DNA of 64,000 nucleotides from Arenibacter algicola (GTDB lineage: Bacteria; Bacteroidota; Bacteroidia; Flavobacteriales; Flavobacteriaceae): assembly GCF_018860365.1 (NCBI RefSeq), contig NZ_JAHKPO010000003.1, positions 124,001 to 188,000 on the forward strand. The letters run 5' to 3'. Of the stretch, positions 1-64,000 are shown one piece after another. The position numbers and the translations under genes are program-made. The notes under the pieces are model-generated. The model ran no database searches, was not told where the DNA came from, and was given only the letters and a program-made list of their open reading frames with translations. How positions within the stretch are numbered: position 1 is the stretch's first letter; each line of letters begins with the position of its first letter.

Positions 1-358
1 CGTTCATCTCACTATGGTCTTTCCAGCCGGTGGCCTTTAGTACAAAAAGGAGGTTATTGTTGACGTTGCGATCTGGTAATAATTTAAAATCTTGAAAAAC
101 CACCCCTAGTTTTCTTCTCAAATATGGAATTTCTTTTTCTTTCAAGGTGGTGAGATCGAAATCTACAATATGGCCGCTTCCCTGTTTTAATGGAAGATCG
201 CCATATAAAGTTTTCATAAAGCTGCTCTTTCCACTGCCTGTCTTTCCGATAAGGTATACGAATTCCCCTTTTTTGATTTCAAGGCTAATATCGTTCAATA
301 CTAAATTTTCACCCTGAAATACGGCTACATCCTTCAATCGCAATATGCTTTCGCCCAT
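1..358 (-). CDS. ftsE: Cell-division ABC transporter ATPase FtsE (partial, runs off the left edge)
   Basis: Only the first 119 codons lie in the window. The start is the ATG at 358. The visible part is the N-terminal half of an ABC ATPase: Walker A GKTGSGKS at about residues 38-45 and a Q-loop GVVFQDFKLL around residue 89. The stretch FQDFKLLPDRNVNNNL is typical of FtsE, the ATPase partner of FtsX that controls peptidoglycan hydrolases at the septum. The Walker B and signature motifs are outside the window, so FtsE is favoured over a LolD-type exporter only on sequence flavour. It is divergent from the TPR gene at 506. Confidence 0.8.
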   Translation of the reverse strand, partial: MGESILRLKDVAVFQGENLVLNDISLEIKKGEFVYLIGKTGSGKSSFMKTLYGDLPLKQGSGHIVDFDLTTLKEKEIPYLRRKLGVVFQDFKLLPDRNVNNNLLFVLKATGWKDHSEMN

Positions 359-505
359 AGTTTTTAATGTTGATATAAAAGTAATAAGTTCCTTTGGAAT
401 TAAGTCAAATCTTCTTTAAAAATCTTTTTCTTTATCATATACTTAGGGACAATATTTATCGTTATATAATTTAATTACGGTAATTCTTAACTTCTAGAGA
501 ACACT

Positions 506-3500
506 ATGCTAAGAAAAAAAACCGCTGTAATACTGTGTTTTGTTGGGTCTTTATTTTACGTAAATGCCCAAGAATCCGAGATCTATACTTTTGACCAAAA
601 GGACTACCAAGAAGCTTTGGCCTTGTATAACAATAAACAGTATCAGGCAGCTCAGACTATCTTTGAAAGAGTAAAAAATAATACCAGGGATGAAGAGACC
701 CAGGCCAACAGTGCTTATTATGCCGCTACTGCTGCAATTCGCCTAAATCAGTTGGGGGCCGATAGGTTGATGGAAGACTTTGTTGAAAAGTATCCAACTT
801 CTACCAAACGTAATTCTGCCTATCTCGATGTTGCCGATTATTATTTTGCAACCGGAAAATACCCCTACGCCTTAAAATGGTATACCAAGGTAGATCAAAG
901 TTCCATGTCCAGAAAAGACAAGGAACGCTTCAATTTTAACAATGGTTATGCCTTGTTTTCCTCCAATAAACCAAAAGAGGCCGAACGTTACCTTAACCAG
1001 GTGACCACTTCTCCGACCTATGGTTCCCAAGCCAAGTATTACTTGGGGTATATTGCTTATCAGCAGGACGATTATGCCCAGGCCAACCAGCGTTTTGATC
1101 AGATTACCGACCAAGAACTGTTGGAAGAAAAGCTGTCCTACTATCAGGCGGATATGAACTTTAAATTGGGCAAGTTTGAAGAGGCTATTGCCTTGGCGAA
1201 AAAGCAATTGCCAAAATCTGATCGAAATGAAGTTTCTGAACTCAATAAAATTATTGGGGAGAGTTATTTCAACCTAAAACAATACGCCAATGCCATACCC
1301 TATTTGTCCGAATACAAGGGGAAAAGGGGAAAGTGGAGCAATACCGATTATTATCTATTGGGCTATTCCTACTATATGCAGGGCGATTATGCGAATGGGA
1401 TACAGCAATTCAACAAAATAATCGATGGTAACAATGATGTTTCCCAGAATGCCTATTATCATTTGGCGGAATGCTATCTAAAGCTGGATAAAAAACAAGA
1501 GGCCTTGAACGCCTTTAGAAATGCCTCCCAAATGGATTTCAATCCTGAAATTCAAAAGGATGCCTATTTAAATTATGCCAGACTGAGTTATGAAATAGGG
1601 AACGCATATGAGCCTGTGCCCAAGGTGTTGACCAATTATTTGGAGAAATATCCCAATGATGCCAATAAAGGGGAGATGCAGGAACTTTTGGTGGATTCTT
1701 ATATTACTTCCAAAAATTTTGCCGGTGCCATGGAGCTTTTGGAGAAAAACAAAAACTTTGCCAGTAAGGCTACCTATCAGAAAGTGGCGTTTTATCGGGG
1801 AGTGGAATTGTTCTTGGAGGGGAATTACGAGGAAGCATCAGCCGTGTTTAAGAAATCCCTGGACAATGCCGAAGATCAATACTTTAAGGCAAGATCTAGC
1901 TACTGGAAGGCGGAATCGGATTATAATATGAACCGTTTTGATGATGCCCTGACCGGATATCTTCAATTCAAATCAAATCCGAGTGCCAGAGCAACTCCTG
2001 AATTTAAGGACTTGAATTACAATCTGGCATATACCTATTTCAAATTGAGAAATTATAACAATGCCATATCTGCGTTTTCCAGTTATGTGGAGACCAATAA
2101 CGGGGATAGTGAAAAACTTAACGATGCCTATCTACGCTTAGGGGATAGCTATTTTGTAAGCAGCAAATATTGGCCTGCCATAGAGACTTATAACAAGGCA
2201 ATAGCACGGAATAGTGCTTCGAGCGATTATGCTGCCTATCAAAAGGCGCTGAGCTATGGGTTTGTGGACAGGAGTGCAACCAAAATAGAGGAGCTTTCCA
2301 ATTTTGTGTCCAGGTATCCCAATTCAACACTTAAGGACGACGCTTTGTTTGAACTGGCCAATTCCTATGTGAGGGCCAATAATACGGAAAGAGGGTTGCA
2401 GTTATACGATCAGCTCACCATGGATTATAAGGGCAGCTCTTTGGTGCCACAGGCCATGTTGCGTCAAGGATTGGTGCATTATAATGCCAATCGCAATGAA
2501 CAGGCTTTGGCCAAATTTAAAACGGTGGTAAGGGACCACCCAAACACTCAGGAAGCGCTTCAGGCCGTAACTACGGCCAAGCTTATTTATGTAGACCTGG
2601 GTAGGGTGAATGAATATGCCCAATGGGTGAAAGGTCTCGATTTTGTTGAGGTGACCGATACAGAACTGGACAATGCTACTTTTGAATCTGCTGACAAACA
2701 ATATATTGAAGGCAATCAGGATGCGGCCATAAAGGGATATGAGGCCTATGTTAAACAATTTCCAAACGGATTGAATACCTTAAAAGCCAATTTTAATTTG
2801 GCACAATTGTATTTTGGAAAAGGTCAGAAGGATAAAGCATTGCCCTACTTTAAAAATGTGGCAGGCAAGGGGACCAATGAATATGCAGAACAGGCACTTA
2901 CAAGGGTGTGCGAGATTTATGTAGGCAAAAATGATTATGTCACTGCCATTCCCTTTTTGGAAGAACTGGAAGTCAAGGCGGAAATTCAGCAGAATATCAC
3001 CTTTGCCCAGTCCAATTTAATGAAGGGTTACTATGAGCGGTCAGACTATGCTAAGACCATTCAGTACGCCACTAAAGTGTTATCCAATTCCAACATTGAT
3101 AACCGTATAAAAAGTGATGCACAAATAATGATCGCAAGATCGGCCATTAAGACCAAGGATGAGAACAGGGCGGAAAAGGCCTATTCGGAAGTGCTTAAAA
3201 TTGCAACTGGGGAGTTAGCGGCCGAGGCACTTTATTACGATGCTTATTTCAAGAACAAGTCTCAAAATTACGAGGCTTCCAACGCTTCGGTTCAAAAATT
3301 GGCCAAGGATTATGCGGGGTATAAGGAGTGGAGCGCCAAAGGCTTGATCATTATGGCCAAGAACTTCTATGCCTTGGGAGATGCTTTCCAAGCAACCTAT
3401 ATTTTGGATAGTGTTATCGCCAATTTCGGGGATTATCCGGAAATAGTGGCCCAGGCCAAACAGGAGTCGTCCATTATTAAGGCAAAAGAAGCTCAAAGTA

Positions 3501-3529
3501 ATTCCTCTATTAATCCAGAGGGAAATTAA
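506..3529 (+). CDS. Large secreted tetratricopeptide-repeat protein
   Basis: This is a 1007-residue protein with a Sec signal peptide (cleavage near YVNAQ, about residue 21), followed along its whole length by TPR-like helical repeats with recurrent A-Y-Y-x-L and Y-P-N-x motifs. TPR arrays of this kind in the periplasm act as scaffolds; no enzymatic motif is visible. The next gene, an outer-membrane barrel protein, starts 25 bases after the stop on the same strand, so the two are probably one operon and work together at the outer membrane. The exact function is not recognised. The ATG at 506 gives a good signal peptide and is taken as the start. Confidence 0.85.
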   Translation: MLRKKTAVILCFVGSLFYVNAQESEIYTFDQKDYQEALALYNNKQYQAAQTIFERVKNNTRDEETQANSAYYAATAAIRLNQLGADRLMEDFVEKYPTSTKRNSAYLDVADYYFATGKYPYALKWYTKVDQSSMSRKDKERFNFNNGYALFSSNKPKEAERYLNQVTTSPTYGSQAKYYLGYIAYQQDDYAQANQRFDQITDQELLEEKLSYYQADMNFKLGKFEEAIALAKKQLPKSDRNEVSELNKIIGESYFNLKQYANAIPYLSEYKGKRGKWSNTDYYLLGYSYYMQGDYANGIQQFNKIIDGNNDVSQNAYYHLAECYLKLDKKQEALNAFRNASQMDFNPEIQKDAYLNYARLSYEIGNAYEPVPKVLTNYLEKYPNDANKGEMQELLVDSYITSKNFAGAMELLEKNKNFASKATYQKVAFYRGVELFLEGNYEEASAVFKKSLDNAEDQYFKARSSYWKAESDYNMNRFDDALTGYLQFKSNPSARATPEFKDLNYNLAYTYFKLRNYNNAISAFSSYVETNNGDSEKLNDAYLRLGDSYFVSSKYWPAIETYNKAIARNSASSDYAAYQKALSYGFVDRSATKIEELSNFVSRYPNSTLKDDALFELANSYVRANNTERGLQLYDQLTMDYKGSSLVPQAMLRQGLVHYNANRNEQALAKFKTVVRDHPNTQEALQAVTTAKLIYVDLGRVNEYAQWVKGLDFVEVTDTELDNATFESADKQYIEGNQDAAIKGYEAYVKQFPNGLNTLKANFNLAQLYFGKGQKDKALPYFKNVAGKGTNEYAEQALTRVCEIYVGKNDYVTAIPFLEELEVKAEIQQNITFAQSNLMKGYYERSDYAKTIQYATKVLSNSNIDNRIKSDAQIMIARSAIKTKDENRAEKAYSEVLKIATGELAAEALYYDAYFKNKSQNYEASNASVQKLAKDYAGYKEWSAKGLIIMAKNFYALGDAFQATYILDSVIANFGDYPEIVAQAKQESSIIKAKEAQSNSSINPEGN

Positions 3530-3554
3530 AATTTCCTTGCAAAAAGAACACAAT

Positions 3555-5306
3555 ATGCACAAGCACATAAAAATATCCATTTTTGCTATTCTAGGTTTTC
3601 TACAAATCGGATTGGCACAGGACGATAAAAAAGATTTAGGTACGGAAACGGTGACAGTGGTAAAGGCCTATGCACCTACCATTTCGGACGCGTTTAAGGT
3701 GAAGTCGGTCCCCACTTTGAACGATTCCATTGTTTTGCAAAAAAAGCCAATCAAATACAGCATATTTTCTGTACCTGTTGCCTCTACTTTTACTCCTTCC
3801 AAGGGTAAAGCTTCAGGTGTGAAGAAACTGCCTCCGGAAAAAATATATAACTCCTATGCATCAATAGGTCTGGGCAACTATAATAACGCTTTGGCTGATT
3901 TTTATACCAGTAGTGCCCTAAATAGGGATGAAAGATTGGATGTAAGCCTAAACCACCATTCCTCAAGGGGAGAAATAGACGGAACTGCTTTGGATAATAT
4001 ATTTTATAATACCAAATTGGACGCCAATTATACCAAAAGGGACAGGGATATAAGTTGGGGAGCCAATATAGGGGCACAACATCAATTATATAATTGGTAC
4101 GGAATTCCCAATGGATATTATACAGAGGAACTAGTGAACGGCATAGATGAAAAACAGAACTATTTTAATGCATTTGCAGGTGGTTTTGTGGAAATGGAAG
4201 ATTCTTTTTTTAAGAGTGCCAATTTGTACTATAGACGATTTTGGGATTCCACTAAATCAGGTGAAAATAGGGCAGTGCTAAAGCCTGCCTTCGAATTCCC
4301 TTTGGGAGATGAGTTATTGACGCTTAAGGCCAAGGTAGATTATTTGGGGGGTAAGTTTAAAAATGGTCAAGTGGCCAATGATTCCAATGTTCCCGGAATA
4401 GATTATTCGCATTTACAAGTTGGTATAAATCCCAATATTAATATTTTAGGGGATGATCTTTCGCTTAATCTGGGCGTAAATTTAGTGTATGGCATGGATT
4501 TGGAAAACAGTGAGGGCAACTTTTATATTTATCCCACAATAACGGCATCCTATCGTTTGTTGGATGAGGTAGCCATAGCTTACGGTGGGGTAGAGGGTGA
4601 GTTAAAGCAAAACTCGTTCTATGGATTTGTAGAAGAGAACCCATACGTTTCCCCAACTTTGGACATGCAACCTACAGACCAACAATATGATGCCTACATA
4701 GGCTTAAAAGGACAATTATTACCTAATCTTAGCTATAACCTAAAGGGCTCTTATATGGCGGAAAATAGAAAACCACTATTTTTGCTAAATCCTGAAAATA
4801 CCTCCAGGACAGACGAAAAAGGGTATTTCTATGGTAATAGCTTCCAGGTGTTTTATGATGATGTAAAGACCTTAGGAGTCTTTGGTGAATTAAACGTAGA
4901 TATAAACCGTAATTTTAGCCTGGGGATAAATGCCCAAGTATATGATTACGATACGGAAACCGATAATCCTGCTTGGAACCTACCAGGTCTTACTGCCGCT
5001 ATGTTTATGGATTATCAAATAGGGGAGAAGTGGTTCATGGGTGCCAATTTGTTTTATGTAGGGGAACGCGATGACCTTTATACGGTGGCCTCTCCGGGAA
5101 CTTTACCGGCAGATTTTGCAATGACTCCAGTTACCTTGGATAGCTATTTTGATGCCAATGCGCATATTGGCTATCGCATAAACGAGCAATTGTCAGTTTT
5201 TGCAAAGGCAAATAATATAGCCAACCAGAATTATATGCGTTGGAATAATTATCAAGTACAGGGTTTCCAGGTTTTGGCCGGAGCCACGTACAAATTTGAT
5301 CTATAG
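3555..5306 (+). CDS. Outer-membrane beta-barrel protein (TonB-receptor-like, no plug)
   Basis: The protein has 583 residues. The frame is open from a TTG at 3537, but the ATG at 3555 directly precedes a normal signal peptide (HIKISIFAILGFLQIGLAQ), so that start is preferred. After a short N-terminal region (TETVTVVKAYAPTISDAFKV) the rest is an alternating aromatic/polar pattern of transmembrane beta strands. It ends in GATYKFDL with the C-terminal aromatic region usual for barrel insertion. The length is too short for a complete plug plus 22-strand barrel. It is probably co-transcribed with the TPR gene upstream; its substrate is unknown. Confidence 0.75.
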   Translation: MHKHIKISIFAILGFLQIGLAQDDKKDLGTETVTVVKAYAPTISDAFKVKSVPTLNDSIVLQKKPIKYSIFSVPVASTFTPSKGKASGVKKLPPEKIYNSYASIGLGNYNNALADFYTSSALNRDERLDVSLNHHSSRGEIDGTALDNIFYNTKLDANYTKRDRDISWGANIGAQHQLYNWYGIPNGYYTEELVNGIDEKQNYFNAFAGGFVEMEDSFFKSANLYYRRFWDSTKSGENRAVLKPAFEFPLGDELLTLKAKVDYLGGKFKNGQVANDSNVPGIDYSHLQVGINPNINILGDDLSLNLGVNLVYGMDLENSEGNFYIYPTITASYRLLDEVAIAYGGVEGELKQNSFYGFVEENPYVSPTLDMQPTDQQYDAYIGLKGQLLPNLSYNLKGSYMAENRKPLFLLNPENTSRTDEKGYFYGNSFQVFYDDVKTLGVFGELNVDINRNFSLGINAQVYDYDTETDNPAWNLPGLTAAMFMDYQIGEKWFMGANLFYVGERDDLYTVASPGTLPADFAMTPVTLDSYFDANAHIGYRINEQLSVFAKANNIANQNYMRWNNYQVQGFQVLAGATYKFDL

Positions 5307-5622
5307 ATAAAAAAGAATATTTAGAATTAGCGGTTGCTCATGATCTGCCAAAAACCCCGTGGTATTTTATGATCGCCGTAAATGTACCTTCTGCCTTTAG
5401 TTTTCTATCTCGGGAAGCAAAAAAGGCAGTAAGGTATTTTTGTTTTTAGGAGGTTTGCCATTATATGGGTGTTATATAGCGTTGGGACCTCTTGTCCCAT
5501 TTTTTGAGCTGAAATTCTGCGATACAGCTGCCTGGGTTTAAGATTTTTTTCAAAGTAGTGCTGGTCTGTGTATAACTTTATTTTGTTGTCTAGATAATTA
5601 TTAATTATAAAATTTTATAAGA
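5307..5622. other. Intergenic region, weak terminator only
   Basis: This 316-bp gap between the barrel protein and the small secreted protein shows no credible reading frame. The only structure seen is the short hairpin at 5483-5505. Just upstream of the next gene the sequence is A+T-rich but lacks a clean TAnnTTTG box. Confidence 0.6.
5483..5505 (+). terminator. Putative weak intrinsic terminator
   Basis: The stem TGGGAC/GTCCCA (5483-5488 and 5494-5499) with a 5-nt loop is followed by six T. It lies 177 nt after the barrel gene, so it may end that operon's transcript. The short stem keeps confidence low. Confidence 0.45.
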
Positions 5623-6048
5623 ATGAAAAATATTGGAAAATTGTTTTGCGCTTGTCTTTTTTTTGTTTCGGGTAGTACGTCGCTTTTGGCAGTAAACTCA
5701 GGTCATAGTCATTATTGTCCCAATAATTTAACCGAAGTGCTAGAAGAAGTGTATAAATCTCCAATCGGAACATGGGAATATACAGTGGAGGATGTTCCTT
5801 ATGAATATAGTGCCGGTTTGTTAATTATTACTAAGGACAAAGAGGGGTATAAGGTAGTGGTAAAGGTAAATTATAATACCTTGACGGCTTCGGAAGTAAA
5901 GGTAAATGAGAATAAAGTAAACTTTTCGGTTTATATTGAAGGGGGAGAAGTGCAGGTTTCCTTGCAAGTGAAGGATGATGTTATAAATGGTAAGGCCAAT
6001 TCTACAGAAGGCTCATTTTCGTTGAAAGGGAAAAGAAATAAATCCTAA
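5623..6048 (+). CDS. Small secreted protein, family unrecognised (paralogue of 34105-34539)
   Basis: This 141-residue protein has a signal peptide (through about LLAVNS) and then one beta-rich domain. The core GTWEYTVEDVPYEYSAG, the VKVNEN turn and the terminal GKANSTEGSFSLKGKR align with the product of the gene at 34105. I count about 35-40 identities over some 90 aligned residues. The repeated short strands and glycine turns suggest a small lipocalin-like or beta-sandwich fold, but I cannot name a family. It is monocistronic, with a clear terminator at 6094. Confidence 0.8.
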   Translation: MKNIGKLFCACLFFVSGSTSLLAVNSGHSHYCPNNLTEVLEEVYKSPIGTWEYTVEDVPYEYSAGLLIITKDKEGYKVVVKVNYNTLTASEVKVNENKVNFSVYIEGGEVQVSLQVKDDVINGKANSTEGSFSLKGKRNKS

Positions 6049-6093
6049 TAGTTATATAGATCAGACAGTTGTATTTGTCCATAGGTATTACAA

Positions 6094-6122
6094 ACATCCC
6101 TGAATATGGGGATGTTTTTTTA
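6094..6122 (+). terminator. Intrinsic terminator
   Basis: The perfect 7-bp stem ACATCCC/GGGATGT (6094-6100 and 6109-6115) with an 8-nt loop is followed by a T-rich run. It ends the small secreted-protein gene. Confidence 0.85.
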
Positions 6123-6201
6123 TTTTTGATAAAATGTACTTAAACTTTTTGTCCGTGAGGGATTCTTTCTGCCAATAAGTTTTACATACAATTTGTTCAG
6201 T

Positions 6202-7287
6202 ATGAGGCAAATCGCTGTAGGTTGTAGAAATTGGATAGGGATTTTGTCCGTATTATGCCTCGGTAGGGCCATGTCCCAAAACCTAGTAGAAAATCCAAGT
6301 TTTGAATCTTTTTTGGAATGCCCGGATCATTTAGGGAACTTTGGGGAAGACCTTAAATATTGGTCCGTACCTACTAAGGGAACTACTGATTATTTTAATA
6401 GCTGTAGTCTTAGCATGGGGGTGCCCACCAATTTTATGGGAGAGCAGACGGCAAAATTTGGGAACGCCTATCTGGGATTCTATATGTATGCCCCTGAAGA
6501 TTACAGGGAATATATCCAAGGAGAGTTAAAGGAGCCTTTAAAGCAAGGGGTTACCTATACAGTGTCCTTTTATATTAGTTTGGCCGAGAATTCGGATCAT
6601 GTTGTTCGTGATTTTGATGTCCTTTTGTCTACAAAACCAATAGAGGTTAAAATAAAAAAGGGACTCACTAAATGGCAGCTTTCCAAAATAGAAGGAAATA
6701 ATTTTACCATAATTGAAATTTTGGGCAACGAATTTATAACTGATGACAATGCATGGACCAAGATTTCTACCAATTTTCTTGCTGCGGGCGGCGAGCAGTT
6801 TATTACTATTGGTAATTTTAAGAACAATGCTTCTACAAGGCGACAGAGATTGGTAAAGAAAAAAAATGTGAATGGGGCCTATTATTTTTTGGATATGGTA
6901 TATGTTGATGAGGGAATGCAGACCTATGCCTTGGACGAGGCCCATATTTTTGAAAATGTTCATTTTAATTTTGATGAGTCCCATCTAGGGGAAAAGGGCG
7001 CTCATGAGATAATGCGCGTCTACAATTATTTGCAATCAGACAGTACTTTGAACATTGTAATCAATGGATATACAGACAATTTGGGTACTTCTTCCTACAA
7101 TACAGACCTTTCTGTTAAACGTGCAATGGCAGTGGCAAATAGGTTGATCCAATTGGGTTTGGCCGGCCAAAGAATTACCTACAATGGTTTTGGAGCAGCG
7201 CAACCACTAGGAAATAATGAGGATGAAGAGGGTAGGGCACAGAATAGAAGGGTAGAGTTTATAATTTTCAAAACCCCTGAAAAGTAA
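6202..7287 (+). CDS. OmpA-family envelope protein with N-terminal carbohydrate-binding-like domain
   Basis: The protein has 361 residues from the ATG at 6202 (an in-frame TTG at 6193 is less likely). A signal peptide ends near AMSQ. Residues of about 27-240 begin NLVENPSFESFLECP, the opening seen in Ig-/galactose-binding-like domains of Bacteroidota surface proteins. Residues of about 250-361 form an OmpA-like peptidoglycan-binding domain, with INGYTDNLGT, a YNTDLSVKRAMAVANRL helix and the final AQNRRVEF. The likely role is anchoring an extracytoplasmic domain to the cell wall. The ligand of the N-terminal domain is unknown. Confidence 0.85.
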   Translation: MRQIAVGCRNWIGILSVLCLGRAMSQNLVENPSFESFLECPDHLGNFGEDLKYWSVPTKGTTDYFNSCSLSMGVPTNFMGEQTAKFGNAYLGFYMYAPEDYREYIQGELKEPLKQGVTYTVSFYISLAENSDHVVRDFDVLLSTKPIEVKIKKGLTKWQLSKIEGNNFTIIEILGNEFITDDNAWTKISTNFLAAGGEQFITIGNFKNNASTRRQRLVKKKNVNGAYYFLDMVYVDEGMQTYALDEAHIFENVHFNFDESHLGEKGAHEIMRVYNYLQSDSTLNIVINGYTDNLGTSSYNTDLSVKRAMAVANRLIQLGLAGQRITYNGFGAAQPLGNNEDEEGRAQNRRVEFIIFKTPEK

Positions 7288-7348
7288 GCTTTTAAAGGGC
7301 TGAGCGATTTTTTTTTAAATACATGTTAAAATTGTTGGCTATAAATGA

Positions 7349-7378
7349 TTGTGGTTCAAACTTTTGGAACTATATTTG
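7349..7378 (+). promoter_or_regulatory. Bacteroidota-type promoter of the cold-shock gene
   Basis: TTG at 7349-7351, a 19-bp spacer and TATATTTG at 7371-7378 match the flavobacterial -33/-7 consensus (TTG, TAnnTTTG). The start codon is 33 bp downstream. Confidence 0.7.
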
Positions 7379-7411
7379 ATTCACAATAAGTAATTAATTT
7401 AAATTTTAGTA

Positions 7412-7603
7412 ATGAGTAGAGGAACAGTAAAATTTTTCAACGATGCCAAAGGATTTGGGTTCATCACAGAAGAAGGTTCTAACAAAGAACATTTTGTACA
7501 CATCTCTGGTTTAATCGACGAAATTCGCGAAGGCGATGAAGTTGAGTTTGAACTAAAAGAAGGAAAAAAAGGATTAAACGCAGTAAACGTTAAAGTTATT
7601 TAA
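7412..7603 (+). CDS. Cold-shock domain protein
   Basis: This 63-residue single-domain cold-shock protein binds single-stranded RNA/DNA and acts as an RNA chaperone. RNP1 (KGFGFIT, residues 13-19) and RNP2 (HFVHIS, residues 27-32) are both present, and the protein is the usual length. It has its own promoter (7349-7378) and terminator (7635-7661), so it is monocistronic. Confidence 0.95.
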   Translation: MSRGTVKFFNDAKGFGFITEEGSNKEHFVHISGLIDEIREGDEVEFELKEGKKGLNAVNVKVI

Positions 7604-7634
7604 TATATACTTTTTTAATTTCCTAAGACCTAAG

Positions 7635-7661
7635 GCCTATCGTTTGATAGGCTTTTTTTTG
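7635..7661 (+). terminator. Intrinsic terminator of the cold-shock gene
   Basis: The 7-bp stem GCCTATC/GATAGGC (7635-7641 and 7646-7652) with a GTTT loop is followed by eight T. Confidence 0.9.
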
Positions 7662-8030
7662 TTCGTGAGACCCGTATTTTAAAAGCCGCAGGCGCATTGG
7701 AATACGATAGTCGAACGAACCCCGCCAAAAGGCGGGGTTTTCGGTATAATACCAGATCTTGGGAGGGTTTAATACCCCGAGCTTCGGGTACGTGCCTTAT
7801 AGGAGTCCAGTGAATGGTTTAGGTTTTAATGCCATTACTGTTTCAATACTGCTTTACCCCCAATGCTATGGCCAATAATGTGATTATATATCTTTATACC
7901 TTCAGGTGGCTATGATTTTATTCTTTATATTGGATTTTGGAAACCTTAGTTGGCATTATTGGTAGACGTGCTAGTACATCCCGATAGTAATACATATGGT
8001 TTCCTTCAATAACTAAATGTAATTGTTCCT
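7662..8030. other. Intergenic region with several GC-rich palindromes
   Basis: No gene is visible between the cold-shock terminator and the SIS gene. The region holds a 9-bp-stem hairpin (AACCCCGCC/GGCGGGGTT, 7718-7739, AAAA loop), the palindrome GGTATAATACC (7743-7753) and a CCCGA-GCT-TCGGG hairpin (7776-7788). The first could be a second terminator. Taken together they look like repeat-type palindromes or the remains of a structured RNA. Confidence 0.55.
7718..7742 (+). terminator. Strong hairpin, possible second terminator
   Basis: AACCCCGCC (7718-7726), AAAA loop and GGCGGGGTT (7731-7739) form a perfect 9-bp stem; it is followed by only a short T run. No gene ends immediately upstream, so the role is uncertain. 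Confidence 0.55.
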
Positions 8031-8747
8031 ATGTTCGAATATTTGGATAAAATAAAATTACTGATCAATAAAATGTCCACTGAACAGAAGGATCAATTGG
8101 TCAGTGCCGCTAATATTGTAGCGGATGTTATCAAGAATGATGGCATAATTCACACCATAGGCACAGGTCATTCCCAAATGATAGGGATGGAAATGTTTGG
8201 CAGGGCCTCCAATTTGGCCAACGTAAATGCCATTATGGACGATATGGTGCTTATGGCCAGCGGGGCAAGAAGATCGGCTAAAATGGAACAAATTAGTGGA
8301 CTTGCCGAAATACTTTGGAATAAGTATCAATTTAATAAAGGGGATGTGTTGATTGTTGTTTCAAATTCGGGAAGAAATGCCTTGCCCTTGGAGATGGCTA
8401 TGAAGGCAAAGCAGAAAGGGTTAAGTACAATAGCGATCACCTCTTTGGAGCAGTCCAAAAAGTATCCTTCCAGGCATTCTAGCGGAAAGAAATTATATCA
8501 GATTGCGGATTTGGTCATTGATAATTGTGTTCCATCCGGGGATGGGGTTATCGCCATAAACGACCTTCTTATAGGTCCTGCTTCCTCGGTACTGGGAATG
8601 ATCATTGTAAACATAATCTCGACCGAAGCCATAAAAATTAATTTGGACAGAGGTGTGGATGTCTCCGTTTTTCAAAGTCAGAACATAGATGAGGCGGACA
8701 ATGAGGCGCTCTATCAAAAATATGAATCTAGGGTAAAACATTTATAG
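8031..8747 (+). CDS. SIS-domain sugar-phosphate isomerase-like protein
   Basis: This 238-residue cytoplasmic protein has a single SIS fold (GmhA/UPF0309 type). The phosphosugar-binding motifs are visible as GTGHSQ (residues 44-49) and VSNSGRN (110-116). SIS proteins isomerise or sense phosphosugars; the substrate here cannot be read from sequence. The gene is convergent with the Nramp-like gene of the alginate locus (16 bp between the coding ends) and has no obvious terminator between them. Its closeness to KDPG aldolase suggests a sugar-acid or amino-sugar side pathway; this is inference. Confidence 0.8.
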   Translation: MFEYLDKIKLLINKMSTEQKDQLVSAANIVADVIKNDGIIHTIGTGHSQMIGMEMFGRASNLANVNAIMDDMVLMASGARRSAKMEQISGLAEILWNKYQFNKGDVLIVVSNSGRNALPLEMAMKAKQKGLSTIAITSLEQSKKYPSRHSSGKKLYQIADLVIDNCVPSGDGVIAINDLLIGPASSVLGMIIVNIISTEAIKINLDRGVDVSVFQSQNIDEADNEALYQKYESRVKHL

Positions 8748-8763
8748 CATCTATTAGGGCTCC

Positions 8764-10041
8764 CTAAAAGAAGTCCAACAGGGCCACAATCCCATTATAA
8801 GAGATAATAATTGAAAAAAGAAAAGCGGCATATAATCCTATATTTAGGAAAACACTTGCTTTGTATTTGCCCATTAGCTTTTTATTATTAATCAGTAAAA
8901 TAATTCCAAGTATTACCAGGGGTAATACAAATACATTAAAAACTTGGGACAAAATTTGCATTTCTATAGGGTTGGCGCCAAAAACAGGAACAATTAGGGC
9001 AAATAGACATGCAACGGCCGTAATTATCTTAAACTGTTTGGAAGTGGTGTCCAATTCCCCCGATTGGTAATCGGCCAATAGGATAGGAGCAATCAATAGG
9101 CAGGGAAATATAGAGGACAGACCAGCGCTTAAAGTCCCGAAGAAGAACAGGGTCAATGCGAATTTTCCAGCGACCGGTTCCAGGGTGTTTACCATATCCA
9201 ATACTTTGGTTACCGGTTGACCTTGATGAAACAGAGCTTCGCTGGCTACGGCCATGACCGATGCACTAATAACAAAGACAAGACAGGCGGCTATTATGGA
9301 ATCCTTTTTTTGTTGCTTAAGGTTGTTGATATTCCATCCTTTGCCCTTAACAAATAAAGGTCGGGATAAAAAAGTAGCAGCAGCCATGGTGGTACCTACA
9401 AAGGCGGCCACCATCATTTTACCTCCTTCCACCTTGGGTATGGACGGTATTAATCCTTTAGCGACTTCAATAGGCAAGGGGTAGACCATAAAAAGTGAGA
9501 TAAAAAAGGAAAGTCCCATAATGGTGACGAAAATGACCAATATTTTTTCAAAGAAGGCATACTTCCCTACCATTAGGAAACCGTACATGATTATAATGAC
9601 CACTATGGCAATTATTAAAACGGATTCATATTGAAAGCCTTCCAAATTGGGAAAATAGATGAGGAATATCTCGAAGATAATGTTGGCGGAAATCCCTAAA
9701 ATACCCATTAAAGAATTCCATTGCCCAAATGAAATGCCAATGATTATCATTATGGCAATTAGCTTTCCCCATCTTAGGTGCTTCTTAAAAGCAAATAGGG
9801 CTGTTTCTCCGGTGACCAGGGCGAAATTACCATAGGAATACATTAAGATTCCGGAGAATAGGCAGCTCAGCAACAAAACCCATAGCAATTGCATGCCGTA
9901 GGTGCTTCCTGCAACGATCATGGAGGTTACACTTCCTGTACCGATAGTATATCCAATGGCAAAAATTCCGGGGCCAAAGGCCAGAACCAAAGCCAATAAT
10001 TTTTTTAAAAGTGAATTTTTTTTGGTCTGGTTTTCCATCAA
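8764..10041 (-). CDS. Nramp-superfamily membrane transporter lacking the metal-site motifs
   Basis: The protein has 425 residues with about 11 hydrophobic helices and the overall Nramp (LeuT-fold) pattern, including the opening GPGIFAIGY. The TM1 DPGN motif of Mn/Fe transporters is replaced (GYTIGTGSVTS), and the TM6 MPH motif is replaced by GTTMAAATFLSR. A canonical divalent-metal substrate is therefore unlikely. The gene lies one base after the KDPG aldolase stop on the same strand, so the two are almost certainly co-transcribed. A role in taking up a small organic acid or an unusual ion linked to uronate breakdown is inference. Confidence 0.75.
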   Translation of the reverse strand: MMENQTKKNSLLKKLLALVLAFGPGIFAIGYTIGTGSVTSMIVAGSTYGMQLLWVLLLSCLFSGILMYSYGNFALVTGETALFAFKKHLRWGKLIAIMIIIGISFGQWNSLMGILGISANIIFEIFLIYFPNLEGFQYESVLIIAIVVIIIMYGFLMVGKYAFFEKILVIFVTIMGLSFFISLFMVYPLPIEVAKGLIPSIPKVEGGKMMVAAFVGTTMAAATFLSRPLFVKGKGWNINNLKQQKKDSIIAACLVFVISASVMAVASEALFHQGQPVTKVLDMVNTLEPVAGKFALTLFFFGTLSAGLSSIFPCLLIAPILLADYQSGELDTTSKQFKIITAVACLFALIVPVFGANPIEMQILSQVFNVFVLPLVILGIILLINNKKLMGKYKASVFLNIGLYAAFLFSIIISYNGIVALLDFF

Positions 10042-10042
10042 T

Positions 10043-10711
10043 TTAGTTTCTTAGCTTTATTATAGACCCTAAAGTTTCGCGAACGGTATTTTCAAGTCCA
10101 ACGAAATCCTCATTGGTCAATATTTCTTTACTAATAAGTTGGGATCCCAGTCCTACACAGGTTACGCCGGCATTGAACCATGCCTTTAAGTTGGAAACTT
10201 CAGTAGTGACCCCTCCGGTGGGCATTATGCTTGTCCAGGGTTGTGGTCCTTTAATGGCCTTTACGAATGAAGGACCATAAGTAGATCCGGGAAACAATTT
10301 TACGATTTCGCAACCCAATTCCTCAGCATTGTTAATTTCGGTAAGGGAACCGCATCCAGGAGACCAAAGGACTTTTCTTCTATTACAGGCAATTGCAATA
10401 TCTTCCCTGAGGGATGGGGTTACTATAAAATTGGCCCCCATTTGCATATATAATGAAGCTGCGGCGGCATCGGTAATGGAACCTACCCCGAGAATCATGC
10501 CTGGAAGTTCTTTTATGGCAAATTTGTTCAGTGCTGAGAAAACTTCGAAAGCGAAGTCGCCCCTTGCTGTAAATTCCATTAATCTGGCACCACCATCGTA
10601 GCAGGCTTTTAAAACCTTCTTGCCAAGTGCTATGTCCGAATGGTAGAACAAAGGTACCATTCCGGTTTCCTTCATAATAGTTGCTACTTCTATTCTTGTG
10701 TATTGTGCCAT
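10043..10711 (-). CDS. eda: KDPG/KHG aldolase
   Basis: This 222-residue class I aldolase cleaves 2-keto-3-deoxy-6-phosphogluconate to pyruvate and glyceraldehyde-3-phosphate, the last step of uronate catabolism. The Schiff-base lysine is K138 in VKLFPG. The partner glutamate is E46 in RLMEFT, and the phosphate loop is MPTGGV (about residues 163-168). It lies downstream of the SDR gene but after a strong terminator (10838-10879), so it may have its own promoter. It is translationally coupled or nearly so to the Nramp-like gene. Confidence 0.93.
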   Translation of the reverse strand: MAQYTRIEVATIMKETGMVPLFYHSDIALGKKVLKACYDGGARLMEFTARGDFAFEVFSALNKFAIKELPGMILGVGSITDAAAASLYMQMGANFIVTPSLREDIAIACNRRKVLWSPGCGSLTEINNAEELGCEIVKLFPGSTYGPSFVKAIKGPQPWTSIMPTGGVTTEVSNLKAWFNAGVTCVGLGSQLISKEILTNEDFVGLENTVRETLGSIIKLRN

Positions 10712-10837
10712 ATATTTTTATTACTATTTGGTAGTCTTCCGGGTACTGTAGCAGACGGTATACTTTGGCCAAGAAAAAAGAATTCAGCGTGCCGTTTGCA
10801 AAGACGTGGGCCAAGTATGTGATCTGTAAATACAAAT

Positions 10838-10879
10838 AAATCCGGGAAGAGCCTTTCGGCCTATAAATTCCCGGATTTT
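10838..10879 (-). terminator. Strong terminator after the MFS-SDR unit
   Basis: The 11-bp perfect stem AAATCCGGGAA/TTCCCGGATTT (10838-10848 and 10869-10879) encloses a smaller GCC-TTTC-GGC hairpin. It separates the SDR gene from the aldolase gene. Confidence 0.85.
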
Positions 10880-10911
10880 AATTACTTTTTTACTTATTGT
10901 TTTCTATTTCC

Positions 10912-11676
10912 TTAAATCCCTAAACCTTGTCCACCACCTATTTGGATAGTTTCGGCAGTAAGGAAAGCGGCATCCTTACCAGCTAAAAACGAAATTACAG
11001 AGGCTACTTCCTCAGGTTGTCCTAATCTTCCTAACAAGATATTGTTTTTCCAGGAAGCGAATACTTCTGGTTTGGTAGATTTAATTTCGGTATGGAAAGG
11101 GGTGTCAATGGTACCCGGAGATACCGCATTTACTCTAATTCCATATTCGGCAAGGTCTTTTGCCAATGCCCTGGTTATGGCATGGACACCCGCTTTGGAT
11201 GTTCCATAAATTCCTGCTCCAGGCCCTCCGGCATTCCAGCCTGCAATGGATGTGTAGTTAATGATGGTAGGAAGATCTCCTTTTTTTAGATAAGGTATAG
11301 CAGCTCTTGAAGCGAAAAATACTGAATCCAAGTTTAATGCCATCACAAATCTGTAAAATTCAGTGGTCATTTCTTCAAACCTGGATCTTCCGCCCAGTCC
11401 ACCTGCATTGTTTACTAGAACATCAATTTTTCCATATTTCTTGCCAATTTTATTAATGTTTGCTGTTACTTCGTCTTCCTTGGTAACATCAAATCCGTAA
11501 TATTCAGCAGTGATACCTTCGGCAGTAAGCTCTTTAATTCTTTTAGCTCCTCCTTCATCATCTATACCGTTCAATACTACTGTGTATCCGTCTTTGCCCA
11601 ATCTTTTTGCTACTTCGAAACCAATGCCTCCGGTAGCTCCTGTTATTACTGCTACTTTTCCTTTTGAATTACTCAT
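10912..11676 (-). CDS. SDR-family oxidoreductase, probable DEH reductase
   Basis: This 254-residue classical short-chain dehydrogenase has the Rossmann loop TGATGGIG (residues 12-19), NNAG (89-92), catalytic S143 and the Y157-x-x-x-K161 pair. In alginate catabolism an SDR reduces 4-deoxy-L-erythro-5-hexoseulose uronate (DEH) to KDG. The position directly after the MFS uronate transporter (30 bp gap) supports that role. A second SDR lies at 19218, so which of the two is the main DEH reductase cannot be decided here; FabG-like activity is the alternative. Confidence 0.85.
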   Translation of the reverse strand: MSNSKGKVAVITGATGGIGFEVAKRLGKDGYTVVLNGIDDEGGAKRIKELTAEGITAEYYGFDVTKEDEVTANINKIGKKYGKIDVLVNNAGGLGGRSRFEEMTTEFYRFVMALNLDSVFFASRAAIPYLKKGDLPTIINYTSIAGWNAGGPGAGIYGTSKAGVHAITRALAKDLAEYGIRVNAVSPGTIDTPFHTEIKSTKPEVFASWKNNILLGRLGQPEEVASVISFLAGKDAAFLTAETIQIGGGQGLGI

Positions 11677-11706
11677 ATTTCAATTTTTATATTATTAAAT
11701 TTTAAA

Positions 11707-12990
11707 TTATTCTACTGATTTTATATTCTTTGCGAAATAATAGATAGATCCTACGCCAAGAGGAACGAAAATGGCTATGGCCACAAAAATGGGTGTATAG
11801 GAAACCTTTGCAATTACAGGTACTAAAAAGTTCATGATAATTACAGAAAACACCCCTACCATGCCACCTAGACCGGCCAAAGACCCTACAGATTTACCAC
11901 TAAAAAAGTCGCTAGGTAAGGTTTGGATATTTCCAATGGCAAACTGAAATCCGAATAACACTATAAATACGATCGCAACGAATTTTTCTGGGGTATCTGC
12001 AAACAAAATAGTCGCTATAAGACCCAAGGCCATTATGACGCCACCTATGAAAATAGTGGTTTTCCTACCTTTGTTTATTGAGTTCGTTTTTGAAATAATG
12101 ACTCCAGAAACATAGCCGCCTGCAATACTCCCAATGGCTGCACCTACGTAAGGAACCCAGGCAAACATTCCCACTTCTTTTACATTAAAGCCATACACGT
12201 CAAATAAATATATGGGCATCCAGCCCACAAAGAGCCACCAGATAGGTTCCAAGAAGAATCTACTTGCTACAATGGCCCAAGATTCTTTATAAGAAAGTAT
12301 TTCTTTTAGGCTAAGTCCTTTTTGGTCTTCAGTGGCATTTTGATCGGCTACACTTTGTCCTTCTGAAATAAATTTTTGTTCTTCTTCTGTTATCCAAGGA
12401 TGCTTTTTTGGTCCCGCTTTATTGATTAACAGCCAAGGAATAATCCATAAAAGACCTATGGCCCCTACTATGATAAACGTAACTTCCCAACCATAGGCCA
12501 CAAAAAGGACTGCTATTAGGGGTGGTGCTATAACCGACCCAATGGAGGCACCGGCATTGAACAACCCCTGCGCTATGGCACGTTCTTTTATTGGAAACCA
12601 TTCCGCATTGCTTTTTACGGCACCTGGCCAGTTTCCTGCTTCAGATAATCCTAATGTTGTTCTGAAAAATGCAAGTGATAAAAACCCTCTTACTGTAGAG
12701 TGCAATAAGGTGGATAAACTCCAAATACCAATGCTGATTACATATCCAATCCTGGTACCTACTTTATCGAATAGTTTGCCCGAGAATAATTGTCCCAAGG
12801 CATAAGCTACCATGAAAATATTTAGGATATAGCTATAGTGATCTTTGGTTAGGCCCAAAGAATGGGATATGGAGCCTTCAACATTCTCATTGCCCCACAT
12901 TATGGACAAAGCACTTCTGTCTATATAATTAATAACAGTTGCTAAAAAGATAAGACCGATAATGAACCAACGTAATCCTTTAATTTTCAT
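11707..12990 (-). CDS. MFS transporter, hexuronate (ExuT-like) family
   Basis: This 427-residue protein has 12 predicted helices and the anion:cation symporter features NYIDRSALSIM in TM1 and SEAGNWPG in the TM4 region, typical of ExuT/GudP-like hexuronate and glucarate transporters. It should import alginate-derived monouronate or DEH across the inner membrane. It is followed at 30 bp by an SDR gene and preceded by the GntR-type regulator. Its 224-bp upstream gap holds the leader element shared with susC (13129-13199) but none of the TGGTTAACCA operators. Confidence 0.88.
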   Translation of the reverse strand: MKIKGLRWFIIGLIFLATVINYIDRSALSIMWGNENVEGSISHSLGLTKDHYSYILNIFMVAYALGQLFSGKLFDKVGTRIGYVISIGIWSLSTLLHSTVRGFLSLAFFRTTLGLSEAGNWPGAVKSNAEWFPIKERAIAQGLFNAGASIGSVIAPPLIAVLFVAYGWEVTFIIVGAIGLLWIIPWLLINKAGPKKHPWITEEEQKFISEGQSVADQNATEDQKGLSLKEILSYKESWAIVASRFFLEPIWWLFVGWMPIYLFDVYGFNVKEVGMFAWVPYVGAAIGSIAGGYVSGVIISKTNSINKGRKTTIFIGGVIMALGLIATILFADTPEKFVAIVFIVLFGFQFAIGNIQTLPSDFFSGKSVGSLAGLGGMVGVFSVIIMNFLVPVIAKVSYTPIFVAIAIFVPLGVGSIYYFAKNIKSVE

Positions 12991-13128
12991 AGTATTTTGC
13001 TTTGGTTTGTATTTCTGTTGCTATGTCATTTTAGGCAATAGAGGGTAAGCGGATGAATTATCCGTGCTTTTTTAATACTTGAATTATAGCTGTAAATTTT
13101 AGGAGTATTTAAATATTACTCAATTCCA

Positions 13129-13199
13129 TAGTATTATTTCAAGTATTATTTCCCTTCAGATTATTTTTTTATAAAGCGATAAAAGTGTGCGTTTTTATC
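13129..13199 (-). promoter_or_regulatory. Shared leader element, MFS copy
   Basis: Read on the minus strand this is a hairpin (GATAAAA/TTTTATC, 13193-13199 with 13178-13184) whose loop contains CGCACAC. It is followed by TCTGAAGGGAAATAATAC (13143-13160) and AAATAATACTA (13129-13139). The same arrangement occurs before susC at 18913-18995. It lies 15 bp after the regulator's stop codon and 139 bp before the MFS start. The function is unknown; an RNA element or a second operator are the options. Confidence 0.6.
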
Positions 13200-13214
13200 A
13201 CTTAGTGATTTTTA

Positions 13215-13922
13215 TTAATCTTTAATATTGTAACAATATTGATATAGCATTTTAAAATGTACTTTCATTTTTTCCTTGGCCAATTGGGGGTCTTGGTTCT
13301 TTATAGCTTCATAAATATCCCTATGCTCTTGAATTCCAATAAAAGCGATATTCTTGTCGCATACATGATATTTGGTAAAGTTGGTAATGATCTCTGGTGT
13401 AATAGTCAGCATAAATGTATTTATCGTACTGTTACCGCTTGCCTTGGCAATGGCCAAATGGAACAATAAATCTTCCTGTACGGCATCTTCCCCATTCATT
13501 ACTTTTGCCGAATAGGCCTCCAAAGCCTCCTCTATTTCTGTCAATTCTTCTTTGGATCTTCTCAAAGCTGCCAATCTAACAGTTTTTAGCTCCAACAGTA
13601 TTCTAGTCTCCACCAAGGATTTGAAATCTGGCTTTTCTAACCTTAAAATATCCGTTATCATGCCATTCAATGCCACGGAACCAATATCGGCAACAAACGT
13701 ACCGCTCTGCGGCTTTGATTTTAACAGACCATAGAACTCCAAGGTCTGAATAGCCTCCCTTACGTTGCTTCTGCTTACTTCAAAATTTTCGGAAAGCTTT
13801 CTTTCCGAAGGTAATTTGTCCCCTGGCTCCAGGTTCTTGTAATTTATATAATCCCTGATCTTGGATATAATCTCTTTTTGAATGGCGTCGTTTTCGTTTT
13901 TCGGGAGAATTTCTATTTTCAT
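13215..13922 (-). CDS. GntR/FadR-family transcriptional regulator of the alginate locus
   Basis: The protein has 235 residues: a winged helix-turn-helix of about residues 10-78 (GDKLPSERKLSENFEVSRSN, then VREAIQTLEFYGLL) and a C-terminal FCD ligand domain with the spaced histidines of its metal site (LLFHLAIA, QEHRDIY, KVHFKML). The frame stays open to 13988, but that extension would run through the operator and -7 box at 13945-13974, so the ATG at 13922 is chosen. The operator just upstream implies autoregulation. A GntR repressor of alginate genes (AusR) is known in Zobellia galactanivorans, and this is a likely counterpart. Confidence 0.88.
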   Translation of the reverse strand: MKIEILPKNENDAIQKEIISKIRDYINYKNLEPGDKLPSERKLSENFEVSRSNVREAIQTLEFYGLLKSKPQSGTFVADIGSVALNGMITDILRLEKPDFKSLVETRILLELKTVRLAALRRSKEELTEIEEALEAYSAKVMNGEDAVQEDLLFHLAIAKASGNSTINTFMLTITPEIITNFTKYHVCDKNIAFIGIQEHRDIYEAIKNQDPQLAKEKMKVHFKMLYQYCYNIKD

Positions 13923-13944
13923 GCTAATCTTGTTATGTCGTAAA

Positions 13945-13970
13945 TTGGTTAACCAGTTTGGTGTGTCAAA
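13945..13970. promoter_or_regulatory. Operator 1 (regulator gene)
   Basis: One perfect palindrome TGGTTAACCA (13946-13955) is followed 13 bp on by a degenerate unit TGGTGTGTCA (13959-13968). It is the weakest of the four copies and lies 23 bp before the regulator start, abutting its -7 box. A degenerate half would suit weak autoregulation. Confidence 0.8.
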
Positions 13971-13997
13971 TTTAGGTATAAAAGGCAATCGAGAAAA
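13967..13997 (-). promoter_or_regulatory. Promoter of the regulator gene
   Basis: On the minus strand the -7 box is TAAATTTG (13974-13967), with a 19-bp spacer and a poor -33 box TTTT (13997-13994). The box overlaps the end of operator 1, so bound repressor would cover the start site. Confidence 0.6.
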
Positions 13998-14046
13998 ATA
14001 TTACTTAATTATAATTCCTGCCTTGTTACATTAACTTTGCGATAAT

Positions 14047-14084
14047 AAAAATTTACTGGCCTGACAACAAGCCAGTAAATTTTA
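14047..14084 (-). terminator. Terminator of the susC-susD operon
   Basis: The 13-bp perfect stem AAAATTTACTGGC/GCCAGTAAATTTT (14048-14060 and 14071-14083) has a 10-nt loop. It sits about 150 nt after the susD stop, leaving a 3' stretch (14085-14232) in which I see no gene. Confidence 0.85.
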
Positions 14085-14232
14085 AAACAATAACTAACTA
14101 AAACTACCAATCCTTTATGGGTGGGGTCCCACTTGTTTATATACCTTTACTTTTAAGGCTCCACTTCCGACTTTAAAACCACAAGCTGACAAATACTTTG
14201 TTGTCCCTAGTCTGAAGATAATTAGCTGCTTT

Positions 14233-15567
14233 TTAATAACCATCATTTTGGGTAATAACTCCATCGCTAGCAAGAATTTCTGAGTTTGGTATAGGAAACA
14301 CATAGTAATCACTGCTAATCGTTGCTCCCATTTCCGCATCTACTCTACCTGTCCTTACCAAATCGAACCATCTGTGGCCTTCTAGGGCCAACTCCACTCT
14401 TCTTTCGTCAGCAATTGCCTGTCTAACGTCAGCTTGTGAGCTTACTGTTCCAGTTAAACTATTTAAACCCGCTCTTGTTCTTATAGGATCCAATAATGGA
14501 AGTACAGTTGATGCAGGAGCGCTATTTTCATTCAGTGCTTCTGCGTACATTAGAATAACATCGGATAACCTCAATTCTATATAGTCCTGTTCCAAAGCTC
14601 CAGTATATTTCTTACTGCCATTCATATTATCCGTATCAATAGTAAGCGCCTTTCTTAAATCCGTACCTCCACCACCAGCGCTACTGTCGTCAAAAGCGGC
14701 AATTAAGCGTGGGTCTAAAGGCGTAAGGGCTTTTGTATCTGCCCCGGTAAACCATCCTACAAATGTGGTGGCTGAGCCATAGGCGTTTGGAATTGAAGTT
14801 GATAATTGGGTTGCAAATATGATTTCCGAATTACCGTCGACTACAACGTTGGCAAAGTCGCTTTCCAGACTTATCCCTGCGGCAGCAGCACCGCTTATAA
14901 CAGTTCCAAGCGTTGTTGCAGCTTCCGGAAAATTACCTCTGTACATATATACCTTTCCAAGAAAACCCTGAGCTGCGATTTTGGATGCGCGCCCACTTGC
15001 CAATCCAGAATTGTCCAAACCAGCTATTGCAGCCTGAAAGTCTGGGATGATCACGTTATTGTACACGTCGGCAGCCGGTTGTCTTGTTAAAATGGACAAA
15101 TCGGAAGGGCTGGGTGTAGGGGATAAATTCACGGTGACATCACCAAAAACCATCACCAATTTAAAGTAGGACAGAGCTCTTAAGAATTTAGCCTCAGCTA
15201 TCTCCTTAGGCTTGGTTGAATTTTCAATGACATTATTGGCACTTAAGATTGCCTTGTACATATTGCTATAGAATGGTCTAAAAAATTGTTCCACCAAATC
15301 TAAACCTCCTAAATCTGCATTGTAGGTGTCAAATGCCGTATATGGGCTTTCTAACATCAACATATTGTCGGCCCTAAAGTCGCCCATCACACCCATTGGT
15401 GTTGAACCACCGGTCTGATAGTAATACGCCGCATTCAAAACGGGTCCAAATTCCTCCAAACCACTGGATTCAAGTAATAAAGGTGGTGTTTGATCCAAAT
15501 CGTTATCACATGATGTTATCAACAACAAGGAAACTATTACTAAATATATAGATTTCATTTTTTTCAT
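14233..15567 (-). CDS. susD: SusD-family glycan-binding lipoprotein
   Basis: This 444-residue lipoprotein has a lipobox ending in LLITSC shortly after the N-terminus. It then shows the RagB/SusD pattern: TPR-like helices with AEAKFLRALSYFKLVMVFGD, the ADERRVELALEGHRWFDLVR motif near the C-terminus and a terminal region FPIPNSEI...NDGY. It caps the SusC channel and binds alginate oligosaccharides at the cell surface. It starts 10 bp after susC ends. The ATG at 15567 is preferred over the in-frame codon at 15591, which lies inside the susC coding sequence. Confidence 0.95.
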   Translation of the reverse strand: MKKMKSIYLVIVSLLLITSCDNDLDQTPPLLLESSGLEEFGPVLNAAYYYQTGGSTPMGVMGDFRADNMLMLESPYTAFDTYNADLGGLDLVEQFFRPFYSNMYKAILSANNVIENSTKPKEIAEAKFLRALSYFKLVMVFGDVTVNLSPTPSPSDLSILTRQPAADVYNNVIIPDFQAAIAGLDNSGLASGRASKIAAQGFLGKVYMYRGNFPEAATTLGTVISGAAAAGISLESDFANVVVDGNSEIIFATQLSTSIPNAYGSATTFVGWFTGADTKALTPLDPRLIAAFDDSSAGGGGTDLRKALTIDTDNMNGSKKYTGALEQDYIELRLSDVILMYAEALNENSAPASTVLPLLDPIRTRAGLNSLTGTVSSQADVRQAIADERRVELALEGHRWFDLVRTGRVDAEMGATISSDYYVFPIPNSEILASDGVITQNDGY

Positions 15568-15577
15568 GATTTCTTTA

Positions 15578-18500
15578 TTAAAAATTAACATTTACACCCA
15601 AAGTAAAACTTCTCACAATAGGGCTTGCACCTTCTTGGTATCCGTAGGTGGTTGGACCCGCATAACCATCATTTTCGATCTCTACACCTTCAGGGTTAAA
15701 TGAGGTATAATTATCTGCCATTATATACAACAAATTGGTGGCTGCAACATATACCCTCATAGAACCTATGCCAATTTTATCCGTTAAGTCAGGATCAAGA
15801 GTATACCCTAAGGTTATGTTTCTTAGAGCGGTAAAGGAAGCATCTTGAATCCCAGAACCATGTGCATTTCTAGTCTCTTGATAAAACTTGCCACTGGCAT
15901 CAGCAATACCGTCATTATTGGCATCAAAACTGGACTTTAATCTACCTCCAAATTGTGATTTCCAGTAAATGGGGTCTATATTGTAAAGTTCTGCTCCTTG
16001 AGATCCTTGGAATTGGAACGAAAAATCAAAATTCTTTATGCTCATGGAACTAGAAAGTCCCCAATAGAAATCCGGTGTTGCGGATCCTAACTTTACATAA
16101 TCTCCTTCATAGGTAATTTCTCCGTCACCGTTTTGGTCTACAACATACCATTCTCCGGCACCAAATCCAACGCCTCTGGATGGATCTGACATATGTATCG
16201 TTTCAACCTCACCAGTTACTTCATAACCCCACATTTCACCAATTTCACCTCCTACATAGTTTCTAAATTCAGGACCTCTACCACTCGGTCCACCGTAAAT
16301 TTGCCTGGGCAGTTCGGTCAGTTCACCTAGATTGGTAATTTCTGATTTAGCAGTTGATAAATTGGCGTTGATATTCCAAGAGAAGTTTTGATTGGTAATT
16401 ATTTTTGTATTAAGTTCAAATTCCAAACCGGAACTGGTCACATCACCGCGATTAAGTTTTATAGCTGGTGTTCCAAGAACTTCAGAAACACTTTGATTGA
16501 TCAACATATCTTGTACATCGGACGTATAGTAATCTACACTCAATCTAATTCGGTTATTTATAAACCCTGTATCAACCCCATAGTTTGTCTCTTTATTGGT
16601 TTGCCATGTTAGATCTGGGTTTGCTATATCCTCAGGAATTAGAAACCCTGTCCCGAAAGCGGTCGGTGAGGTACCTAGAATACTTAAGGAGTTGTATGAC
16701 CCTAAGAAGGAAGCGGTTCCTAAAGACCCGGTACTAAACCTAAGTTTAAATAGGCTAAACGCATCAGCATTTCCGAAAAAAGATTCATTATGAATATTCC
16801 AGCCTAAGGATAGTGCTGGGAATACTGCGTATTTTTCATTGGCTCCAAATCGTGAATCACCATCTCTCCTAATGGATGCCGATAATAGATAACGATCATC
16901 AAACGCGTAGGCAATTCTTCCAAAAAAACCATTTCTTGATTGAGTCTCATCTATCTCGTTGGTAATCACATCTGCAGGATCAAAAAAGTCATAATTTAAA
17001 GGTAGGCCAAATGGGACGTTCGATCCATTGTTGACAATTCCCTTATAATAGGTATTTACAAACTCCATTCCCGCCACCGCAGAAATATCGTGCTTATCAG
17101 CAAATACTTTTGCATAATTTAAAGTAGTTGTACTTAACACGGTAGATTTTTTTATATTGGATATATCCAACTCTGTTTGATTGGAACGTTGTTGGCCATC
17201 CGATAATATTCCGTGATATTCGTAGGTCTGGGTATCTTCAAGATCTGCTCCAAAAACGGTTTTAATATTTAAACCCTCTATGATTTCATATTGTAGATAA
17301 GAACTTACGTTCCCAAAATATGTCTTTTTCCATCTTTGTGAATTATCAAACTTCGCCGCTACACCTGCATCTCCTGTTCCTCCAATACCATTTTGATTTC
17401 TACCGTATTGCCAATCGTGAACTACATCACCTGGTTGCAGATCATAGATACTTGTAGGATCCAGACCTATACCTCTATAATCTTGGTCAAATGATCTGCC
17501 TATGTTATTTCCTGTAAATCCAGAATTAAATAATGCCTGTCTTTTTTGATCCAATTGTTGAACGAAATCTATTGAGGCTTGCGTATGGTATATAGGACTT
17601 ATGCTATATGATCTCAAAAGATCTCTCATTTCCCAAGGAACAATATCTTGCTTGCCATAATATCCGTTCATACTCAATCCGGCCTTTAATTTGGCACCCA
17701 AGTTGGCATCTAGGTTCATACGTCCGTTATATCTTTCATAACCTTGCCCTTTTACAATACCTTCAGTGTTCAGATAGCCAAGGGAGGCAAAAGCTTTTAT
17801 ATTTTCAGACCCTCCGCTCACGCTGAAATCATGGCTAGTTGAACTACCATTTTTGAAAAGCCAATCTTCTATACTTACTACATCAGGCGCATTAGCGTAT
17901 GCATCCAGTCTGTAAGCCAATAAACCTGGGTCGGTTTCGGAAAGATCATAAGCACTAGTTTGTAACTCATTGGCCCATTCCCCTGCAGTCTTAAGCATTT
18001 CAATGTCCTTTACATACTTGCTTGAAGTGCTTGTATATGAATTGTAATTAAAATTGACTTTTCCTGCTTTACCTTTTTTGGTGGTTACCAAAATAACACC
18101 ATTTGCACCCAAAGAACCATAAATAGCAGCTGAAGCAGCATCTTTTAATACCTCTAAGCTTTCTATATCGTTAGGGTTAACGGTTGCTAGATTACCTGAA
18201 ATTGGATAGCCATCCACAACAATTAACGGCCCTGAGTCACCTGAAACAGATGAAGCTGCCCTTATTTGGATCTTTGGATCGGCACCAGGTTCTCCGCTTT
18301 GATTTTGAATCCTTACCCCAGACAACTTACCTGCCAGAGCATCATCCACACGGGCCACTTGAACAGCAGCAACCTCATCCCCGCCTACTTTGGCTACCGC
18401 TCCGGTAAGATGTGATTTTTTTATAGTACCATATCCAACTACCACAACCTCATCAAGTTGACTTGCATCTTCTTGCAGGGTGATATTCAATTGTTCTTGA

Positions 18501-18760
18501 TTTGTAATTGGTATAGATTGGCTTACAAAGCCCAAAGACGAGAACTGTAGTACATCCCCATTTTTTACCTCAATTTGGTAATTTCCATCAAAGTCGGTTG
18601 CCGTACCGGTAGTAGTATTGGCTATAATTACATTCACTCCAGGCACTGGGATCTGGGCAGCATCCGTTACCGTTCCGGACAGTATTCGTCCATCTTGGGC
18701 GAACAGTGCAATATTGAATAACAATACTACTGTTAGAATTAAATTGGTTTTGAATTTCAT
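15578..18760 (-). CDS. susC: SusC-family TonB-linked outer-membrane importer
   Basis: The protein has 1060 residues. A signal peptide is followed by a carboxypeptidase-D-like regulatory domain (LSGTVTDAAQIPVPGVNVII), the TonB box region EVVVVGYGTIKK, the plug (VRIQNQSGEPGADPKIQIRA, LIVVDGYPI, ESLEVLKDAASAAIYGSLGA) and the 22-strand barrel to the C-terminus. It imports alginate oligosaccharides with SusD. The ATG at 18760 begins the signal peptide; the longer frame from 18832 does not. The 5' region is long: the promoter at 19103-19133 gives a leader of about 335 nt containing the shared hairpin element. Confidence 0.95.
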   Translation of the reverse strand: MKFKTNLILTVVLLFNIALFAQDGRILSGTVTDAAQIPVPGVNVIIANTTTGTATDFDGNYQIEVKNGDVLQFSSLGFVSQSIPITNQEQLNITLQEDASQLDEVVVVGYGTIKKSHLTGAVAKVGGDEVAAVQVARVDDALAGKLSGVRIQNQSGEPGADPKIQIRAASSVSGDSGPLIVVDGYPISGNLATVNPNDIESLEVLKDAASAAIYGSLGANGVILVTTKKGKAGKVNFNYNSYTSTSSKYVKDIEMLKTAGEWANELQTSAYDLSETDPGLLAYRLDAYANAPDVVSIEDWLFKNGSSTSHDFSVSGGSENIKAFASLGYLNTEGIVKGQGYERYNGRMNLDANLGAKLKAGLSMNGYYGKQDIVPWEMRDLLRSYSISPIYHTQASIDFVQQLDQKRQALFNSGFTGNNIGRSFDQDYRGIGLDPTSIYDLQPGDVVHDWQYGRNQNGIGGTGDAGVAAKFDNSQRWKKTYFGNVSSYLQYEIIEGLNIKTVFGADLEDTQTYEYHGILSDGQQRSNQTELDISNIKKSTVLSTTTLNYAKVFADKHDISAVAGMEFVNTYYKGIVNNGSNVPFGLPLNYDFFDPADVITNEIDETQSRNGFFGRIAYAFDDRYLLSASIRRDGDSRFGANEKYAVFPALSLGWNIHNESFFGNADAFSLFKLRFSTGSLGTASFLGSYNSLSILGTSPTAFGTGFLIPEDIANPDLTWQTNKETNYGVDTGFINNRIRLSVDYYTSDVQDMLINQSVSEVLGTPAIKLNRGDVTSSGLEFELNTKIITNQNFSWNINANLSTAKSEITNLGELTELPRQIYGGPSGRGPEFRNYVGGEIGEMWGYEVTGEVETIHMSDPSRGVGFGAGEWYVVDQNGDGEITYEGDYVKLGSATPDFYWGLSSSMSIKNFDFSFQFQGSQGAELYNIDPIYWKSQFGGRLKSSFDANNDGIADASGKFYQETRNAHGSGIQDASFTALRNITLGYTLDPDLTDKIGIGSMRVYVAATNLLYIMADNYTSFNPEGVEIENDGYAGPTTYGYQEGASPIVRSFTLGVNVNF

Positions 18761-18912
18761 TAGTGATTTAATTAAGTTAGTAATAAATTCTGGCTCATTT
18801 GCCGTGGGTACCTTTAATGTGATATTGTTCACATTTAATCCTTCAACTTACTAAAACACATTGCTGCACTAATATTCAATGAAATTACTTAGTTTTGCAG
18901 TAAATATGTAAT

Positions 18913-18995
18913 TAGTATTATTTGCATGTTTTGGTATTACTTCCCTTCAGAATGAAGTAATCTTTTTACAAAAGGATGGGTGTGCGCCCGTCCTT
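18913..18995 (-). promoter_or_regulatory. Shared leader element, susC copy
   Basis: The minus-strand hairpin AAGGACGGG/CCCATCCTT (18995-18987 with 18980-18972) has a CGCACA loop. It is followed by TCTGAAGGGAAGTAATAC (18934-18951) and AAATAATACTA (18913-18923). The 18-nt box differs at one base from the copy before the MFS gene. The hairpin stem has a quite different sequence from that copy but still pairs. It lies 153 bp before the susC start, inside the predicted 5' untranslated region. On the plus strand the same hairpin is followed by a long T run and could also stop transcription in that direction. Confidence 0.65.
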
Positions 18996-19067
18996 TTTTT
19001 TTGTTAAATTCTAGGGTTTATTATTAAGTGTGTTTCTTTTAACATGGTCTTGTTGTTTTAAGTTTTT

Positions 19068-19106
19068 CTGGTAAACCAAATTGGTTAACCAGTTTGGTTT
19101 ACCAAA
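19068..19106. promoter_or_regulatory. Operator 2 (susC), three units
   Basis: Three palindromic units TGGTAAACCA (19069), TGGTTAACCA (19082) and TGGTTTACCA (19095) are spaced exactly 13 bp start to start. It is the only copy in the window with three units. It abuts the susC -7 box at 19103-19110. Confidence 0.88.
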
Positions 19107-19133
19107 TATATGTTATTTAATTGTTAATTAAAA
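19103..19133 (-). promoter_or_regulatory. Promoter of susC-susD
   Basis: On the minus strand the -7 box is TATATTTG (19110-19103), with a 19-bp spacer and a weak -33 box TTTT (19133-19130). The -7 box ends inside operator 2. Confidence 0.65.
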
Positions 19134-19217
19134 ATTTAATTACAATTTTTGTGTGTTAAATTTTTCTATCTGCTAATTGGAGCTTGTAGAAATTATCAAA
19201 TTCGTATTTGATCTATT

Positions 19218-19970
19218 CTATGAAAAGGCAAGTCCACCGTTAATATCGATGTTTGCCCCTGTAATAAAGGAAGTTTCAGAAGATGCCAGGCAGGCCACTG
19301 CATTGGCAATTTCCTCTGCCGAGCCTTCCCTGCGAAGTGGGGTCATTCCTGCTACTTTCTCCCGTACTTCATCTGTGGTGAAGGTGTCGTGAAAGGTGGT
19401 GGCAATCATACCGGGACAAAGGGCATTTACCCGAATATTTTTTGGGCCCACCTCTTTGGCCAGACCTCTAGTAAAGGTCATTATAGCTCCTTTTGATGTT
19501 GCATAGGCTATAGATCCACCGCCCCCACCATCCCTACCGGCCTGGGAGGCTATATTTACTATGGAGGCCCCAGATTTCATATGGGGCAAAACTGCCTTGG
19601 TGACCAAGAAAGTTGAATTAAGATTTAATTTAATCACCTTGTCAAAAAAAGCTTCGTCCATCTCAGCTACTGTCTTTCGGGCAACCAGGCCACCGGCATT
19701 GTTTACCAGTACGTCTATAGTATCACCATAATTGCCAATGGTTTCCTTTATGAGTCTATCTACTTCGGATTTCTTGGTCACATCCGCCTTGACAATGATG
19801 GCTTCCCCACCGGCCGATTTAATTGCGTTCAGAGTTTCTTTGGCATTTGCTTCATTGCTATAGTAATTTACTACAACCTTAGCACCTTCCTTGGCCAATT
19901 TAATGGAAATGGCCTTTCCAATATCTCTAGTGCCACCTGTAACAATGGCTATTTTTCCTTTTAAATTCAT
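19218..19970 (-). CDS. SDR-family oxidoreductase (KdgF-linked)
   Basis: This 250-residue short-chain dehydrogenase has catalytic S142, Y156 and K160 and NNAG at 90-93. The cofactor loop reads TGGTRDIG (residues 11-18): the middle glycine of TGxxxGxG is an aspartate. The gene is third in the PL7-kdgF-SDR unit, 48 bp after kdgF, so it is likely an uronate or DEH reductase acting with KdgF. A FabG-like activity cannot be excluded. With the SDR at 10912 the locus has two candidates for the DEH step, as in some alginate degraders with NADH- and NADPH-linked pairs. Confidence 0.83.
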   Translation of the reverse strand: MNLKGKIAIVTGGTRDIGKAISIKLAKEGAKVVVNYYSNEANAKETLNAIKSAGGEAIIVKADVTKKSEVDRLIKETIGNYGDTIDVLVNNAGGLVARKTVAEMDEAFFDKVIKLNLNSTFLVTKAVLPHMKSGASIVNIASQAGRDGGGGGSIAYATSKGAIMTFTRGLAKEVGPKNIRVNALCPGMIATTFHDTFTTDEVREKVAGMTPLRREGSAEEIANAVACLASSETSFITGANIDINGGLAFS

Positions 19971-20018
19971 ATGTGTTGTTTATGACATAAAGTCTTCCCG
20001 AAAAGGGCGTTTTTTTTA

Positions 20019-20396
20019 TTATGACTTCTTATCTCCAAAATACGATACCTCTCCACCGCTCAAGAAATCTTCTCTTACAGGACTAAATGTGTCAATTAGT
20101 ATCCCTTCTTCCAAACAAACTGCACTATGCAATAGATTAGGTTCAATATAAACTCCATCTCCTGCTTCTACAATTTTCTTTTCTCCATTAATTTCAAATT
20201 CAAATTTACCTGAAGCACAATAGGTAGCTTGTGTATGAAAATGTTTATGTGGGGAACCTAATGCTCCTTTTTCAAACTTCACTTTTACCATCATGATTTG
20301 GTTATCGTACCCCAAAAACTGTCTTGATACTCCTCCTCCAAGTTCTTCCCATTCCATTTCTTTTGTGGTGATGTACTTTTTACTAAATCGTTTCAT
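20019..20396 (-). CDS. kdgF: KdgF-type cupin, unsaturated-uronate linearising protein
   Basis: This 125-residue single-domain cupin has metal ligands visible as H50, H52, Q56 (SPHKHFHTQ) and H90 (IEPNLLHSAV). This matches KdgF, which converts 4,5-unsaturated monouronates from alginate or pectin lyases into the linear 5-keto form (DEH). It lies 71 bp after the PL7 gene and 48 bp before an SDR, an order that matches the reaction sequence. It is a cytoplasmic protein with no signal peptide. Confidence 0.9.
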   Translation of the reverse strand: MKRFSKKYITTKEMEWEELGGGVSRQFLGYDNQIMMVKVKFEKGALGSPHKHFHTQATYCASGKFEFEINGEKKIVEAGDGVYIEPNLLHSAVCLEEGILIDTFSPVREDFLSGGEVSYFGDKKS

Positions 20397-20467
20397 TTTT
20401 TTATGATTTTAATATGTCTTTACTCTTTTTTAATAGCGATCAACTGCTTTATGTAAATCAATTCCAT

Positions 20468-22522
20468 TTACTTTGGTGGTGTACCCTGACCTACTGTTGC
20501 TTCCCTAAACCATACTTCCGTATAACAGCCATTTTCATATTGTTTGGCGATATCACCTCCATAGGTTTCCGCACCTGCAAACCAAACCATATTGGTTTCG
20601 GGACTTTTTCCATTGGTCTGGTTGTACGCCCCTTGTTTAAAATAATTCAACTCTCCACTATAAGCAGTGGTACGTTCAGTTCCATCTTGACCTATGGGAA
20701 CAAATAATTTCTTCATCTGTGCAGGAAAGTCCGAATTTTTTACATATTCAGATGAGATTAGATTTTTGGTAAATGTTTTAGTTTCGTGATCTTCACTTTT
20801 GAAGGTTAGATACATGATTCCCTTATAAACATTTACTTCATAACTGAATTCTTCACCCAATTCAATTCCATTTTTAGGCTCAGCGGGATAGTCGTTTTTA
20901 CCTTTTCCAATGACAGACATATCGTGCCCCCAAACAGCATTGGAATATTCCCACCTTCCGGAATTGTCATCACCTTCTGGATTGATTTCATAATTCCAAA
21001 AGACCGAACCTTTAGTGTGACCAGGAAACTTCTTGTAAAATATTTTTAGTGGTTCATTTTCATGTCCTTCACCACTGTGAATTTGCCCGACAACAGTTGA
21101 ATAAGAGGCAGCAACTCTGGCATCTCCAGAAATGGAGACCTGCATTACCTTGCAGGTACCTGTTAGTTTACCACCATCTTCAGGGAGCCATTCTCTTTTT
21201 TCGTGTAGTTCGGTTCTTGTATTACTGGAGTTTTTTGAAGTGACACCAGAATTTGGAGTTTTGTAGACTACCCAACGTCTTGTACCGTCAATCACGGTGT
21301 AGAAGAAATCTTTGTGTTCGAACTCCGTGATATCTTCCACCTCCGTGCCGTCACCCAACAATATTTTAAATTTATCCATAAAAGGAATTACCTCATTTGG
21401 GTAAACCGTTTTCGAACTTAAGCCATCATTCGCTTCGAAATAACCTGCATTCGAAATGGCATCATCGCTGATTGTGATATCTGCTGATTTAAACCAAACC
21501 TCGGCGTAATTGCCATCTGCATATTGTTTTTGTATATCACCACCATGGGTTTCGGCACCAGAACACCAGACTTTATTGATTTTAGGGTCTTTCCCGTTGG
21601 TTTGGTTATACGTGCCCAATTTGAAAAATAGGCCCTCGCCGGTATACGCTTCTTTGCGCTCAAGGCCATCCTGCCCTATGGGTACAAATAATTTCTTGGT
21701 TTGCTCTGGCATGTCCGAAAGATTTGCATATTCAGAGGAAATAAGATTTTTAGTGAATTTTTTGGTCTCATGGCCTTCACTCGTGAATGTTAGATACATC
21801 ATACCTTCCTTAATGACTACTTCATAAGTGAATTCTTCACCTAAAGCAATTCCGTCAACCGGTTCAGGGGGATAGGTGTTTTCATCAGTACCGACAACAG
21901 AAAAGTCATAGCCCCATATAGGATATGAATAATCCCATCTTTTGGAATTATCATCACCTGCAGTATTTATTTCGTAATGCCAAAAGACAGAGCCTTTTTC
22001 ATGCCCAGGAAATTTTTTATAAAAGATTTTAAGTGGTTCGTTTTCATGCCCATCTGCACTGTGAATCTGACCAACCACTACTGAATACGTTGAAGCAACG
22101 CGGGCATCGCCGGTAGTTGACACGTTCATTACCTTTAGGGTAGCTTTCATAGTAGCTTCTGTCATTGGTGACCACTTCTTTAATTGGGCCAATTCGGTTC
22201 TTGTATTGTTCGAGGTACCATGGGTATTTCCTGCATTTGGAGTTTTGAATACGACCCAATCCCCATGATCATCACTCGCAGTATAAAAGAAATTCTTGTT
22301 CTCATAGTCAAGTGCTTGGCCTACATTAGAGCCATCACCTAGGATCAAATTCCAATGTTGAAAAAATGGTATGATGTCGTTTGCACTGCGACCTAAGGCT
22401 ACATTGTCAGTTTTGTCTGTAGATTCTTGTTTTTTGTTTTCTTTACAGCTAATAAATAGCAAAATGGTACTTATCATGAATAAATAATGTACCGAAACCG
22501 AATTGAATACTTTAAAGTTCAT
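20468..22522 (-). CDS. Alginate lyase lipoprotein with two tandem PL7 domains
   Basis: The protein has 684 residues with a lipobox at C26 (LLFISC). Two full PL7 jelly-roll domains follow, of about residues 45-345 and 370-675. Each carries the family's three signatures: RTEL (R108 and R436), QIH (152-154 and 480-482) and the YNQ strand (305-307 and 633-635). All catalytic positions appear intact in both domains. PL7 enzymes beta-eliminate alginate endolytically. The gene has its own operator and promoter and leads the PL7-kdgF-SDR unit. The domains are roughly 60% identical by eye, implying a fairly recent internal duplication. Confidence 0.92.
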   Translation of the reverse strand: MNFKVFNSVSVHYLFMISTILLFISCKENKKQESTDKTDNVALGRSANDIIPFFQHWNLILGDGSNVGQALDYENKNFFYTASDDHGDWVVFKTPNAGNTHGTSNNTRTELAQLKKWSPMTEATMKATLKVMNVSTTGDARVASTYSVVVGQIHSADGHENEPLKIFYKKFPGHEKGSVFWHYEINTAGDDNSKRWDYSYPIWGYDFSVVGTDENTYPPEPVDGIALGEEFTYEVVIKEGMMYLTFTSEGHETKKFTKNLISSEYANLSDMPEQTKKLFVPIGQDGLERKEAYTGEGLFFKLGTYNQTNGKDPKINKVWCSGAETHGGDIQKQYADGNYAEVWFKSADITISDDAISNAGYFEANDGLSSKTVYPNEVIPFMDKFKILLGDGTEVEDITEFEHKDFFYTVIDGTRRWVVYKTPNSGVTSKNSSNTRTELHEKREWLPEDGGKLTGTCKVMQVSISGDARVAASYSTVVGQIHSGEGHENEPLKIFYKKFPGHTKGSVFWNYEINPEGDDNSGRWEYSNAVWGHDMSVIGKGKNDYPAEPKNGIELGEEFSYEVNVYKGIMYLTFKSEDHETKTFTKNLISSEYVKNSDFPAQMKKLFVPIGQDGTERTTAYSGELNYFKQGAYNQTNGKSPETNMVWFAGAETYGGDIAKQYENGCYTEVWFREATVGQGTPPK

Positions 22523-22687
22523 ATTATATGGGTTATGTTTTCTATAAAAACCGTAAAAAGTTATTTTTTTAACGGCAAGGATAATTTCTTCAACAATCTA
22601 AAAGAAACCTTCTATCAGATGGTTTTACCTGCACTTCTACGATAACGAAAGCCATTAAAAAACATAGCGAAAGTGATTTTGTAAAAA

Positions 22688-22712
22688 TTGGTTTACCAGA
22701 TTGGTTTACCAA
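22688..22712. promoter_or_regulatory. Operator 3 (PL7 gene)
   Basis: Two identical units TGGTTTACCA (22689-22698 and 22702-22711) are spaced 13 bp apart. They sit about 170 bp before the PL7 start and overlap its -7 box. Confidence 0.87.
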
Positions 22713-22740
22713 AAATACGCAAATTTGTGGAACCACCAAA
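22710..22740 (-). promoter_or_regulatory. Promoter of the PL7-kdgF-SDR unit
   Basis: The -33 box TTTG (22740-22737), a 19-bp spacer and the -7 box TATTTTTG (22717-22710) are a full match to the Bacteroidota consensus. The last bases are shared with operator 3. Confidence 0.75.
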
Positions 22741-23157
22741 TATTTAACATTAAATCCATCTGTTTTATCTTTAATTAATAATATTCTATCTGTGAAATTG
22801 CTAATTCGGCAAATATGAATTTTGCTCTAAGAGAGTATTGTATAGGGGGTATTCAAAAAAGAATTTGGGATTAAGGTTCTTTATTCCAAAAGACCGCTAA
22901 ATAATAGACCTTATAAGATCTAATCAAATTAGAAGCAATGGTATTACATCGCTTGGATAAATTGTGGTTTTTGAATCTTGATTATTGGACCTCTTAGCGG
23001 TATTAAGAGAGCTATTTATTACTGCTATATGAGCTGGTACGAATAATTTTGCAATTATGGCGGCCATTTTAATAGGTTTTAATTTTTGTTTATTTCTTTT
23101 TAATTAGAAACATTGGATGTGATCCTTGCAAAGTGGCTTAATGAAAGGGGGATTGGT
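22741..23157. other. Intergenic region without a supported gene
   Basis: About 420 bp lie between the PL7 promoter and the end of the PL6 gene. I see no recognisable gene, terminator or repeat. A 47-codon frame on the minus strand (22924-23067) has no protein-like features. Confidence 0.6.
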
Positions 23158-25467
23158 TTAGTACAGTAATTTCATTTCTAAATTCTCTTCAACACGGATT
23201 TCCCCTGAATTGCTTATCTCATTGTCCGAATAGGTATTGTTTTTCGCTCCCCAAAGTAAGGCTACCAGTTTTACCGGATTGTTTTTAAAGGTGTTTTTGG
23301 AAATATCGACATTTACAATGCCATGGGAGTTGATCAGAATTCCACTTTTTTCTTGTGCCCCACAATTTGTGAAGGTGCTGTTGGTGACCAACAGATTCCC
23401 ACCAATGGTAGATTCGTCATAACCTCCACGATAGTAGTCGATCACATTGCTTTTTACATTGGAGAACCGGCAATTATTTATAGTTAGGTATTCAGTGTTA
23501 TAATCTCCTAGATCATTAGTTTCTTCTGATAGTTCCAAACCATTTTCGCAGTTTAAAATTGAAGTGTTTTCAAAGGTGATACGTTCTGCAAAGGACTCTT
23601 TATAGACCTTTAAGACATAATTAAAATCATTGATATCACAATCGGCAACCGTTAACCCAAAATGTGTAAACATATTTTCTTTTAAACTGGCAAATGCATG
23701 TTGGGCATTATTTCCTTTTAATGTTACATTTTTCAGATTTAAAAAGCCTTTAGGTTGAAGTTGGAATAATGGTGAATTTTCTGCTCCTGAATAATTTAGG
23801 ACAACTTTTGACTTATCCAAAGATTGAATGGTCAGCTTTTTATTGATTATCAAGGATTTCGGGATATCATAATTTCCCGCTTCCAGTGAAATTATATCTC
23901 CATTATCCGCTTCATTTATTTTTGTTTGTAGATTTTCTGTTTTTGCAACAACTAGCATTTTAGGTTGAGGAGCTTCTGCTGTAGCTGAATACCAACTTGG
24001 ACCATATTTGGACCGGTCCAAAATTTTTGGGTCTTTAAAATCCGTATTCGTGAAGGCTCCAATAGAATTGTTTTTGGCCCTGGAATTTCCAACTAAATCT
24101 TTCGAAATTTTTTCAAATTCAAACCCTTGGTAAGGTTCAATAGCTATTTTGGAAGAAGGGATTAGAATATTTTCACCAATTTCTTTAACATCAATATTTA
24201 CAGCCTCCAATCCGTCATAAGCTTTAAAATCCACGCCTTGATTATTGATGGCGTTGCTTCTAAAGGTCACTCCATCGGCCTTATCGTGTTCCACAACCGG
24301 TGAAGCATCACCTTTTTCATTATAAATTACGTTGTTGGCAATTATTGTCCTTATGGGTCTGGCTGAACGAATTTCAGAAGAAGGCAAAACATCTTCCTGA
24401 CTTAAATTTTGACCAACTCCGAATTGCCAGGGGGAATCGCAATTTATGTAGGTATTATAAGTGACCACTACATCTGTAACCTGATTGTATCTGTTTAGGG
24501 GTGATTTTGGAATTCCGTTCATCACGGCCAGGGCACTTCTAAAATTCTTCCCTTTTATATTGTAGAAGTAATTGTTGGTTACCCAATGCCCAGTATTGAT
24601 TATTCTGATACCTCCTATGTTTTCGTTTTTACCATCGCCAATAAAGTAATTGCCATCAATAGTGCAATAATTACCGTGTCTTGTTACCAAAGAACCTTCG
24701 CTTTTGTAGAATACATTATTTCTGAACTCATTGAAGTTGGTTTTACTGGAAATAATTTCAACTTCGCCATTGCACTCTTCAAATAAATTATTTGCAACCT
24801 TTGTATAACTTGGGGACATTGATGAATAGCTATTGCCAATTTGAATAGTCTCGCCACTTGCCCCCCCTTTTGGAGGTCTAGGCCCAAAATGGTTGTTAAT
24901 GATCTGATGGTAATTCTTTATGCTCTCATTGCCTTCCAGATCCACCCTAATAGTTGGGCCACGATTTGTTTTCCCGGCAATATAATTGTTGCTCAGGGTA
25001 TTGTGTCTTCCCCAAAATTGAACCCAAAGATCCGTATCATCACGATGCATTTTATTAAAATCCTCAATAACGCAATTGGTAACGGTGCAGTGATTGCCTA
25101 TCATATTTTCGGCCACCCTAAATTCCAATACTGCTTCGCTCGGGGAATGACCATTTCTAAAGTGCAGACCATCGACCACTAAGTACTTCCCTCCAAATTT
25201 TAAATCGGATACCCCTTCAATAAAAACTTTTCCAGGTGTTTCAGCTTTAATTGTAATTGGCTTGTCTTCTGTGCCTTCACCTATAAATTTGATTTGGACA
25301 TCTTTCCATATACCATTGGCCATCACAATGTTATCCCCAGCCTGTGCATTTTTTATGGCTTCTTCCAATTCTTCAGGAGTGCCTACGGTTTTGGTATTAA
25401 GATTGGTCTTTTCCCCACAAGCGCCGATAATAAACAAAAAGCAAAATAATGTTACTAGTCTTGTCAT
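23158..25467 (-). CDS. PL6-family alginate lyase lipoprotein, two beta-helix domains
   Basis: The protein has 769 residues with a lipobox at C17 (FIIGAC). The N-terminal right-handed beta-helix is chondroitinase-B-like. It carries the Brønsted pair K242 (SSK) and R263 (VTRHG), spaced 21 residues as in PL6 lyases, and acidic Ca2+ ligands E235 and E237 (EVEI). A second parallel beta-helix occupies about residues 510-769, as in two-domain PL6_1 enzymes. It should degrade alginate at the cell surface. It is the first gene of the locus in transcription order and is driven by the promoter at 25526-25556. Confidence 0.92.
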   Translation of the reverse strand: MTRLVTLFCFLFIIGACGEKTNLNTKTVGTPEELEEAIKNAQAGDNIVMANGIWKDVQIKFIGEGTEDKPITIKAETPGKVFIEGVSDLKFGGKYLVVDGLHFRNGHSPSEAVLEFRVAENMIGNHCTVTNCVIEDFNKMHRDDTDLWVQFWGRHNTLSNNYIAGKTNRGPTIRVDLEGNESIKNYHQIINNHFGPRPPKGGASGETIQIGNSYSSMSPSYTKVANNLFEECNGEVEIISSKTNFNEFRNNVFYKSEGSLVTRHGNYCTIDGNYFIGDGKNENIGGIRIINTGHWVTNNYFYNIKGKNFRSALAVMNGIPKSPLNRYNQVTDVVVTYNTYINCDSPWQFGVGQNLSQEDVLPSSEIRSARPIRTIIANNVIYNEKGDASPVVEHDKADGVTFRSNAINNQGVDFKAYDGLEAVNIDVKEIGENILIPSSKIAIEPYQGFEFEKISKDLVGNSRAKNNSIGAFTNTDFKDPKILDRSKYGPSWYSATAEAPQPKMLVVAKTENLQTKINEADNGDIISLEAGNYDIPKSLIINKKLTIQSLDKSKVVLNYSGAENSPLFQLQPKGFLNLKNVTLKGNNAQHAFASLKENMFTHFGLTVADCDINDFNYVLKVYKESFAERITFENTSILNCENGLELSEETNDLGDYNTEYLTINNCRFSNVKSNVIDYYRGGYDESTIGGNLLVTNSTFTNCGAQEKSGILINSHGIVNVDISKNTFKNNPVKLVALLWGAKNNTYSDNEISNSGEIRVEENLEMKLLY

Positions 25468-25503
25468 AATTAATGAATTTTATGTAGCACTTATAATTAT
25501 TAA

Positions 25504-25528
25504 TTGGTTAACCAGATTGGTTAACCAA
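25504..25528. promoter_or_regulatory. Operator 4 (PL6 gene and divergent branch)
   Basis: Two perfect units TGGTTAACCA (25505-25514 and 25518-25527) are spaced 13 bp apart: the cleanest copy. It lies in the 135-bp gap between divergent genes and touches promoter elements of both. Confidence 0.9.
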
Positions 25529-25543
25529 AAATACGTATATTTG
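25517..25543 (+). promoter_or_regulatory. Promoter of the divergent isomerase-like gene
   Basis: TTG at 25517-25519, a 16-bp spacer and TATATTTG at 25536-25543. The -33 box lies inside operator 4 and the -7 box inside the opposing PL6 promoter, so the two promoters interlock. Confidence 0.6.
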
Positions 25544-25556
25544 TTGGACTAACAAA
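25526..25556 (-). promoter_or_regulatory. Promoter of the PL6 gene
   Basis: The -33 box TTTG (25556-25553), a 19-bp spacer and the -7 box TATTTTTG (25533-25526) have the same geometry as the PL7 promoter. The -7 box ends in operator 4. Confidence 0.75.
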
Positions 25557-25602
25557 TTTTTAACATAAAAACTGTGTAATAATCTATAAAGCAACCTATA
25601 AA

Positions 25603-26568
25603 ATGAAGAAAAGGACAATTTATGAAAGAAGAGATTTTGTTAAACTTGCCGCAATGGCTGGTGCTGCCTTACCATTGATGGGATTTGATGAATCCATTTT
25701 TAATCCTATTTCCAAATCGAGCGGGAATCTGGAAGTGCATTTATTTTCCAAACATCTTCAGTTCCTTAACTATAAGGATATGTCCGAGGCGGCGGCGGAA
25801 ATGGGTTTTGACGGATTGGATTTGACGGTAAGGCCAGAGGGGCACGTATTGCCAGATCGCGTATCGGAGGATTTGCCTAAGGCGGTCGAGGCCATGAAAA
25901 AATATGGTCTAAACCCTAGACTGATGACCACCAACGTTATTGATGTTAATAACAAGGAACATAGATCCGTGTTGGAAACAGCCAGCAAAAGTGGATTTTC
26001 CCATTATCGTACTGCTTGGCTAAGCTATCCTGAGAACAGGGAGATTTCTGAAAGTCAGACTATCTATGGCGAACAATTGAAGAATTTGGAAGTTCTAAAT
26101 AAACAGCTGGGTCTTATCGGCTGTTATCAAAATCATGCAGGCAATCACGTAGGGGCGCCCATTTGGGATTTACCGCCTATTCTTCAGGCTACCAAAAATG
26201 CAAATATTGGTTGCCAATATGATATAAGACACGCCGTTGTGGAAGGGGGCAGCAGTTGGGAACTCGGGTTGCGACTTATTAGACCTTTTATTAAAACCAT
26301 AGTCATTAAAGATTTTAAATGGGGAACCGTCAATGGACAATGGAAGCCCATCAATACTCCGTTGGGGGAGGGGATGGTAGATTTTGATCGCTACTTTTCA
26401 TTGCTCAAAAAATATAAAATAAACGTGCCTGTTTCCCTGCACTTGGAGTACGGGTTGGGTGGTGCTGAACACGGCGCGACTGAAATCACCATAGATAAAA
26501 AAGAAGTCTTTGCACAAATGAAAAAGGATTTGACCTTCCTTCAGGAAGCTTGGCAAAGAGCGGAATAA
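25603..26568 (+). CDS. Tat-exported sugar-phosphate isomerase/epimerase-like TIM barrel
   Basis: The protein has 321 residues. The N-terminus has a twin-arginine signal (ERRDFVKLAAMAGAALP), so it folds before export. The rest is an AP-endonuclease-2/xylose-isomerase-like TIM barrel with conserved segments FDGLDLTV, YQNHAGNH, YDIRHAVVEGG and LHLEYGLGG holding likely metal-binding His/Asp/Glu. It is probably a periplasmic sugar isomerase or epimerase with unknown substrate. It is the first gene of the divergent branch and shares operator 4 with the PL6 gene, so it is expected to respond to alginate. Confidence 0.82.
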   Translation: MKKRTIYERRDFVKLAAMAGAALPLMGFDESIFNPISKSSGNLEVHLFSKHLQFLNYKDMSEAAAEMGFDGLDLTVRPEGHVLPDRVSEDLPKAVEAMKKYGLNPRLMTTNVIDVNNKEHRSVLETASKSGFSHYRTAWLSYPENREISESQTIYGEQLKNLEVLNKQLGLIGCYQNHAGNHVGAPIWDLPPILQATKNANIGCQYDIRHAVVEGGSSWELGLRLIRPFIKTIVIKDFKWGTVNGQWKPINTPLGEGMVDFDRYFSLLKKYKINVPVSLHLEYGLGGAEHGATEITIDKKEVFAQMKKDLTFLQEAWQRAE

Positions 26569-26593
26569 ATAGGGATAACCAGAGCATAACAAT

Positions 26594-27310
26594 ATGGACT
26601 ACACAACAAATTCTACAAAAGAGAAATTAAGAAAAGTCAGTACCGCCACTATTGCTACCTGTCTTTTTAAAAAAGGATTGAAAAAACAATTTATTCAGGA
26701 CATTAAACCCTTAAAATTGGGTAAGCCTACTATGGTAGGGGAGGCCTATACCTTACGTTATATACCGGCCCGTGAAGATTTAAATACTATTGAAGTGTTC
26801 AAGGACCCTAAACATCTACAACGGGTAGCGGTTGAAGAGTGTCCCAAAGGCGCTATTTTGGTTATTGATAGCAGAAAGGATGCCCGAGCTGCTTCCGCGG
26901 GTTCCATATTGGTCACCCGATTGATGGTAAGAGGGGTCTCGGGAATTGTAACAGATGGCGGTTTCCGGGATTCCGCTGAAATTGCCGAGTTGAATATTCC
27001 CTCTTATCACAATAGACCATCGGCACCCACCAATCTTACCTTGCACCAGGCCATTGCCATTAACGAACCCATTGGATGTGGTGATGTGGCTGTCTTTCCA
27101 GGAGATATTTTGGTAGGGGACGATGATGGGGTTATGGTAATCCCTGCCGCTATTGCCGATGAGGTGGCCGACGAATGTTTGCAAATGACCCTATTCGAGG
27201 AATTCGTGATGGAAAATGTACAAAATGGACGATCAATTGTTGGACTATACCCTTTAGTGGATAAAAAAATTGCTGAAGAATTTGAGGCTTGGAGGGCCAA
27301 TAAAACTTAA
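26594..27310 (+). CDS. RraA/HMG-CHA-aldolase-family protein
   Basis: The protein has 238 residues and the RraA-like fold. The divalent-metal aldolase signature is present: DGGFRD with R125-D126 and an acidic residue three further on (E129). A GDDDGVMVIP stretch also matches the family. True aldolases of this family split 4-hydroxy-4-methyl-2-oxoglutarate or 4-carboxy-4-hydroxy-2-oxoadipate, or decarboxylate oxaloacetate. The RNase E regulator RraA lacks such activity. The gene is 25 bp after the TIM-barrel gene, clearly in the same operon, which favours a keto-acid aldolase role. Confidence 0.8.
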   Translation: MDYTTNSTKEKLRKVSTATIATCLFKKGLKKQFIQDIKPLKLGKPTMVGEAYTLRYIPAREDLNTIEVFKDPKHLQRVAVEECPKGAILVIDSRKDARAASAGSILVTRLMVRGVSGIVTDGGFRDSAEIAELNIPSYHNRPSAPTNLTLHQAIAINEPIGCGDVAVFPGDILVGDDDGVMVIPAAIADEVADECLQMTLFEEFVMENVQNGRSIVGLYPLVDKKIAEEFEAWRANKT

Positions 27311-27690
27311 AACAATTAAACTATAACATTCTTGAGAAGTGGTAACTAAGCAATAAAACTGTTGTACTTCTAGTGGGATTTGCTCCATCCCGGAAGTGCA
27401 AACTGAGTTTTTTTAATGTCGTGAACCCCCTTGTTCCTATGGCATTGTACTTCCTAGATCCCGAAAATCTGATTTTAGGGCATTGTGCCGGTAACCGTGT
27501 CCAGAAAACAGGTTTGCTGGTCACTAATTTAATTGCCCTGAAAAAGGAATGGATTGTTAGCCCTTAGATAATGGAATAATGTTTATTAAGATTCTAGTAA
27601 AGACTTTTAGTGGTAATGCGAAATTAAGTAATTTGTACTCCTATTCAGTTTGACTTAAAAAGGAATCAACAAAACTTGAAACTATTTCTT
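27311..27690. other. Intergenic region with a large imperfect hairpin
   Basis: This 380-bp gap separates the RraA-like and sulfatase genes. It contains a hairpin at 27362-27401 (arms TTG-ACTTC-GGGAT / ATCCC-GAAGT-CAA with small bulges) and a second inverted repeat at 27460-27480; the motif TTGTACTTC occurs before each. Short frames on both strands (27373-27567, 27321-27524) do not resemble proteins. A structured leader or small RNA is possible. Confidence 0.5.
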
Positions 27691-29451
27691 ATGATTTTGA
27701 AGTATAAACATCGCATTATTCTTTTCCTAATTTTAAGTCTAACCGTTGGTGCAAAGGGTCAATCCAAACAACATCCCAACGTAATCTTGATCATTACGGA
27801 TGACCAAGGGTACGGAGATTTGGGGATTACGGGGAACCCCCATGTGCAGACACCGGTTATTGATGCCATGGCAAGTGAAAGTGTTAGGTTCAATAATTTT
27901 TACGTTTCTCCTGTTTGTGCTCCCACCAGATCCAGTTTAATGACAGGACGATATTCCTTGCGCACAGGAATGCGGGACACCTACAATGGGGGAGCCATTA
28001 TGGCTTCCAACGAAGTAACCATTGCTGAAATGTTGAAACAGGCCGATTATAGTACCGGGGCTTTTGGTAAATGGCATTTAGGCGATAACTTTCCGAGTAG
28101 GCCAAGTGATCAAGGTTTTGATGAATCCGTAATTCATCTTTCTGGGGGTATGGGTCAGGTTGGAGATATTACCACTTATTTTAAAGGGGATAGAAGTTAT
28201 TTTGACCCTGTACTATGGCATAATAACCAGCAAGAGCCTTATGACGGGTATTGTTCGGATATTTTTACCGATCAAGCCATCAATTTTATTGATAAAAATA
28301 AGGAGTCCCCTTTTTTCTGTTATTTGGCATTTAATGCACCTCATACCCCTTTGCAAGTTCCTGATTCCTATTATCAAAAATACAAGGACATAGACCCCTC
28401 TTCTGGTTTTGGTAAGGACGGTAAGCCTTTTCCCGAAATGAGCGAGAAGGACAAGGAAGATGCTAGAAAGGTATACGCCATGGTCAACAATATTGATGAC
28501 AATCTAGGGAAACTCTTCAAAAAATTGAAAGACTTGAAGCTCACTGAAAACACGCTTGTAATTTTTATGACAGACAATGGTCCCCAACAAACCAGATATG
28601 TGGGTGGTATGAGGGGACTTAAGGGAGATGTTTACAATGGGGGTGTCCGAGTGCCGTTTTATTTGAAATATCCAGCTCTTTCCAAAGGCAATAAAGATGT
28701 GGAAACTATGACTGCGCATTTGGATGTTCTGCCTACCTTATCCGCAATTTGTAATGTGGAAATGCCCAAAGACAGGGTAATAGATGGTAAAAGCTTGGTT
28801 CCTTTAATAAAGGGCCAGCAAGTAGAGTGGGCCGATCGTTCCTTATTTTTTTATTGGTCCCGGCGTTATCCCGAGTTGTACAATAATATGGCCATTCAAA
28901 AAGCTGGGTATAAACTAGTGGGAAAAACGGACTATAACGCCACTATTGAAGAGTTCGAATTGTTTCAGCTTACCAAGGATCCATATGAACAGTACAATGT
29001 GTTAAAGGAGAATAAAGCATTGGCCATAGACCTTAAAAAGGAATTGGATAAAATATACAATGAGTTGATCATTTCTGAAAATCTTGTGAACCCTCCAAAA
29101 ATTTTGGTCGGTACCCCAAACGAAAACCCTGTCATTTTAAATAGGAATGATGCTGGTGGGGAACGCGGTATTTGGAACCAAGAGGAAATTTATGGTCATT
29201 GGGATACTGATATTGAAGAGGGCTATTATGATATTACATTTAAGTTTGTAAAGCCGGTAGCAGCCAATGGTAAAATGGTTTTGGAAGCCAATACCCTGGT
29301 AAGACAAATGGAAAACAAAGATGGGAATACCGATATAATTCAGATGGAGAAGGTTTATTTTCCAAAAATGACGGGCAAGCTTTTACCTTTTTATGCAGTG
29401 GACAACAAAAATATATTTCCGTTTTGGATGGAAATGGAAAAGGTGGATTAG
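27691..29451 (+). CDS. Secreted sulfatase (family S1)
   Basis: The protein has 586 residues from the ATG at 27691 (a TTG at 27676 is less likely). It has a signal peptide, the N-terminal metal site TDDQGYGD (D37, D38) and the sulfatase signature CAPTRSSLMTGR, whose C76 would be oxidised to formylglycine and whose R80 completes CxPxR. HTPLQVP and TDNGPQ supply the remaining metal/sulfate ligands. No maturase is in the window. It follows the TIM-barrel/RraA pair by 380 bp. Alginate carries no sulfate, so the target is probably another algal polysaccharide such as fucoidan or a carrageenan-type glycan; this is inference. Confidence 0.9.
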   Translation: MILKYKHRIILFLILSLTVGAKGQSKQHPNVILIITDDQGYGDLGITGNPHVQTPVIDAMASESVRFNNFYVSPVCAPTRSSLMTGRYSLRTGMRDTYNGGAIMASNEVTIAEMLKQADYSTGAFGKWHLGDNFPSRPSDQGFDESVIHLSGGMGQVGDITTYFKGDRSYFDPVLWHNNQQEPYDGYCSDIFTDQAINFIDKNKESPFFCYLAFNAPHTPLQVPDSYYQKYKDIDPSSGFGKDGKPFPEMSEKDKEDARKVYAMVNNIDDNLGKLFKKLKDLKLTENTLVIFMTDNGPQQTRYVGGMRGLKGDVYNGGVRVPFYLKYPALSKGNKDVETMTAHLDVLPTLSAICNVEMPKDRVIDGKSLVPLIKGQQVEWADRSLFFYWSRRYPELYNNMAIQKAGYKLVGKTDYNATIEEFELFQLTKDPYEQYNVLKENKALAIDLKKELDKIYNELIISENLVNPPKILVGTPNENPVILNRNDAGGERGIWNQEEIYGHWDTDIEEGYYDITFKFVKPVAANGKMVLEANTLVRQMENKDGNTDIIQMEKVYFPKMTGKLLPFYAVDNKNIFPFWMEMEKVD

Positions 29452-29584
29452 GAAGCTAACGGATATTTTTATCACTCATTTTCAAGGAAGGGGATGTATT
29501 TTTTTGGTCGGAATTTTCCCGAAGAGTTACCTTAAATAATTGTTGCACAATACCTTTATTGGCGTACATTCGCGCAAAATATTT

Positions 29585-30193
29585 ATGTCCATGGAAAGTA
29601 GGGTAAAAGCAGTTGAGGCGTTATTCGCCGTTTTGGATCGGGAGATAGCTACTTTTCAATCCGAATCGGGTCTGGGCTGTAAAGCAGGTTGCGGTAAATG
29701 TTGCACCCATCCGGATATAGATGCTTCCCCTTTGGAATTTTTGCCATGGGCTTTCCATCTCTTTTTAAATGGGAAGGCAGAAACTACCTTGGAGGAATTA
29801 AGGGTAAATAGCAGTTCTCTGTGCCATTTGTACAGGCCACTTTCTGTGCTTGATAGTAATAGCGGAAGCTGCGGCGATTACAAGTATCGTGGATTAATAT
29901 GCCGACTGTTTGGATATGGGGCAAGCAGGGATAAACTGGGACAACTCCGTTTGGCCACCTGCAAGATCATTAAGGAGAATCAGGCCGAACGTTACGAGTA
30001 TGCCCAAGCAGCTATGAAGAATGGACTATACGTGCCTATTTTTACGGACTACTATATGAACCTCAATCAAATAGATTTTAGGATGGGCAACAGTATTCTA
30101 CCTATCAACAAGGCCATGAAGGCTGCCATTGAGGAAGTACTTCAATATTATGCCTACCGTCCCTTTCCGGAAGGGCATAAGGTTATCGCATAA
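29585..30193 (+). CDS. YkgJ-family cysteine-cluster protein
   Basis: This 202-residue protein begins at about 29585 (ATG); the frame upstream starts with a TTG at 29540 and is not preferred. The N-terminal CKAGCGKCC (C32, C36, C39, C40) and later cysteines in SSLCHLY, GSCGDY, LICRLFGYG and ATCK form the CxxxCxxCC-type cluster of the zinc/iron-chelating YkgJ family. It is cytoplasmic. The metal (Fe-S or Zn) and its role are unknown in this family. Confidence 0.8.
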   Translation: MSMESRVKAVEALFAVLDREIATFQSESGLGCKAGCGKCCTHPDIDASPLEFLPWAFHLFLNGKAETTLEELRVNSSSLCHLYRPLSVLDSNSGSCGDYKYRGLICRLFGYGASRDKLGQLRLATCKIIKENQAERYEYAQAAMKNGLYVPIFTDYYMNLNQIDFRMGNSILPINKAMKAAIEEVLQYYAYRPFPEGHKVIA

Positions 30194-30425
30194 TCTCATA
30201 CTTTATACTTAATTAGGGTATTCCAGGTCTTTTGTGGTGGAAAAATCTATTAATTCCTCCACGGATTCATTTTGTACGGTTAAAGAAGAGTGTTTTGACT
30301 TTTTTACTTAGTTTTGAAAATGCCGTATGCTGGAACATTCTTTGGGATAACTAGATATGTTTTTCCTTCATAACCGGCGGATATCAACAAACTATTTATA
30401 AGTAAAATAATTAAAAGATAATTGT

Positions 30426-31244
30426 ATGAAAGTGAGACTATTTTTGACTACACTGTTTGTTATTGGTGCCGTACTAAGTGCATTTGCATCCCAGATAGAT
30501 ACCTTGAACGTCAAGAGTAGATCAATGAATAAATCCATAGCCAATCTGGTAATTTTGCCTGATAGCTATACTGAGCAAAAGCAAGGTTATCCGGTGCTTT
30601 ATCTGTTACACGGAGCAGGAGGCGACCATACGGATTGGGTAACCAAGGTAGGGGCCATTAAAGGGTATGCGGACACATATAACATGATTATAGTCTGTCC
30701 TGATGGAAGTAAGACCAGTTGGTACTTTGATAGTCCTGTAGATCCATCCATGCGATATGAGACCTATGTTTCCGAAGAACTTGTTCAGGCCGTGGATAAG
30801 AAATACAATACTCTGGCCAATAGAAAATCTAGGGCAATTACGGGCTTAAGTATGGGGGGTCATGGGGCATTTTACCTAGCCTTTAAAAATCAGGAGGTTT
30901 GGGGAGCTGCTGGAAGTATGAGCGGGGGACTGGATATACGTCCTTTTCCTGAAAATTGGGACCTCTCCCTACGCTTGGGCGATTATGCCGTAAATCGGGA
31001 CAATTGGGAAGATAATACGGTAATCAATATGGTGTATTTGTTGAAAAAAGACAACCTAAAGCTCATTTTTGATTGTGGAGTTAATGATTTCTTTTATGAA
31101 GCCAATAACAGAATGCACCAAAAATTGATGGAAAGAAATATTCCCCATGATTATATAGAGCGACCTGGAAGCCATAATTGGGATTATTGGGCTAATGCCA
31201 TTCAATACCAACTATTGTTTTTTGATAATTTTTTTAAATCCTAA
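30426..31244 (+). CDS. Secreted esterase, alpha/beta hydrolase (esterase D/tannase type)
   Basis: The protein has 272 residues with a signal peptide (through AFAS). The alpha/beta fold shows an oxyanion region LLHGAGGDHTDW, the nucleophile S142 in GLSMGGHGA, and probable D221 (GVNDFF) and H250 (PGSHNWDYW) of the triad. This resembles PF00756 esterases that remove acyl or feruloyl groups from polysaccharides or small esters. It stands alone 240 bp after the YkgJ gene with no clear promoter match. A role in removing acetyl groups from algal glycans is possible but not shown. Confidence 0.87.
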   Translation: MKVRLFLTTLFVIGAVLSAFASQIDTLNVKSRSMNKSIANLVILPDSYTEQKQGYPVLYLLHGAGGDHTDWVTKVGAIKGYADTYNMIIVCPDGSKTSWYFDSPVDPSMRYETYVSEELVQAVDKKYNTLANRKSRAITGLSMGGHGAFYLAFKNQEVWGAAGSMSGGLDIRPFPENWDLSLRLGDYAVNRDNWEDNTVINMVYLLKKDNLKLIFDCGVNDFFYEANNRMHQKLMERNIPHDYIERPGSHNWDYWANAIQYQLLFFDNFFKS

Positions 31245-31308
31245 AGTGTAGGTTATAGTTCTTGTTGACTTTGATTGGGGTGTCAATTCGCCATTGATAT
31301 TTTGGGAA

Positions 31309-32946
31309 TTACGCCTTTAAATCTATTTCTTTAAGGTTCTCTATTCTGTTGCGTACCAAGAAGGCATCTATGGTCTCGAAATGTTCTATGACGCGTTTGT
31401 TCTTGAATTCGAACACCTTTTGAGAAAGTCCTTGTAGAAAATCCCGGTCGTGGGAGACCAATATAAGTGTGCCATCAAAGGCAAGTAGTGCTTCTTTAAG
31501 CACGTCCTTGGATTTTAGGTCCAAATGGTTGGTAGGCTCATCCAAGATCAAAAGATTTACCGGTTCCAATAGCAATTTAACCATGGCCAATCTGGTTTTT
31601 TCCCCTCCAGAAAGTACACTTACCTTTTTTTCCAGGTCATCACCGCTAAACATAAACCTGCCTAGAATATTTTTGATCTGTGTACGTACGTCTCCTTCTG
31701 CTACTTCATCTACGGTCTGGAAGATGGTAAGTTCAGGGTCTAACAAGGAGGCTTGGTTTTGGGCAAAATAACCAACTTTTACATTGTGTCCCAAACTGCA
31801 TTTTCCCTCTACTTCAATTTCACCCAAAATGGCCTTGATCATAGTAGATTTTCCTTCGCCGTTTCTCCCTACAAAAGAAACCTTTTCGCCACGCGAAATA
31901 GAGAGATTGGCATCTTTGAAAACCACATGGTCGCCATAACTTTTGGAAAGTCCTTCGGCCGTAACCGGATAGTCGCCCGAACGTATGGAAGGAGGAAACC
32001 TTAACTTCAAGGCTGTTGTATCCACTTCATCGATTTCTATGATCTGTAATTTTTCCAACATTCTTTCCCTGGAGGTAACCTGGTTGGTTTTGGAATAGGT
32101 GCCTTTAAATCGATCAATAAAGGCCTGGTTGTCCGCAATAAACTTTTGCTGTTCCTGATAAGCCTTTATTTGATGGCTTCGTCTGTCTTCCCTCAATTGA
32201 AGGTAGTGGGTGTAGTTGGCCTTGTAATCATAGATCCTGCCCATGGTTACTTCTATGGTTCTATTGGTAATATTGTCAATAAAGGTTTTATCATGGGAAA
32301 TTACAACGACCGCCTTTGCTTTGTTCAAAAGGAAATCCTCCAGCCAAATTACAGATTCGATATCTACATGGTTGGTAGGCTCATCCAAAAGGATCAGGTC
32401 CGGCTTTTGCAATAATATCTTGGCAAGTTCTATTCTCATTCGCCACCCACCACTGAATTCACTGGTAAGGCGATGAAAATCTTCACGTTTAAACCCTAGT
32501 CCCCTCAGCGCTTTTTCAACCTCTGCCTCATAGTTTATTTCCTCTAGCGCATAGAATTTCTCGCCTAGGTCCGATACTTTTTCAATGATATTCATATAGG
32601 CGTCCGATTCATAATCGGTCCGGGTTTCCAATTCCTTGTTCAGGCGTTCAATTTCATCGCGCATGCTAAAGATTTCCTTAAAGGCTTTGGAGGCTTCCTC
32701 GAAAACGGTACAGCTGTCATCTGTCAGTAAATGCTGGGGCAAATAGGCAATTACGGCGTCCTTTGGATAACGAATATGACCACGGGTCGCTTTTTGCTCC
32801 CCTGCAATTATCTTCATCATGGTGGATTTTCCAGCCCCGTTTTTTCCCATAAGGGCTATCTTATCGTTTTCATTGATAACAAAGGAAACATCACTAAATA
32901 AGGTGTCACCACTAAACTCCACCGCTATTGCATCTACAGATATCAT
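31309..32946 (-). CDS. ABC-F family ATPase (YbiT-like)
   Basis: The protein has 545 residues and two ABC domains in one chain without membrane segments. Walker A motifs are GKNGAGKST (about 34-42) and GRNGEGKST in the second half. Each half has LSGG/FSGG-type signatures (EFSGGWRMR, LSGGEKTRLA) and Walker B (LILLDEPTNH, LILDEPTNH). The linker of about 80 residues is the P-site tRNA-interaction motif region. ABC-F proteins act on stalled ribosomes; the overall layout is closest to YbiT. Confidence 0.9.
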   Translation of the reverse strand: MISVDAIAVEFSGDTLFSDVSFVINENDKIALMGKNGAGKSTMMKIIAGEQKATRGHIRYPKDAVIAYLPQHLLTDDSCTVFEEASKAFKEIFSMRDEIERLNKELETRTDYESDAYMNIIEKVSDLGEKFYALEEINYEAEVEKALRGLGFKREDFHRLTSEFSGGWRMRIELAKILLQKPDLILLDEPTNHVDIESVIWLEDFLLNKAKAVVVISHDKTFIDNITNRTIEVTMGRIYDYKANYTHYLQLREDRRSHQIKAYQEQQKFIADNQAFIDRFKGTYSKTNQVTSRERMLEKLQIIEIDEVDTTALKLRFPPSIRSGDYPVTAEGLSKSYGDHVVFKDANLSISRGEKVSFVGRNGEGKSTMIKAILGEIEVEGKCSLGHNVKVGYFAQNQASLLDPELTIFQTVDEVAEGDVRTQIKNILGRFMFSGDDLEKKVSVLSGGEKTRLAMVKLLLEPVNLLILDEPTNHLDLKSKDVLKEALLAFDGTLILVSHDRDFLQGLSQKVFEFKNKRVIEHFETIDAFLVRNRIENLKEIDLKA

Positions 32947-33205
32947 ATCTCAAATTTAAGTCTGCAAAACTATAAAAAAGGGGGATACCCAGCGCATTTT
33001 ATTGGGGCATTGGACGAATGTTTTTTATAGACGCTATAAAGAAGCTGTTTAATACTTCGTTCAACCATGAAATACCTATTTTTAAGGAACAACAGCCCCA
33101 GGGCCCAAAACTTATCCCTTTGCTGTGTTAAAGCGATGGTAGCAAAGTTTTAAACATTAGGTTTTTCAGGGCTTTTATGGTGAATAGCCAATCTATTTTG
33201 GATTA

Positions 33206-33916
33206 TTATTTCGATCTTGTCCTCTTTCGGAGTTTCATGAGTCGGTCTTTGTAGTAAGCCTTCAGTTCGTCCACAAAGCTCATTGGGTTTTTGTACTCCG
33301 TCAATACTTTGTAGGTATGCCTGTTTTTAGTCTCAGCCAATTCCTCCTGCAGTTTTTTAAGTTCCATCTTTAAGTACGCAAGTTCGGGACCTTTTGAGGG
33401 TTCTTGTATTTGGGGAGGCATTATCAAGGTGTTGCCACTAAAAATGTGCGCGTGATAGGCTTTTAGAGCGGCCAAATCCCCGGATCGGTATATTTCTATG
33501 AGCTGGGTTGTAATCTCCGTAGCCAAATCCAATTTATCGGTTTGCATAGAAAATTTATCGGGATGTACATATAACATGGCCTCTCGGTACAATTGTTTCC
33601 TTAACTGTTGTTCCCTTGAATTTTTTTCTGGAATCGGTTTCGATTGGTTGGAGGTAAGGATTCCTGTTTGGTCATAGTTTTTTCCGCGTTGTTTTTGTGC
33701 CAAACGTTTGGCCTTTTTTGCTTTTTTCTGTTGCTTATAGAGCAGTGAAAGTTCTTGTTCCTCAATTAATTCATCTTCGATTTCGGCACGAAGAAGGTTT
33801 TCAAAAACGGATGTTTTATGTATTATTTCATTGATTTCCATTTGCAGGCGGTTAATCTCCGCCTGAAGGAGTTGAATTTGGGTTGGGAGTTCACTGGGAA
33901 GGTGATTTTTACTCAT
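33206..33916 (-). CDS. Coiled-coil protein with a J-domain-like segment
   Basis: The protein has 236 residues and no signal peptide. Residues of about 10-75 are heptad-rich and end in a lysine-rich stretch. Residues of about 102-155 look like a J-domain core: basic helix II (LRKQLYREAMLYV), H118-P119-D120, and a helix III ending IEIYRSGDLAAL. A second coiled coil spans about 175-200, and the C-terminus is basic. It probably stimulates an Hsp70-type chaperone, or has kept the fold for another contact. No DnaK or GrpE neighbour is seen. Confidence 0.7.
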   Translation of the reverse strand: MSKNHLPSELPTQIQLLQAEINRLQMEINEIIHKTSVFENLLRAEIEDELIEEQELSLLYKQQKKAKKAKRLAQKQRGKNYDQTGILTSNQSKPIPEKNSREQQLRKQLYREAMLYVHPDKFSMQTDKLDLATEITTQLIEIYRSGDLAALKAYHAHIFSGNTLIMPPQIQEPSKGPELAYLKMELKKLQEELAETKNRHTYKVLTEYKNPMSFVDELKAYYKDRLMKLRKRTRSK

Positions 33917-34104
33917 GGGTTCCGGGTGATAGCAATCTTATTTTGATGGCAATTTAAACAATAAAAATTGCCTAAACGGAGTTCTTATGGTGTTGTGCCC
34001 ACCAAAGGAATAAAGTAGTAAAAATATTATGGGCATGCCAGTTGCCCAGTTTTATTATAAATTTTATTGTGTATAAAACAATTTTGATTCAAAAAAATAA
34101 AGAG

Positions 34105-34539
34105 ATGAAAAATTTTAAAGGTATTGTGAAGTTTGGATTGGTAGTATGCATCATGTTATTGGGGCATTCTTCCTTTGCTTCTCAAAATGTAAATCAATTA
34201 GCTATTGAGGTAAATAAAAGTCCCACACTTTTTGGCGAGGAAAATTTTCTGGGCAATTGGAAGTATTCTGCTGAAAATGTGCCTTACGAGTATGCTAGGG
34301 GGATATTGTTTATCTCTAAAAAGGAAGGTATACTTACGGTTATTGTTGCTTTAAGAGGTGGGGAACGCAAGGCACAGGATGTTAAGGTAGAAGAGAATAC
34401 TTTGACATTTGTGCTTAATTTGGAGGGCCAATTAGTATCCGTGAGTATCACCACGGACGGAGATAAAATAAGTGGAAAGGCAAGTTCTGAGGACGGTATT
34501 TTCCAATTAACAGGAGAAAGGCGTTTGGATCCTGAATAG
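34105..34539 (+). CDS. Small secreted protein, family unrecognised (paralogue of 5623-6048)
   Basis: The protein has 144 residues from the ATG at 34105; the frame is open further upstream but that part is A+T-rich non-coding sequence. A signal peptide ends near SFAS. The core LGNWKYSAENVPYEYARG, VKVEEN and GKASSEDGIFQLTGER match the product at 5623. It is alone between divergent and convergent neighbours and ends at a bidirectional terminator. The function is unknown. Confidence 0.78.
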   Translation: MKNFKGIVKFGLVVCIMLLGHSSFASQNVNQLAIEVNKSPTLFGEENFLGNWKYSAENVPYEYARGILFISKKEGILTVIVALRGGERKAQDVKVEENTLTFVLNLEGQLVSVSITTDGDKISGKASSEDGIFQLTGERRLDPE

Positions 34540-34595
34540 GATTTGGATATTTAACCTTTTTTGGGGAGGCTTAGATTCCCTTAAGTCATAAAAAA

Positions 34596-34626
34596 AAACC
34601 GAAGTTCTTAACTTCGGTTTTTTTCT
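34596..34626. terminator. Bidirectional terminator
   Basis: The perfect stem AACCGAAGTT/AACTTCGGTT (34597-34606 and 34610-34619) has a CTT loop, with A run before and T run after. It serves the small secreted-protein gene (+) and the DUF2911 gene (-). Confidence 0.9.
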
Positions 34627-34643
34627 TTTAAAAAATATTTCCC

Positions 34644-35183
34644 TTAAAAGGTAATTGGCAAGGAAACTCTAGTATTTCCCCATCCTAAAACCATATGGGT
34701 ACCATTATCAACATCTTTATAAGCAATGGAAAAGGCGTCCAATGATTCGGATGCGTTGCTCACACTGGCGGGTACACGTACTACGTCCGCATCTTCCTGA
34801 TAGGAATAGGCACCCCATTGATTTAAATTTTTGTTCAAAATTACGGTCCACTCCTTATCACCTGGGATAGTGAATAGGGAATAAGTACCAGCGGCAACAG
34901 ATTTACCACCTACAGTAGCATCCTTATAAAAAATAATTTCAGGGGCTTCGTTGGCTCCAGTTCTCCAAACCTTTCCAGCTGGGGCAAGTTCAGAAATTGA
35001 ACGTCCTTTTAATTGTGGGCGACTATAAGTTACCCGAACCAATTTTTCTGAAACTTTATAATCAGTAGGATAGGAGGCAATGTCCGCTGGACTCTTGTCC
35101 AATCCGCTGAATTTCTGTGCCATAGCCTCAGAACTAAAGGCCAAAGCAATAACCATAAGTGTAATCGTAAGTAAATTTTTCAT
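34644..35183 (-). CDS. DUF2911 family secreted protein
   Basis: The protein has 179 residues with a signal peptide (through EAMAQ). The conserved run VRVTYSRPQLKGRSI, VWRTGANEAPEI and AGTYSLFTIPG is typical of DUF2911 proteins, common in Bacteroidota and of unknown function. It is monocistronic. Confidence 0.85.
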   Translation of the reverse strand: MKNLLTITLMVIALAFSSEAMAQKFSGLDKSPADIASYPTDYKVSEKLVRVTYSRPQLKGRSISELAPAGKVWRTGANEAPEIIFYKDATVGGKSVAAGTYSLFTIPGDKEWTVILNKNLNQWGAYSYQEDADVVRVPASVSNASESLDAFSIAYKDVDNGTHMVLGWGNTRVSLPITF

Positions 35184-35424
35184 TTTCTTTTGTTTTAGTG
35201 ATTGTCAAATTTAAGTAGTATTCCTATTAATTTGAATTAAAAGTCGGTAAATTTTGGACACCTTACAAAATAGAGGGTTGGTGTAAGTGAATTCATTTAT
35301 ATTATGACAATATAGTAGTATTTGATCATTAATAGTTTTAAATTATAACTAATTATGGGTTTTGTATTTTATAATATATATATTAACTGGATATTTGCTT
35401 TAAAATTGACATAAATATTATTGT

Positions 35425-37095
35425 ATGTGTGGAATTGTATGTGCATTTGATGTAAAGGAGAGTACAGAGGTTTTAAGGCCTCAATTATTGGAGATGTCTA
35501 AGAAAATTAGACATAGGGGACCTGACTGGAGTGGGATATATGCTAACGATAAGGCTATTTTAGCGCATGAACGTTTGTCTATTGTGGATCCGGCATCAGG
35601 GAAACAACCTTTATTCAGTCCGGATAAGAAATTGGTTTTGGCCGCTAATGGTGAAATTTATAACCATAGGGAGTTGCGTAAGCAGTTTGCAGGAACCTAT
35701 AATTTTCAGACAGAGTCGGATTGTGAAGTGATCTTGGCCTTGTATCAAAAAAAAGGGGTCGACTTCTTGGATGAAATGAATGGTATCTTTGGTTTTGCAA
35801 TCTATGATGCTGAAAAAGATGAGTACTTTATTGCTAGAGATCATATGGGAATCATTCCCTTATATATAGGTTGGGATGTTAATGGTACTTTTTATGTGGC
35901 TTCCGAATTAAAGGCGTTGGAAGGAACTTGTACCAAAATACAGTTGTTTCCTCCGGGGCATTACCTGCATAGTAAGGATGGGGAATTTAAAAGATGGTAT
36001 TCCCGTGATTGGATGGAATATGATGCGGTAAAGGATAATGAGACTAGCATACAGGCTATTAAAGAGGCTTTGGAGGCTGCGGTGCATAGACAATTAATGT
36101 CCGATGTTCCTTATGGTGTTCTGCTCTCAGGGGGATTGGATTCTTCGGTAACCTCGGCTATTGCAAAGAAATACGCCCAGAAAAGAATTGAATCGGACGA
36201 TACTACCGATGCTTGGTGGCCACAATTACATTCCTTTTCGGTTGGTTTGGAAGGATCTCCCGATTTGGCAGCGGCACAAAAGGTGGCGGAACATATCGGT
36301 ACGGTGCACCATGAGATAAAATTTACAATTCAAGAAGGATTGGATGCCATAAAAGATGTCGTTTATAACCTGGAAACCTATGATATAACAACAATTAGGG
36401 CATCCACTCCAATGTATCTTATGGCCAGAGTGATAAAATCCATGGGTATTAAAATGGTTTTATCAGGAGAAGGAGCGGACGAATTATTTGGAGGTTATTT
36501 GTACTTCCATAAAGCGCCAAATGCTAAGGAATTCCATGAGGAAACGGTCCGTAAATTGGACAAGCTACATATGTACGATTGTCTAAGGGCCAACAAATCT
36601 TTGGCAGCTTGGGGTATAGAAGGGCGAGTACCATTTTTGGATAAGGAATTTATGGACGTGGCTATGAGAATCAATCCTCAGGATAAGATGATCAACGGTG
36701 AGCGTATGGAGAAATGGGTGGTTCGTAAGGCTTTTGAGGATATGTTGCCAGAAAGTGTTGCCTGGAGACAAAAGGAACAATTTTCGGATGGAGTTGGTTA
36801 TAGCTGGATAGATACCCTAAAGGAGGTTGTTAAGAACGAAGTTACGGATGATCAATTGGCCAATGCCAAATACAGATTTCCTTTGCAGACACCTACGTCC
36901 AAGGAAGAGTTTTATTACCGCTCCATTTTTGAAGAGCATTTCCCATCCGATGCTGCTGCATTATGTGTTCCCCAGGAACCTTCGGTAGCATGTAGTACCA
37001 GAATTGCCCTGGAATGGGACGAGGCCTTTAAAAACATGAACGATCCGTCTGGAAGGGCTGTATCCAAAGTGCATTCCGATGCTTATGTAAAATAA
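35425..37095 (+). CDS. asnB: Glutamine-hydrolysing asparagine synthetase B
   Basis: The protein has 556 residues. The N-terminal glutaminase domain starts with the nucleophile C2 (MCGIV), followed by RHRGPDWSG and ANGEIYNH. The synthetase domain carries the ATP PP-loop LLSGGLDSS at about residue 235 and GEGADELFGGY. It makes asparagine from aspartate, glutamine and ATP. A terminator follows at 37157. The length and motifs are those of a complete enzyme. Confidence 0.96.
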   Translation: MCGIVCAFDVKESTEVLRPQLLEMSKKIRHRGPDWSGIYANDKAILAHERLSIVDPASGKQPLFSPDKKLVLAANGEIYNHRELRKQFAGTYNFQTESDCEVILALYQKKGVDFLDEMNGIFGFAIYDAEKDEYFIARDHMGIIPLYIGWDVNGTFYVASELKALEGTCTKIQLFPPGHYLHSKDGEFKRWYSRDWMEYDAVKDNETSIQAIKEALEAAVHRQLMSDVPYGVLLSGGLDSSVTSAIAKKYAQKRIESDDTTDAWWPQLHSFSVGLEGSPDLAAAQKVAEHIGTVHHEIKFTIQEGLDAIKDVVYNLETYDITTIRASTPMYLMARVIKSMGIKMVLSGEGADELFGGYLYFHKAPNAKEFHEETVRKLDKLHMYDCLRANKSLAAWGIEGRVPFLDKEFMDVAMRINPQDKMINGERMEKWVVRKAFEDMLPESVAWRQKEQFSDGVGYSWIDTLKEVVKNEVTDDQLANAKYRFPLQTPTSKEEFYYRSIFEEHFPSDAAALCVPQEPSVACSTRIALEWDEAFKNMNDPSGRAVSKVHSDAYVK

Positions 37096-37156
37096 TGCAG
37101 CCGGAATAGGCAATAAGAATTCTATAGATCAAGTTTTTAGTTTATTAGTGTACAAG

Positions 37157-37184
37157 AGGCATCCTTTAGGGGGTGCCTTTTTTA
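37157..37184 (+). terminator. Terminator of asnB
   Basis: The stem AGGCATCC/GGGTGCCT (37157-37164 and 37171-37178, one T-G pair) has a 6-nt loop followed by a T run. Confidence 0.85.
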
Positions 37185-39475
<2,291 letters not shown>

Positions 39476-39495
39476 AAAATAGTGTTTACACAACA

Positions 39496-39525
39496 AAAAC
39501 TCGCACCACCGGTGCGAGTTTTTTA
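39496..39525 (+). terminator. Terminator of gyrB
   Basis: The 10-bp perfect stem AACTCGCACC/GGTGCGAGTT (39498-39507 and 39511-39520) is followed by T residues. Confidence 0.92.
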
Positions 39526-39548
39526 GTTTTAACAAAAATCTAAGAGTT

Positions 39549-40559
39549 ATGAAATATTTATTTTTAACAGGAATTTTGTTTTTTAGTGTAGCGGGTTTTT
39601 CGCAATCCAACGTCAATGAACTATTTGCTGCTGGGATTAATGATGCGGAAAAATTTTCGGATAGTTATTTTGGGCCTGTGTCCGAGGGTGCTATTTACAG
39701 TTTGTCCAATGGATGGTACAACTCTGCCGATTCTAAACCCTTGGGTGGTTTTGAGATTTCTATAATCGGTAATATGACCTCTTTTAAAAATAAGGAAGAC
39801 AAAAAGAGTTTTGTATTAAACACAGCGGATTATGAAAATCTACAGTTCGTAGATGGCAGCACTTCCCAGCCGGTTTCAACTGCTTTGGGGGATATGGAAG
39901 GTATTAGGGTGTTTGTGGAAGGAGAGGTTGGCCCCATTACAACTCGGGAGGAATTTGAATTGCCGACCGGACTGGCTTCTGAAAACATTAACTTTATTCC
40001 AACGGCCTTTTTGCAACTAAGTGTAGGATTGGTCAAGGGGTTGGAAGTTAAGGCCAGATTTTTGCCTAAAATTGATACGGAGGACGTTGCTGTGGGATTA
40101 TACGGTTTTGGTCTGCAATATGACTTTTCTAAATTGTTGCCTGCGGATAAAATATTGCCAGTTGCGCTTTCCGCTGTTGCGGGGTATACGCATTTAAATG
40201 CCTCCTATGATTTTACGGACAGTAATATTGTGGATGGTAGCGATCAGCAGATAGAAGTGGATATGAATGTTATAACAGTACAGGCCGTGGCCTCCACAAA
40301 GCTTCCGGTCATTAATTTTTATGGGGCTATCGGATATGTTTCCGGAAAATCCACAACAGACGTTTTAGGAACCTACCAAGTACAGTCTGGGCCATTTCAA
40401 GAAACCTATGTAGATCCTTTTTCTTTGACTAGAAAGGCAAGTGGAGTTTCAGGAACTTTAGGTGCCAAATTAAAACTTGGTTTCTTTAGGTTGCATGCGG
40501 ATTATTCCTTGGCGGAATTCAATAATCTAACAGTAGGTGTAAATTTTGGATTTAGATAA
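39549..40559 (+). CDS. Outer-membrane beta-barrel protein (DUF6588-like)
   Basis: The protein has 336 residues with a signal peptide (through AGFSQ). The rest is repeated amphipathic strands with glycine/aromatic girdles, ending LTVGVNFGFR. The arrangement resembles the DUF6588 family of Bacteroidota, of unknown function. The last codons form one arm of the palindrome at 40541-40570. It is convergent with the lipoprotein gene at 40577. Confidence 0.72.
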   Translation: MKYLFLTGILFFSVAGFSQSNVNELFAAGINDAEKFSDSYFGPVSEGAIYSLSNGWYNSADSKPLGGFEISIIGNMTSFKNKEDKKSFVLNTADYENLQFVDGSTSQPVSTALGDMEGIRVFVEGEVGPITTREEFELPTGLASENINFIPTAFLQLSVGLVKGLEVKARFLPKIDTEDVAVGLYGFGLQYDFSKLLPADKILPVALSAVAGYTHLNASYDFTDSNIVDGSDQQIEVDMNVITVQAVASTKLPVINFYGAIGYVSGKSTTDVLGTYQVQSGPFQETYVDPFSLTRKASGVSGTLGAKLKLGFFRLHADYSLAEFNNLTVGVNFGFR

Positions 40560-40570
40560 ATCCAAAATTT
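40541..40570. terminator. Bidirectional terminator overlapping the coding end
   Basis: This is a perfect inverted repeat: a 14-nt arm (40541-40554), 2-nt centre and complementary arm (40557-40570). It starts within the last codons of the barrel gene, spans its stop codon and ends 7 bp before the convergent gene's stop. Confidence 0.7.
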
Positions 40571-40576
40571 ACATCT

Positions 40577-40951
40577 TTATTCCCTTATTGCCAATACGTT
40601 GCCTTCATTATCGGCCAATATAATTCCATTATCGGACTCTGTCATGAGTACTATATCTTCTTCTTTATCAAGACCGGGATAAGAAATAATGTATACGCTG
40701 TCCTTATGGACCCATTTAAAGTCCGAAATAACCGTTAAATTTTTGTTGTGATAGGTGTGGTATCTACCTAGGTAGGCATCATTAAATATCCACTCCTGTC
40801 TAACCGTAACATCCTGTTTTTGCGTGGTGCTTCCATCGGTAGAAATATGGGACCATATCCCAATTACCGGATCGTTGTTTTCTGTAATTCTGGTGCAATT
40901 ACTGGCCAGTAGGATGCCAATTATCGCCAAGAATGAAAATAATTTCTTCAT
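40577..40951 (-). CDS. Small hypothetical lipoprotein
   Basis: The protein has 124 residues with a lipobox LLASNC near residue 19. The remaining part (PVIGIWSHISTDG, EWIFNDAYLGRYHTYHN) looks like a lipocalin-like single domain. I do not recognise a named family. It is convergent with the barrel-protein gene. Confidence 0.75.
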   Translation of the reverse strand: MKKLFSFLAIIGILLASNCTRITENNDPVIGIWSHISTDGSTTQKQDVTVRQEWIFNDAYLGRYHTYHNKNLTVISDFKWVHKDSVYIISYPGLDKEEDIVLMTESDNGIILADNEGNVLAIRE

Positions 40952-41189
40952 TTTGTAGGAATTTTCTTAGATTTGGGTACTTACTATTGAACGTACAGTT
41001 TCAACTTTCTATTATATTAATTCGACGTATGGAACAGTATTTTAACTTTTTTCGATAAAAGGTCTTTTTATTACGTTCAGTATAAAATTGGAATGGGCTC
41101 CAATGGCCATTACTTTTTCCAAAGCCGATATAAAAAGACAAATTCTAATTCCCAATAAAATTTAGTTGGTTTCTATGGATGGGGTGGTA

Positions 41190-41216
41190 TTGTTCTGTTA
41201 AAAATCAGTACTTTTG
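41190..41216 (+). promoter_or_regulatory. Candidate mdh promoter
   Basis: TTG at 41190-41192, a 16-bp spacer and TACTTTTG at 41209-41216. The spacing is at the short end for this promoter class. Confidence 0.5.
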
Positions 41217-41248
41217 AAAGATAAAATTTAACTTAAAATAACCTTATA

Positions 41249-42175
41249 ATGAAAGTTACCGTTGTTGGAGCAGGTGCTGTTGGCGCAAGTTGTGCAGAGT
41301 ACATTGCTATAAAGAATTTTGCATCTGAAGTAGTTGTGTTGGATATTAAGGAAGGTTTTGCTGAAGGCAAGGCCATGGATTTAATGCAAACAGCTTCATT
41401 GAATGGTTTTGATACCAAAATAACAGGAGTTACAAATGATTATAGCAAAACTGCAGGAAGCGATGTCGCTATTATCACTTCAGGTATTCCACGTAAGCCG
41501 GGAATGACCCGTGAGGAGTTGATAGGGATAAATGCAGGGATTGTAAAAACGGTTTCTTCCAATTTGTTGGAACATTCTCCGAACGTAATTTTGATCGTAG
41601 TTAGTAATCCAATGGATACCATGACTTATTTGGTACACAAAACTACTGGTTTGCCTAAGAATAGAATTATAGGAATGGGTGGTGCTTTGGATAGCGCAAG
41701 GTTTAAATACAGATTGGCCGAGGCCTTGGAGGCTCCAATCTCCGATGTGGATGGTATGGTCATTGGTGGTCATAGTGACACAGGTATGGTTCCTTTAACC
41801 GCACATGCCACTAGGAATAGTATTAAGGTATCCGAATTTTTGTCCGAAGAGCGCCTTGCTCAAGTGTCGGAGGATACCAAAGTGGGTGGTGCCACTCTCA
41901 CAAAATTGTTGGGCACTAGTGCTTGGTATGCACCAGGTGCTGCTGTTTCTTCTATGGTACAGGCCATTGCCTGCGATCAGAAGAAGATGTTCCCATGTTC
42001 TGCATTTTTGGAAGGTGAGTACGGACTTAACGATATTTGTATTGGTGTTCCGGTACTTTTGGGTAAAAATGGTATCGAGAAAATTGTAAAAATAGATTTG
42101 GCCGAGGCTGAAAAAGCAAAAATGAAGGAAAGCGCTGAAGGCGTAAGAAAGACGAATAGCTTATTGACCCTATAG
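41249..42175 (+). CDS. mdh: Malate dehydrogenase (LDH-like)
   Basis: This 308-residue enzyme is of the LDH-like MDH class. It has the NAD loop GAGAVGAS (7-14), VVLDIKEG ending in an aspartate (NAD preference), the mobile loop GIPRKPGMTREEL with substrate arginines and the catalytic GGHSD. It oxidises malate to oxaloacetate in the TCA cycle. It is monocistronic between a candidate promoter (41190) and the long terminator at 42199. Confidence 0.96.
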   Translation: MKVTVVGAGAVGASCAEYIAIKNFASEVVVLDIKEGFAEGKAMDLMQTASLNGFDTKITGVTNDYSKTAGSDVAIITSGIPRKPGMTREELIGINAGIVKTVSSNLLEHSPNVILIVVSNPMDTMTYLVHKTTGLPKNRIIGMGGALDSARFKYRLAEALEAPISDVDGMVIGGHSDTGMVPLTAHATRNSIKVSEFLSEERLAQVSEDTKVGGATLTKLLGTSAWYAPGAAVSSMVQAIACDQKKMFPCSAFLEGEYGLNDICIGVPVLLGKNGIEKIVKIDLAEAEKAKMKESAEGVRKTNSLLTL

Positions 42176-42198
42176 TTTATTGGGGTTCACTAATATTT

Positions 42199-42256
42199 AG
42201 GGCATCCGTCCCATTTGTTTCCGAGTACCATCGGAACGGGGCGGATGCCCTTATTT
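42199..42256 (+). terminator. Terminator of mdh
   Basis: A long hairpin has outer stem GGGCATCCG/CGGATGCCC (42200-42208 and 42242-42250) enclosing an inner TTCCG/CGGAA stem, followed by T-rich sequence. Confidence 0.85.
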
Positions 42257-42275
42257 TATAAAACTGATAAATATA

Positions 42276-42306
42276 TTGTTAGTTCCTATGGGAAATAATA
42301 TATTTG
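42276..42306 (+). promoter_or_regulatory. Promoter of secDF
   Basis: TTG at 42276-42278, a 20-bp spacer and TATATTTG at 42299-42306. The secDF start is 43 bp downstream. Confidence 0.7.
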
Positions 42307-42348
42307 CACGCTATTTAAGAATACCATTTTTAAATTAATATATAACCA

Positions 42349-45312
42349 ATGCAAAATAAAGGACTTATAAAGCTTTTCGCTTTTTTGTTTGGGCTAGTTA
42401 GTATCTATCAACTATCCTATACATTTATTACCAATAAAGTAGAAAAGGATGCAACTGTCTTTGCTACCAATAAAATTTCAGAATCTGAAGAAGATTACCT
42501 TGCAAAAAGGGAAGCACTGGAAGCAAGGTATTTAGACTCTATTGGGGGGAATTCCATTTTAGGATTCACCAGTTATGACGAAGCCAAGAAAAAGGAACTT
42601 AATAAGGGTCTGGATTTAAAAGGGGGAATCAATGTTACCCTTCAAATTTCTGTAAAGGATATTTTAAAAGGCCTTGCCAATAATACCAAGAATCCTGTTT
42701 TCAACAAGGCCTTGGCCGATGCCGATGCCGCTTCTAAAAATAGTGATGCAACTTATATAGACCTGTTCTTTGAGTCTTTTGACAAAATAAAAGGGGATAC
42801 CAAATTGGCCTCTCCGGATATTTTTGCAAATAAAGGTTTGAGCGATGTCATTAACTTTCAAATGACAGATGATCAGGTTAAACCAATTATTAGGACTAAG
42901 ATTGATGAGTCTATCGTTTCTGCTTTTGAAGTACTTCGTGAGCGTATAGATGGCTTCGGTGTTACACAGCCCAATATTCAACGTGAAGGTAATTCTGGTC
43001 GAATTTTGGTTGAATTGCCTGGTGCAAGAGATATAGGACGTGCGCAGGATTTATTGTCCAGTACGGCCCAATTGGAATTTTGGGAAACATATAAGCAAAG
43101 TAACCCTAGTTTAAGTACCTTTTTGCAGGCCGCCAACGAGAGGTTAAAAACTTTGGTAGAGGTTGAAAAGCCGGAAGAAGTTGTTAAGCCAGAATCTGAA
43201 TTGGATTCTTTGTTGTCTGATGTTGCACAGGATTCATTGGATTTTTCGCAAGATGTAAATCCACTTTTCAGTTTACTTATCCCAGCAAATCCTAACGGAA
43301 ATGCCTTGGTAAGTGCCGCTATTCAGGATACGGCTAAAATTGGGGAATACCTTAGAATGAAGGAAATTCGCAGATTGATTCCAGCGGATATTCAGTTTGT
43401 TAAGTTTGTTTGGGAACGTCCAACCGAAGGTTCGGAAGTTGTTGAGTTATATGCCTTAAAATCCAATAGGGACAATACACCTAGAATTAGTGGGGACGTT
43501 GTTTCCGACGCTTCGGATACTTTTGATCAATATAACAAGCCTGCGGTTACCATGACCATGAATACCAAAGGTGCAAAGGAATGGGAAAAACTAACAGGGG
43601 ATGCCTTTAATAATCAGACCGGAATCGCTATCGTGTTGGATAATAAAGTGTATACTGCGCCTGGCGTTTCTTCAGGACCTATATCTGGTGGTCGTTCAGA
43701 AATTACCGGTACCTTTACTATTAATGAGACCAAGGATATTGCCAACGTACTAAGAGCGGGTAAACTGCCTGCTTCTGCAGAAATTATTCAATCGGAAATT
43801 GTAGGACCTTCTTTGGGACAGGAAGCTATTAGTAGTGGTTTCTTTTCCTTTATGATCGCTATGGCCATTGTATTGATATGGATGGTGTTTTACTACGGTA
43901 AGGCTGGTATTTTTGCCGATATCGCTTTGCTTCTAAACATCCTGTTGATCTTTGGTGTACTGGTTAGTTTAAATGCCGTTCTTACCCTGCCGGGTATAGC
44001 AGGTATTGTATTGACCATTGGTATGTCTGTGGATGCGAACGTACTTATTTTTGAACGTATTAAAGAGGAATTGGCAAAAGGTAAAGGACAGAGCCAAGCT
44101 ATTGCTGATGGTTTTGGAAATGCACTTTCTTCTATCTTGGATGCCAATATTACTACTGGTTTAACGGCCCTTATATTGTTTGTCTTTGGTTCTGGTCCTA
44201 TTAAAGGATTTGCTACCACCTTATTGATAGGTATAGTAACCTCATTGTTTACGGCCATATTCATCACTAGACTTTTGGTTGACTGGTATGTGAGTGGAAA
44301 AGGAAGAAAATTGGATTTCTCAACAGCCGTGACCAAAAACTTGTTCAAGAATATCAATATCGATTTCTTGGCCAAAAGAAAGATTGCCTATATAGCTTCA
44401 TCCATTTTGGTGGCAATAGGACTATTCTCATTATTTACCCAAGGTCTTCAGCAAGGAGTCGATTTTGTTGGAGGACGTTCTTATACTGTAAGATTTGAGA
44501 AGATGGTAAATCCATCGGAAATCGCTTCGGAATTGAATACTGTTTTTGGAAGTGGTACCAATGTTAAAACTTATGGGGAGGCCAATCAAATTAAAATCAC
44601 TACTCCTTATAAAGTGGATGTTGAAGGAATTGAGGTGGATAATGAAATTCAGAATAAACTGTATACTTCCCTTCAAAAATATTTGCCGGATGGGACCAGT
44701 TTTGAGAATTTTACCATAGGTAGTGGTGAAAAGGCCATAGGAATCCTTCAATCTGTAAAAGTGGGTCCAACCATTGCGGATGATATTAAAAAGAATGCCT
44801 TCTTGGCTATTATTGGTTCTTTGGCGGTAGTCTTCCTTTATATCTTATTTAGGTTCCGCAAATGGCAGTTCTCTTTGGGTGCAGTTGCGGCTGTATTCCA
44901 TGATATATTGATTGTATTGGGTGTATTCTCCATTTTTGGTAAGCTTATGCCTTTTAATATGGAGATTGACCAAGCCTTTATCGCTGCAATACTTACGGTT
45001 ATTGGTTACTCCCTGAATGATACTGTGGTAGTTTTTGACCGTATTAGGGAGATTATAGCTGAAAAGGGATGGAAAGCAGGAGAGAATACCAACTTGGCCC
45101 TGAACAGTACCTTAAGTAGGACCTTGAATACGTCCATGACCACCTTGGTAGTGTTGTTGGCAATATTCATATTTGGCGGTGAATCCCTAAGAGGATTTAT
45201 GTTTGCCATGATTATAGGTATCATTGTGGGTACTTATTCCTCCTTGTTCATTGCAACTCCAGTAATGTTCGATACTTTAAAGAAGAAAACTCAAATAGGA
45301 AAGGAAGAGTAG
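42349..45312 (+). CDS. secDF: Fused protein-export membrane protein SecDF
   Basis: The protein has 987 residues and fuses SecD (about 1-640) and SecF (about 660-987), as usual in Bacteroidota. SecD motifs include LDLKGGINVTL, FEVLRERIDGFGVTQPNI and the TM4 region GMSVDANVLIFERIKEEL. SecF shows GVDFVGGRSY, GYSLNDTVVVFDRIRE and the final membrane helices. With SecYEG it uses the proton gradient to pull proteins out of the membrane. It is followed by a perfect terminator. Confidence 0.96.
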   Translation: MQNKGLIKLFAFLFGLVSIYQLSYTFITNKVEKDATVFATNKISESEEDYLAKREALEARYLDSIGGNSILGFTSYDEAKKKELNKGLDLKGGINVTLQISVKDILKGLANNTKNPVFNKALADADAASKNSDATYIDLFFESFDKIKGDTKLASPDIFANKGLSDVINFQMTDDQVKPIIRTKIDESIVSAFEVLRERIDGFGVTQPNIQREGNSGRILVELPGARDIGRAQDLLSSTAQLEFWETYKQSNPSLSTFLQAANERLKTLVEVEKPEEVVKPESELDSLLSDVAQDSLDFSQDVNPLFSLLIPANPNGNALVSAAIQDTAKIGEYLRMKEIRRLIPADIQFVKFVWERPTEGSEVVELYALKSNRDNTPRISGDVVSDASDTFDQYNKPAVTMTMNTKGAKEWEKLTGDAFNNQTGIAIVLDNKVYTAPGVSSGPISGGRSEITGTFTINETKDIANVLRAGKLPASAEIIQSEIVGPSLGQEAISSGFFSFMIAMAIVLIWMVFYYGKAGIFADIALLLNILLIFGVLVSLNAVLTLPGIAGIVLTIGMSVDANVLIFERIKEELAKGKGQSQAIADGFGNALSSILDANITTGLTALILFVFGSGPIKGFATTLLIGIVTSLFTAIFITRLLVDWYVSGKGRKLDFSTAVTKNLFKNINIDFLAKRKIAYIASSILVAIGLFSLFTQGLQQGVDFVGGRSYTVRFEKMVNPSEIASELNTVFGSGTNVKTYGEANQIKITTPYKVDVEGIEVDNEIQNKLYTSLQKYLPDGTSFENFTIGSGEKAIGILQSVKVGPTIADDIKKNAFLAIIGSLAVVFLYILFRFRKWQFSLGAVAAVFHDILIVLGVFSIFGKLMPFNMEIDQAFIAAILTVIGYSLNDTVVVFDRIREIIAEKGWKAGENTNLALNSTLSRTLNTSMTTLVVLLAIFIFGGESLRGFMFAMIIGIIVGTYSSLFIATPVMFDTLKKKTQIGKEE

Positions 45313-45335
45313 TATTCTCTGACCAACTATAATAC

Positions 45336-45365
45336 AAAAGGCCGCTGATCAGCGGCCTTTTTTTA
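45336..45365. terminator. Bidirectional terminator after secDF
   Basis: AAAGGCCGCT-GATC-AGCGGCCTTT (45337-45360) is a perfect 24-bp palindrome flanked by A and T runs. It also reaches the end of the convergent ABC gene at 45363. Confidence 0.93.
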
Positions 45366-46613
45366 TATTATTTTTCCATGGGATCCTTCGGGAGATGTTT
45401 CTAGTTCATAGATAAATTGGGGTTCCAAGCCTGGTTCTTTCCTATGGGATACAAAGACAATGGCAGACTTGCTTTCCTTTGCAATTTTATTGACAAGGGA
45501 TATAAAAAGCAACGCACTTTCATCATCCAGCCCTGCGGTAGGCTCATCCAAAATTAGCAGGGGAGGGTGTTTTATCATAGCCCTAGCGGTCATGACCATA
45601 CGCTGTTGCCCTGCAGATAGGTCGGCGAATAGAACGTCCCTAAGATGCCACATATCCAGTATAATTAGCCATTCTTTGGCCAAGGCCTTCTGGTTTTCAG
45701 TGGCTCTTAGATAGAGTCCAACAGAATCGTTCATCCCGGAAATGACCATGTTTAGACAAGAGTGTAGGCCCGAAAATTTATCGGTCATGGCAGGGGTGTA
45801 GTACCCAATCCTTTTCTTAATGTCCCAAACGCTTTCCCCACTGCCTTTGCGCTGTCCAAAAAGGTACAGTTGTTGTCCGTAGCCTTTGTGGTTGTCTCCG
45901 GTAATCATGGAGAGCAGTGTTGATTTTCCACTTCCGTTTGGGCCTATGAGTTGCCAAAACTCCCCTTTTTTAATAGTCCAATTAATATTGTCCAGTATTT
46001 TTTTGTCCCCATATATTACGCTTATGTCCTTGCAGTCTATCAAAATGGATTCTTCATAATCCGTAGGTGTAATGGGCATGGGAATTCTACCGGCAAAAGA
46101 AGAATCTATGGATGGGTTGTATTCCTTATTTGCTTTGGATCCACTGGTAAGCGGTCGTATTGTAGATCCTTCCAAAATCATCTCTTGGGTTATGAACGGT
46201 AAAATATCGGCTTTTCTGCTTATAAGCTGAATAATATAGGTGTTTTTTGAAATATGGTCAAGAGAGGTTTTTAGGTCCTTTTGGGCGTTCTTATCCAAAT
46301 TGTCGAAGGGATTGTCCAAAACAATATAATCGGGCTTTAAATGAAAGATATATTTCAATAGCGCCTTTTTTTGTTCCCCGCTGGACATCGTCTTAAGCAA
46401 CTGCTGTGAATTTTTATTGATAATCTGGATTCCGTGCCTTTCCTCTTCGTCTATAAATTGGTTTAGGGTTATTTTGGAGAATAAGGCCCCATCTAAATTC
46501 TCCAGGGCGTCAAATCCTTCAGGGAGGGGACCTTCCAATACATTTTTTATGAACTGGTCCTTATGTGAGTTGTTGCTGATAAATACGGCCCAGTGTATTC
46601 TTTTGTTCATCAT
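45363..46613 (-). CDS. Double ABC ATPase with degenerate first domain (ModF-like)
   Basis: The protein has about 416 residues; the ATG at 46613 is chosen because translation from 46652 adds only a non-conserved stretch. The N-terminal ABC half has lost its P-loop (ISNNSHKDQF instead of GxxGxGKST) but keeps a SSGEQKK signature and YIVLDNPFDNLD, where the Walker B glutamate is Asn. The C-terminal half is complete: GPNGSGKST, LSAGQQRM and LLILDEPTAGLD. The layout recalls ModF/YlmA-like soluble double ABC proteins. No membrane partner is nearby. Confidence 0.78.
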   Translation of the reverse strand: MMNKRIHWAVFISNNSHKDQFIKNVLEGPLPEGFDALENLDGALFSKITLNQFIDEEERHGIQIINKNSQQLLKTMSSGEQKKALLKYIFHLKPDYIVLDNPFDNLDKNAQKDLKTSLDHISKNTYIIQLISRKADILPFITQEMILEGSTIRPLTSGSKANKEYNPSIDSSFAGRIPMPITPTDYEESILIDCKDISVIYGDKKILDNINWTIKKGEFWQLIGPNGSGKSTLLSMITGDNHKGYGQQLYLFGQRKGSGESVWDIKKRIGYYTPAMTDKFSGLHSCLNMVISGMNDSVGLYLRATENQKALAKEWLIILDMWHLRDVLFADLSAGQQRMVMTARAMIKHPPLLILDEPTAGLDDESALLFISLVNKIAKESKSAIVFVSHRKEPGLEPQFIYELETSPEGSHGKII

Positions 46614-46675
46614 TAATGGCATTTTATACAATTCAACGGAATATATGATCAATTTATTTTTTGCGATTTTTGGCT

Positions 46676-48901
46676 TTATTTATTGAACCAATAAGTGAAT
46701 TTTAATGTCAAAGCCCAATTTCTTCCTTCAAGGGGTTCGATAAGGTAGTTGTTGCTGTACACCAAAAATAGGTCGGAGGCGGGCTTATAGCGCCATTGAA
46801 ACCGCGAATTTAGATTAAAGTTTTTGGATTGCTCATTGTATTGGAACAAGGTCGCAAAGAATAATTTATTGGTAAAGGTAACATCTACCTCCGAGCCAAT
46901 TAGCCAAAATTCTGTGTTGTTCCATGGCGCCGGTAGATTAATGTGGTTATAACTTAAATTACTGCTTAGACTTACAAATGGCTGAAAGCGGTAACCCAAT
47001 TCGCTTATAAGGCTCGTTCTATTGCCATCGGAATAATATCCTCCAAAACGTCCGCCAAAGGAATAGGTAAACATACTTTGTGGCTTGGAAATAAAATCGA
47101 AGGTATAGGCGTTCCAATGGTGCCGGGTTCCAATATCCAAGGATTCCTTGCCCGATCTTGTTGGGTCAAAAGGGGATAGTAGTTCCACGTATTCATCGGA
47201 TACGCCAAAGTTTAATTTGGAACGGTCCCTAAAGTCCAACAGGTACTCTAAAAGGTTAATATTGTCGGTACGCTCCAATTTTTCATTAAAAAAATAGCTG
47301 GTGCTTAGTTTAGGGCCATGACTTAAAATAGTGCTTTTCTTTGGAAAGAATAAAAGCCCTGCATAAGAGGTTATGTTGATATATCCATTTCGCGGAACAA
47401 AGCCAACCTCGGCTGTGTAATTGTCTTCGACGGACTCTTCCTGTATTCGCCAATTCCATTTACGGCTTTTATACTCTAGATGCGCGGCTTGGGTAAATCC
47501 GTTTCCATTTTTGTTGGGGGCGAACGACTTCAGGAAAAAGGCTTTCCCTGTCCATTGATTATTGGCGGAGGCCAAATTATATTCCAATCCCAAATTTCGA
47601 TTAAACCTTGGAAAAACTGTTCTAATGGAATCCGTATCCTGAGGGTAATTAATAGACTCCTTGTTTACAAACATTAGGCCAATGCTGGAACGGGCAAAAA
47701 CTTTTCTTTGTAAAGAGAGCACCCCAAAATTCTGGCTGGGAAGTCCTGTTTCCTCTATACTGGCGGTTTGCATATCCATTAACCCCATCCGCCATTTGTT
47801 ACTGAGATTTCCGCTTACCCTTGCACCAGCTCTAATGGGTACACCCAATCCTATTCTCCTGGAGAAGAAGGGGCGTATGGTGGCATATCCAAAGTTGGCA
47901 AACAGATCCCCGTTCTCCAAGAAGAATTGTCTTTTTTCTGGGAAAAAAAGTTCAAATCGGTCAAGATTGGTTACCTGTCGATCTACCTCTACCTGGGAGA
48001 AATCTGGGTTTACCGTCAAGTCTAAATTCAAGGAGGTACTAAGACTGAATTTAACATCGCCTCCAATTTTTTTGTCATATTGGGTATCCGTGTTATTTTC
48101 CATGTCTTCACTAATACCGCCCAATACATATGGAATAATGGAAAAATTTGTTTTTGGGGAGGGAGGAGGGGAGTCCCATACCAAAGTTCCGGTGTAGGCT
48201 AACGATGCCGTGGGAAATTGTCGGGGAATTGGTGTCCAACTCGATTTTTCACCCGATTTTAAATCCAGTCTACTAAAGTTAATGCCCCATTCGGTAACGC
48301 CATCTTCATAACGTATGGATTTGAAGGGGATGGCCATTTCGAAGACCCATTTTTCATCATCGCTTGTTACTGCGGATACCCATTTGCTGTCCCAGTTGAG
48401 ATCTACATTTCCGCCACTGTGCATGGTGCCGTCCCATTGGGCGCCTGCCGCGTTGGAGCCAAAAGAATAACCGGTGGTTTGGTTGTTAAAGGGGTCCATA
48501 AATAATAAAAAGTTGTCATTTTTTCCAAAAATAAAATCGCGTCGTAATGATTCTACATAGTAAGGGCCTTTGGTGGCGTTGTAAAAAGTAGCTAAAAGGT
48601 AGAGGTTATTGTCGTCGTAGGTCATCCGGATTTCAGAGGGTTCATTCGCCATTCCGGTATCCATGGGCAATACCATGTAGAAGTTGGTTGCCACATCGGT
48701 ATCCTGCCAGGCCAAATCATTCCCAATGCCATCTATTTCTATAGCTGCAGTAGTCTTGTGGATATGGAGTTGAAAGGATTGGTTTTTTTTCTGAGCAGCA
48801 AGGGGTAAGGCCAAAACAAGGGCTAAAAGAGTTAGGGGCACTTTTTTATAGGCAGACAAAGGGTTGGTATTTTTGTTGGTTGAACTCACTAAAATAGGCA
48901 T
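46676..48901 (-). CDS. Secreted CBM9-like/DUF5916 outer-membrane protein
   Basis: The protein has about 741 residues from the ATG at 48901. The frame is open to 48928 and the exact start is uncertain. After a signal region (LTLLALVLALPLAAQ) comes a CBM9-like sandwich (IEIDGIGNDLAWQDTD, IRMTYDDNNLYLLATF) and then a large DUF5916 barrel with the conserved NPDFSQVEVDRQVTNLDRFE and FPEKRQFFLENGDLF. This two-domain architecture is common in Bacteroidota; its substrate is unknown. It lies 68 bp downstream of the DUF192 gene on the same strand, possibly one operon. Confidence 0.83.
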   Translation of the reverse strand: MPILVSSTNKNTNPLSAYKKVPLTLLALVLALPLAAQKKNQSFQLHIHKTTAAIEIDGIGNDLAWQDTDVATNFYMVLPMDTGMANEPSEIRMTYDDNNLYLLATFYNATKGPYYVESLRRDFIFGKNDNFLLFMDPFNNQTTGYSFGSNAAGAQWDGTMHSGGNVDLNWDSKWVSAVTSDDEKWVFEMAIPFKSIRYEDGVTEWGINFSRLDLKSGEKSSWTPIPRQFPTASLAYTGTLVWDSPPPSPKTNFSIIPYVLGGISEDMENNTDTQYDKKIGGDVKFSLSTSLNLDLTVNPDFSQVEVDRQVTNLDRFELFFPEKRQFFLENGDLFANFGYATIRPFFSRRIGLGVPIRAGARVSGNLSNKWRMGLMDMQTASIEETGLPSQNFGVLSLQRKVFARSSIGLMFVNKESINYPQDTDSIRTVFPRFNRNLGLEYNLASANNQWTGKAFFLKSFAPNKNGNGFTQAAHLEYKSRKWNWRIQEESVEDNYTAEVGFVPRNGYINITSYAGLLFFPKKSTILSHGPKLSTSYFFNEKLERTDNINLLEYLLDFRDRSKLNFGVSDEYVELLSPFDPTRSGKESLDIGTRHHWNAYTFDFISKPQSMFTYSFGGRFGGYYSDGNRTSLISELGYRFQPFVSLSSNLSYNHINLPAPWNNTEFWLIGSEVDVTFTNKLFFATLFQYNEQSKNFNLNSRFQWRYKPASDLFLVYSNNYLIEPLEGRNWALTLKFTYWFNK

Positions 48902-48969
48902 TTTATGAGGATCTAAACCATTTGGCATGCTTTACTTTCAATCCCAAATACAACAATTTTACTTGCCAA

Positions 48970-49461
48970 TTATGGTGTTTTCCTATATGCAATGGAATCC
49001 CCTACGGTTAAAGACCATTTGTCCGACATGCCAGCATTTACTTCCAGAACATATTTTACGGGAACTTTAGAGGGCAAGCTGCTTTCATTAAAGGGCTGTG
49101 CATTTTTTTGAAAACTGGCAATTTTCAATTGGTCGTCCACAAAGATAAGGTCCAAGGGAAACTCAGTGTTTTTCATATAAAAGTAATGCATGGCAACATC
49201 ATCAAAAACAAACAACATGCCCTGGTTCGGCTCCATGGAACTACGGTACATGAGTCCTGTTTCCCTTTCGTAGTCGGTATCTGCTATCTCTATGTCCAAA
49301 GTAGTTAAAACGGAATCCGATTCCTTCTTCAGTATGCGGAGATCGCCTTCTTTCTTAAAGGTAACCGGAGCTGTTTTTATAGCTTTTTTCGATTCTTCCT
49401 TGCAGGAAAGCTGAATGATAAAACAAACAACAAAAAGTAGATAGATTTTATTATTTCTCAT
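48970..49461 (-). CDS. DUF192 lipoprotein
   Basis: The protein has 163 residues with a lipobox IIQLSC near residue 20. The DUF192 domain shows ERETGLMYRSSMEPNQGMLF, YFYMKNTEFPLDLIF and VLEVNAG in order. DUF192 proteins are small envelope proteins of unclear role. It sits between lgt and the DUF5916 gene on the same strand. Confidence 0.87.
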   Translation of the reverse strand: MRNNKIYLLFVVCFIIQLSCKEESKKAIKTAPVTFKKEGDLRILKKESDSVLTTLDIEIADTDYERETGLMYRSSMEPNQGMLFVFDDVAMHYFYMKNTEFPLDLIFVDDQLKIASFQKNAQPFNESSLPSKVPVKYVLEVNAGMSDKWSLTVGDSIAYRKTP

Positions 49462-49508
49462 TTTACAATTACTGTTTGGTCCAGGCGCCTTTAATCTTTT
49501 CCAGTTTA

Positions 49509-50474
49509 CTATTTTGAGGTGCCCGATTTTGGTCTAAGGATATAATAGAATCCAACTAAAATAAATGGTATGCTCAACCATTGACCGGTAGATAGCAAAC
49601 CAAGTGACTCTTCAAATCCGCCCTGACTTTTCTTTACGTATTCCACAAAGAAGCGCACCGTCCATAATAGCACCAGGAATACCCCAAAAAGATACCCAAG
49701 TTTATCCTTTTTATCGGTTTTCCAATATAAATAATACAAAATGGCAAAGACAAAAATATAGCAAAACCCTTCATAGAGTTGGGCTGGATGCCTATAGGGA
49801 ATAGCCTCCAAATACTCGGCAAACCTAGGGTCTTTCTCAATTAGATTGTAAGCAGCATTTACCGTTTTTTCTTTGGTAATGGATAATGCTTTGTAAGCAG
49901 GCATGTCGTCGGAATCGCGTACGAACCTAGTGGCCAGGGCAAAAGATTTTTCCACAGGTTTACCGTTGATCTCCGAATTGAAGAAATTCCCCAATCGAAC
50001 ACAAAAGGCACCAATGGATACTGGAATTACAATGCGATCCAGGATCCATAGAATTTTAAATTCAGGATATTTTCTGGTGTAGAGGTACATGCCAATGATA
50101 ATTCCAATGGCTGCTCCGTGACTTGCCAAACCGGTAAATCCTGTAAACTCGTAACCATTAATAAACCCGAAAAGTGTGCTATCGGCACTTTCTCTAATGG
50201 GCAGCAAAATTTCCAATAAATGGTTTTGGTAATATGGCCAATCATAAAAGAACACATGGCCTAATCTTGCCCCCAACATGGTAGCCAGAACGGTATAAAT
50301 AAAAAGGGAGTCTAACTGCTCCAGGGATTTTTTTTCTTTTAAGAATATCTTCTTCATGAGATACCAGCCCAATGCGAAAGCGATTATCCAAAGAAGATTG
50401 TAATATTTTATTTGTATTACCCCAATTTTAAAAAGTGTATCGGCGGGATTCCAAGTAAAGCCTAAAAAGTACAT
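49509..50474 (-). CDS. lgt: Prolipoprotein diacylglyceryl transferase
   Basis: This 321-residue integral membrane enzyme has about seven helices. The Lgt signature region is RLGNFFNSEINGKPV, with the conserved HPAQLYEGFCY further on and the essential arginine and histidine of the active site (GARLGHVFFYDWPYY). It transfers diacylglycerol to the lipobox cysteine, the first step for the many lipoproteins of this window. It is slightly longer than the E. coli enzyme because of a loop insertion after the signature. Confidence 0.94.
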   Translation of the reverse strand: MYFLGFTWNPADTLFKIGVIQIKYYNLLWIIAFALGWYLMKKIFLKEKKSLEQLDSLFIYTVLATMLGARLGHVFFYDWPYYQNHLLEILLPIRESADSTLFGFINGYEFTGFTGLASHGAAIGIIIGMYLYTRKYPEFKILWILDRIVIPVSIGAFCVRLGNFFNSEINGKPVEKSFALATRFVRDSDDMPAYKALSITKEKTVNAAYNLIEKDPRFAEYLEAIPYRHPAQLYEGFCYIFVFAILYYLYWKTDKKDKLGYLFGVFLVLLWTVRFFVEYVKKSQGGFEESLGLLSTGQWLSIPFILVGFYYILRPKSGTSK

Positions 50475-50652
50475 CTACGATTTTTTAAGGGACTAAGATA
50501 AGTAAATACTGCAAAGAATTGAGGTCGGAAATAGGTTAATTTGGATCTGCGGACAGGAATATATTTAGAAAAGCTTTGCTGCCTCTGTGTGCAATTATGT
50601 TAAAATTGGCTTGATAAATTATTATTAAACCAGGAATCCGGAAATAAAAAAA

Positions 50653-50874
50653 CTATGGTACCGGGTCGTAACCACTTCCACCCCAAGGGTGACAACTAAA
50701 AATCCTTTTTAAGGCCAACCAGCCACCTTTGAACAGGCCATGTTTTTGTAGGGCTTCCAAAGTGTATTGTGAACAGGTAGGGGAATAGCGGCAAGAGGCC
50801 GGGGTAAGTGGGGAGATGAAATTTTGGTAAAACTTCACCAACAGCACAAAAGGGGCAATTAATATTTTTTTCAT
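50653..50874 (-). CDS. yidD: Membrane-protein insertion efficiency factor YidD
   Basis: This 73-residue protein carries the conserved [38 protein letters not shown] and DPVP. YidD helps the YidC insertase. It lies between lgt and cysS on the same strand, away from yidC. Confidence 0.92.
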
Positions 50875-50987
50875 CTGTTTAGAAATTTCGTATTAATCTG
50901 GAAAATGTACTCTATAAAAATTTTCCGCAAAGATTAAACGCTTCACTTTCGTATAAAAGCCAATTCTGTTATGGGTAGATATCTACT

Positions 50988-52469
50988 TTAGCTGAGACTA
51001 AAGGTAGTGCCGTCTTTTCCATCATTCAATTGAATGCCCATCCCTGCAAGTTGGTCCCTTATTTTGTCCGATGTGGAGAAATCTTTATTGGCCCGTGCCT
51101 CATTTCGCAACTGAATAAGAAGGCCAACTACACTGCTTAATTTATCGGAATTAAGCATAGCGCTATTTTGATTTTCCAAACCTAATACATCAAAAACAAA
51201 ACCGTTCATGGCCTCTATGAAAAGTTCCTTGTCCTTTTCGGTTATAGTTTCCTTGCCCTCTTTTATTAAATTGATGCGTTTTACAGCTTCAAACAAATTG
51301 GCCGTTAGCATAGGGGTGTTGAAATCATCGTTCATGGCATCGTAACCCTTCTGTTTCCACTCCTCCACATTAAAGCTGGATGACGAACTGGTAGTTAGGT
51401 TACCCATGCTGCCAATGGCATCCATCAATTTTTGAAACCCCTTTTCGGATGCGGAAAGCGCTTCGTCGCTTAGGTCCAATATACTGGTATAGTGCGCCTG
51501 CATCATAAAAAAGCGTACTACGGATGGTGTGTATGGTTTACTTAGGATTTTATTCTCGCCAGAGAACATCTCATTGGGCAAGATATTGTTTCCGGTAGAT
51601 TTGGCCATTTTTTTGCCGTTCAAGGTCAGCATGTTGGCATGTAACCAATACTTTACGGGAGCATGTCCGTTGCAAGCTTCGGCCTGGGCAATTTCACATT
51701 CATGATGTGGAAATTTAAGGTCCATACCGCCACCATGTATGTCAAAAGTTTCTCCCAGATACTTGGTGCTCATGGCCGTGCACTCCAAATGCCAGCCAGG
51801 GAAACCATCTCCCCAGGGGGAAGGCCAACGCATTATATGCTGGGCTTCCGCTTTTTTCCACAACGCAAAGTCCTGTGGACTCTTTTTTTCGTCCTGAGCG
51901 GCCAATTCACGGGTATTGGCAATCATATCCTCCAATTTTCTCCCACTTAATTTACCGTACTCATTGGTCTTGTTGAATTTTTCAACATCAAAATAAACAG
52001 ACCCGTTAATTTCGTAGGCATATCCTTTTTCCAGGATATTCTTTATGATTTCAATTTGCTCAATAATGTGTCCGGTGGCGGTAGGTTCAATGCTTGGGGG
52101 CAATAAATTGAATTTTTGCAATATGCTGTGAAAATCCAGGGTATATTGTTGAACCACCTCCATGGGTTCCAATTGTTCCAATCTCGCTTTCTTGGCAATC
52201 TTATCCTCTCCGTCTTCCGCATCATTCTCCAAATGCCCGGCGTCTGTAATATTCCGGACATATCTCACCTTGTAACCCAAATGCTTTAAATACCTGAAGA
52301 TCATGTCGAAAGACATAAAGGTTCGGCAGTTGCCCAAATGTACATTGCTGTAAACGGTAGGTCCACAGACGTACATGCCTACATGACCCTCGCTTAAAGG
52401 TTCAAAAACTTCTTTTTCTCCCGTAAGGGAATTGTAAACTTTTAATTTTTGAGTTTGGTACAAAGACAT
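50988..52469 (-). CDS. cysS: Cysteinyl-tRNA synthetase
   Basis: The protein has 493 residues from the ATG at 52469; the upstream TTG at 52484 touches the folE stop and is not preferred. The class I HIGH motif is HLGN in [17 protein letters not shown] serves as KMSKS, and the zinc site uses the cysteine in VCGPTVYSN with later CxxH-type residues (LECTAMS, HHECE). It charges tRNA-Cys. It is 15 bp from folE, so the two are likely co-transcribed. Confidence 0.95.
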
Positions 52470-52484
52470 TATTAAGCGGGACAA

Positions 52485-53165
52485 TTAAAATTTGGTATCG
52501 ATGTTTATATAGTCTAAAAATTCTCGTCTAACGGCCTCTTCCTTAAATTTTCCACCGTATTCTGCCGTTACGGTACTACTTTCAATGTCGCGTATGCCCC
52601 GGGAATTTACACATAAATGTTTGGCGTCTATAACACAGGCAACATCTTCCGTTCCTAAAACCTCTTGAAGTTCCCTTACGATCTGAATATTTAGTCGCTC
52701 CTGGACCTGTGGTCTTTTGGCGTAATAATCCACTATCCTGTTCATTTTGGACAAGCCAACAACGGTACCTTTGGAAATATAGGCCACGTGGGCTTTCCCC
52801 ACTATTGGCAATAAATGATGTTCGCAGGTGGAGTATAGTGTTATGTTTTTTTCCACTAACATTTCACCGTACTTGTATTTATTGTCGAAGGTGGATGATT
52901 TGGGCCGTCGTTTTGGATTTAGTCCCCCAAAAATTTCATTGACGAACATTTTGGCCACCCTATTCGGGGTTCCCTTTAAACTGTCGTCCTCTAGGTCGAG
53001 GCCCAAAGTCAGCATTATTTCGTTTACACTGCCTCTGATACGGGCTATTTTTTCTTCATCACTTAGCACAAATGCATCCTTACGTAAAGGTGTGTCCTCA
53101 GCAGCGGAAACGTGATCGTCCCCTAACTCTTCAAAATGCTTTTCCAATGCGTTGTCGATTTTCAT
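52485..53165 (-). CDS. folE: GTP cyclohydrolase I
   Basis: The protein has 226 residues from the ATG at 53165; the longer frame to 53201 lacks conservation. Zinc and active-site residues are visible in TLYSTCEHHLLPIVGKAHV and DAKHLCVNSRGIRD, where the usual CM is CV. It makes dihydroneopterin triphosphate for folate or other pterins. It lies just upstream of cysS. Confidence 0.94.
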   Translation of the reverse strand: MKIDNALEKHFEELGDDHVSAAEDTPLRKDAFVLSDEEKIARIRGSVNEIMLTLGLDLEDDSLKGTPNRVAKMFVNEIFGGLNPKRRPKSSTFDNKYKYGEMLVEKNITLYSTCEHHLLPIVGKAHVAYISKGTVVGLSKMNRIVDYYAKRPQVQERLNIQIVRELQEVLGTEDVACVIDAKHLCVNSRGIRDIESSTVTAEYGGKFKEEAVRREFLDYINIDTKF

Positions 53166-53302
53166 TAAAATATTGCTTTTTAAGGCAGCAAAGATATACA
53201 TTATATGCCACTTTATACCAAGTTTGCTTACTTACACAACATAAATTAGTGTTAACTAAACTAGGGTGTTACTTTTGAAATTCCCAAATTTTATAGGTAT
53301 TC

Positions 53303-55108
53303 ATGAACAGGTTGGTCGTCGTTTTAGGTGTTATTTGGTGTCTAGGTACTACTTTGGCCAAGGCCCAAGTGGCTCCGGATTGCTCAAATGCGGTGCCTAT
53401 TTGCAACAATACACCGGTCAACGGCGGTACTAATGGCTATGGTGCTGATGACTTTAAAGGTGCCGGGAAATCCGGTTGTTTGGAAAAAACACCTTCAGGC
53501 GCAATTGAATCCAATGCTGCGTGGTATAGATTTAGGACGGGTGCCTCTGGACAATTAGGATTTAATATTGGTTTCGATTCTAACGAAGATTGGGATTTTG
53601 CCCTTTATAAGGCCAGTGATTGCAATTCCTTGGGTGACCCCATACGCTGTAATTTTTTTGATAATAGGGATGCCAATAGTTTTATTGGTGTAGGGGAGGA
53701 CCCTCAAGGTGCAACGGATAATGTTCAATACGAAGAATGGTTGGAGGTTTTGCCCGGTGAAGATTACTACTTGTTGGTGAATAATTTTAGTAATATTAAT
53801 TCTGGCTTTTCCATTCAGTTCACAGGTCAAATCTTTGTTACCAATCCTTATGATGCATTGGATTGTGCAATAATCAACAATCTTTTGGGGCCTCCAATTG
53901 CGGCGTGTAACAATGAAAACATTGTTTTGGATGCCTCTACTGCCGATGTAGTAAGTTATACCTGGTATAAGGATGTAGGAAATGGTTATGCTGTAATTCC
54001 AGGGGAAGTATCCGCTACCTTAAATGTGTTGGAAGCCGCTTTTTACCGAGTGGAAGTAATAACCCAGTCCCAGAATAATATAATTAGTGATGTGCAAGTG
54101 GGGTTTTCCCAAGCGCCTACAACATCTCCTGTAGATGATGAACACCTGTGCCTAGATTCCGGTTATTTTTATTTAAGTGATAAGGATCAAATGGCATTGG
54201 GCGGACAATCTGCGAATGACGTAATTATATCCTATCATAGCAGTTTGGCCGATGCGGATGCAGGGGTAAATGCCCTGCCTTTGGAATATGGGTTGCAGGC
54301 TGGGGAACAACAGATATATATCAGGGCTACCTCCGTACAGAATCCCAGATGCTATGATGCTTCAGAGGATTTTAAATTAACGGTTCATAAACCTTTGGCT
54401 CCTAATTTTCCCTTGGAGGTTTTTCTCTGCGAAGGGGAGGTCAATGCTGTAATTGGGGAGGCGGTCCCGGATCCAGAATATAATTATCTTTGGAGTACAG
54501 GTGAAATAACTTCCAGTATAACAGTTGCCCAGGGCGGGGAATATTCCTTGACGATTACCGATAAGCTTGGTGTTTCAGCATGTGACAATACCTTTATGAT
54601 TAATGTTTATGCTTCAAAAACACCGCATATAAAGGAGGTGATAATAGAGGATCTGCAGGATAGCAATACCGTTACGATAGTTTCCGATAGGGAGGGCGAT
54701 TTTGAATATCGTTTGGATGAAGGGACATATCAGCCAGATAATAAATTTTATAATGTACTTCCCGGTAGGCATAGCGTTACATTGAGCGATTTGAATGGTT
54801 GCGGATCTGCCACGGAAACCATTGTTGTGGTGGGGTTTCCTAAGTTTTTTACCCCCAATGGGGACGGGGCAAACGATGTTTGGAACATTGTAGGTATTTC
54901 CAGCTTGGAAGAACCTATATTAACGGTTTATAATAGGTATGGAAAGTTGCTTAAACAATTGTCCCAAAATAGCATGGGTTGGGATGGCACCTATAATGGT
55001 GTGGCATTGCCTTCGGACGATTATTGGTTCAAGCTTAGTTTTAAGGATCAAGATGGTCAGCGTATCATGGCAAAGCATATTAATAATCATTTTTCCTTAA
55101 AACGTTAA
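53303..55108 (+). CDS. T9SS-type secreted protein with CHU_C domain
   Basis: The protein has 601 residues with a signal peptide (through AKAQ). The N-terminal domain opens APDCSNAVPICNNTPV and has a Ca-site-like GEDYYLLVNNFSNINSGF. PKD/SprB-like beta repeats fill the middle. The C-terminal gliding-motility CHU_C domain (FPKFFTPNGDGANDVW, YNRYGKLLKQL, WDGTYNG) directs secretion and surface anchoring by the type IX system. It is probably a surface adhesin or gliding component, and is followed by a paralogue at 55321. Confidence 0.87.
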   Translation: MNRLVVVLGVIWCLGTTLAKAQVAPDCSNAVPICNNTPVNGGTNGYGADDFKGAGKSGCLEKTPSGAIESNAAWYRFRTGASGQLGFNIGFDSNEDWDFALYKASDCNSLGDPIRCNFFDNRDANSFIGVGEDPQGATDNVQYEEWLEVLPGEDYYLLVNNFSNINSGFSIQFTGQIFVTNPYDALDCAIINNLLGPPIAACNNENIVLDASTADVVSYTWYKDVGNGYAVIPGEVSATLNVLEAAFYRVEVITQSQNNIISDVQVGFSQAPTTSPVDDEHLCLDSGYFYLSDKDQMALGGQSANDVIISYHSSLADADAGVNALPLEYGLQAGEQQIYIRATSVQNPRCYDASEDFKLTVHKPLAPNFPLEVFLCEGEVNAVIGEAVPDPEYNYLWSTGEITSSITVAQGGEYSLTITDKLGVSACDNTFMINVYASKTPHIKEVIIEDLQDSNTVTIVSDREGDFEYRLDEGTYQPDNKFYNVLPGRHSVTLSDLNGCGSATETIVVVGFPKFFTPNGDGANDVWNIVGISSLEEPILTVYNRYGKLLKQLSQNSMGWDGTYNGVALPSDDYWFKLSFKDQDGQRIMAKHINNHFSLKR

Positions 55109-55320
55109 TACTAAATTGGTGGGGCGGTAACTCATATCTATCCTGCCAATCTTGATGGCCATTGTCTGCAAATGCTATTTAATAATTGCGTACAAACGAT
55201 GGGTATCCGGGACTGGCAAAGCCACAATGGATACATATAAAAAAGGCCAAGTTTTTGTGATAAAATATACCTCCTATATACTAAATCATTTTCATAAGAG
55301 TTATTATACTTGATTTAAGT

Positions 55321-56778
55321 ATGTATTTAGCCCCAATTTCTATGCGGACACTTATCTGTTCTATATGTGTTATGTTACTGTTTGTCAGTAATATAGTTGC
55401 ACAAAATTCACCGGATTGTAGGAGTGCTATTCCTGTTTGTGCAGATGGCCAGCCAATTATGCCAATTGTTGATGGCAGTGGTGATATAGACGACTTTGAT
55501 CCTGATGTAATTCGGCAAAGTGGTTGTTTGGAGAAAGGAAGTGTAAGTTCTGCGAATATCGAAAACAACACCTCTTGGTTCGTTTTTAGAGCAGGTACAG
55601 GCGGTCAGGTAGGTTTTGACATAGAGGCTTTGCCGGTAACGGGTACTACAATAACAGCGGAGTGGGACTTTGCGGTTTATGGTCCTTATGATCAGACCAG
55701 TGGGCAAAATTTCTGTTCGATTATAGGAAGTGGATCAGAACCTATCCGTTGTAATTATGAAGCCAATAATACGCGTTTCACGGGAATAGGGATTAATCCG
55801 GAGAATGGGGATGTGGGTGCTCCTTTTTTAAAGCAAAGCCAAAACACATATGACGAATGGTTAGATGTACTCCCAGGAGAAATCTACTATATTTTCATTA
55901 ATAATTTCAACACCAATTTCGATGATGATGCCGAGCAATTTTCATTGACTTTTACGGGTAGTTCGGTTGATGCCGATCAAGATAATGCGTTGGATTGTAC
56001 CTTACGTGACGAATTTTTGGGATTGGATATAATTGCTTGTGAGGATGATCCGGACATCACCTTATCTGCACAAAATTCTCCTTTTGGACCTGATATTACA
56101 AGTGTTGTTTGGACTGTAGATTATGAGGACGATGGCGTTATTGATGCCACCTTGCCGGGATCCGGACCTTCCAATGCCGAATTGGTGGTCAGTAGCCCCA
56201 ATTCTGGACGCTATTTTGTTGAACTGACCAACAGTTTTGGAAATGATGTAGGTGATAATATACTAATCACCTTTTTTGGAACCCCAGTACTGCAGGAGGT
56301 AATCGTTAGGGATGACCTTTCTGATAACAACATTGTAGAAATAGTAGTGGCCAACCCGGACGGTAATTATGAATATGCCATTAACGGAGGCGAATTTCAG
56401 GATGATCCTGTTTTTAATAATGTGCCACCCGGGGTAAATACGGTGATTATAAATGATAAAAATGGTTGTGGAACTACGGAGCCTATAGAGTTTTTAGTGG
56501 TCGGGTATCCCAAGTTCTTTACGCCCAATGCCGATGGTATCCATGACCGTTGGAATGTATATGGAATCTCCACCTTGATAGATCCGGTGGTATTTATATT
56601 TGATCGTTACGGCAAACTCCTTAAACAGATTGATGAAACCACAATAGGTTGGGATGGTACCTTTAATGGAAGGCCAATGCCTTCATCGGACTACTGGTTT
56701 AGGATGGACTATTCACGGGACGAAGACGGAATCATTGTTGCGCGTTCTGTAAGGACCCATTTTACTTTGAAGCGATAG
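55321..56778 (+). CDS. T9SS-type secreted protein with CHU_C domain (paralogue)
   Basis: The protein has 485 residues from the ATG at 55321; the ATG at 55342 is also possible. It repeats the plan of the upstream gene: the N-terminal SPDCRSAIPVCADGQP domain, GEIYYIFINNFNTNFDDD and the CHU_C end (YPKFFTPNADGIHDRW, FDRYGKLLKQI, WDGTFNG). It is shorter because it lacks one middle repeat. The pair arose by tandem duplication. Confidence 0.86.
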   Translation: MYLAPISMRTLICSICVMLLFVSNIVAQNSPDCRSAIPVCADGQPIMPIVDGSGDIDDFDPDVIRQSGCLEKGSVSSANIENNTSWFVFRAGTGGQVGFDIEALPVTGTTITAEWDFAVYGPYDQTSGQNFCSIIGSGSEPIRCNYEANNTRFTGIGINPENGDVGAPFLKQSQNTYDEWLDVLPGEIYYIFINNFNTNFDDDAEQFSLTFTGSSVDADQDNALDCTLRDEFLGLDIIACEDDPDITLSAQNSPFGPDITSVVWTVDYEDDGVIDATLPGSGPSNAELVVSSPNSGRYFVELTNSFGNDVGDNILITFFGTPVLQEVIVRDDLSDNNIVEIVVANPDGNYEYAINGGEFQDDPVFNNVPPGVNTVIINDKNGCGTTEPIEFLVVGYPKFFTPNADGIHDRWNVYGISTLIDPVVFIFDRYGKLLKQIDETTIGWDGTFNGRPMPSSDYWFRMDYSRDEDGIIVARSVRTHFTLKR

Positions 56779-56795
56779 CTATTTATTTCAAAACA

Positions 56796-56826
56796 AAAAA
56801 GACGGGTAAATCCCGTCTTTTTTGTT
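56796..56826. terminator. Bidirectional terminator
   Basis: The stem AAAGACGGG/CCCGTCTTT (56798-56806 and 56812-56820), flanked by A and T runs, lies between two convergent genes. Confidence 0.92.
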
Positions 56827-56844
56827 TCTAGCCTATTGTGTTCT

Positions 56845-58353
56845 TTAGAAATTCAGGGTATAGCCCAAACTTACTACGGAGTTTTTATTGGTTATGTTGG
56901 CCGGTGTTGGAAGGCCAACATCAAACAGTTGTTTGTTTATGTCCTGACTGGAGTAGTTGTAGGATAGGTCTAGCCTGCTTCCTCCAAAATTATAACCGAT
57001 ACCACCTGAATAGCCATTTAAATCGCCTATGGTACCCCCATTGGCGTACGGACTCTGTTCAAATCTATATCCTGCCCTTAAACTTAAGGCTTCAATGCGG
57101 TACTCACCACCTAATCTAAAAGTTGAAACGGCACTTAACTTATCGGAAATGAAATCGTTTTCTGAGGCAAAACTAGGATCCGAACCTGGTCTTAACTCTG
57201 CTTTTGACATGTCTTGATAGCTATAGTCGAAACTTAAAAGGCCATTCTGACCAAATATCATAGCCAAACTTCCTGTTAATTTCCCTGGTATTTTAATGGT
57301 ATAGTCCTCAAAAACATTAATGATATTAAAGTTGATAAATGAAATATCGCTATCCGCCAGATCCGAATATATTTTTTGAGAGGTTTCGTCTGATAAATTG
57401 TACCAGGTTGGGGATTGATAACTACCACCTATTCTAAAATTTTCATTTAATTTCCCAATGGCCCCCAGGCTAAAGGAAAAACCATTTCCTTGGGTCCTAA
57501 GTAAATTATCGAAGGTTATAGTCTGAATTTCCGAATCGGAATCAAAGCCTCTTTCGGATAATCTGGTAAGTTTGTCCAGAAATACACTATGAATGTTCAG
57601 GGAAGCACCCAAATACAGATTGTCACCGTACTGTGAGGCTAAATTTGCGGTAAACTTACTGTTGTATCCAGCAGTACTCTGAGAGTAATCTTGGTTAAGG
57701 GTACTGTATTTCGCATTGGAGATATAATCGGTATTATTGTCATCCGAGAAATCTACAGGGTCTATTATACCACCGTAATATCCCAAAAATGCTTGCTGGT
57801 CCACAAAACCTAAGGTGGATCCTATGTCCAGGTAGGCTTCTTCTATGTACTCGCCGTCTTGTATTAGAAGTGGACCAAAAGGTACTCCGTTGGCCAAATC
57901 CAAAAAGTAATTATCTATGCCCTGATTACTATTACCGGAAACAAAAAGGTCATCGTCAAAATTTTTGATCAGGTCATAGTTAAATGCCAATGCTAATTTT
58001 CTCCATGGAGAACTGGCATTGGTGCTTTTAAATACAAAAACACCCCCAACTTGATTAAGATCCAACGAATTTAAGGAGGTGCTGGAGCTACCATTGAAAT
58101 AAAGGGCATCATTTTTAACATTGTAATTGGATCCGGTTATGGATAACAAGCTGTTGTTGAAAACAGCCGAACCGGCAGGATTTACGTTTAGGGAGGATAA
58201 ATCTCCCCCCAATGCACCAAATGCGCCATTTAATCCTTGAAAACGTGCTGTACCATAGGAACCTTCTCCGCTAAGCCTTAAAACATCATTGATGTTCTGA
58301 GCACTCGCAAATGCACATACCAATAGTAGAATGAAAGTGTAATTCCTTTTCAT
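56845..58353 (-). CDS. OMPP1/FadL-like outer-membrane transport protein
   Basis: The protein has 502 residues with a signal peptide (through AFASAQ). The start of the mature part (GTARFQGLNGAFGALGGDLSSL, then NVNPAGSAVF) is characteristic of the OMPP1/FadL/TodX family of hydrophobic-compound barrels. Strand-rich sequence continues to GYTLNF. It lies 46 bp after the low-complexity lipoprotein gene and is probably co-transcribed with it. Confidence 0.83.
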   Translation of the reverse strand: MKRNYTFILLLVCAFASAQNINDVLRLSGEGSYGTARFQGLNGAFGALGGDLSSLNVNPAGSAVFNNSLLSITGSNYNVKNDALYFNGSSSTSLNSLDLNQVGGVFVFKSTNASSPWRKLALAFNYDLIKNFDDDLFVSGNSNQGIDNYFLDLANGVPFGPLLIQDGEYIEEAYLDIGSTLGFVDQQAFLGYYGGIIDPVDFSDDNNTDYISNAKYSTLNQDYSQSTAGYNSKFTANLASQYGDNLYLGASLNIHSVFLDKLTRLSERGFDSDSEIQTITFDNLLRTQGNGFSFSLGAIGKLNENFRIGGSYQSPTWYNLSDETSQKIYSDLADSDISFINFNIINVFEDYTIKIPGKLTGSLAMIFGQNGLLSFDYSYQDMSKAELRPGSDPSFASENDFISDKLSAVSTFRLGGEYRIEALSLRAGYRFEQSPYANGGTIGDLNGYSGGIGYNFGGSRLDLSYNYSSQDINKQLFDVGLPTPANITNKNSVVSLGYTLNF

Positions 58354-58399
58354 TTTATTTAATTTTGAAAGTTTTTATTGAAATAAGGGACCATGTTTT

Positions 58400-59662
58400 T
58401 TAGTTGCGCCTTCCGCTACTTCTACTACTGGATGACGAAGATCTTGAAGAAGAACTGCTAGAGCTTCTAACGCTACCACTGGAACTGCTGGAGCTGCTAG
58501 AACTTCTATAGGTACTACTCGATGATCTGGTTGGAGTGCTGCTGGAGCTACTTCTGTAGTTTCCACTTGAAGACCTTGTCGGAGTTGAGCTTCTGTAGGT
58601 TCCACTGGATGACCTTGTAGGCGTACTACCGGAACTTCTATAAGTAGAGGTTCTGGGAGCTGTGCCCTTATAGGTTCCGCTAGAGCTGTTGCTCCTGTAT
58701 GTCTGATTGCTTCTGGAGCTACTATTGTAATTTGGTACCGTCCTGGTGCTTCTGCTGGTGCGGTATGATCTGTTTCTTTCCAAAGCATCTACCCCAACAT
58801 TACTGCGCGATGTAGTTCCAGTTCTATTGACATTACTGCGGCCGGTGGTGCTTCTATATCTGCTAGTGCTTGTTCGGTTTGCAGTGCCTATATTGGATCT
58901 TCCGTTTAGAGCAGTGCTCCTAAGATTGGTATTGGAGTTGTAAACACCTCTCCTGCTAGCGCTGTAGGCGTAATTTCTATTGTAGTAATTGTTGCCGAAC
59001 CTACTGCGGGAATAGTAATATGGGTAGTGTCGGTAAGGAGAATAGAAGTAAGGGCTGTAATAACCGCTCCATCCGTAGCCTCCCCAGCCCCAGTTGTTCC
59101 ATCCGTAGCCACCCCAGCCCCAATTGTTCCAACCATATCCATATCCGTAACGGTTCCATCTCCAAGGGTTGTAATATCCGTAATAGCCTCCGTAGAAGCC
59201 GCCGTAAAAACCACCATATCCCCATGCAAATGGAGAGCCGCCCCAACCCCAATCGTCATAAATGTTGATGTTCACATTGGTGGCATTATCCCCCCATGAT
59301 CCGTACCCATTATAGTCGTTGTTGGTGGCATTATAGCCTAGATCCTGGTTATAGTCAAGGCTGTCGGATTCCATGTCACTATAATATCCATCAACATCGG
59401 TGAATACCTCGCTATCCAGAATCTCTCCATATTCATCGGCCTTTTGTCCAAAATAATCGCCATAGGCATTTGGTTTTTGGGTGGGCTGTTGTGTTCTTGG
59501 CCGTTGTTCGGTTACCCGAACTTGCTCGGTCCTATTGGAATAGATGCCATCATTATCATAATACGAGGCTTGCTGGTAAGACCCGCAAGATGCCAATACT
59601 ATGCTAAGGAGTACAACAGTTGCTGCTATATGTATTCTTCGGTGGGGTAGAGAATGTATCAT
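58400..59662 (-). CDS. Low-complexity lipoprotein (Gly/Tyr/Trp-rich, then Ser/Arg/Thr-rich)
   Basis: The protein has 420 residues with a lipobox IVLASC near residue 26. Residues of about 130-215 are Gly/Tyr/Trp-rich with a tandem repeat GYGWNNWGWG. Residues of about 240-420 are almost only Ser, Arg, Thr, Tyr and Gly, with repeated TPTRSSS and TYRSS units and a long serine run. No globular domain is recognised. It may be a surface or cell-wall structural protein, or a prion-like aggregating protein. It is divergent from proS and upstream of the FadL-like gene. Confidence 0.75.
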   Translation of the reverse strand: MIHSLPHRRIHIAATVVLLSIVLASCGSYQQASYYDNDGIYSNRTEQVRVTEQRPRTQQPTQKPNAYGDYFGQKADEYGEILDSEVFTDVDGYYSDMESDSLDYNQDLGYNATNNDYNGYGSWGDNATNVNINIYDDWGWGGSPFAWGYGGFYGGFYGGYYGYYNPWRWNRYGYGYGWNNWGWGGYGWNNWGWGGYGWSGYYSPYFYSPYRHYPYYYSRSRFGNNYYNRNYAYSASRRGVYNSNTNLRSTALNGRSNIGTANRTSTSRYRSTTGRSNVNRTGTTSRSNVGVDALERNRSYRTSRSTRTVPNYNSSSRSNQTYRSNSSSGTYKGTAPRTSTYRSSGSTPTRSSSGTYRSSTPTRSSSGNYRSSSSSTPTRSSSSTYRSSSSSSSSSGSVRSSSSSSSRSSSSSSRSSGRRN

Positions 59663-59679
59663 CGCTGTAAATTTAATTG

Positions 59680-59707
59680 TTGAACATTGTAAAAATAGTT
59701 AGTTTTG
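59680..59707 (+). promoter_or_regulatory. Promoter of proS
   Basis: TTG at 59680-59682, a 17-bp spacer and TAGTTTTG at 59700-59707. proS starts at 59762. Confidence 0.65.
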
Positions 59708-59761
59708 CCGAACTATTTCATTTAAATATAAGGTCGCAAGTTTTGTGCCAAACTTACTGGT

Positions 59762-61237
59762 ATGGGTAAAAATTTAACGAAAAGAGCAGAGGATTATTCC
59801 AAATGGTATAATGAACTTGTTGTAAAAGCGGATTTAGCTGAAAATTCGGGAGTTAGGGGTTGTATGGTCATTAAACCTTATGGCTATGCCATATGGGAAA
59901 AGATGCAGGCCCAATTGGATATAATGTTCAAGGAAACTGGGCATGAGAATGCCTATTTCCCATTGTTTATTCCTAAGTCCTACTTGAGCAAAGAGGCCAG
60001 TCATGTGGAAGGTTTCGCCAAGGAATGTGCCGTGGTGACCCATTATAGGCTAAAAAATGCCGAGGATGGTAGTGGTATTATTGTGGACCCCGATGCCAAG
60101 CTGGAGGAAGAGCTTATTGTTAGGCCTACATCCGAAACAATTATATGGGATACCTATAGAAGATGGATTCAGTCTTATCGGGATTTGCCACTGCTGATCA
60201 ACCAATGGGCCAATGTGGTGCGATGGGAAATGAGAACCCGACTTTTCTTGAGAACTGCGGAATTTTTATGGCAGGAAGGCCATACTGCGCATGCTACCGA
60301 AAAGGAAGCCATTGCCGAGGCAGAACAGATGATGGATATATATGCGGAATTTGCAGAAAATTACATGGCGGTACCTGTTATTAAAGGAACCAAAACGGCC
60401 AGCGAACGTTTTGCGGGTGCATTGGAGACCTACTGTATAGAGGCCTTAATGCAGGATGGTAAGGCCTTGCAGGCCGGTACCTCGCATTTTTTGGGACAAA
60501 ATTTCGCCAAGGCTTTTGATGTGAAGTTTGCTACCAAGGAAGGGGTGCAGGAATATGTGTGGGCAACATCTTGGGGAGTCTCTACCCGCTTGATGGGGGC
60601 GTTGATCATGACCCATAGCGATGATAACGGTCTGGTATTGCCACCCAAATTGGCTCCAATACAAGTCGTAATTGTACCTATTTATAAAGGTGAAGATCAA
60701 TTGGATGCTATTTCGGAAAGAGTGGCTCCTCTGGTAAAGGAATTGAGATCCAAAGGAATCTCTGTAAAATATGATAACCGGGATACCCATAAGCCTGGAT
60801 TTAAGTTCAATGAGTACGAGTTGAAAGGAGTGCCTGTTCGTTTGGCGATAGGGCAGAGGGATATGGATAATGGTACTTATGAAGTGGCACGTAGGGATAC
60901 TTTTGAAAAGGAAACCGTCAAGGGCGATGAGGTAGTGGCTAAAATTGAGTTTTTGTTGGAGGATATTCAGGCAAATATTTATAATAAGGCCCTGGATTAT
61001 AGAGAAACACATATAACCGAGGTAAATTCTTATGAAGAATTTAAAGAAGTTTTGGAAAGTAAGGGTGGATTTTTATCGGCACATTGGGATGGGACCTCGG
61101 AAACGGAAGAATTAGTGAAAGAGCAAACAAAAGCTACTATTCGCTGCATTCCTATAGATGTCAAAGAAGAGGCCGGAGTCTGCATGGTAACGGGAAAACC
61201 CTCCTCCAAAAGAGTGCTTTTTGCTAAGGCGTATTAA
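59762..61237 (+). CDS. proS: Prolyl-tRNA synthetase (archaeal/eukaryotic-type)
   Basis: The protein has 491 residues, the short ProRS form without the INS editing domain. Class II motifs are present: motif 1 region [14 protein letters not shown], motif 2 [20 protein letters not shown] and motif 3 near [22 protein letters not shown]-terminal anticodon-binding domain and zinc-like domain ([25 protein letters not shown]) follow. It charges tRNA-Pro. Confidence 0.96.
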
Positions 61238-61264
61238 AAGATTTTAAAAAATTTTATTTAGGTC

Positions 61265-61294
61265 TTGCGATAGTAAAAAATAATTGTATTTTTG
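61265..61294 (+). promoter_or_regulatory. Promoter of the tRNA-Glu pair
   Basis: TTG at 61265-61267, a 19-bp spacer and TATTTTTG at 61287-61294, 23 bp before the first tRNA. Confidence 0.75.
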
Positions 61295-61317
61295 CATCCG
61301 CAATTATGCGATTTGAT

Positions 61318-61389
61318 GGTCCGTTCGTCTAGGGGTTAGGACGCCAGGTTTTCATCCTGGTAACAGGGGTTCGATTCCCCTACGGACTA
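61318..61389 (+). tRNA. tRNA-Glu (UUC), copy 1
   Basis: A 72-nt cloverleaf: acceptor GGTCCGT/ACGGACT (a G-U first pair), D-arm with TAGGGGTTAGG, anticodon loop TTTTCAT giving anticodon TTC, T-arm AGGGGTTCGATTCCCCT. The discriminator is A and CCA is not encoded. Confidence 0.97.
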
Positions 61390-61462
61390 CTAAAGGTTAT
61401 TTTGAAATTTTGGGGTACTGATGGCAACTTATAAGTTCTGTCCGTACTTGAAACCAAAAAAT

Positions 61463-61534
61463 GGTCCGTTCGTCTAGGGGTTAGGACGCCAGGTTTTCAT
61501 CCTGGTAACAGGGGTTCGATTCCCCTACGGACTA
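61463..61534 (+). tRNA. tRNA-Glu (UUC), copy 2
   Basis: Identical in sequence to copy 1 over the whole tRNA, 73 bp downstream, and read in the same direction. The two are probably one transcript. Confidence 0.97.
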
Positions 61535-61584
61535 CACAGTATGTTTAGGGGTGTAACCCAATAAAAAAATTAATTAAATAGAAA

Positions 61585-61836
61585 ATGGCAAATCATAAGT
61601 CAGCATTAAAGAGGATTAGAAGGAACGAAGCGGTAAGGTTACGTAACAGGTACCAGCATAAAACGACCCGTAACGCTATCAGAAGATTGCGTACAGAGGA
61701 GGATAAGAAAGCTGCTGAAACTTTGTTGCCAAGCGTGGTAAGTATGATCGATAGATTGGCTAAGCGCAATATTATTCATTCCAACAAAGCTGCAAACTTA
61801 AAGAGCAAGTTGACTAAGCAAGTAGCTGCACTATAA
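61585..61836 (+). CDS. rpsT: Ribosomal protein bS20
   Basis: This 83-residue, strongly basic protein ([20 protein letters not shown]) has the C-terminal helix [16 protein letters not shown], the normal bS20 form. It binds 16S rRNA. It follows two tRNA-Glu genes and ends in a terminator at 61858. Confidence 0.96.
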
Positions 61837-61857
61837 GTTTTATAATTTATATTAAGG

Positions 61858-61888
61858 AACGCCCTTCGTTAGAATGGGCGTTTTTTTG
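61858..61888 (+). terminator. Terminator of rpsT
   Basis: The stem AACGCCC/GGGCGTT (61858-61864 and 61876-61882) is followed by seven or more T. Confidence 0.9.
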
Positions 61889-62098
61889 TTTTTGCTATCC
61901 ACCATATTTCTCTTGTTATAAAAGTGTTTTATATAGGATAAATAATGGGGGATATCAATTTGGGTTAAGATATATAATGAAATTATCAAGATACCGTAAG
62001 GTTAAAGATATGCTTCTGAAAACCGTAGGTAATTCAATGAAATCATATTATATTCGGATTTCATTTTTTTTAATCCAAACGAATTGAAACAGAAAGTA

Positions 62099-63529
62099 AT
62101 GGGAAAACTACGCTTTACACAAAAATTAGGGTTTATTGTATTCACGATTCTCTTAGGCTGTAAGTCGCAACAGGAAAAAGTACCACATAGTCACTCCCAT
62201 GAAACTGAACACTCCCATTCCCATGCACACAGCCACTATCCGGAACATGATTCCATAACGGCCCATAAACTAATGTTTCCTTCCCAAGTACCGGACAGGG
62301 TGATTGCCAATTTAACGGCGGATCCAGCCCATAGCATGGCCGTGAATTGGAGAACGGATCAACAGGTGGAAGCTGGATTTGTCGAAATTGCCATAGCGAC
62401 CGATGGACCGGAGTTTTTGTTGAAAGACGTAAGACGAGTGGAAGCGAAAAGTGAAATTTTTCAAAATCAGAACAGAAAGGAGCCCCTTGTAAAAGCGGTA
62501 TACCATTCAGCTTTAGTGAAAAATTTACAGCCAAAAACCACCTATGTGTATAGGGTTGGTAATGGAAAGGAAGGCAACGATGGTTGGAGCGAATGGTTCC
62601 AATATACCACGGCTAGTGCCACTTCGGGAGACCCTTTTAGCTTTATTTATTTTGGGGACGCCCAAAATAATGTGAAATCGCTCTGGTCCAGGGTAATACG
62701 AAATTCTTACCGAAAATTTCCAGAAGTTGATTTTATGTTACATGCTGGCGATCTAATAAATGACAGGGATGCCAATCTGGAATGGGGAGAATGGTTTTAT
62801 GCAGGTAGCTTTATTCATGCCACGGTGCCAAGTGTTATGACGCCGGGTAATCATGAATACAGGGATGGTGTATTGACCTCCTTATGGAAACCACAATTCA
62901 CTTTGCCTGAAAATGGACCAATTGAGGAATTAAAAGAAACGTGTTTTGTAATTGATTATCAAGACATGAAATTGATTTCTATCGATAGCGAAGGTTATGA
63001 TGAAAGTTTGGAAGCCCGTTCGGCACAGATAAAATGGCTAGATTCCGTATTGCAATCAAACACTAAAAAATGGATAACCATTTTCACGCATTATCCAGTT
63101 TATTCTACCAAAGAAGGGCGAGACAATTGGGAGCTGAGAGAAGGTATAAAGCCTTTGATAGATAAATATGGGGTAGATTTGGTATTACAAGGGCATGATC
63201 ATACCTACGCAAGAGGCTATCCTGATAACGAAGGTAAGGGTCTGACACTTCTGGACGATGCCGGTACCGTTTATGCAGTTTCTATTAGTGGCCCTAAAAT
63301 GTACGAATCCGCGGACCAGGATTGGATGGTACGAAGGGGGGAATACACCCAATTGTTTCAAATAATTACCGTTACTAAAGATACCATTAAATATGAGGCG
63401 TATACGCCTATAGGCAACCTGTATGATGCCTTCGACCTTATTAAAAAGGACGGCAGGAAGCAGCTTATCAATAGAGTGCCGGATAGTCCCATCCGATTAA
63501 AAAAGGACTTTGTGAGAGAAGATAAATAG
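62099..63529 (+). CDS. Purple-acid-phosphatase-like lipoprotein with His-rich linker
   Basis: The protein has 476 residues from the ATG at 62099 (the frame starts at a TTG at 62084). The lipobox ILLGC is followed by a run of alternating His/Ser and His residues (about residues 30-50). An N-terminal fibronectin-III-like domain (about 65-180, KNLQPKTTYVYRVG) precedes a metallophosphoesterase domain with FGDAQ, HAGDLIND, TPGNHEYR, FTHYPVYS and LQGHDHTYARG. It is likely a surface or periplasmic phosphatase or nucleotidase. The His run may help load Zn or Mn. Confidence 0.88.
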   Translation: MGKLRFTQKLGFIVFTILLGCKSQQEKVPHSHSHETEHSHSHAHSHYPEHDSITAHKLMFPSQVPDRVIANLTADPAHSMAVNWRTDQQVEAGFVEIAIATDGPEFLLKDVRRVEAKSEIFQNQNRKEPLVKAVYHSALVKNLQPKTTYVYRVGNGKEGNDGWSEWFQYTTASATSGDPFSFIYFGDAQNNVKSLWSRVIRNSYRKFPEVDFMLHAGDLINDRDANLEWGEWFYAGSFIHATVPSVMTPGNHEYRDGVLTSLWKPQFTLPENGPIEELKETCFVIDYQDMKLISIDSEGYDESLEARSAQIKWLDSVLQSNTKKWITIFTHYPVYSTKEGRDNWELREGIKPLIDKYGVDLVLQGHDHTYARGYPDNEGKGLTLLDDAGTVYAVSISGPKMYESADQDWMVRRGEYTQLFQIITVTKDTIKYEAYTPIGNLYDAFDLIKKDGRKQLINRVPDSPIRLKKDFVREDK

Positions 63530-63615
63530 AGAATTCTATTTACGTTGTTGTTCAGTTAAGTCGTAATAAATGGTCTTTTTATTGATGTTGACCATAATTT
63601 AATGGTTAATTAATT

Positions 63616-64000
63616 TTATCGCTGTCTACGATAATCTGTAGGAGTAACGCCTTTAATTTCTTTAAACTTCCTGTTGAAATTGGCTATGGTTCTAAATCCG
63701 CATTGTTCGGATATCATGGAAATTGAAAGGTCGGGGTTGCTATTGATAAGTTTACAGGCATTTTCAATTCGTATTTCAATCAAAAATTGAAAAAATGTTT
63801 TGTTGGTTCGTTTTTTAAAATAGCGGCAAAAGGAATTCTTGTTCATATGGGCCTTGTCCGCAATCTCTTCCAAAGTAATAGGTTCGTAGAACTTTTCCAT
63901 GGCATATTTAAACACATCGTTCATGCGTTTTCCCTCGTCGTCCGTATATTTCTTTTTATAAACAAAGGACGATAGCGGAGTCGTTTCCGCTGTACTTATC
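63616..64000 (-). CDS. AraC-family transcriptional regulator (partial, runs off the right edge)
   Basis: The last 127 codons are in the window, and the frame stays open to the edge, so the internal ATG at 63924 is not the true start. The C-terminal AraC DNA-binding domain has both helix-turn-helix units: ITLEEIADKAHMNKNSFCRY and ISMISEQCGFRTIANFNRKF, then VTPTDYRR. The short preceding part (YKKKYTDDEGKRMNDVF) suggests a cupin-type sensor domain outside the window. The targets are unknown. Confidence 0.85.
   Translation of the reverse strand, partial: ISTAETTPLSSFVYKKKYTDDEGKRMNDVFKYAMEKFYEPITLEEIADKAHMNKNSFCRYFKKRTNKTFFQFLIEIRIENACKLINSNPDLSISMISEQCGFRTIANFNRKFKEIKGVTPTDYRRQR

Follow-up and report, generated by a model that had tools for sequence, protein, structure and literature searches.

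Which regulator and which sites control the genes for alginate use in Arenibacter algicola is the question raised by a seaweed-sugar (alginate) cluster in which lyase, cupin, SDR, SusCD, MFS and KDPG aldolase genes lie around a GntR-family regulator gene. The window, i.e., the whole 64,000-nt stretch of DNA that was analysed, contains the following genes of this cluster:

10043..10711, minus strand: KDPG aldolase gene (Pfam Aldolase)
10912..11676, minus strand: second SDR gene
11707..12990, minus strand: MFS transporter gene, downstream of ausR (Pfam MFS_1)
13215..13922, minus strand: ausR-like gene of a putative GntR/FadR-type (FCD) repressor, which has 235 aa with the ATG at 13922 as its start (Pfam GntR 6e-19, FCD 1.4e-24)
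14233..15591, minus strand: susD-like gene (Pfam SusD_RagB 5.8e-30)
15578..18760, minus strand: susC-like gene (Pfam Plug, CarbopepD_reg_2), counted from its likely ATG at 18760, while the listed reading frame reaches 18832
19218..19970, minus strand: SDR oxidoreductase gene, probable DEH reductase judging by a presumed substrate (Pfam adh_short_C2 6.1e-62)
20019..20396, minus strand: cupin gene, probably kdgF (Pfam Cupin_2)
20468..22522, minus strand: alginate lyase gene with two PL7-type domains (Pfam Alginate_lyase2, two stretches)
23158..25467, minus strand: PL6-type lyase gene (Pfam Chondroitinas_B 3.5e-200), PL6 being its CAZy name

Palindromic units of the TGGTNNACCA type precede ausR, susC, the PL7 gene and the PL6 gene, as a preliminary description had claimed, with the correction that its starts (13945, 19068, 22688 and 25504) were one base low. 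The same description had two units at every site, which stands for PL7 and PL6 only, since susC carries three and ausR a single perfect unit with a degenerate neighbour:

13946..13955, minus strand: ausR operator, single perfect unit TGGTTAACCA in slot 2 (predicted +8 to +17)
13959..13968, minus strand: ausR operator, degenerate slot 1 TGACACACCA with one half-site retained
13967..13974, minus strand: ausR -7 box TAAATTTG
19069..19104, minus strand: susC operator, three units (19069, 19082 and 19095) at 13-bp steps
19103..19110, minus strand: susC -7 box TATATTTG
22689..22711, minus strand: PL7 operator, two units (22689 and 22702) at a 13-bp step
22710..22717, minus strand: PL7 -7 box TATTTTTG, with TTTG at 22737-22740 at a distance of 19 bp
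25505..25527, minus strand: PL6 operator, two units (25505 and 25518) at a 13-bp step
25526..25533, minus strand: PL6 -7 box TATTTTTG, with TTTG at 25553-25556 at a distance of 19 bp

A TAnnTTTG -7 box of the flavobacterial sigma-A type is present in exact form at 4/4 promoters, but rather than standing directly before the unit, as had been proposed, it overlaps the array, its final TG being the first two bases of unit 1; at ausR, the unit that shares this TG is the degenerate one. As for the -33 TTG or TTTG of such promoters, TTTG-N19-TATTTTTG is present at PL7 and PL6 (2/4 promoters), where it had been reported, and absent at susC and ausR. When the box is taken as -12 to -5, the placement given for the flavobacterial -7 box in PMC9723704, unit 1 is predicted to span about -6 to +4 and unit 2 +8 to +17. 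The unit palindrome agrees with the FadR-subfamily operator consensus of TKGT/ACMA boxes around GT-N2-AC (2-3 nt allowed), and its 2 nt between GT and AC are like the GT-N2-AC operators given for UxuR, GntR and other FadR-subfamily members in PMC4494728, whose survey table has 0 FadR-subfamily regulators from Bacteroidetes.

What had been overlooked is that susC has a triple array, that the ausR site is half degenerate, that each gene keeps its own copy number in relatives and that the susC leader carries a predicted antisense RNA gene. The triple array as a whole also reads as a dyad, perfect in the window; among 40 unique triples, mirror exceeded direct agreement by 22 to 15 with 3 ties, the observed sum was reached in 302 of 5000 shuffles, and the symmetry was dropped.

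Within the window, TGGTWAACCA with at most one mismatch gave 29 matches against 12.7 expected, palindromic sites being scored on both strands, and 0 of 100 shuffles scored as high. Exact unit pairs in the 5.75-Mb genome are limited to susC, PL7 and PL6; pairs with up to three mismatches occupy 14 places per strand versus 7 for the reversed control. The combination TAnnTTT-N12-TGGTNNACCA recovered four places genome-wide, exactly the four promoters (control 1), and TAnnTTTGGTNNACCA five, three of them in this cluster (control 3); of the two extra places, one falls in an ORF that by eye resembles GntR, and around the other no ATG-started ORF of 100 aa or more is listed. No TGGTNNACCA occurs in the ~3.8-kb stretches examined for six PfkB-family genes, the kdgK candidates. 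A genome search for further PL7-family genes found nothing beyond the window's own gene with its two domains, and for PL6 only one other match, under the family cut-off.

The register is kept in relatives, here 77 loci with regulator homologues at 68-97% identity, none from a record named Zobellia. Among 103 unit pairs less than 60 bp apart, 81 are at 13 bp, 21 at 26 bp and 1 at 45 bp, 102/103 in all being 13 or 26 bp apart, as against zero for five control palindromes. TAnnTTTG stands at -6 from the array, ending on its first TG, in 71/78 multi-unit arrays. Upstream of ausR, a perfect unit within 160 nt is present in 56/77 loci and missing in 21/77; TAnnTTT lies at -19 from this unit in 42/56 (runner-up offset, 6), and a degenerate half-site resembling slot 1 is common. 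The number of units depends on the gene: among the 126 clusters with a box, a third slot with at most two mismatches occurs at 52/71 susC, 0/13 PL7, 1/6 PL6 and 1/25 ausR promoters. An exact box at -6 or -19 is lacking in 67/193 perfect-unit clusters, 34 of which, by hand count, precede ausR, where a variant box is frequent, and some of the remainder fall inside coding sequence.

Co-occurrence links the operators to the FadR-type gene. Across 299 genomes of the family, with the regulator scored at E 1e-40, the exact pair and the gene were both present in 68, the motif alone in 1, the gene alone in 6 and neither in 224; as relatives are not independent, the p-values of this association, and of that between the antisense element and the regulator described below, are inflated. 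Of the six gene-only genomes, the susC leader was inspected in two and contained imperfect 13-bp arrays in both. A comparable system is the AusR regulon of Zobellia galactanivorans (Dudek et al. 2020, NAR), described in PMC8286568, PMC7874173 and PMC8073546 as controlled by a GntR-family repressor of alginate genes. This repressor binds operators in one, two or three copies (PMC7874173) and is reported to be released by an alginate breakdown product. The preliminary description was right to call its system partly homologous to this one, but understated the point, as single, double and triple operators were already on record; the likeness lies in the repressor family and in the operator copies. 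What differs here is that the 13-bp spacing, its register with the -7 box and the number of copies per gene were measured across 77 loci, and that an antisense RNA gene is predicted within the leader of susC. The three-unit operator of susC also recalls the GntR-type repressor NanR of E. coli, which according to PMC8012715 binds three GGTATA repeats as three dimers, with a 32-residue N-terminal extension required for cooperativity. In contrast to NanR, the 257-aa ORF here reaches its GntR domain at residue 37, ~residue 15 from the ATG, so that only ~14 residues precede it and there is no 32-residue extension.

Judged from sequence, the cluster is an AusR-type regulon, and repression at the start site by the FadR-type protein, the candidate named at the outset, is supported as the best reading of the operators by its GntR and FCD domains, the consensus fit and the 299-genome co-occurrence. 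That another transcription factor occupies the sites, the FadR-type gene being merely a neighbour, appears very improbable: the pair is missing in 6/74 genomes with the gene, and the gene in 1/69 with the pair, but the tight co-occurrence otherwise, the FadR-subfamily consensus, the unit in ausR's own promoter in most relatives and the operators described for Zobellia AusR all count against it. FadR-subfamily proteins can act as activators, and activation from these sites is thereby conceivable in principle; sites lying over the predicted start and reaching downstream of the -7 box suit blocking instead, and AusR is described as a repressor, which leaves activation hardly credible. A recent duplication of promoters among genes, of which the 13-bp register would be a mere trace, would account for the alike upstream regions of PL6 and PL7; it is still improbable, because the susC and ausR upstream regions differ from those of the lyases and the register is nonetheless kept across several genera.

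Repression at the start site leaves aside a further element, located within the susC leader and on the opposite strand, with a -7 box, hairpins and an intrinsic terminator:

18761..19098, minus strand: predicted susC 5' leader, ~338 nt, from the box position and the -12 to -5 rule
18890..18897, plus strand: -7 box TAGTTTTG of the predicted antisense gene
18902..19006, plus strand: predicted antisense RNA, ~105 nt, inside the susC leader, its ends estimated from box and terminator
18970..19006, plus strand: intrinsic terminator of the antisense RNA, with a 12-pair stem and a long T tract

The element was found in 56/78 sources searched, and merging identical matches gave 53 unique elements. TAnnTTT occupies a single fixed position in 48/53 (runner-up offset, 5), a count obtained partly by construction as the search model contained the box columns; inspection of the aligned elements showed no clear -33 element ahead of the box. 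An alignment of leaders (A1) held 38/44, with identical elements merged and three leaders without the element omitted (L028, L078 and the second susC leader of L088, a locus that carries the element elsewhere); an alignment of elements (A2) held 47/53, the six omitted being close to retained ones. T-runs across the unique elements measure 5-10 (mostly 7-8) on the antisense strand versus 1-6 (mostly 4) on the sense strand, one stem position is paired in 47/47 on the antisense strand versus 14/47 on the sense strand, and the full terminator stem pairs in 508/517 versus 463/517 cells. Rfam yielded no family at gathering score in the window besides two tRNAs, and its best match in 18700-19150 was L20_leader, scoring 16.9 bits where the family's gathering score is 58.7.

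The same element could instead function in sense orientation, acting in cis on the susC mRNA or attenuating it, with no antisense RNA at all. The initial model (R1) read it so and was abandoned after the evidence from box, T-run and stem pairing. The sense strand does fold (-18.6 kcal/mol, z -2.9, in the window sequence, compared with -29.9 kcal/mol, z -4.4, for the antisense strand), the second hairpin has no strand preference (353 vs 346 of 376 cells), and a susC homologue is present just downstream in the sense direction in 55/55 relative loci with the element, its extrapolated start falling no more than 41 nt short of the element end and no more than 152 nt past it. Against this, the plus strand is favoured by the conserved box, by the length of the T-run and by wobble pairing within the terminator stem, a scan of 18700-19200 gave terminator-like sites on the plus strand only, and two genomes (loci L116 and L117) retain the element together with the operator before ausR, with no susC directly behind. 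Sense-direction action is, on balance, unlikely.

The predicted antisense gene follows the regulator closely. The regulator was detected in 59/60 genomes carrying the element; the exception, G257, whose stretch (L119) shows no operator unit, looks like a chance terminator, and the match of G121 (L120) is doubtful, with no operator units within 1.5 kb. Conversely, the element is absent from 15/74 regulator-bearing genomes and from 22/77 relative loci, some of them short or without a susC match. A scan of the whole phylum was positive in 6/395 genomes, 6/6 in the window's family, with absence elsewhere being weak evidence as the sample is uneven.

The closest known counterparts are the DonS-type cis-antisense RNAs of Bacteroides susC genes (Cao et al. 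2016), which measure 78-128 nt and lower susC output according to PMC7366714 and PMC11697453. The likeness consists in the predicted 105 nt, within that range, and in the position, which faces the susC homologue in a locus for polysaccharide use, as found in all relative loci with the element counted above but not in L116 and L117. Different from DonS, the element belongs to Flavobacteriaceae and lies inside a leader under a local FadR-type repressor. The titles, abstracts and passages of the literature searched describe no antisense RNA for loci of alginate or marine polysaccharide use, which is not proof of its absence from print. The operator switch is largely of a known kind, and the antisense RNA gene of the susC leader is the newly predicted part.

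Taken together, the sequence features make it quite probable that this AusR-type alginate regulon has two layers, start-site repression and an antisense RNA on the susC leader. In the first layer, dimers of the FadR-type protein would occupy the units as a 13-bp stack from the end of the -7 box, and with unit 1 over the predicted start site the bound repressor would block initiation. With three copies at susC, two at the lyases and one plus half at the repressor's own gene, copy number may set tight control of uptake and looser autoregulation; an alginate breakdown product would free the repressor, as reported for Zobellia AusR. In the second layer, the free susC promoter would give the ~338-nt leader, countered by the ~105-nt antisense RNA, which would arise from its own promoter within the leader and end at a strong terminator ~60 bp short of the operators. 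This RNA would pair with the leader and reduce susC output in a DonS-like manner.

More tentatively, a dedicated gene for an antisense RNA could make up, with the alginate susC operator, a single conserved control module in Flavobacteriaceae, in which the RNA is more than a by-product of susC; this is possible rather than probable. As promoter, folds and terminator are kept even in L116 and L117, where no susC directly follows, the antisense RNA may also act on other transcripts, for which its conserved C-rich loop would be a candidate pairing site. The rule of 13-bp steps from the -7 box, with copy number set by gene, enables the prediction of AusR targets in many alginate-degrading Flavobacteriaceae. 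If made, the antisense RNA would give alginate use in the family an additional layer at the RNA level and carry the DonS idea beyond gut Bacteroides into Flavobacteriaceae.

Motif searching of the window placed the palindromic operator unit TGGTNNACCA in minus-strand arrays at four promoters:

13946, minus strand, ausR operator, one unit TGGTNNACCA
19069/19082/19095, minus strand, susC operator, units TGGTNNACCA
22689/22702, minus strand, PL7 lyase operator, units TGGTNNACCA
25505/25518, minus strand, PL6 lyase operator, units TGGTNNACCA

On the minus strand, the final TG of the -7 box (TAnnTTTG) provides the first bases of the array at all four promoters. The preliminary description had assigned two-unit operators to all four genes, which holds for PL7 and PL6, while the susC array has three units and the ausR site consists of a single perfect unit with a degenerate neighbour, TGACACACCA. 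The 13-bp pairing was recovered by a whole-genome scan, with exact pairs at susC, PL7 and PL6 only, and the -33 TTTG located 19 bp 5' of the -7 box was indeed found at PL7 and PL6 only. The composite pattern TAnnTTT-N12-TGGTNNACCA was confined genome-wide to the four promoters, with one match for the control pattern. No KDG kinase was found among the cluster genes scanned (noted for 10043-13215), and the six PfkB genes located at other places in the genome had no TGGTNNACCA in the stretches retrieved.

As the flavobacterial -7 box has been placed at -12 to -5 (PMC9723704), transcription starts are predicted from the box position at 13962, 19098, 22705 and 25521, with units 1, 2 and 3 spanning -6 to +4, +8 to +17 and +21 to +30, respectively. 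The 13-bp step corresponds to a rotation of ~86 degrees between neighbouring dimers (13/10.5 turns), so the footprints of adjacent dimers would be close, on different faces. The stretch from the -33 TTTG to the -7 box is conserved between the PL7 and PL6 promoters (22710-22740, 25526-25556) as an imperfect inverted repeat, ATTTG..AGT....ACAAAT, and looks similar in several PL7 and PL6 promoters of relatives, across several genera; many susC promoters share TTAAC...AATAACA 5' of the box instead. The PL6 operator (25505-25527) lies within an intergenic stretch common to divergent genes and might affect both sides:

25603-29451, plus strand, divergent neighbours of PL6 (xylose-isomerase-like TIM barrel, RraA-like and sulfatase genes)

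The 77 loci containing a regulator relative cover 1.50 Mb and carry 283 perfect units. Of these units, 103 pairs were less than 60 bp apart (13 bp in 81, 26 bp in 21 and 45 bp in one), and five control palindromes gave no such pair. The units formed 193 clusters with one (115), two (66) or three (12) perfect units. In 71 of the 78 multi-unit clusters, TAnnTTTG started 6 bases 5' of the first unit; in 43 single-unit clusters the distance was 19 bases, one 13-bp step more. Altogether 126/193 clusters had the box at either place; it was missing from both in 3 multi-unit and 64 single-unit clusters, and by our own count of the listing 34 of these 67 lay upstream of ausR. A unit occurred within 160 nt upstream of ausR in 56/77 loci, with TAnnTTT at -19 in 42 of the 56, slot 1 (the unit place nearest the box) being half-degenerate or lost. 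When up to two mismatches were allowed in the 126 box-bearing clusters (11 without an assigned gene), the third slot was present in 52/71 susC, 0/13 PL7, 1/6 PL6 and 1/25 ausR promoters. Operator copy number thus depends on the gene.

The regulator gene (13215-13922) encodes GntR and FCD domains; its closest solved structures are GntR-family regulators, PdhR and NanR among them, and its closest relatives are three Arenibacter records with 97% identity across the regulator. Among 299 genomes of the family, the unit pair was found in 69 and the gene (E <= 1e-40) in 74: 68 had both, one the motif only (G154), six the gene only and 224 neither, with zero matches of a reversed control pattern in every genome. 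Both gene-only genomes inspected (G019, G207) contained imperfect arrays with a 13-bp step. The Fisher value of 5e-59 is overstated because related genomes are not independent. The operators are very probably those of the FadR-type protein, whose binding is predicted here. In Zobellia galactanivorans, the GntR-family AusR is described as repressing most alginate genes, with relief by oligosaccharide effectors (PMC8286568), and as binding its operator in one, two or three copies (PMC7874173), comparable to the GntR/FCD gene and one to three units of the window; a 2-nt distance between GT and AC is recorded for the operators of certain FadR-subfamily regulators, UxuR being one (PMC4494728). The operators alone are therefore a further case of a known AusR-type arrangement, and what the measurement adds is the register and the copy-number rule.

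A hairpin with a T-run at 14045-14090 (minus strand), between susD and ausR, is likely, from its sequence, a terminator separating the susCD unit from ausR. Within the alginate cluster, the KDPG aldolase gene is directly followed by an Nramp-family metal transporter gene (8764-10041, minus strand), and at 7865 of L120, a stretch of genome G121, a protein start resembling the transporter's was seen by eye near a kdgF-like gene. The window also holds a pair of tRNA genes that score equally and are separated by 73 bp:

61318-61389, tRNA gene
61463-61534, tRNA gene

Alignment of 44 susC leaders of 300-372 nt, the window included, revealed a strongly conserved element at 18889-18999. Its sense-strand model, R1, matched 56/78 sources at E < 0.01 (the window and 55/77 loci), all on the susC sense strand; up to E 0.1, ten extra opposite-strand matches overlapping strong ones and one weak match (L028) appeared. 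The model matched once in the genome of the window, where the hairpin pattern occurred only at the element and, with two mismatches, at one other place. No Rfam family matched the element region at gathering score.

Several features point to the opposite strand as the transcribed one. The sense-strand 3' end reads CAAAnnTA, the reverse complement of the -7 box, and on the opposite strand 48 of 53 unique elements had TAnnTTT at a fixed place, with TAnnTTTG in 39 of the 53 (5 and 2 elements, respectively, at the next best offset), a count partly by construction, since R1 includes the box columns; the stem strand signal is free of this. Read on the opposite strand, the elements end in a hairpin whose T-run is mostly 7-8 bases long, versus mostly 4 on the sense strand. 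Terminator stem pairing was satisfied in 508/517 cells for the antisense versus 463/517 for the sense strand, with a single position pairing in 47/47 versus 14/47 and one pair being A-T in 29 and G-C in 17, while a second hairpin was strand-neutral (353/376 versus 346/376). Folding in the window gave -29.9 kcal/mol (z -4.4) for the plus strand and -18.6 kcal/mol (z -2.9) for the sense strand. A consensus scan of 18700-19200 returned three terminator-like sites, on the plus strand only, one being the palindromic triple operator itself and the others nested at the hairpin:

18970-18997, plus strand, terminator-like site
18978-18993, plus strand, terminator-like site

The element is very probably an antisense RNA gene. 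The conjunction of FadR-type operators with such a gene is rated nearly as probable, as a judgement rather than a product of independent parts.

A susC homologue followed directly on the sense strand in 55/55 relative loci (start extrapolated from tblastn), and an operator pair lay at most 115 nt upstream of the element in 49/55. The other six are all Maribacter, slot 2 being degenerate in five among the rows listed (the sixth is L091). The regulator was present in 59/60 family-sample genomes carrying the element, one of the 59 (G121) being a doubtful match, and in a phylum sample of 395 genomes the element occurred in six at E 1e-4, all within the family of the window. In two genomes (L116, 5135-5749; L117, 4529-5103) an operator pair and intact element are flanked by a gene that looks kdgF-like by eye and by ausR, the next gene, with no ATG-started ORF of at least 100 aa before it; lacking susC directly behind, these elements may be remnants or may point to action in trans.

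In Bacteroides, DonS is described as a member of a cis-antisense RNA family (78-128 nt) that lies opposite susC homologues and lowers their expression (PMC7366714), by a mechanism reported as unknown (PMC11697453). By analogy, the window element has the layout of a DonS-type RNA, membership being claimed for layout and predicted length only. In the proposed mechanism, the repressor would govern initiation at each of the four units, and regulation of the uptake pair SusCD would be fine-tuned after that step by the antisense RNA. Its terminator would stop the antisense transcript ~60 bp short of the operators, sparing them from read-through.
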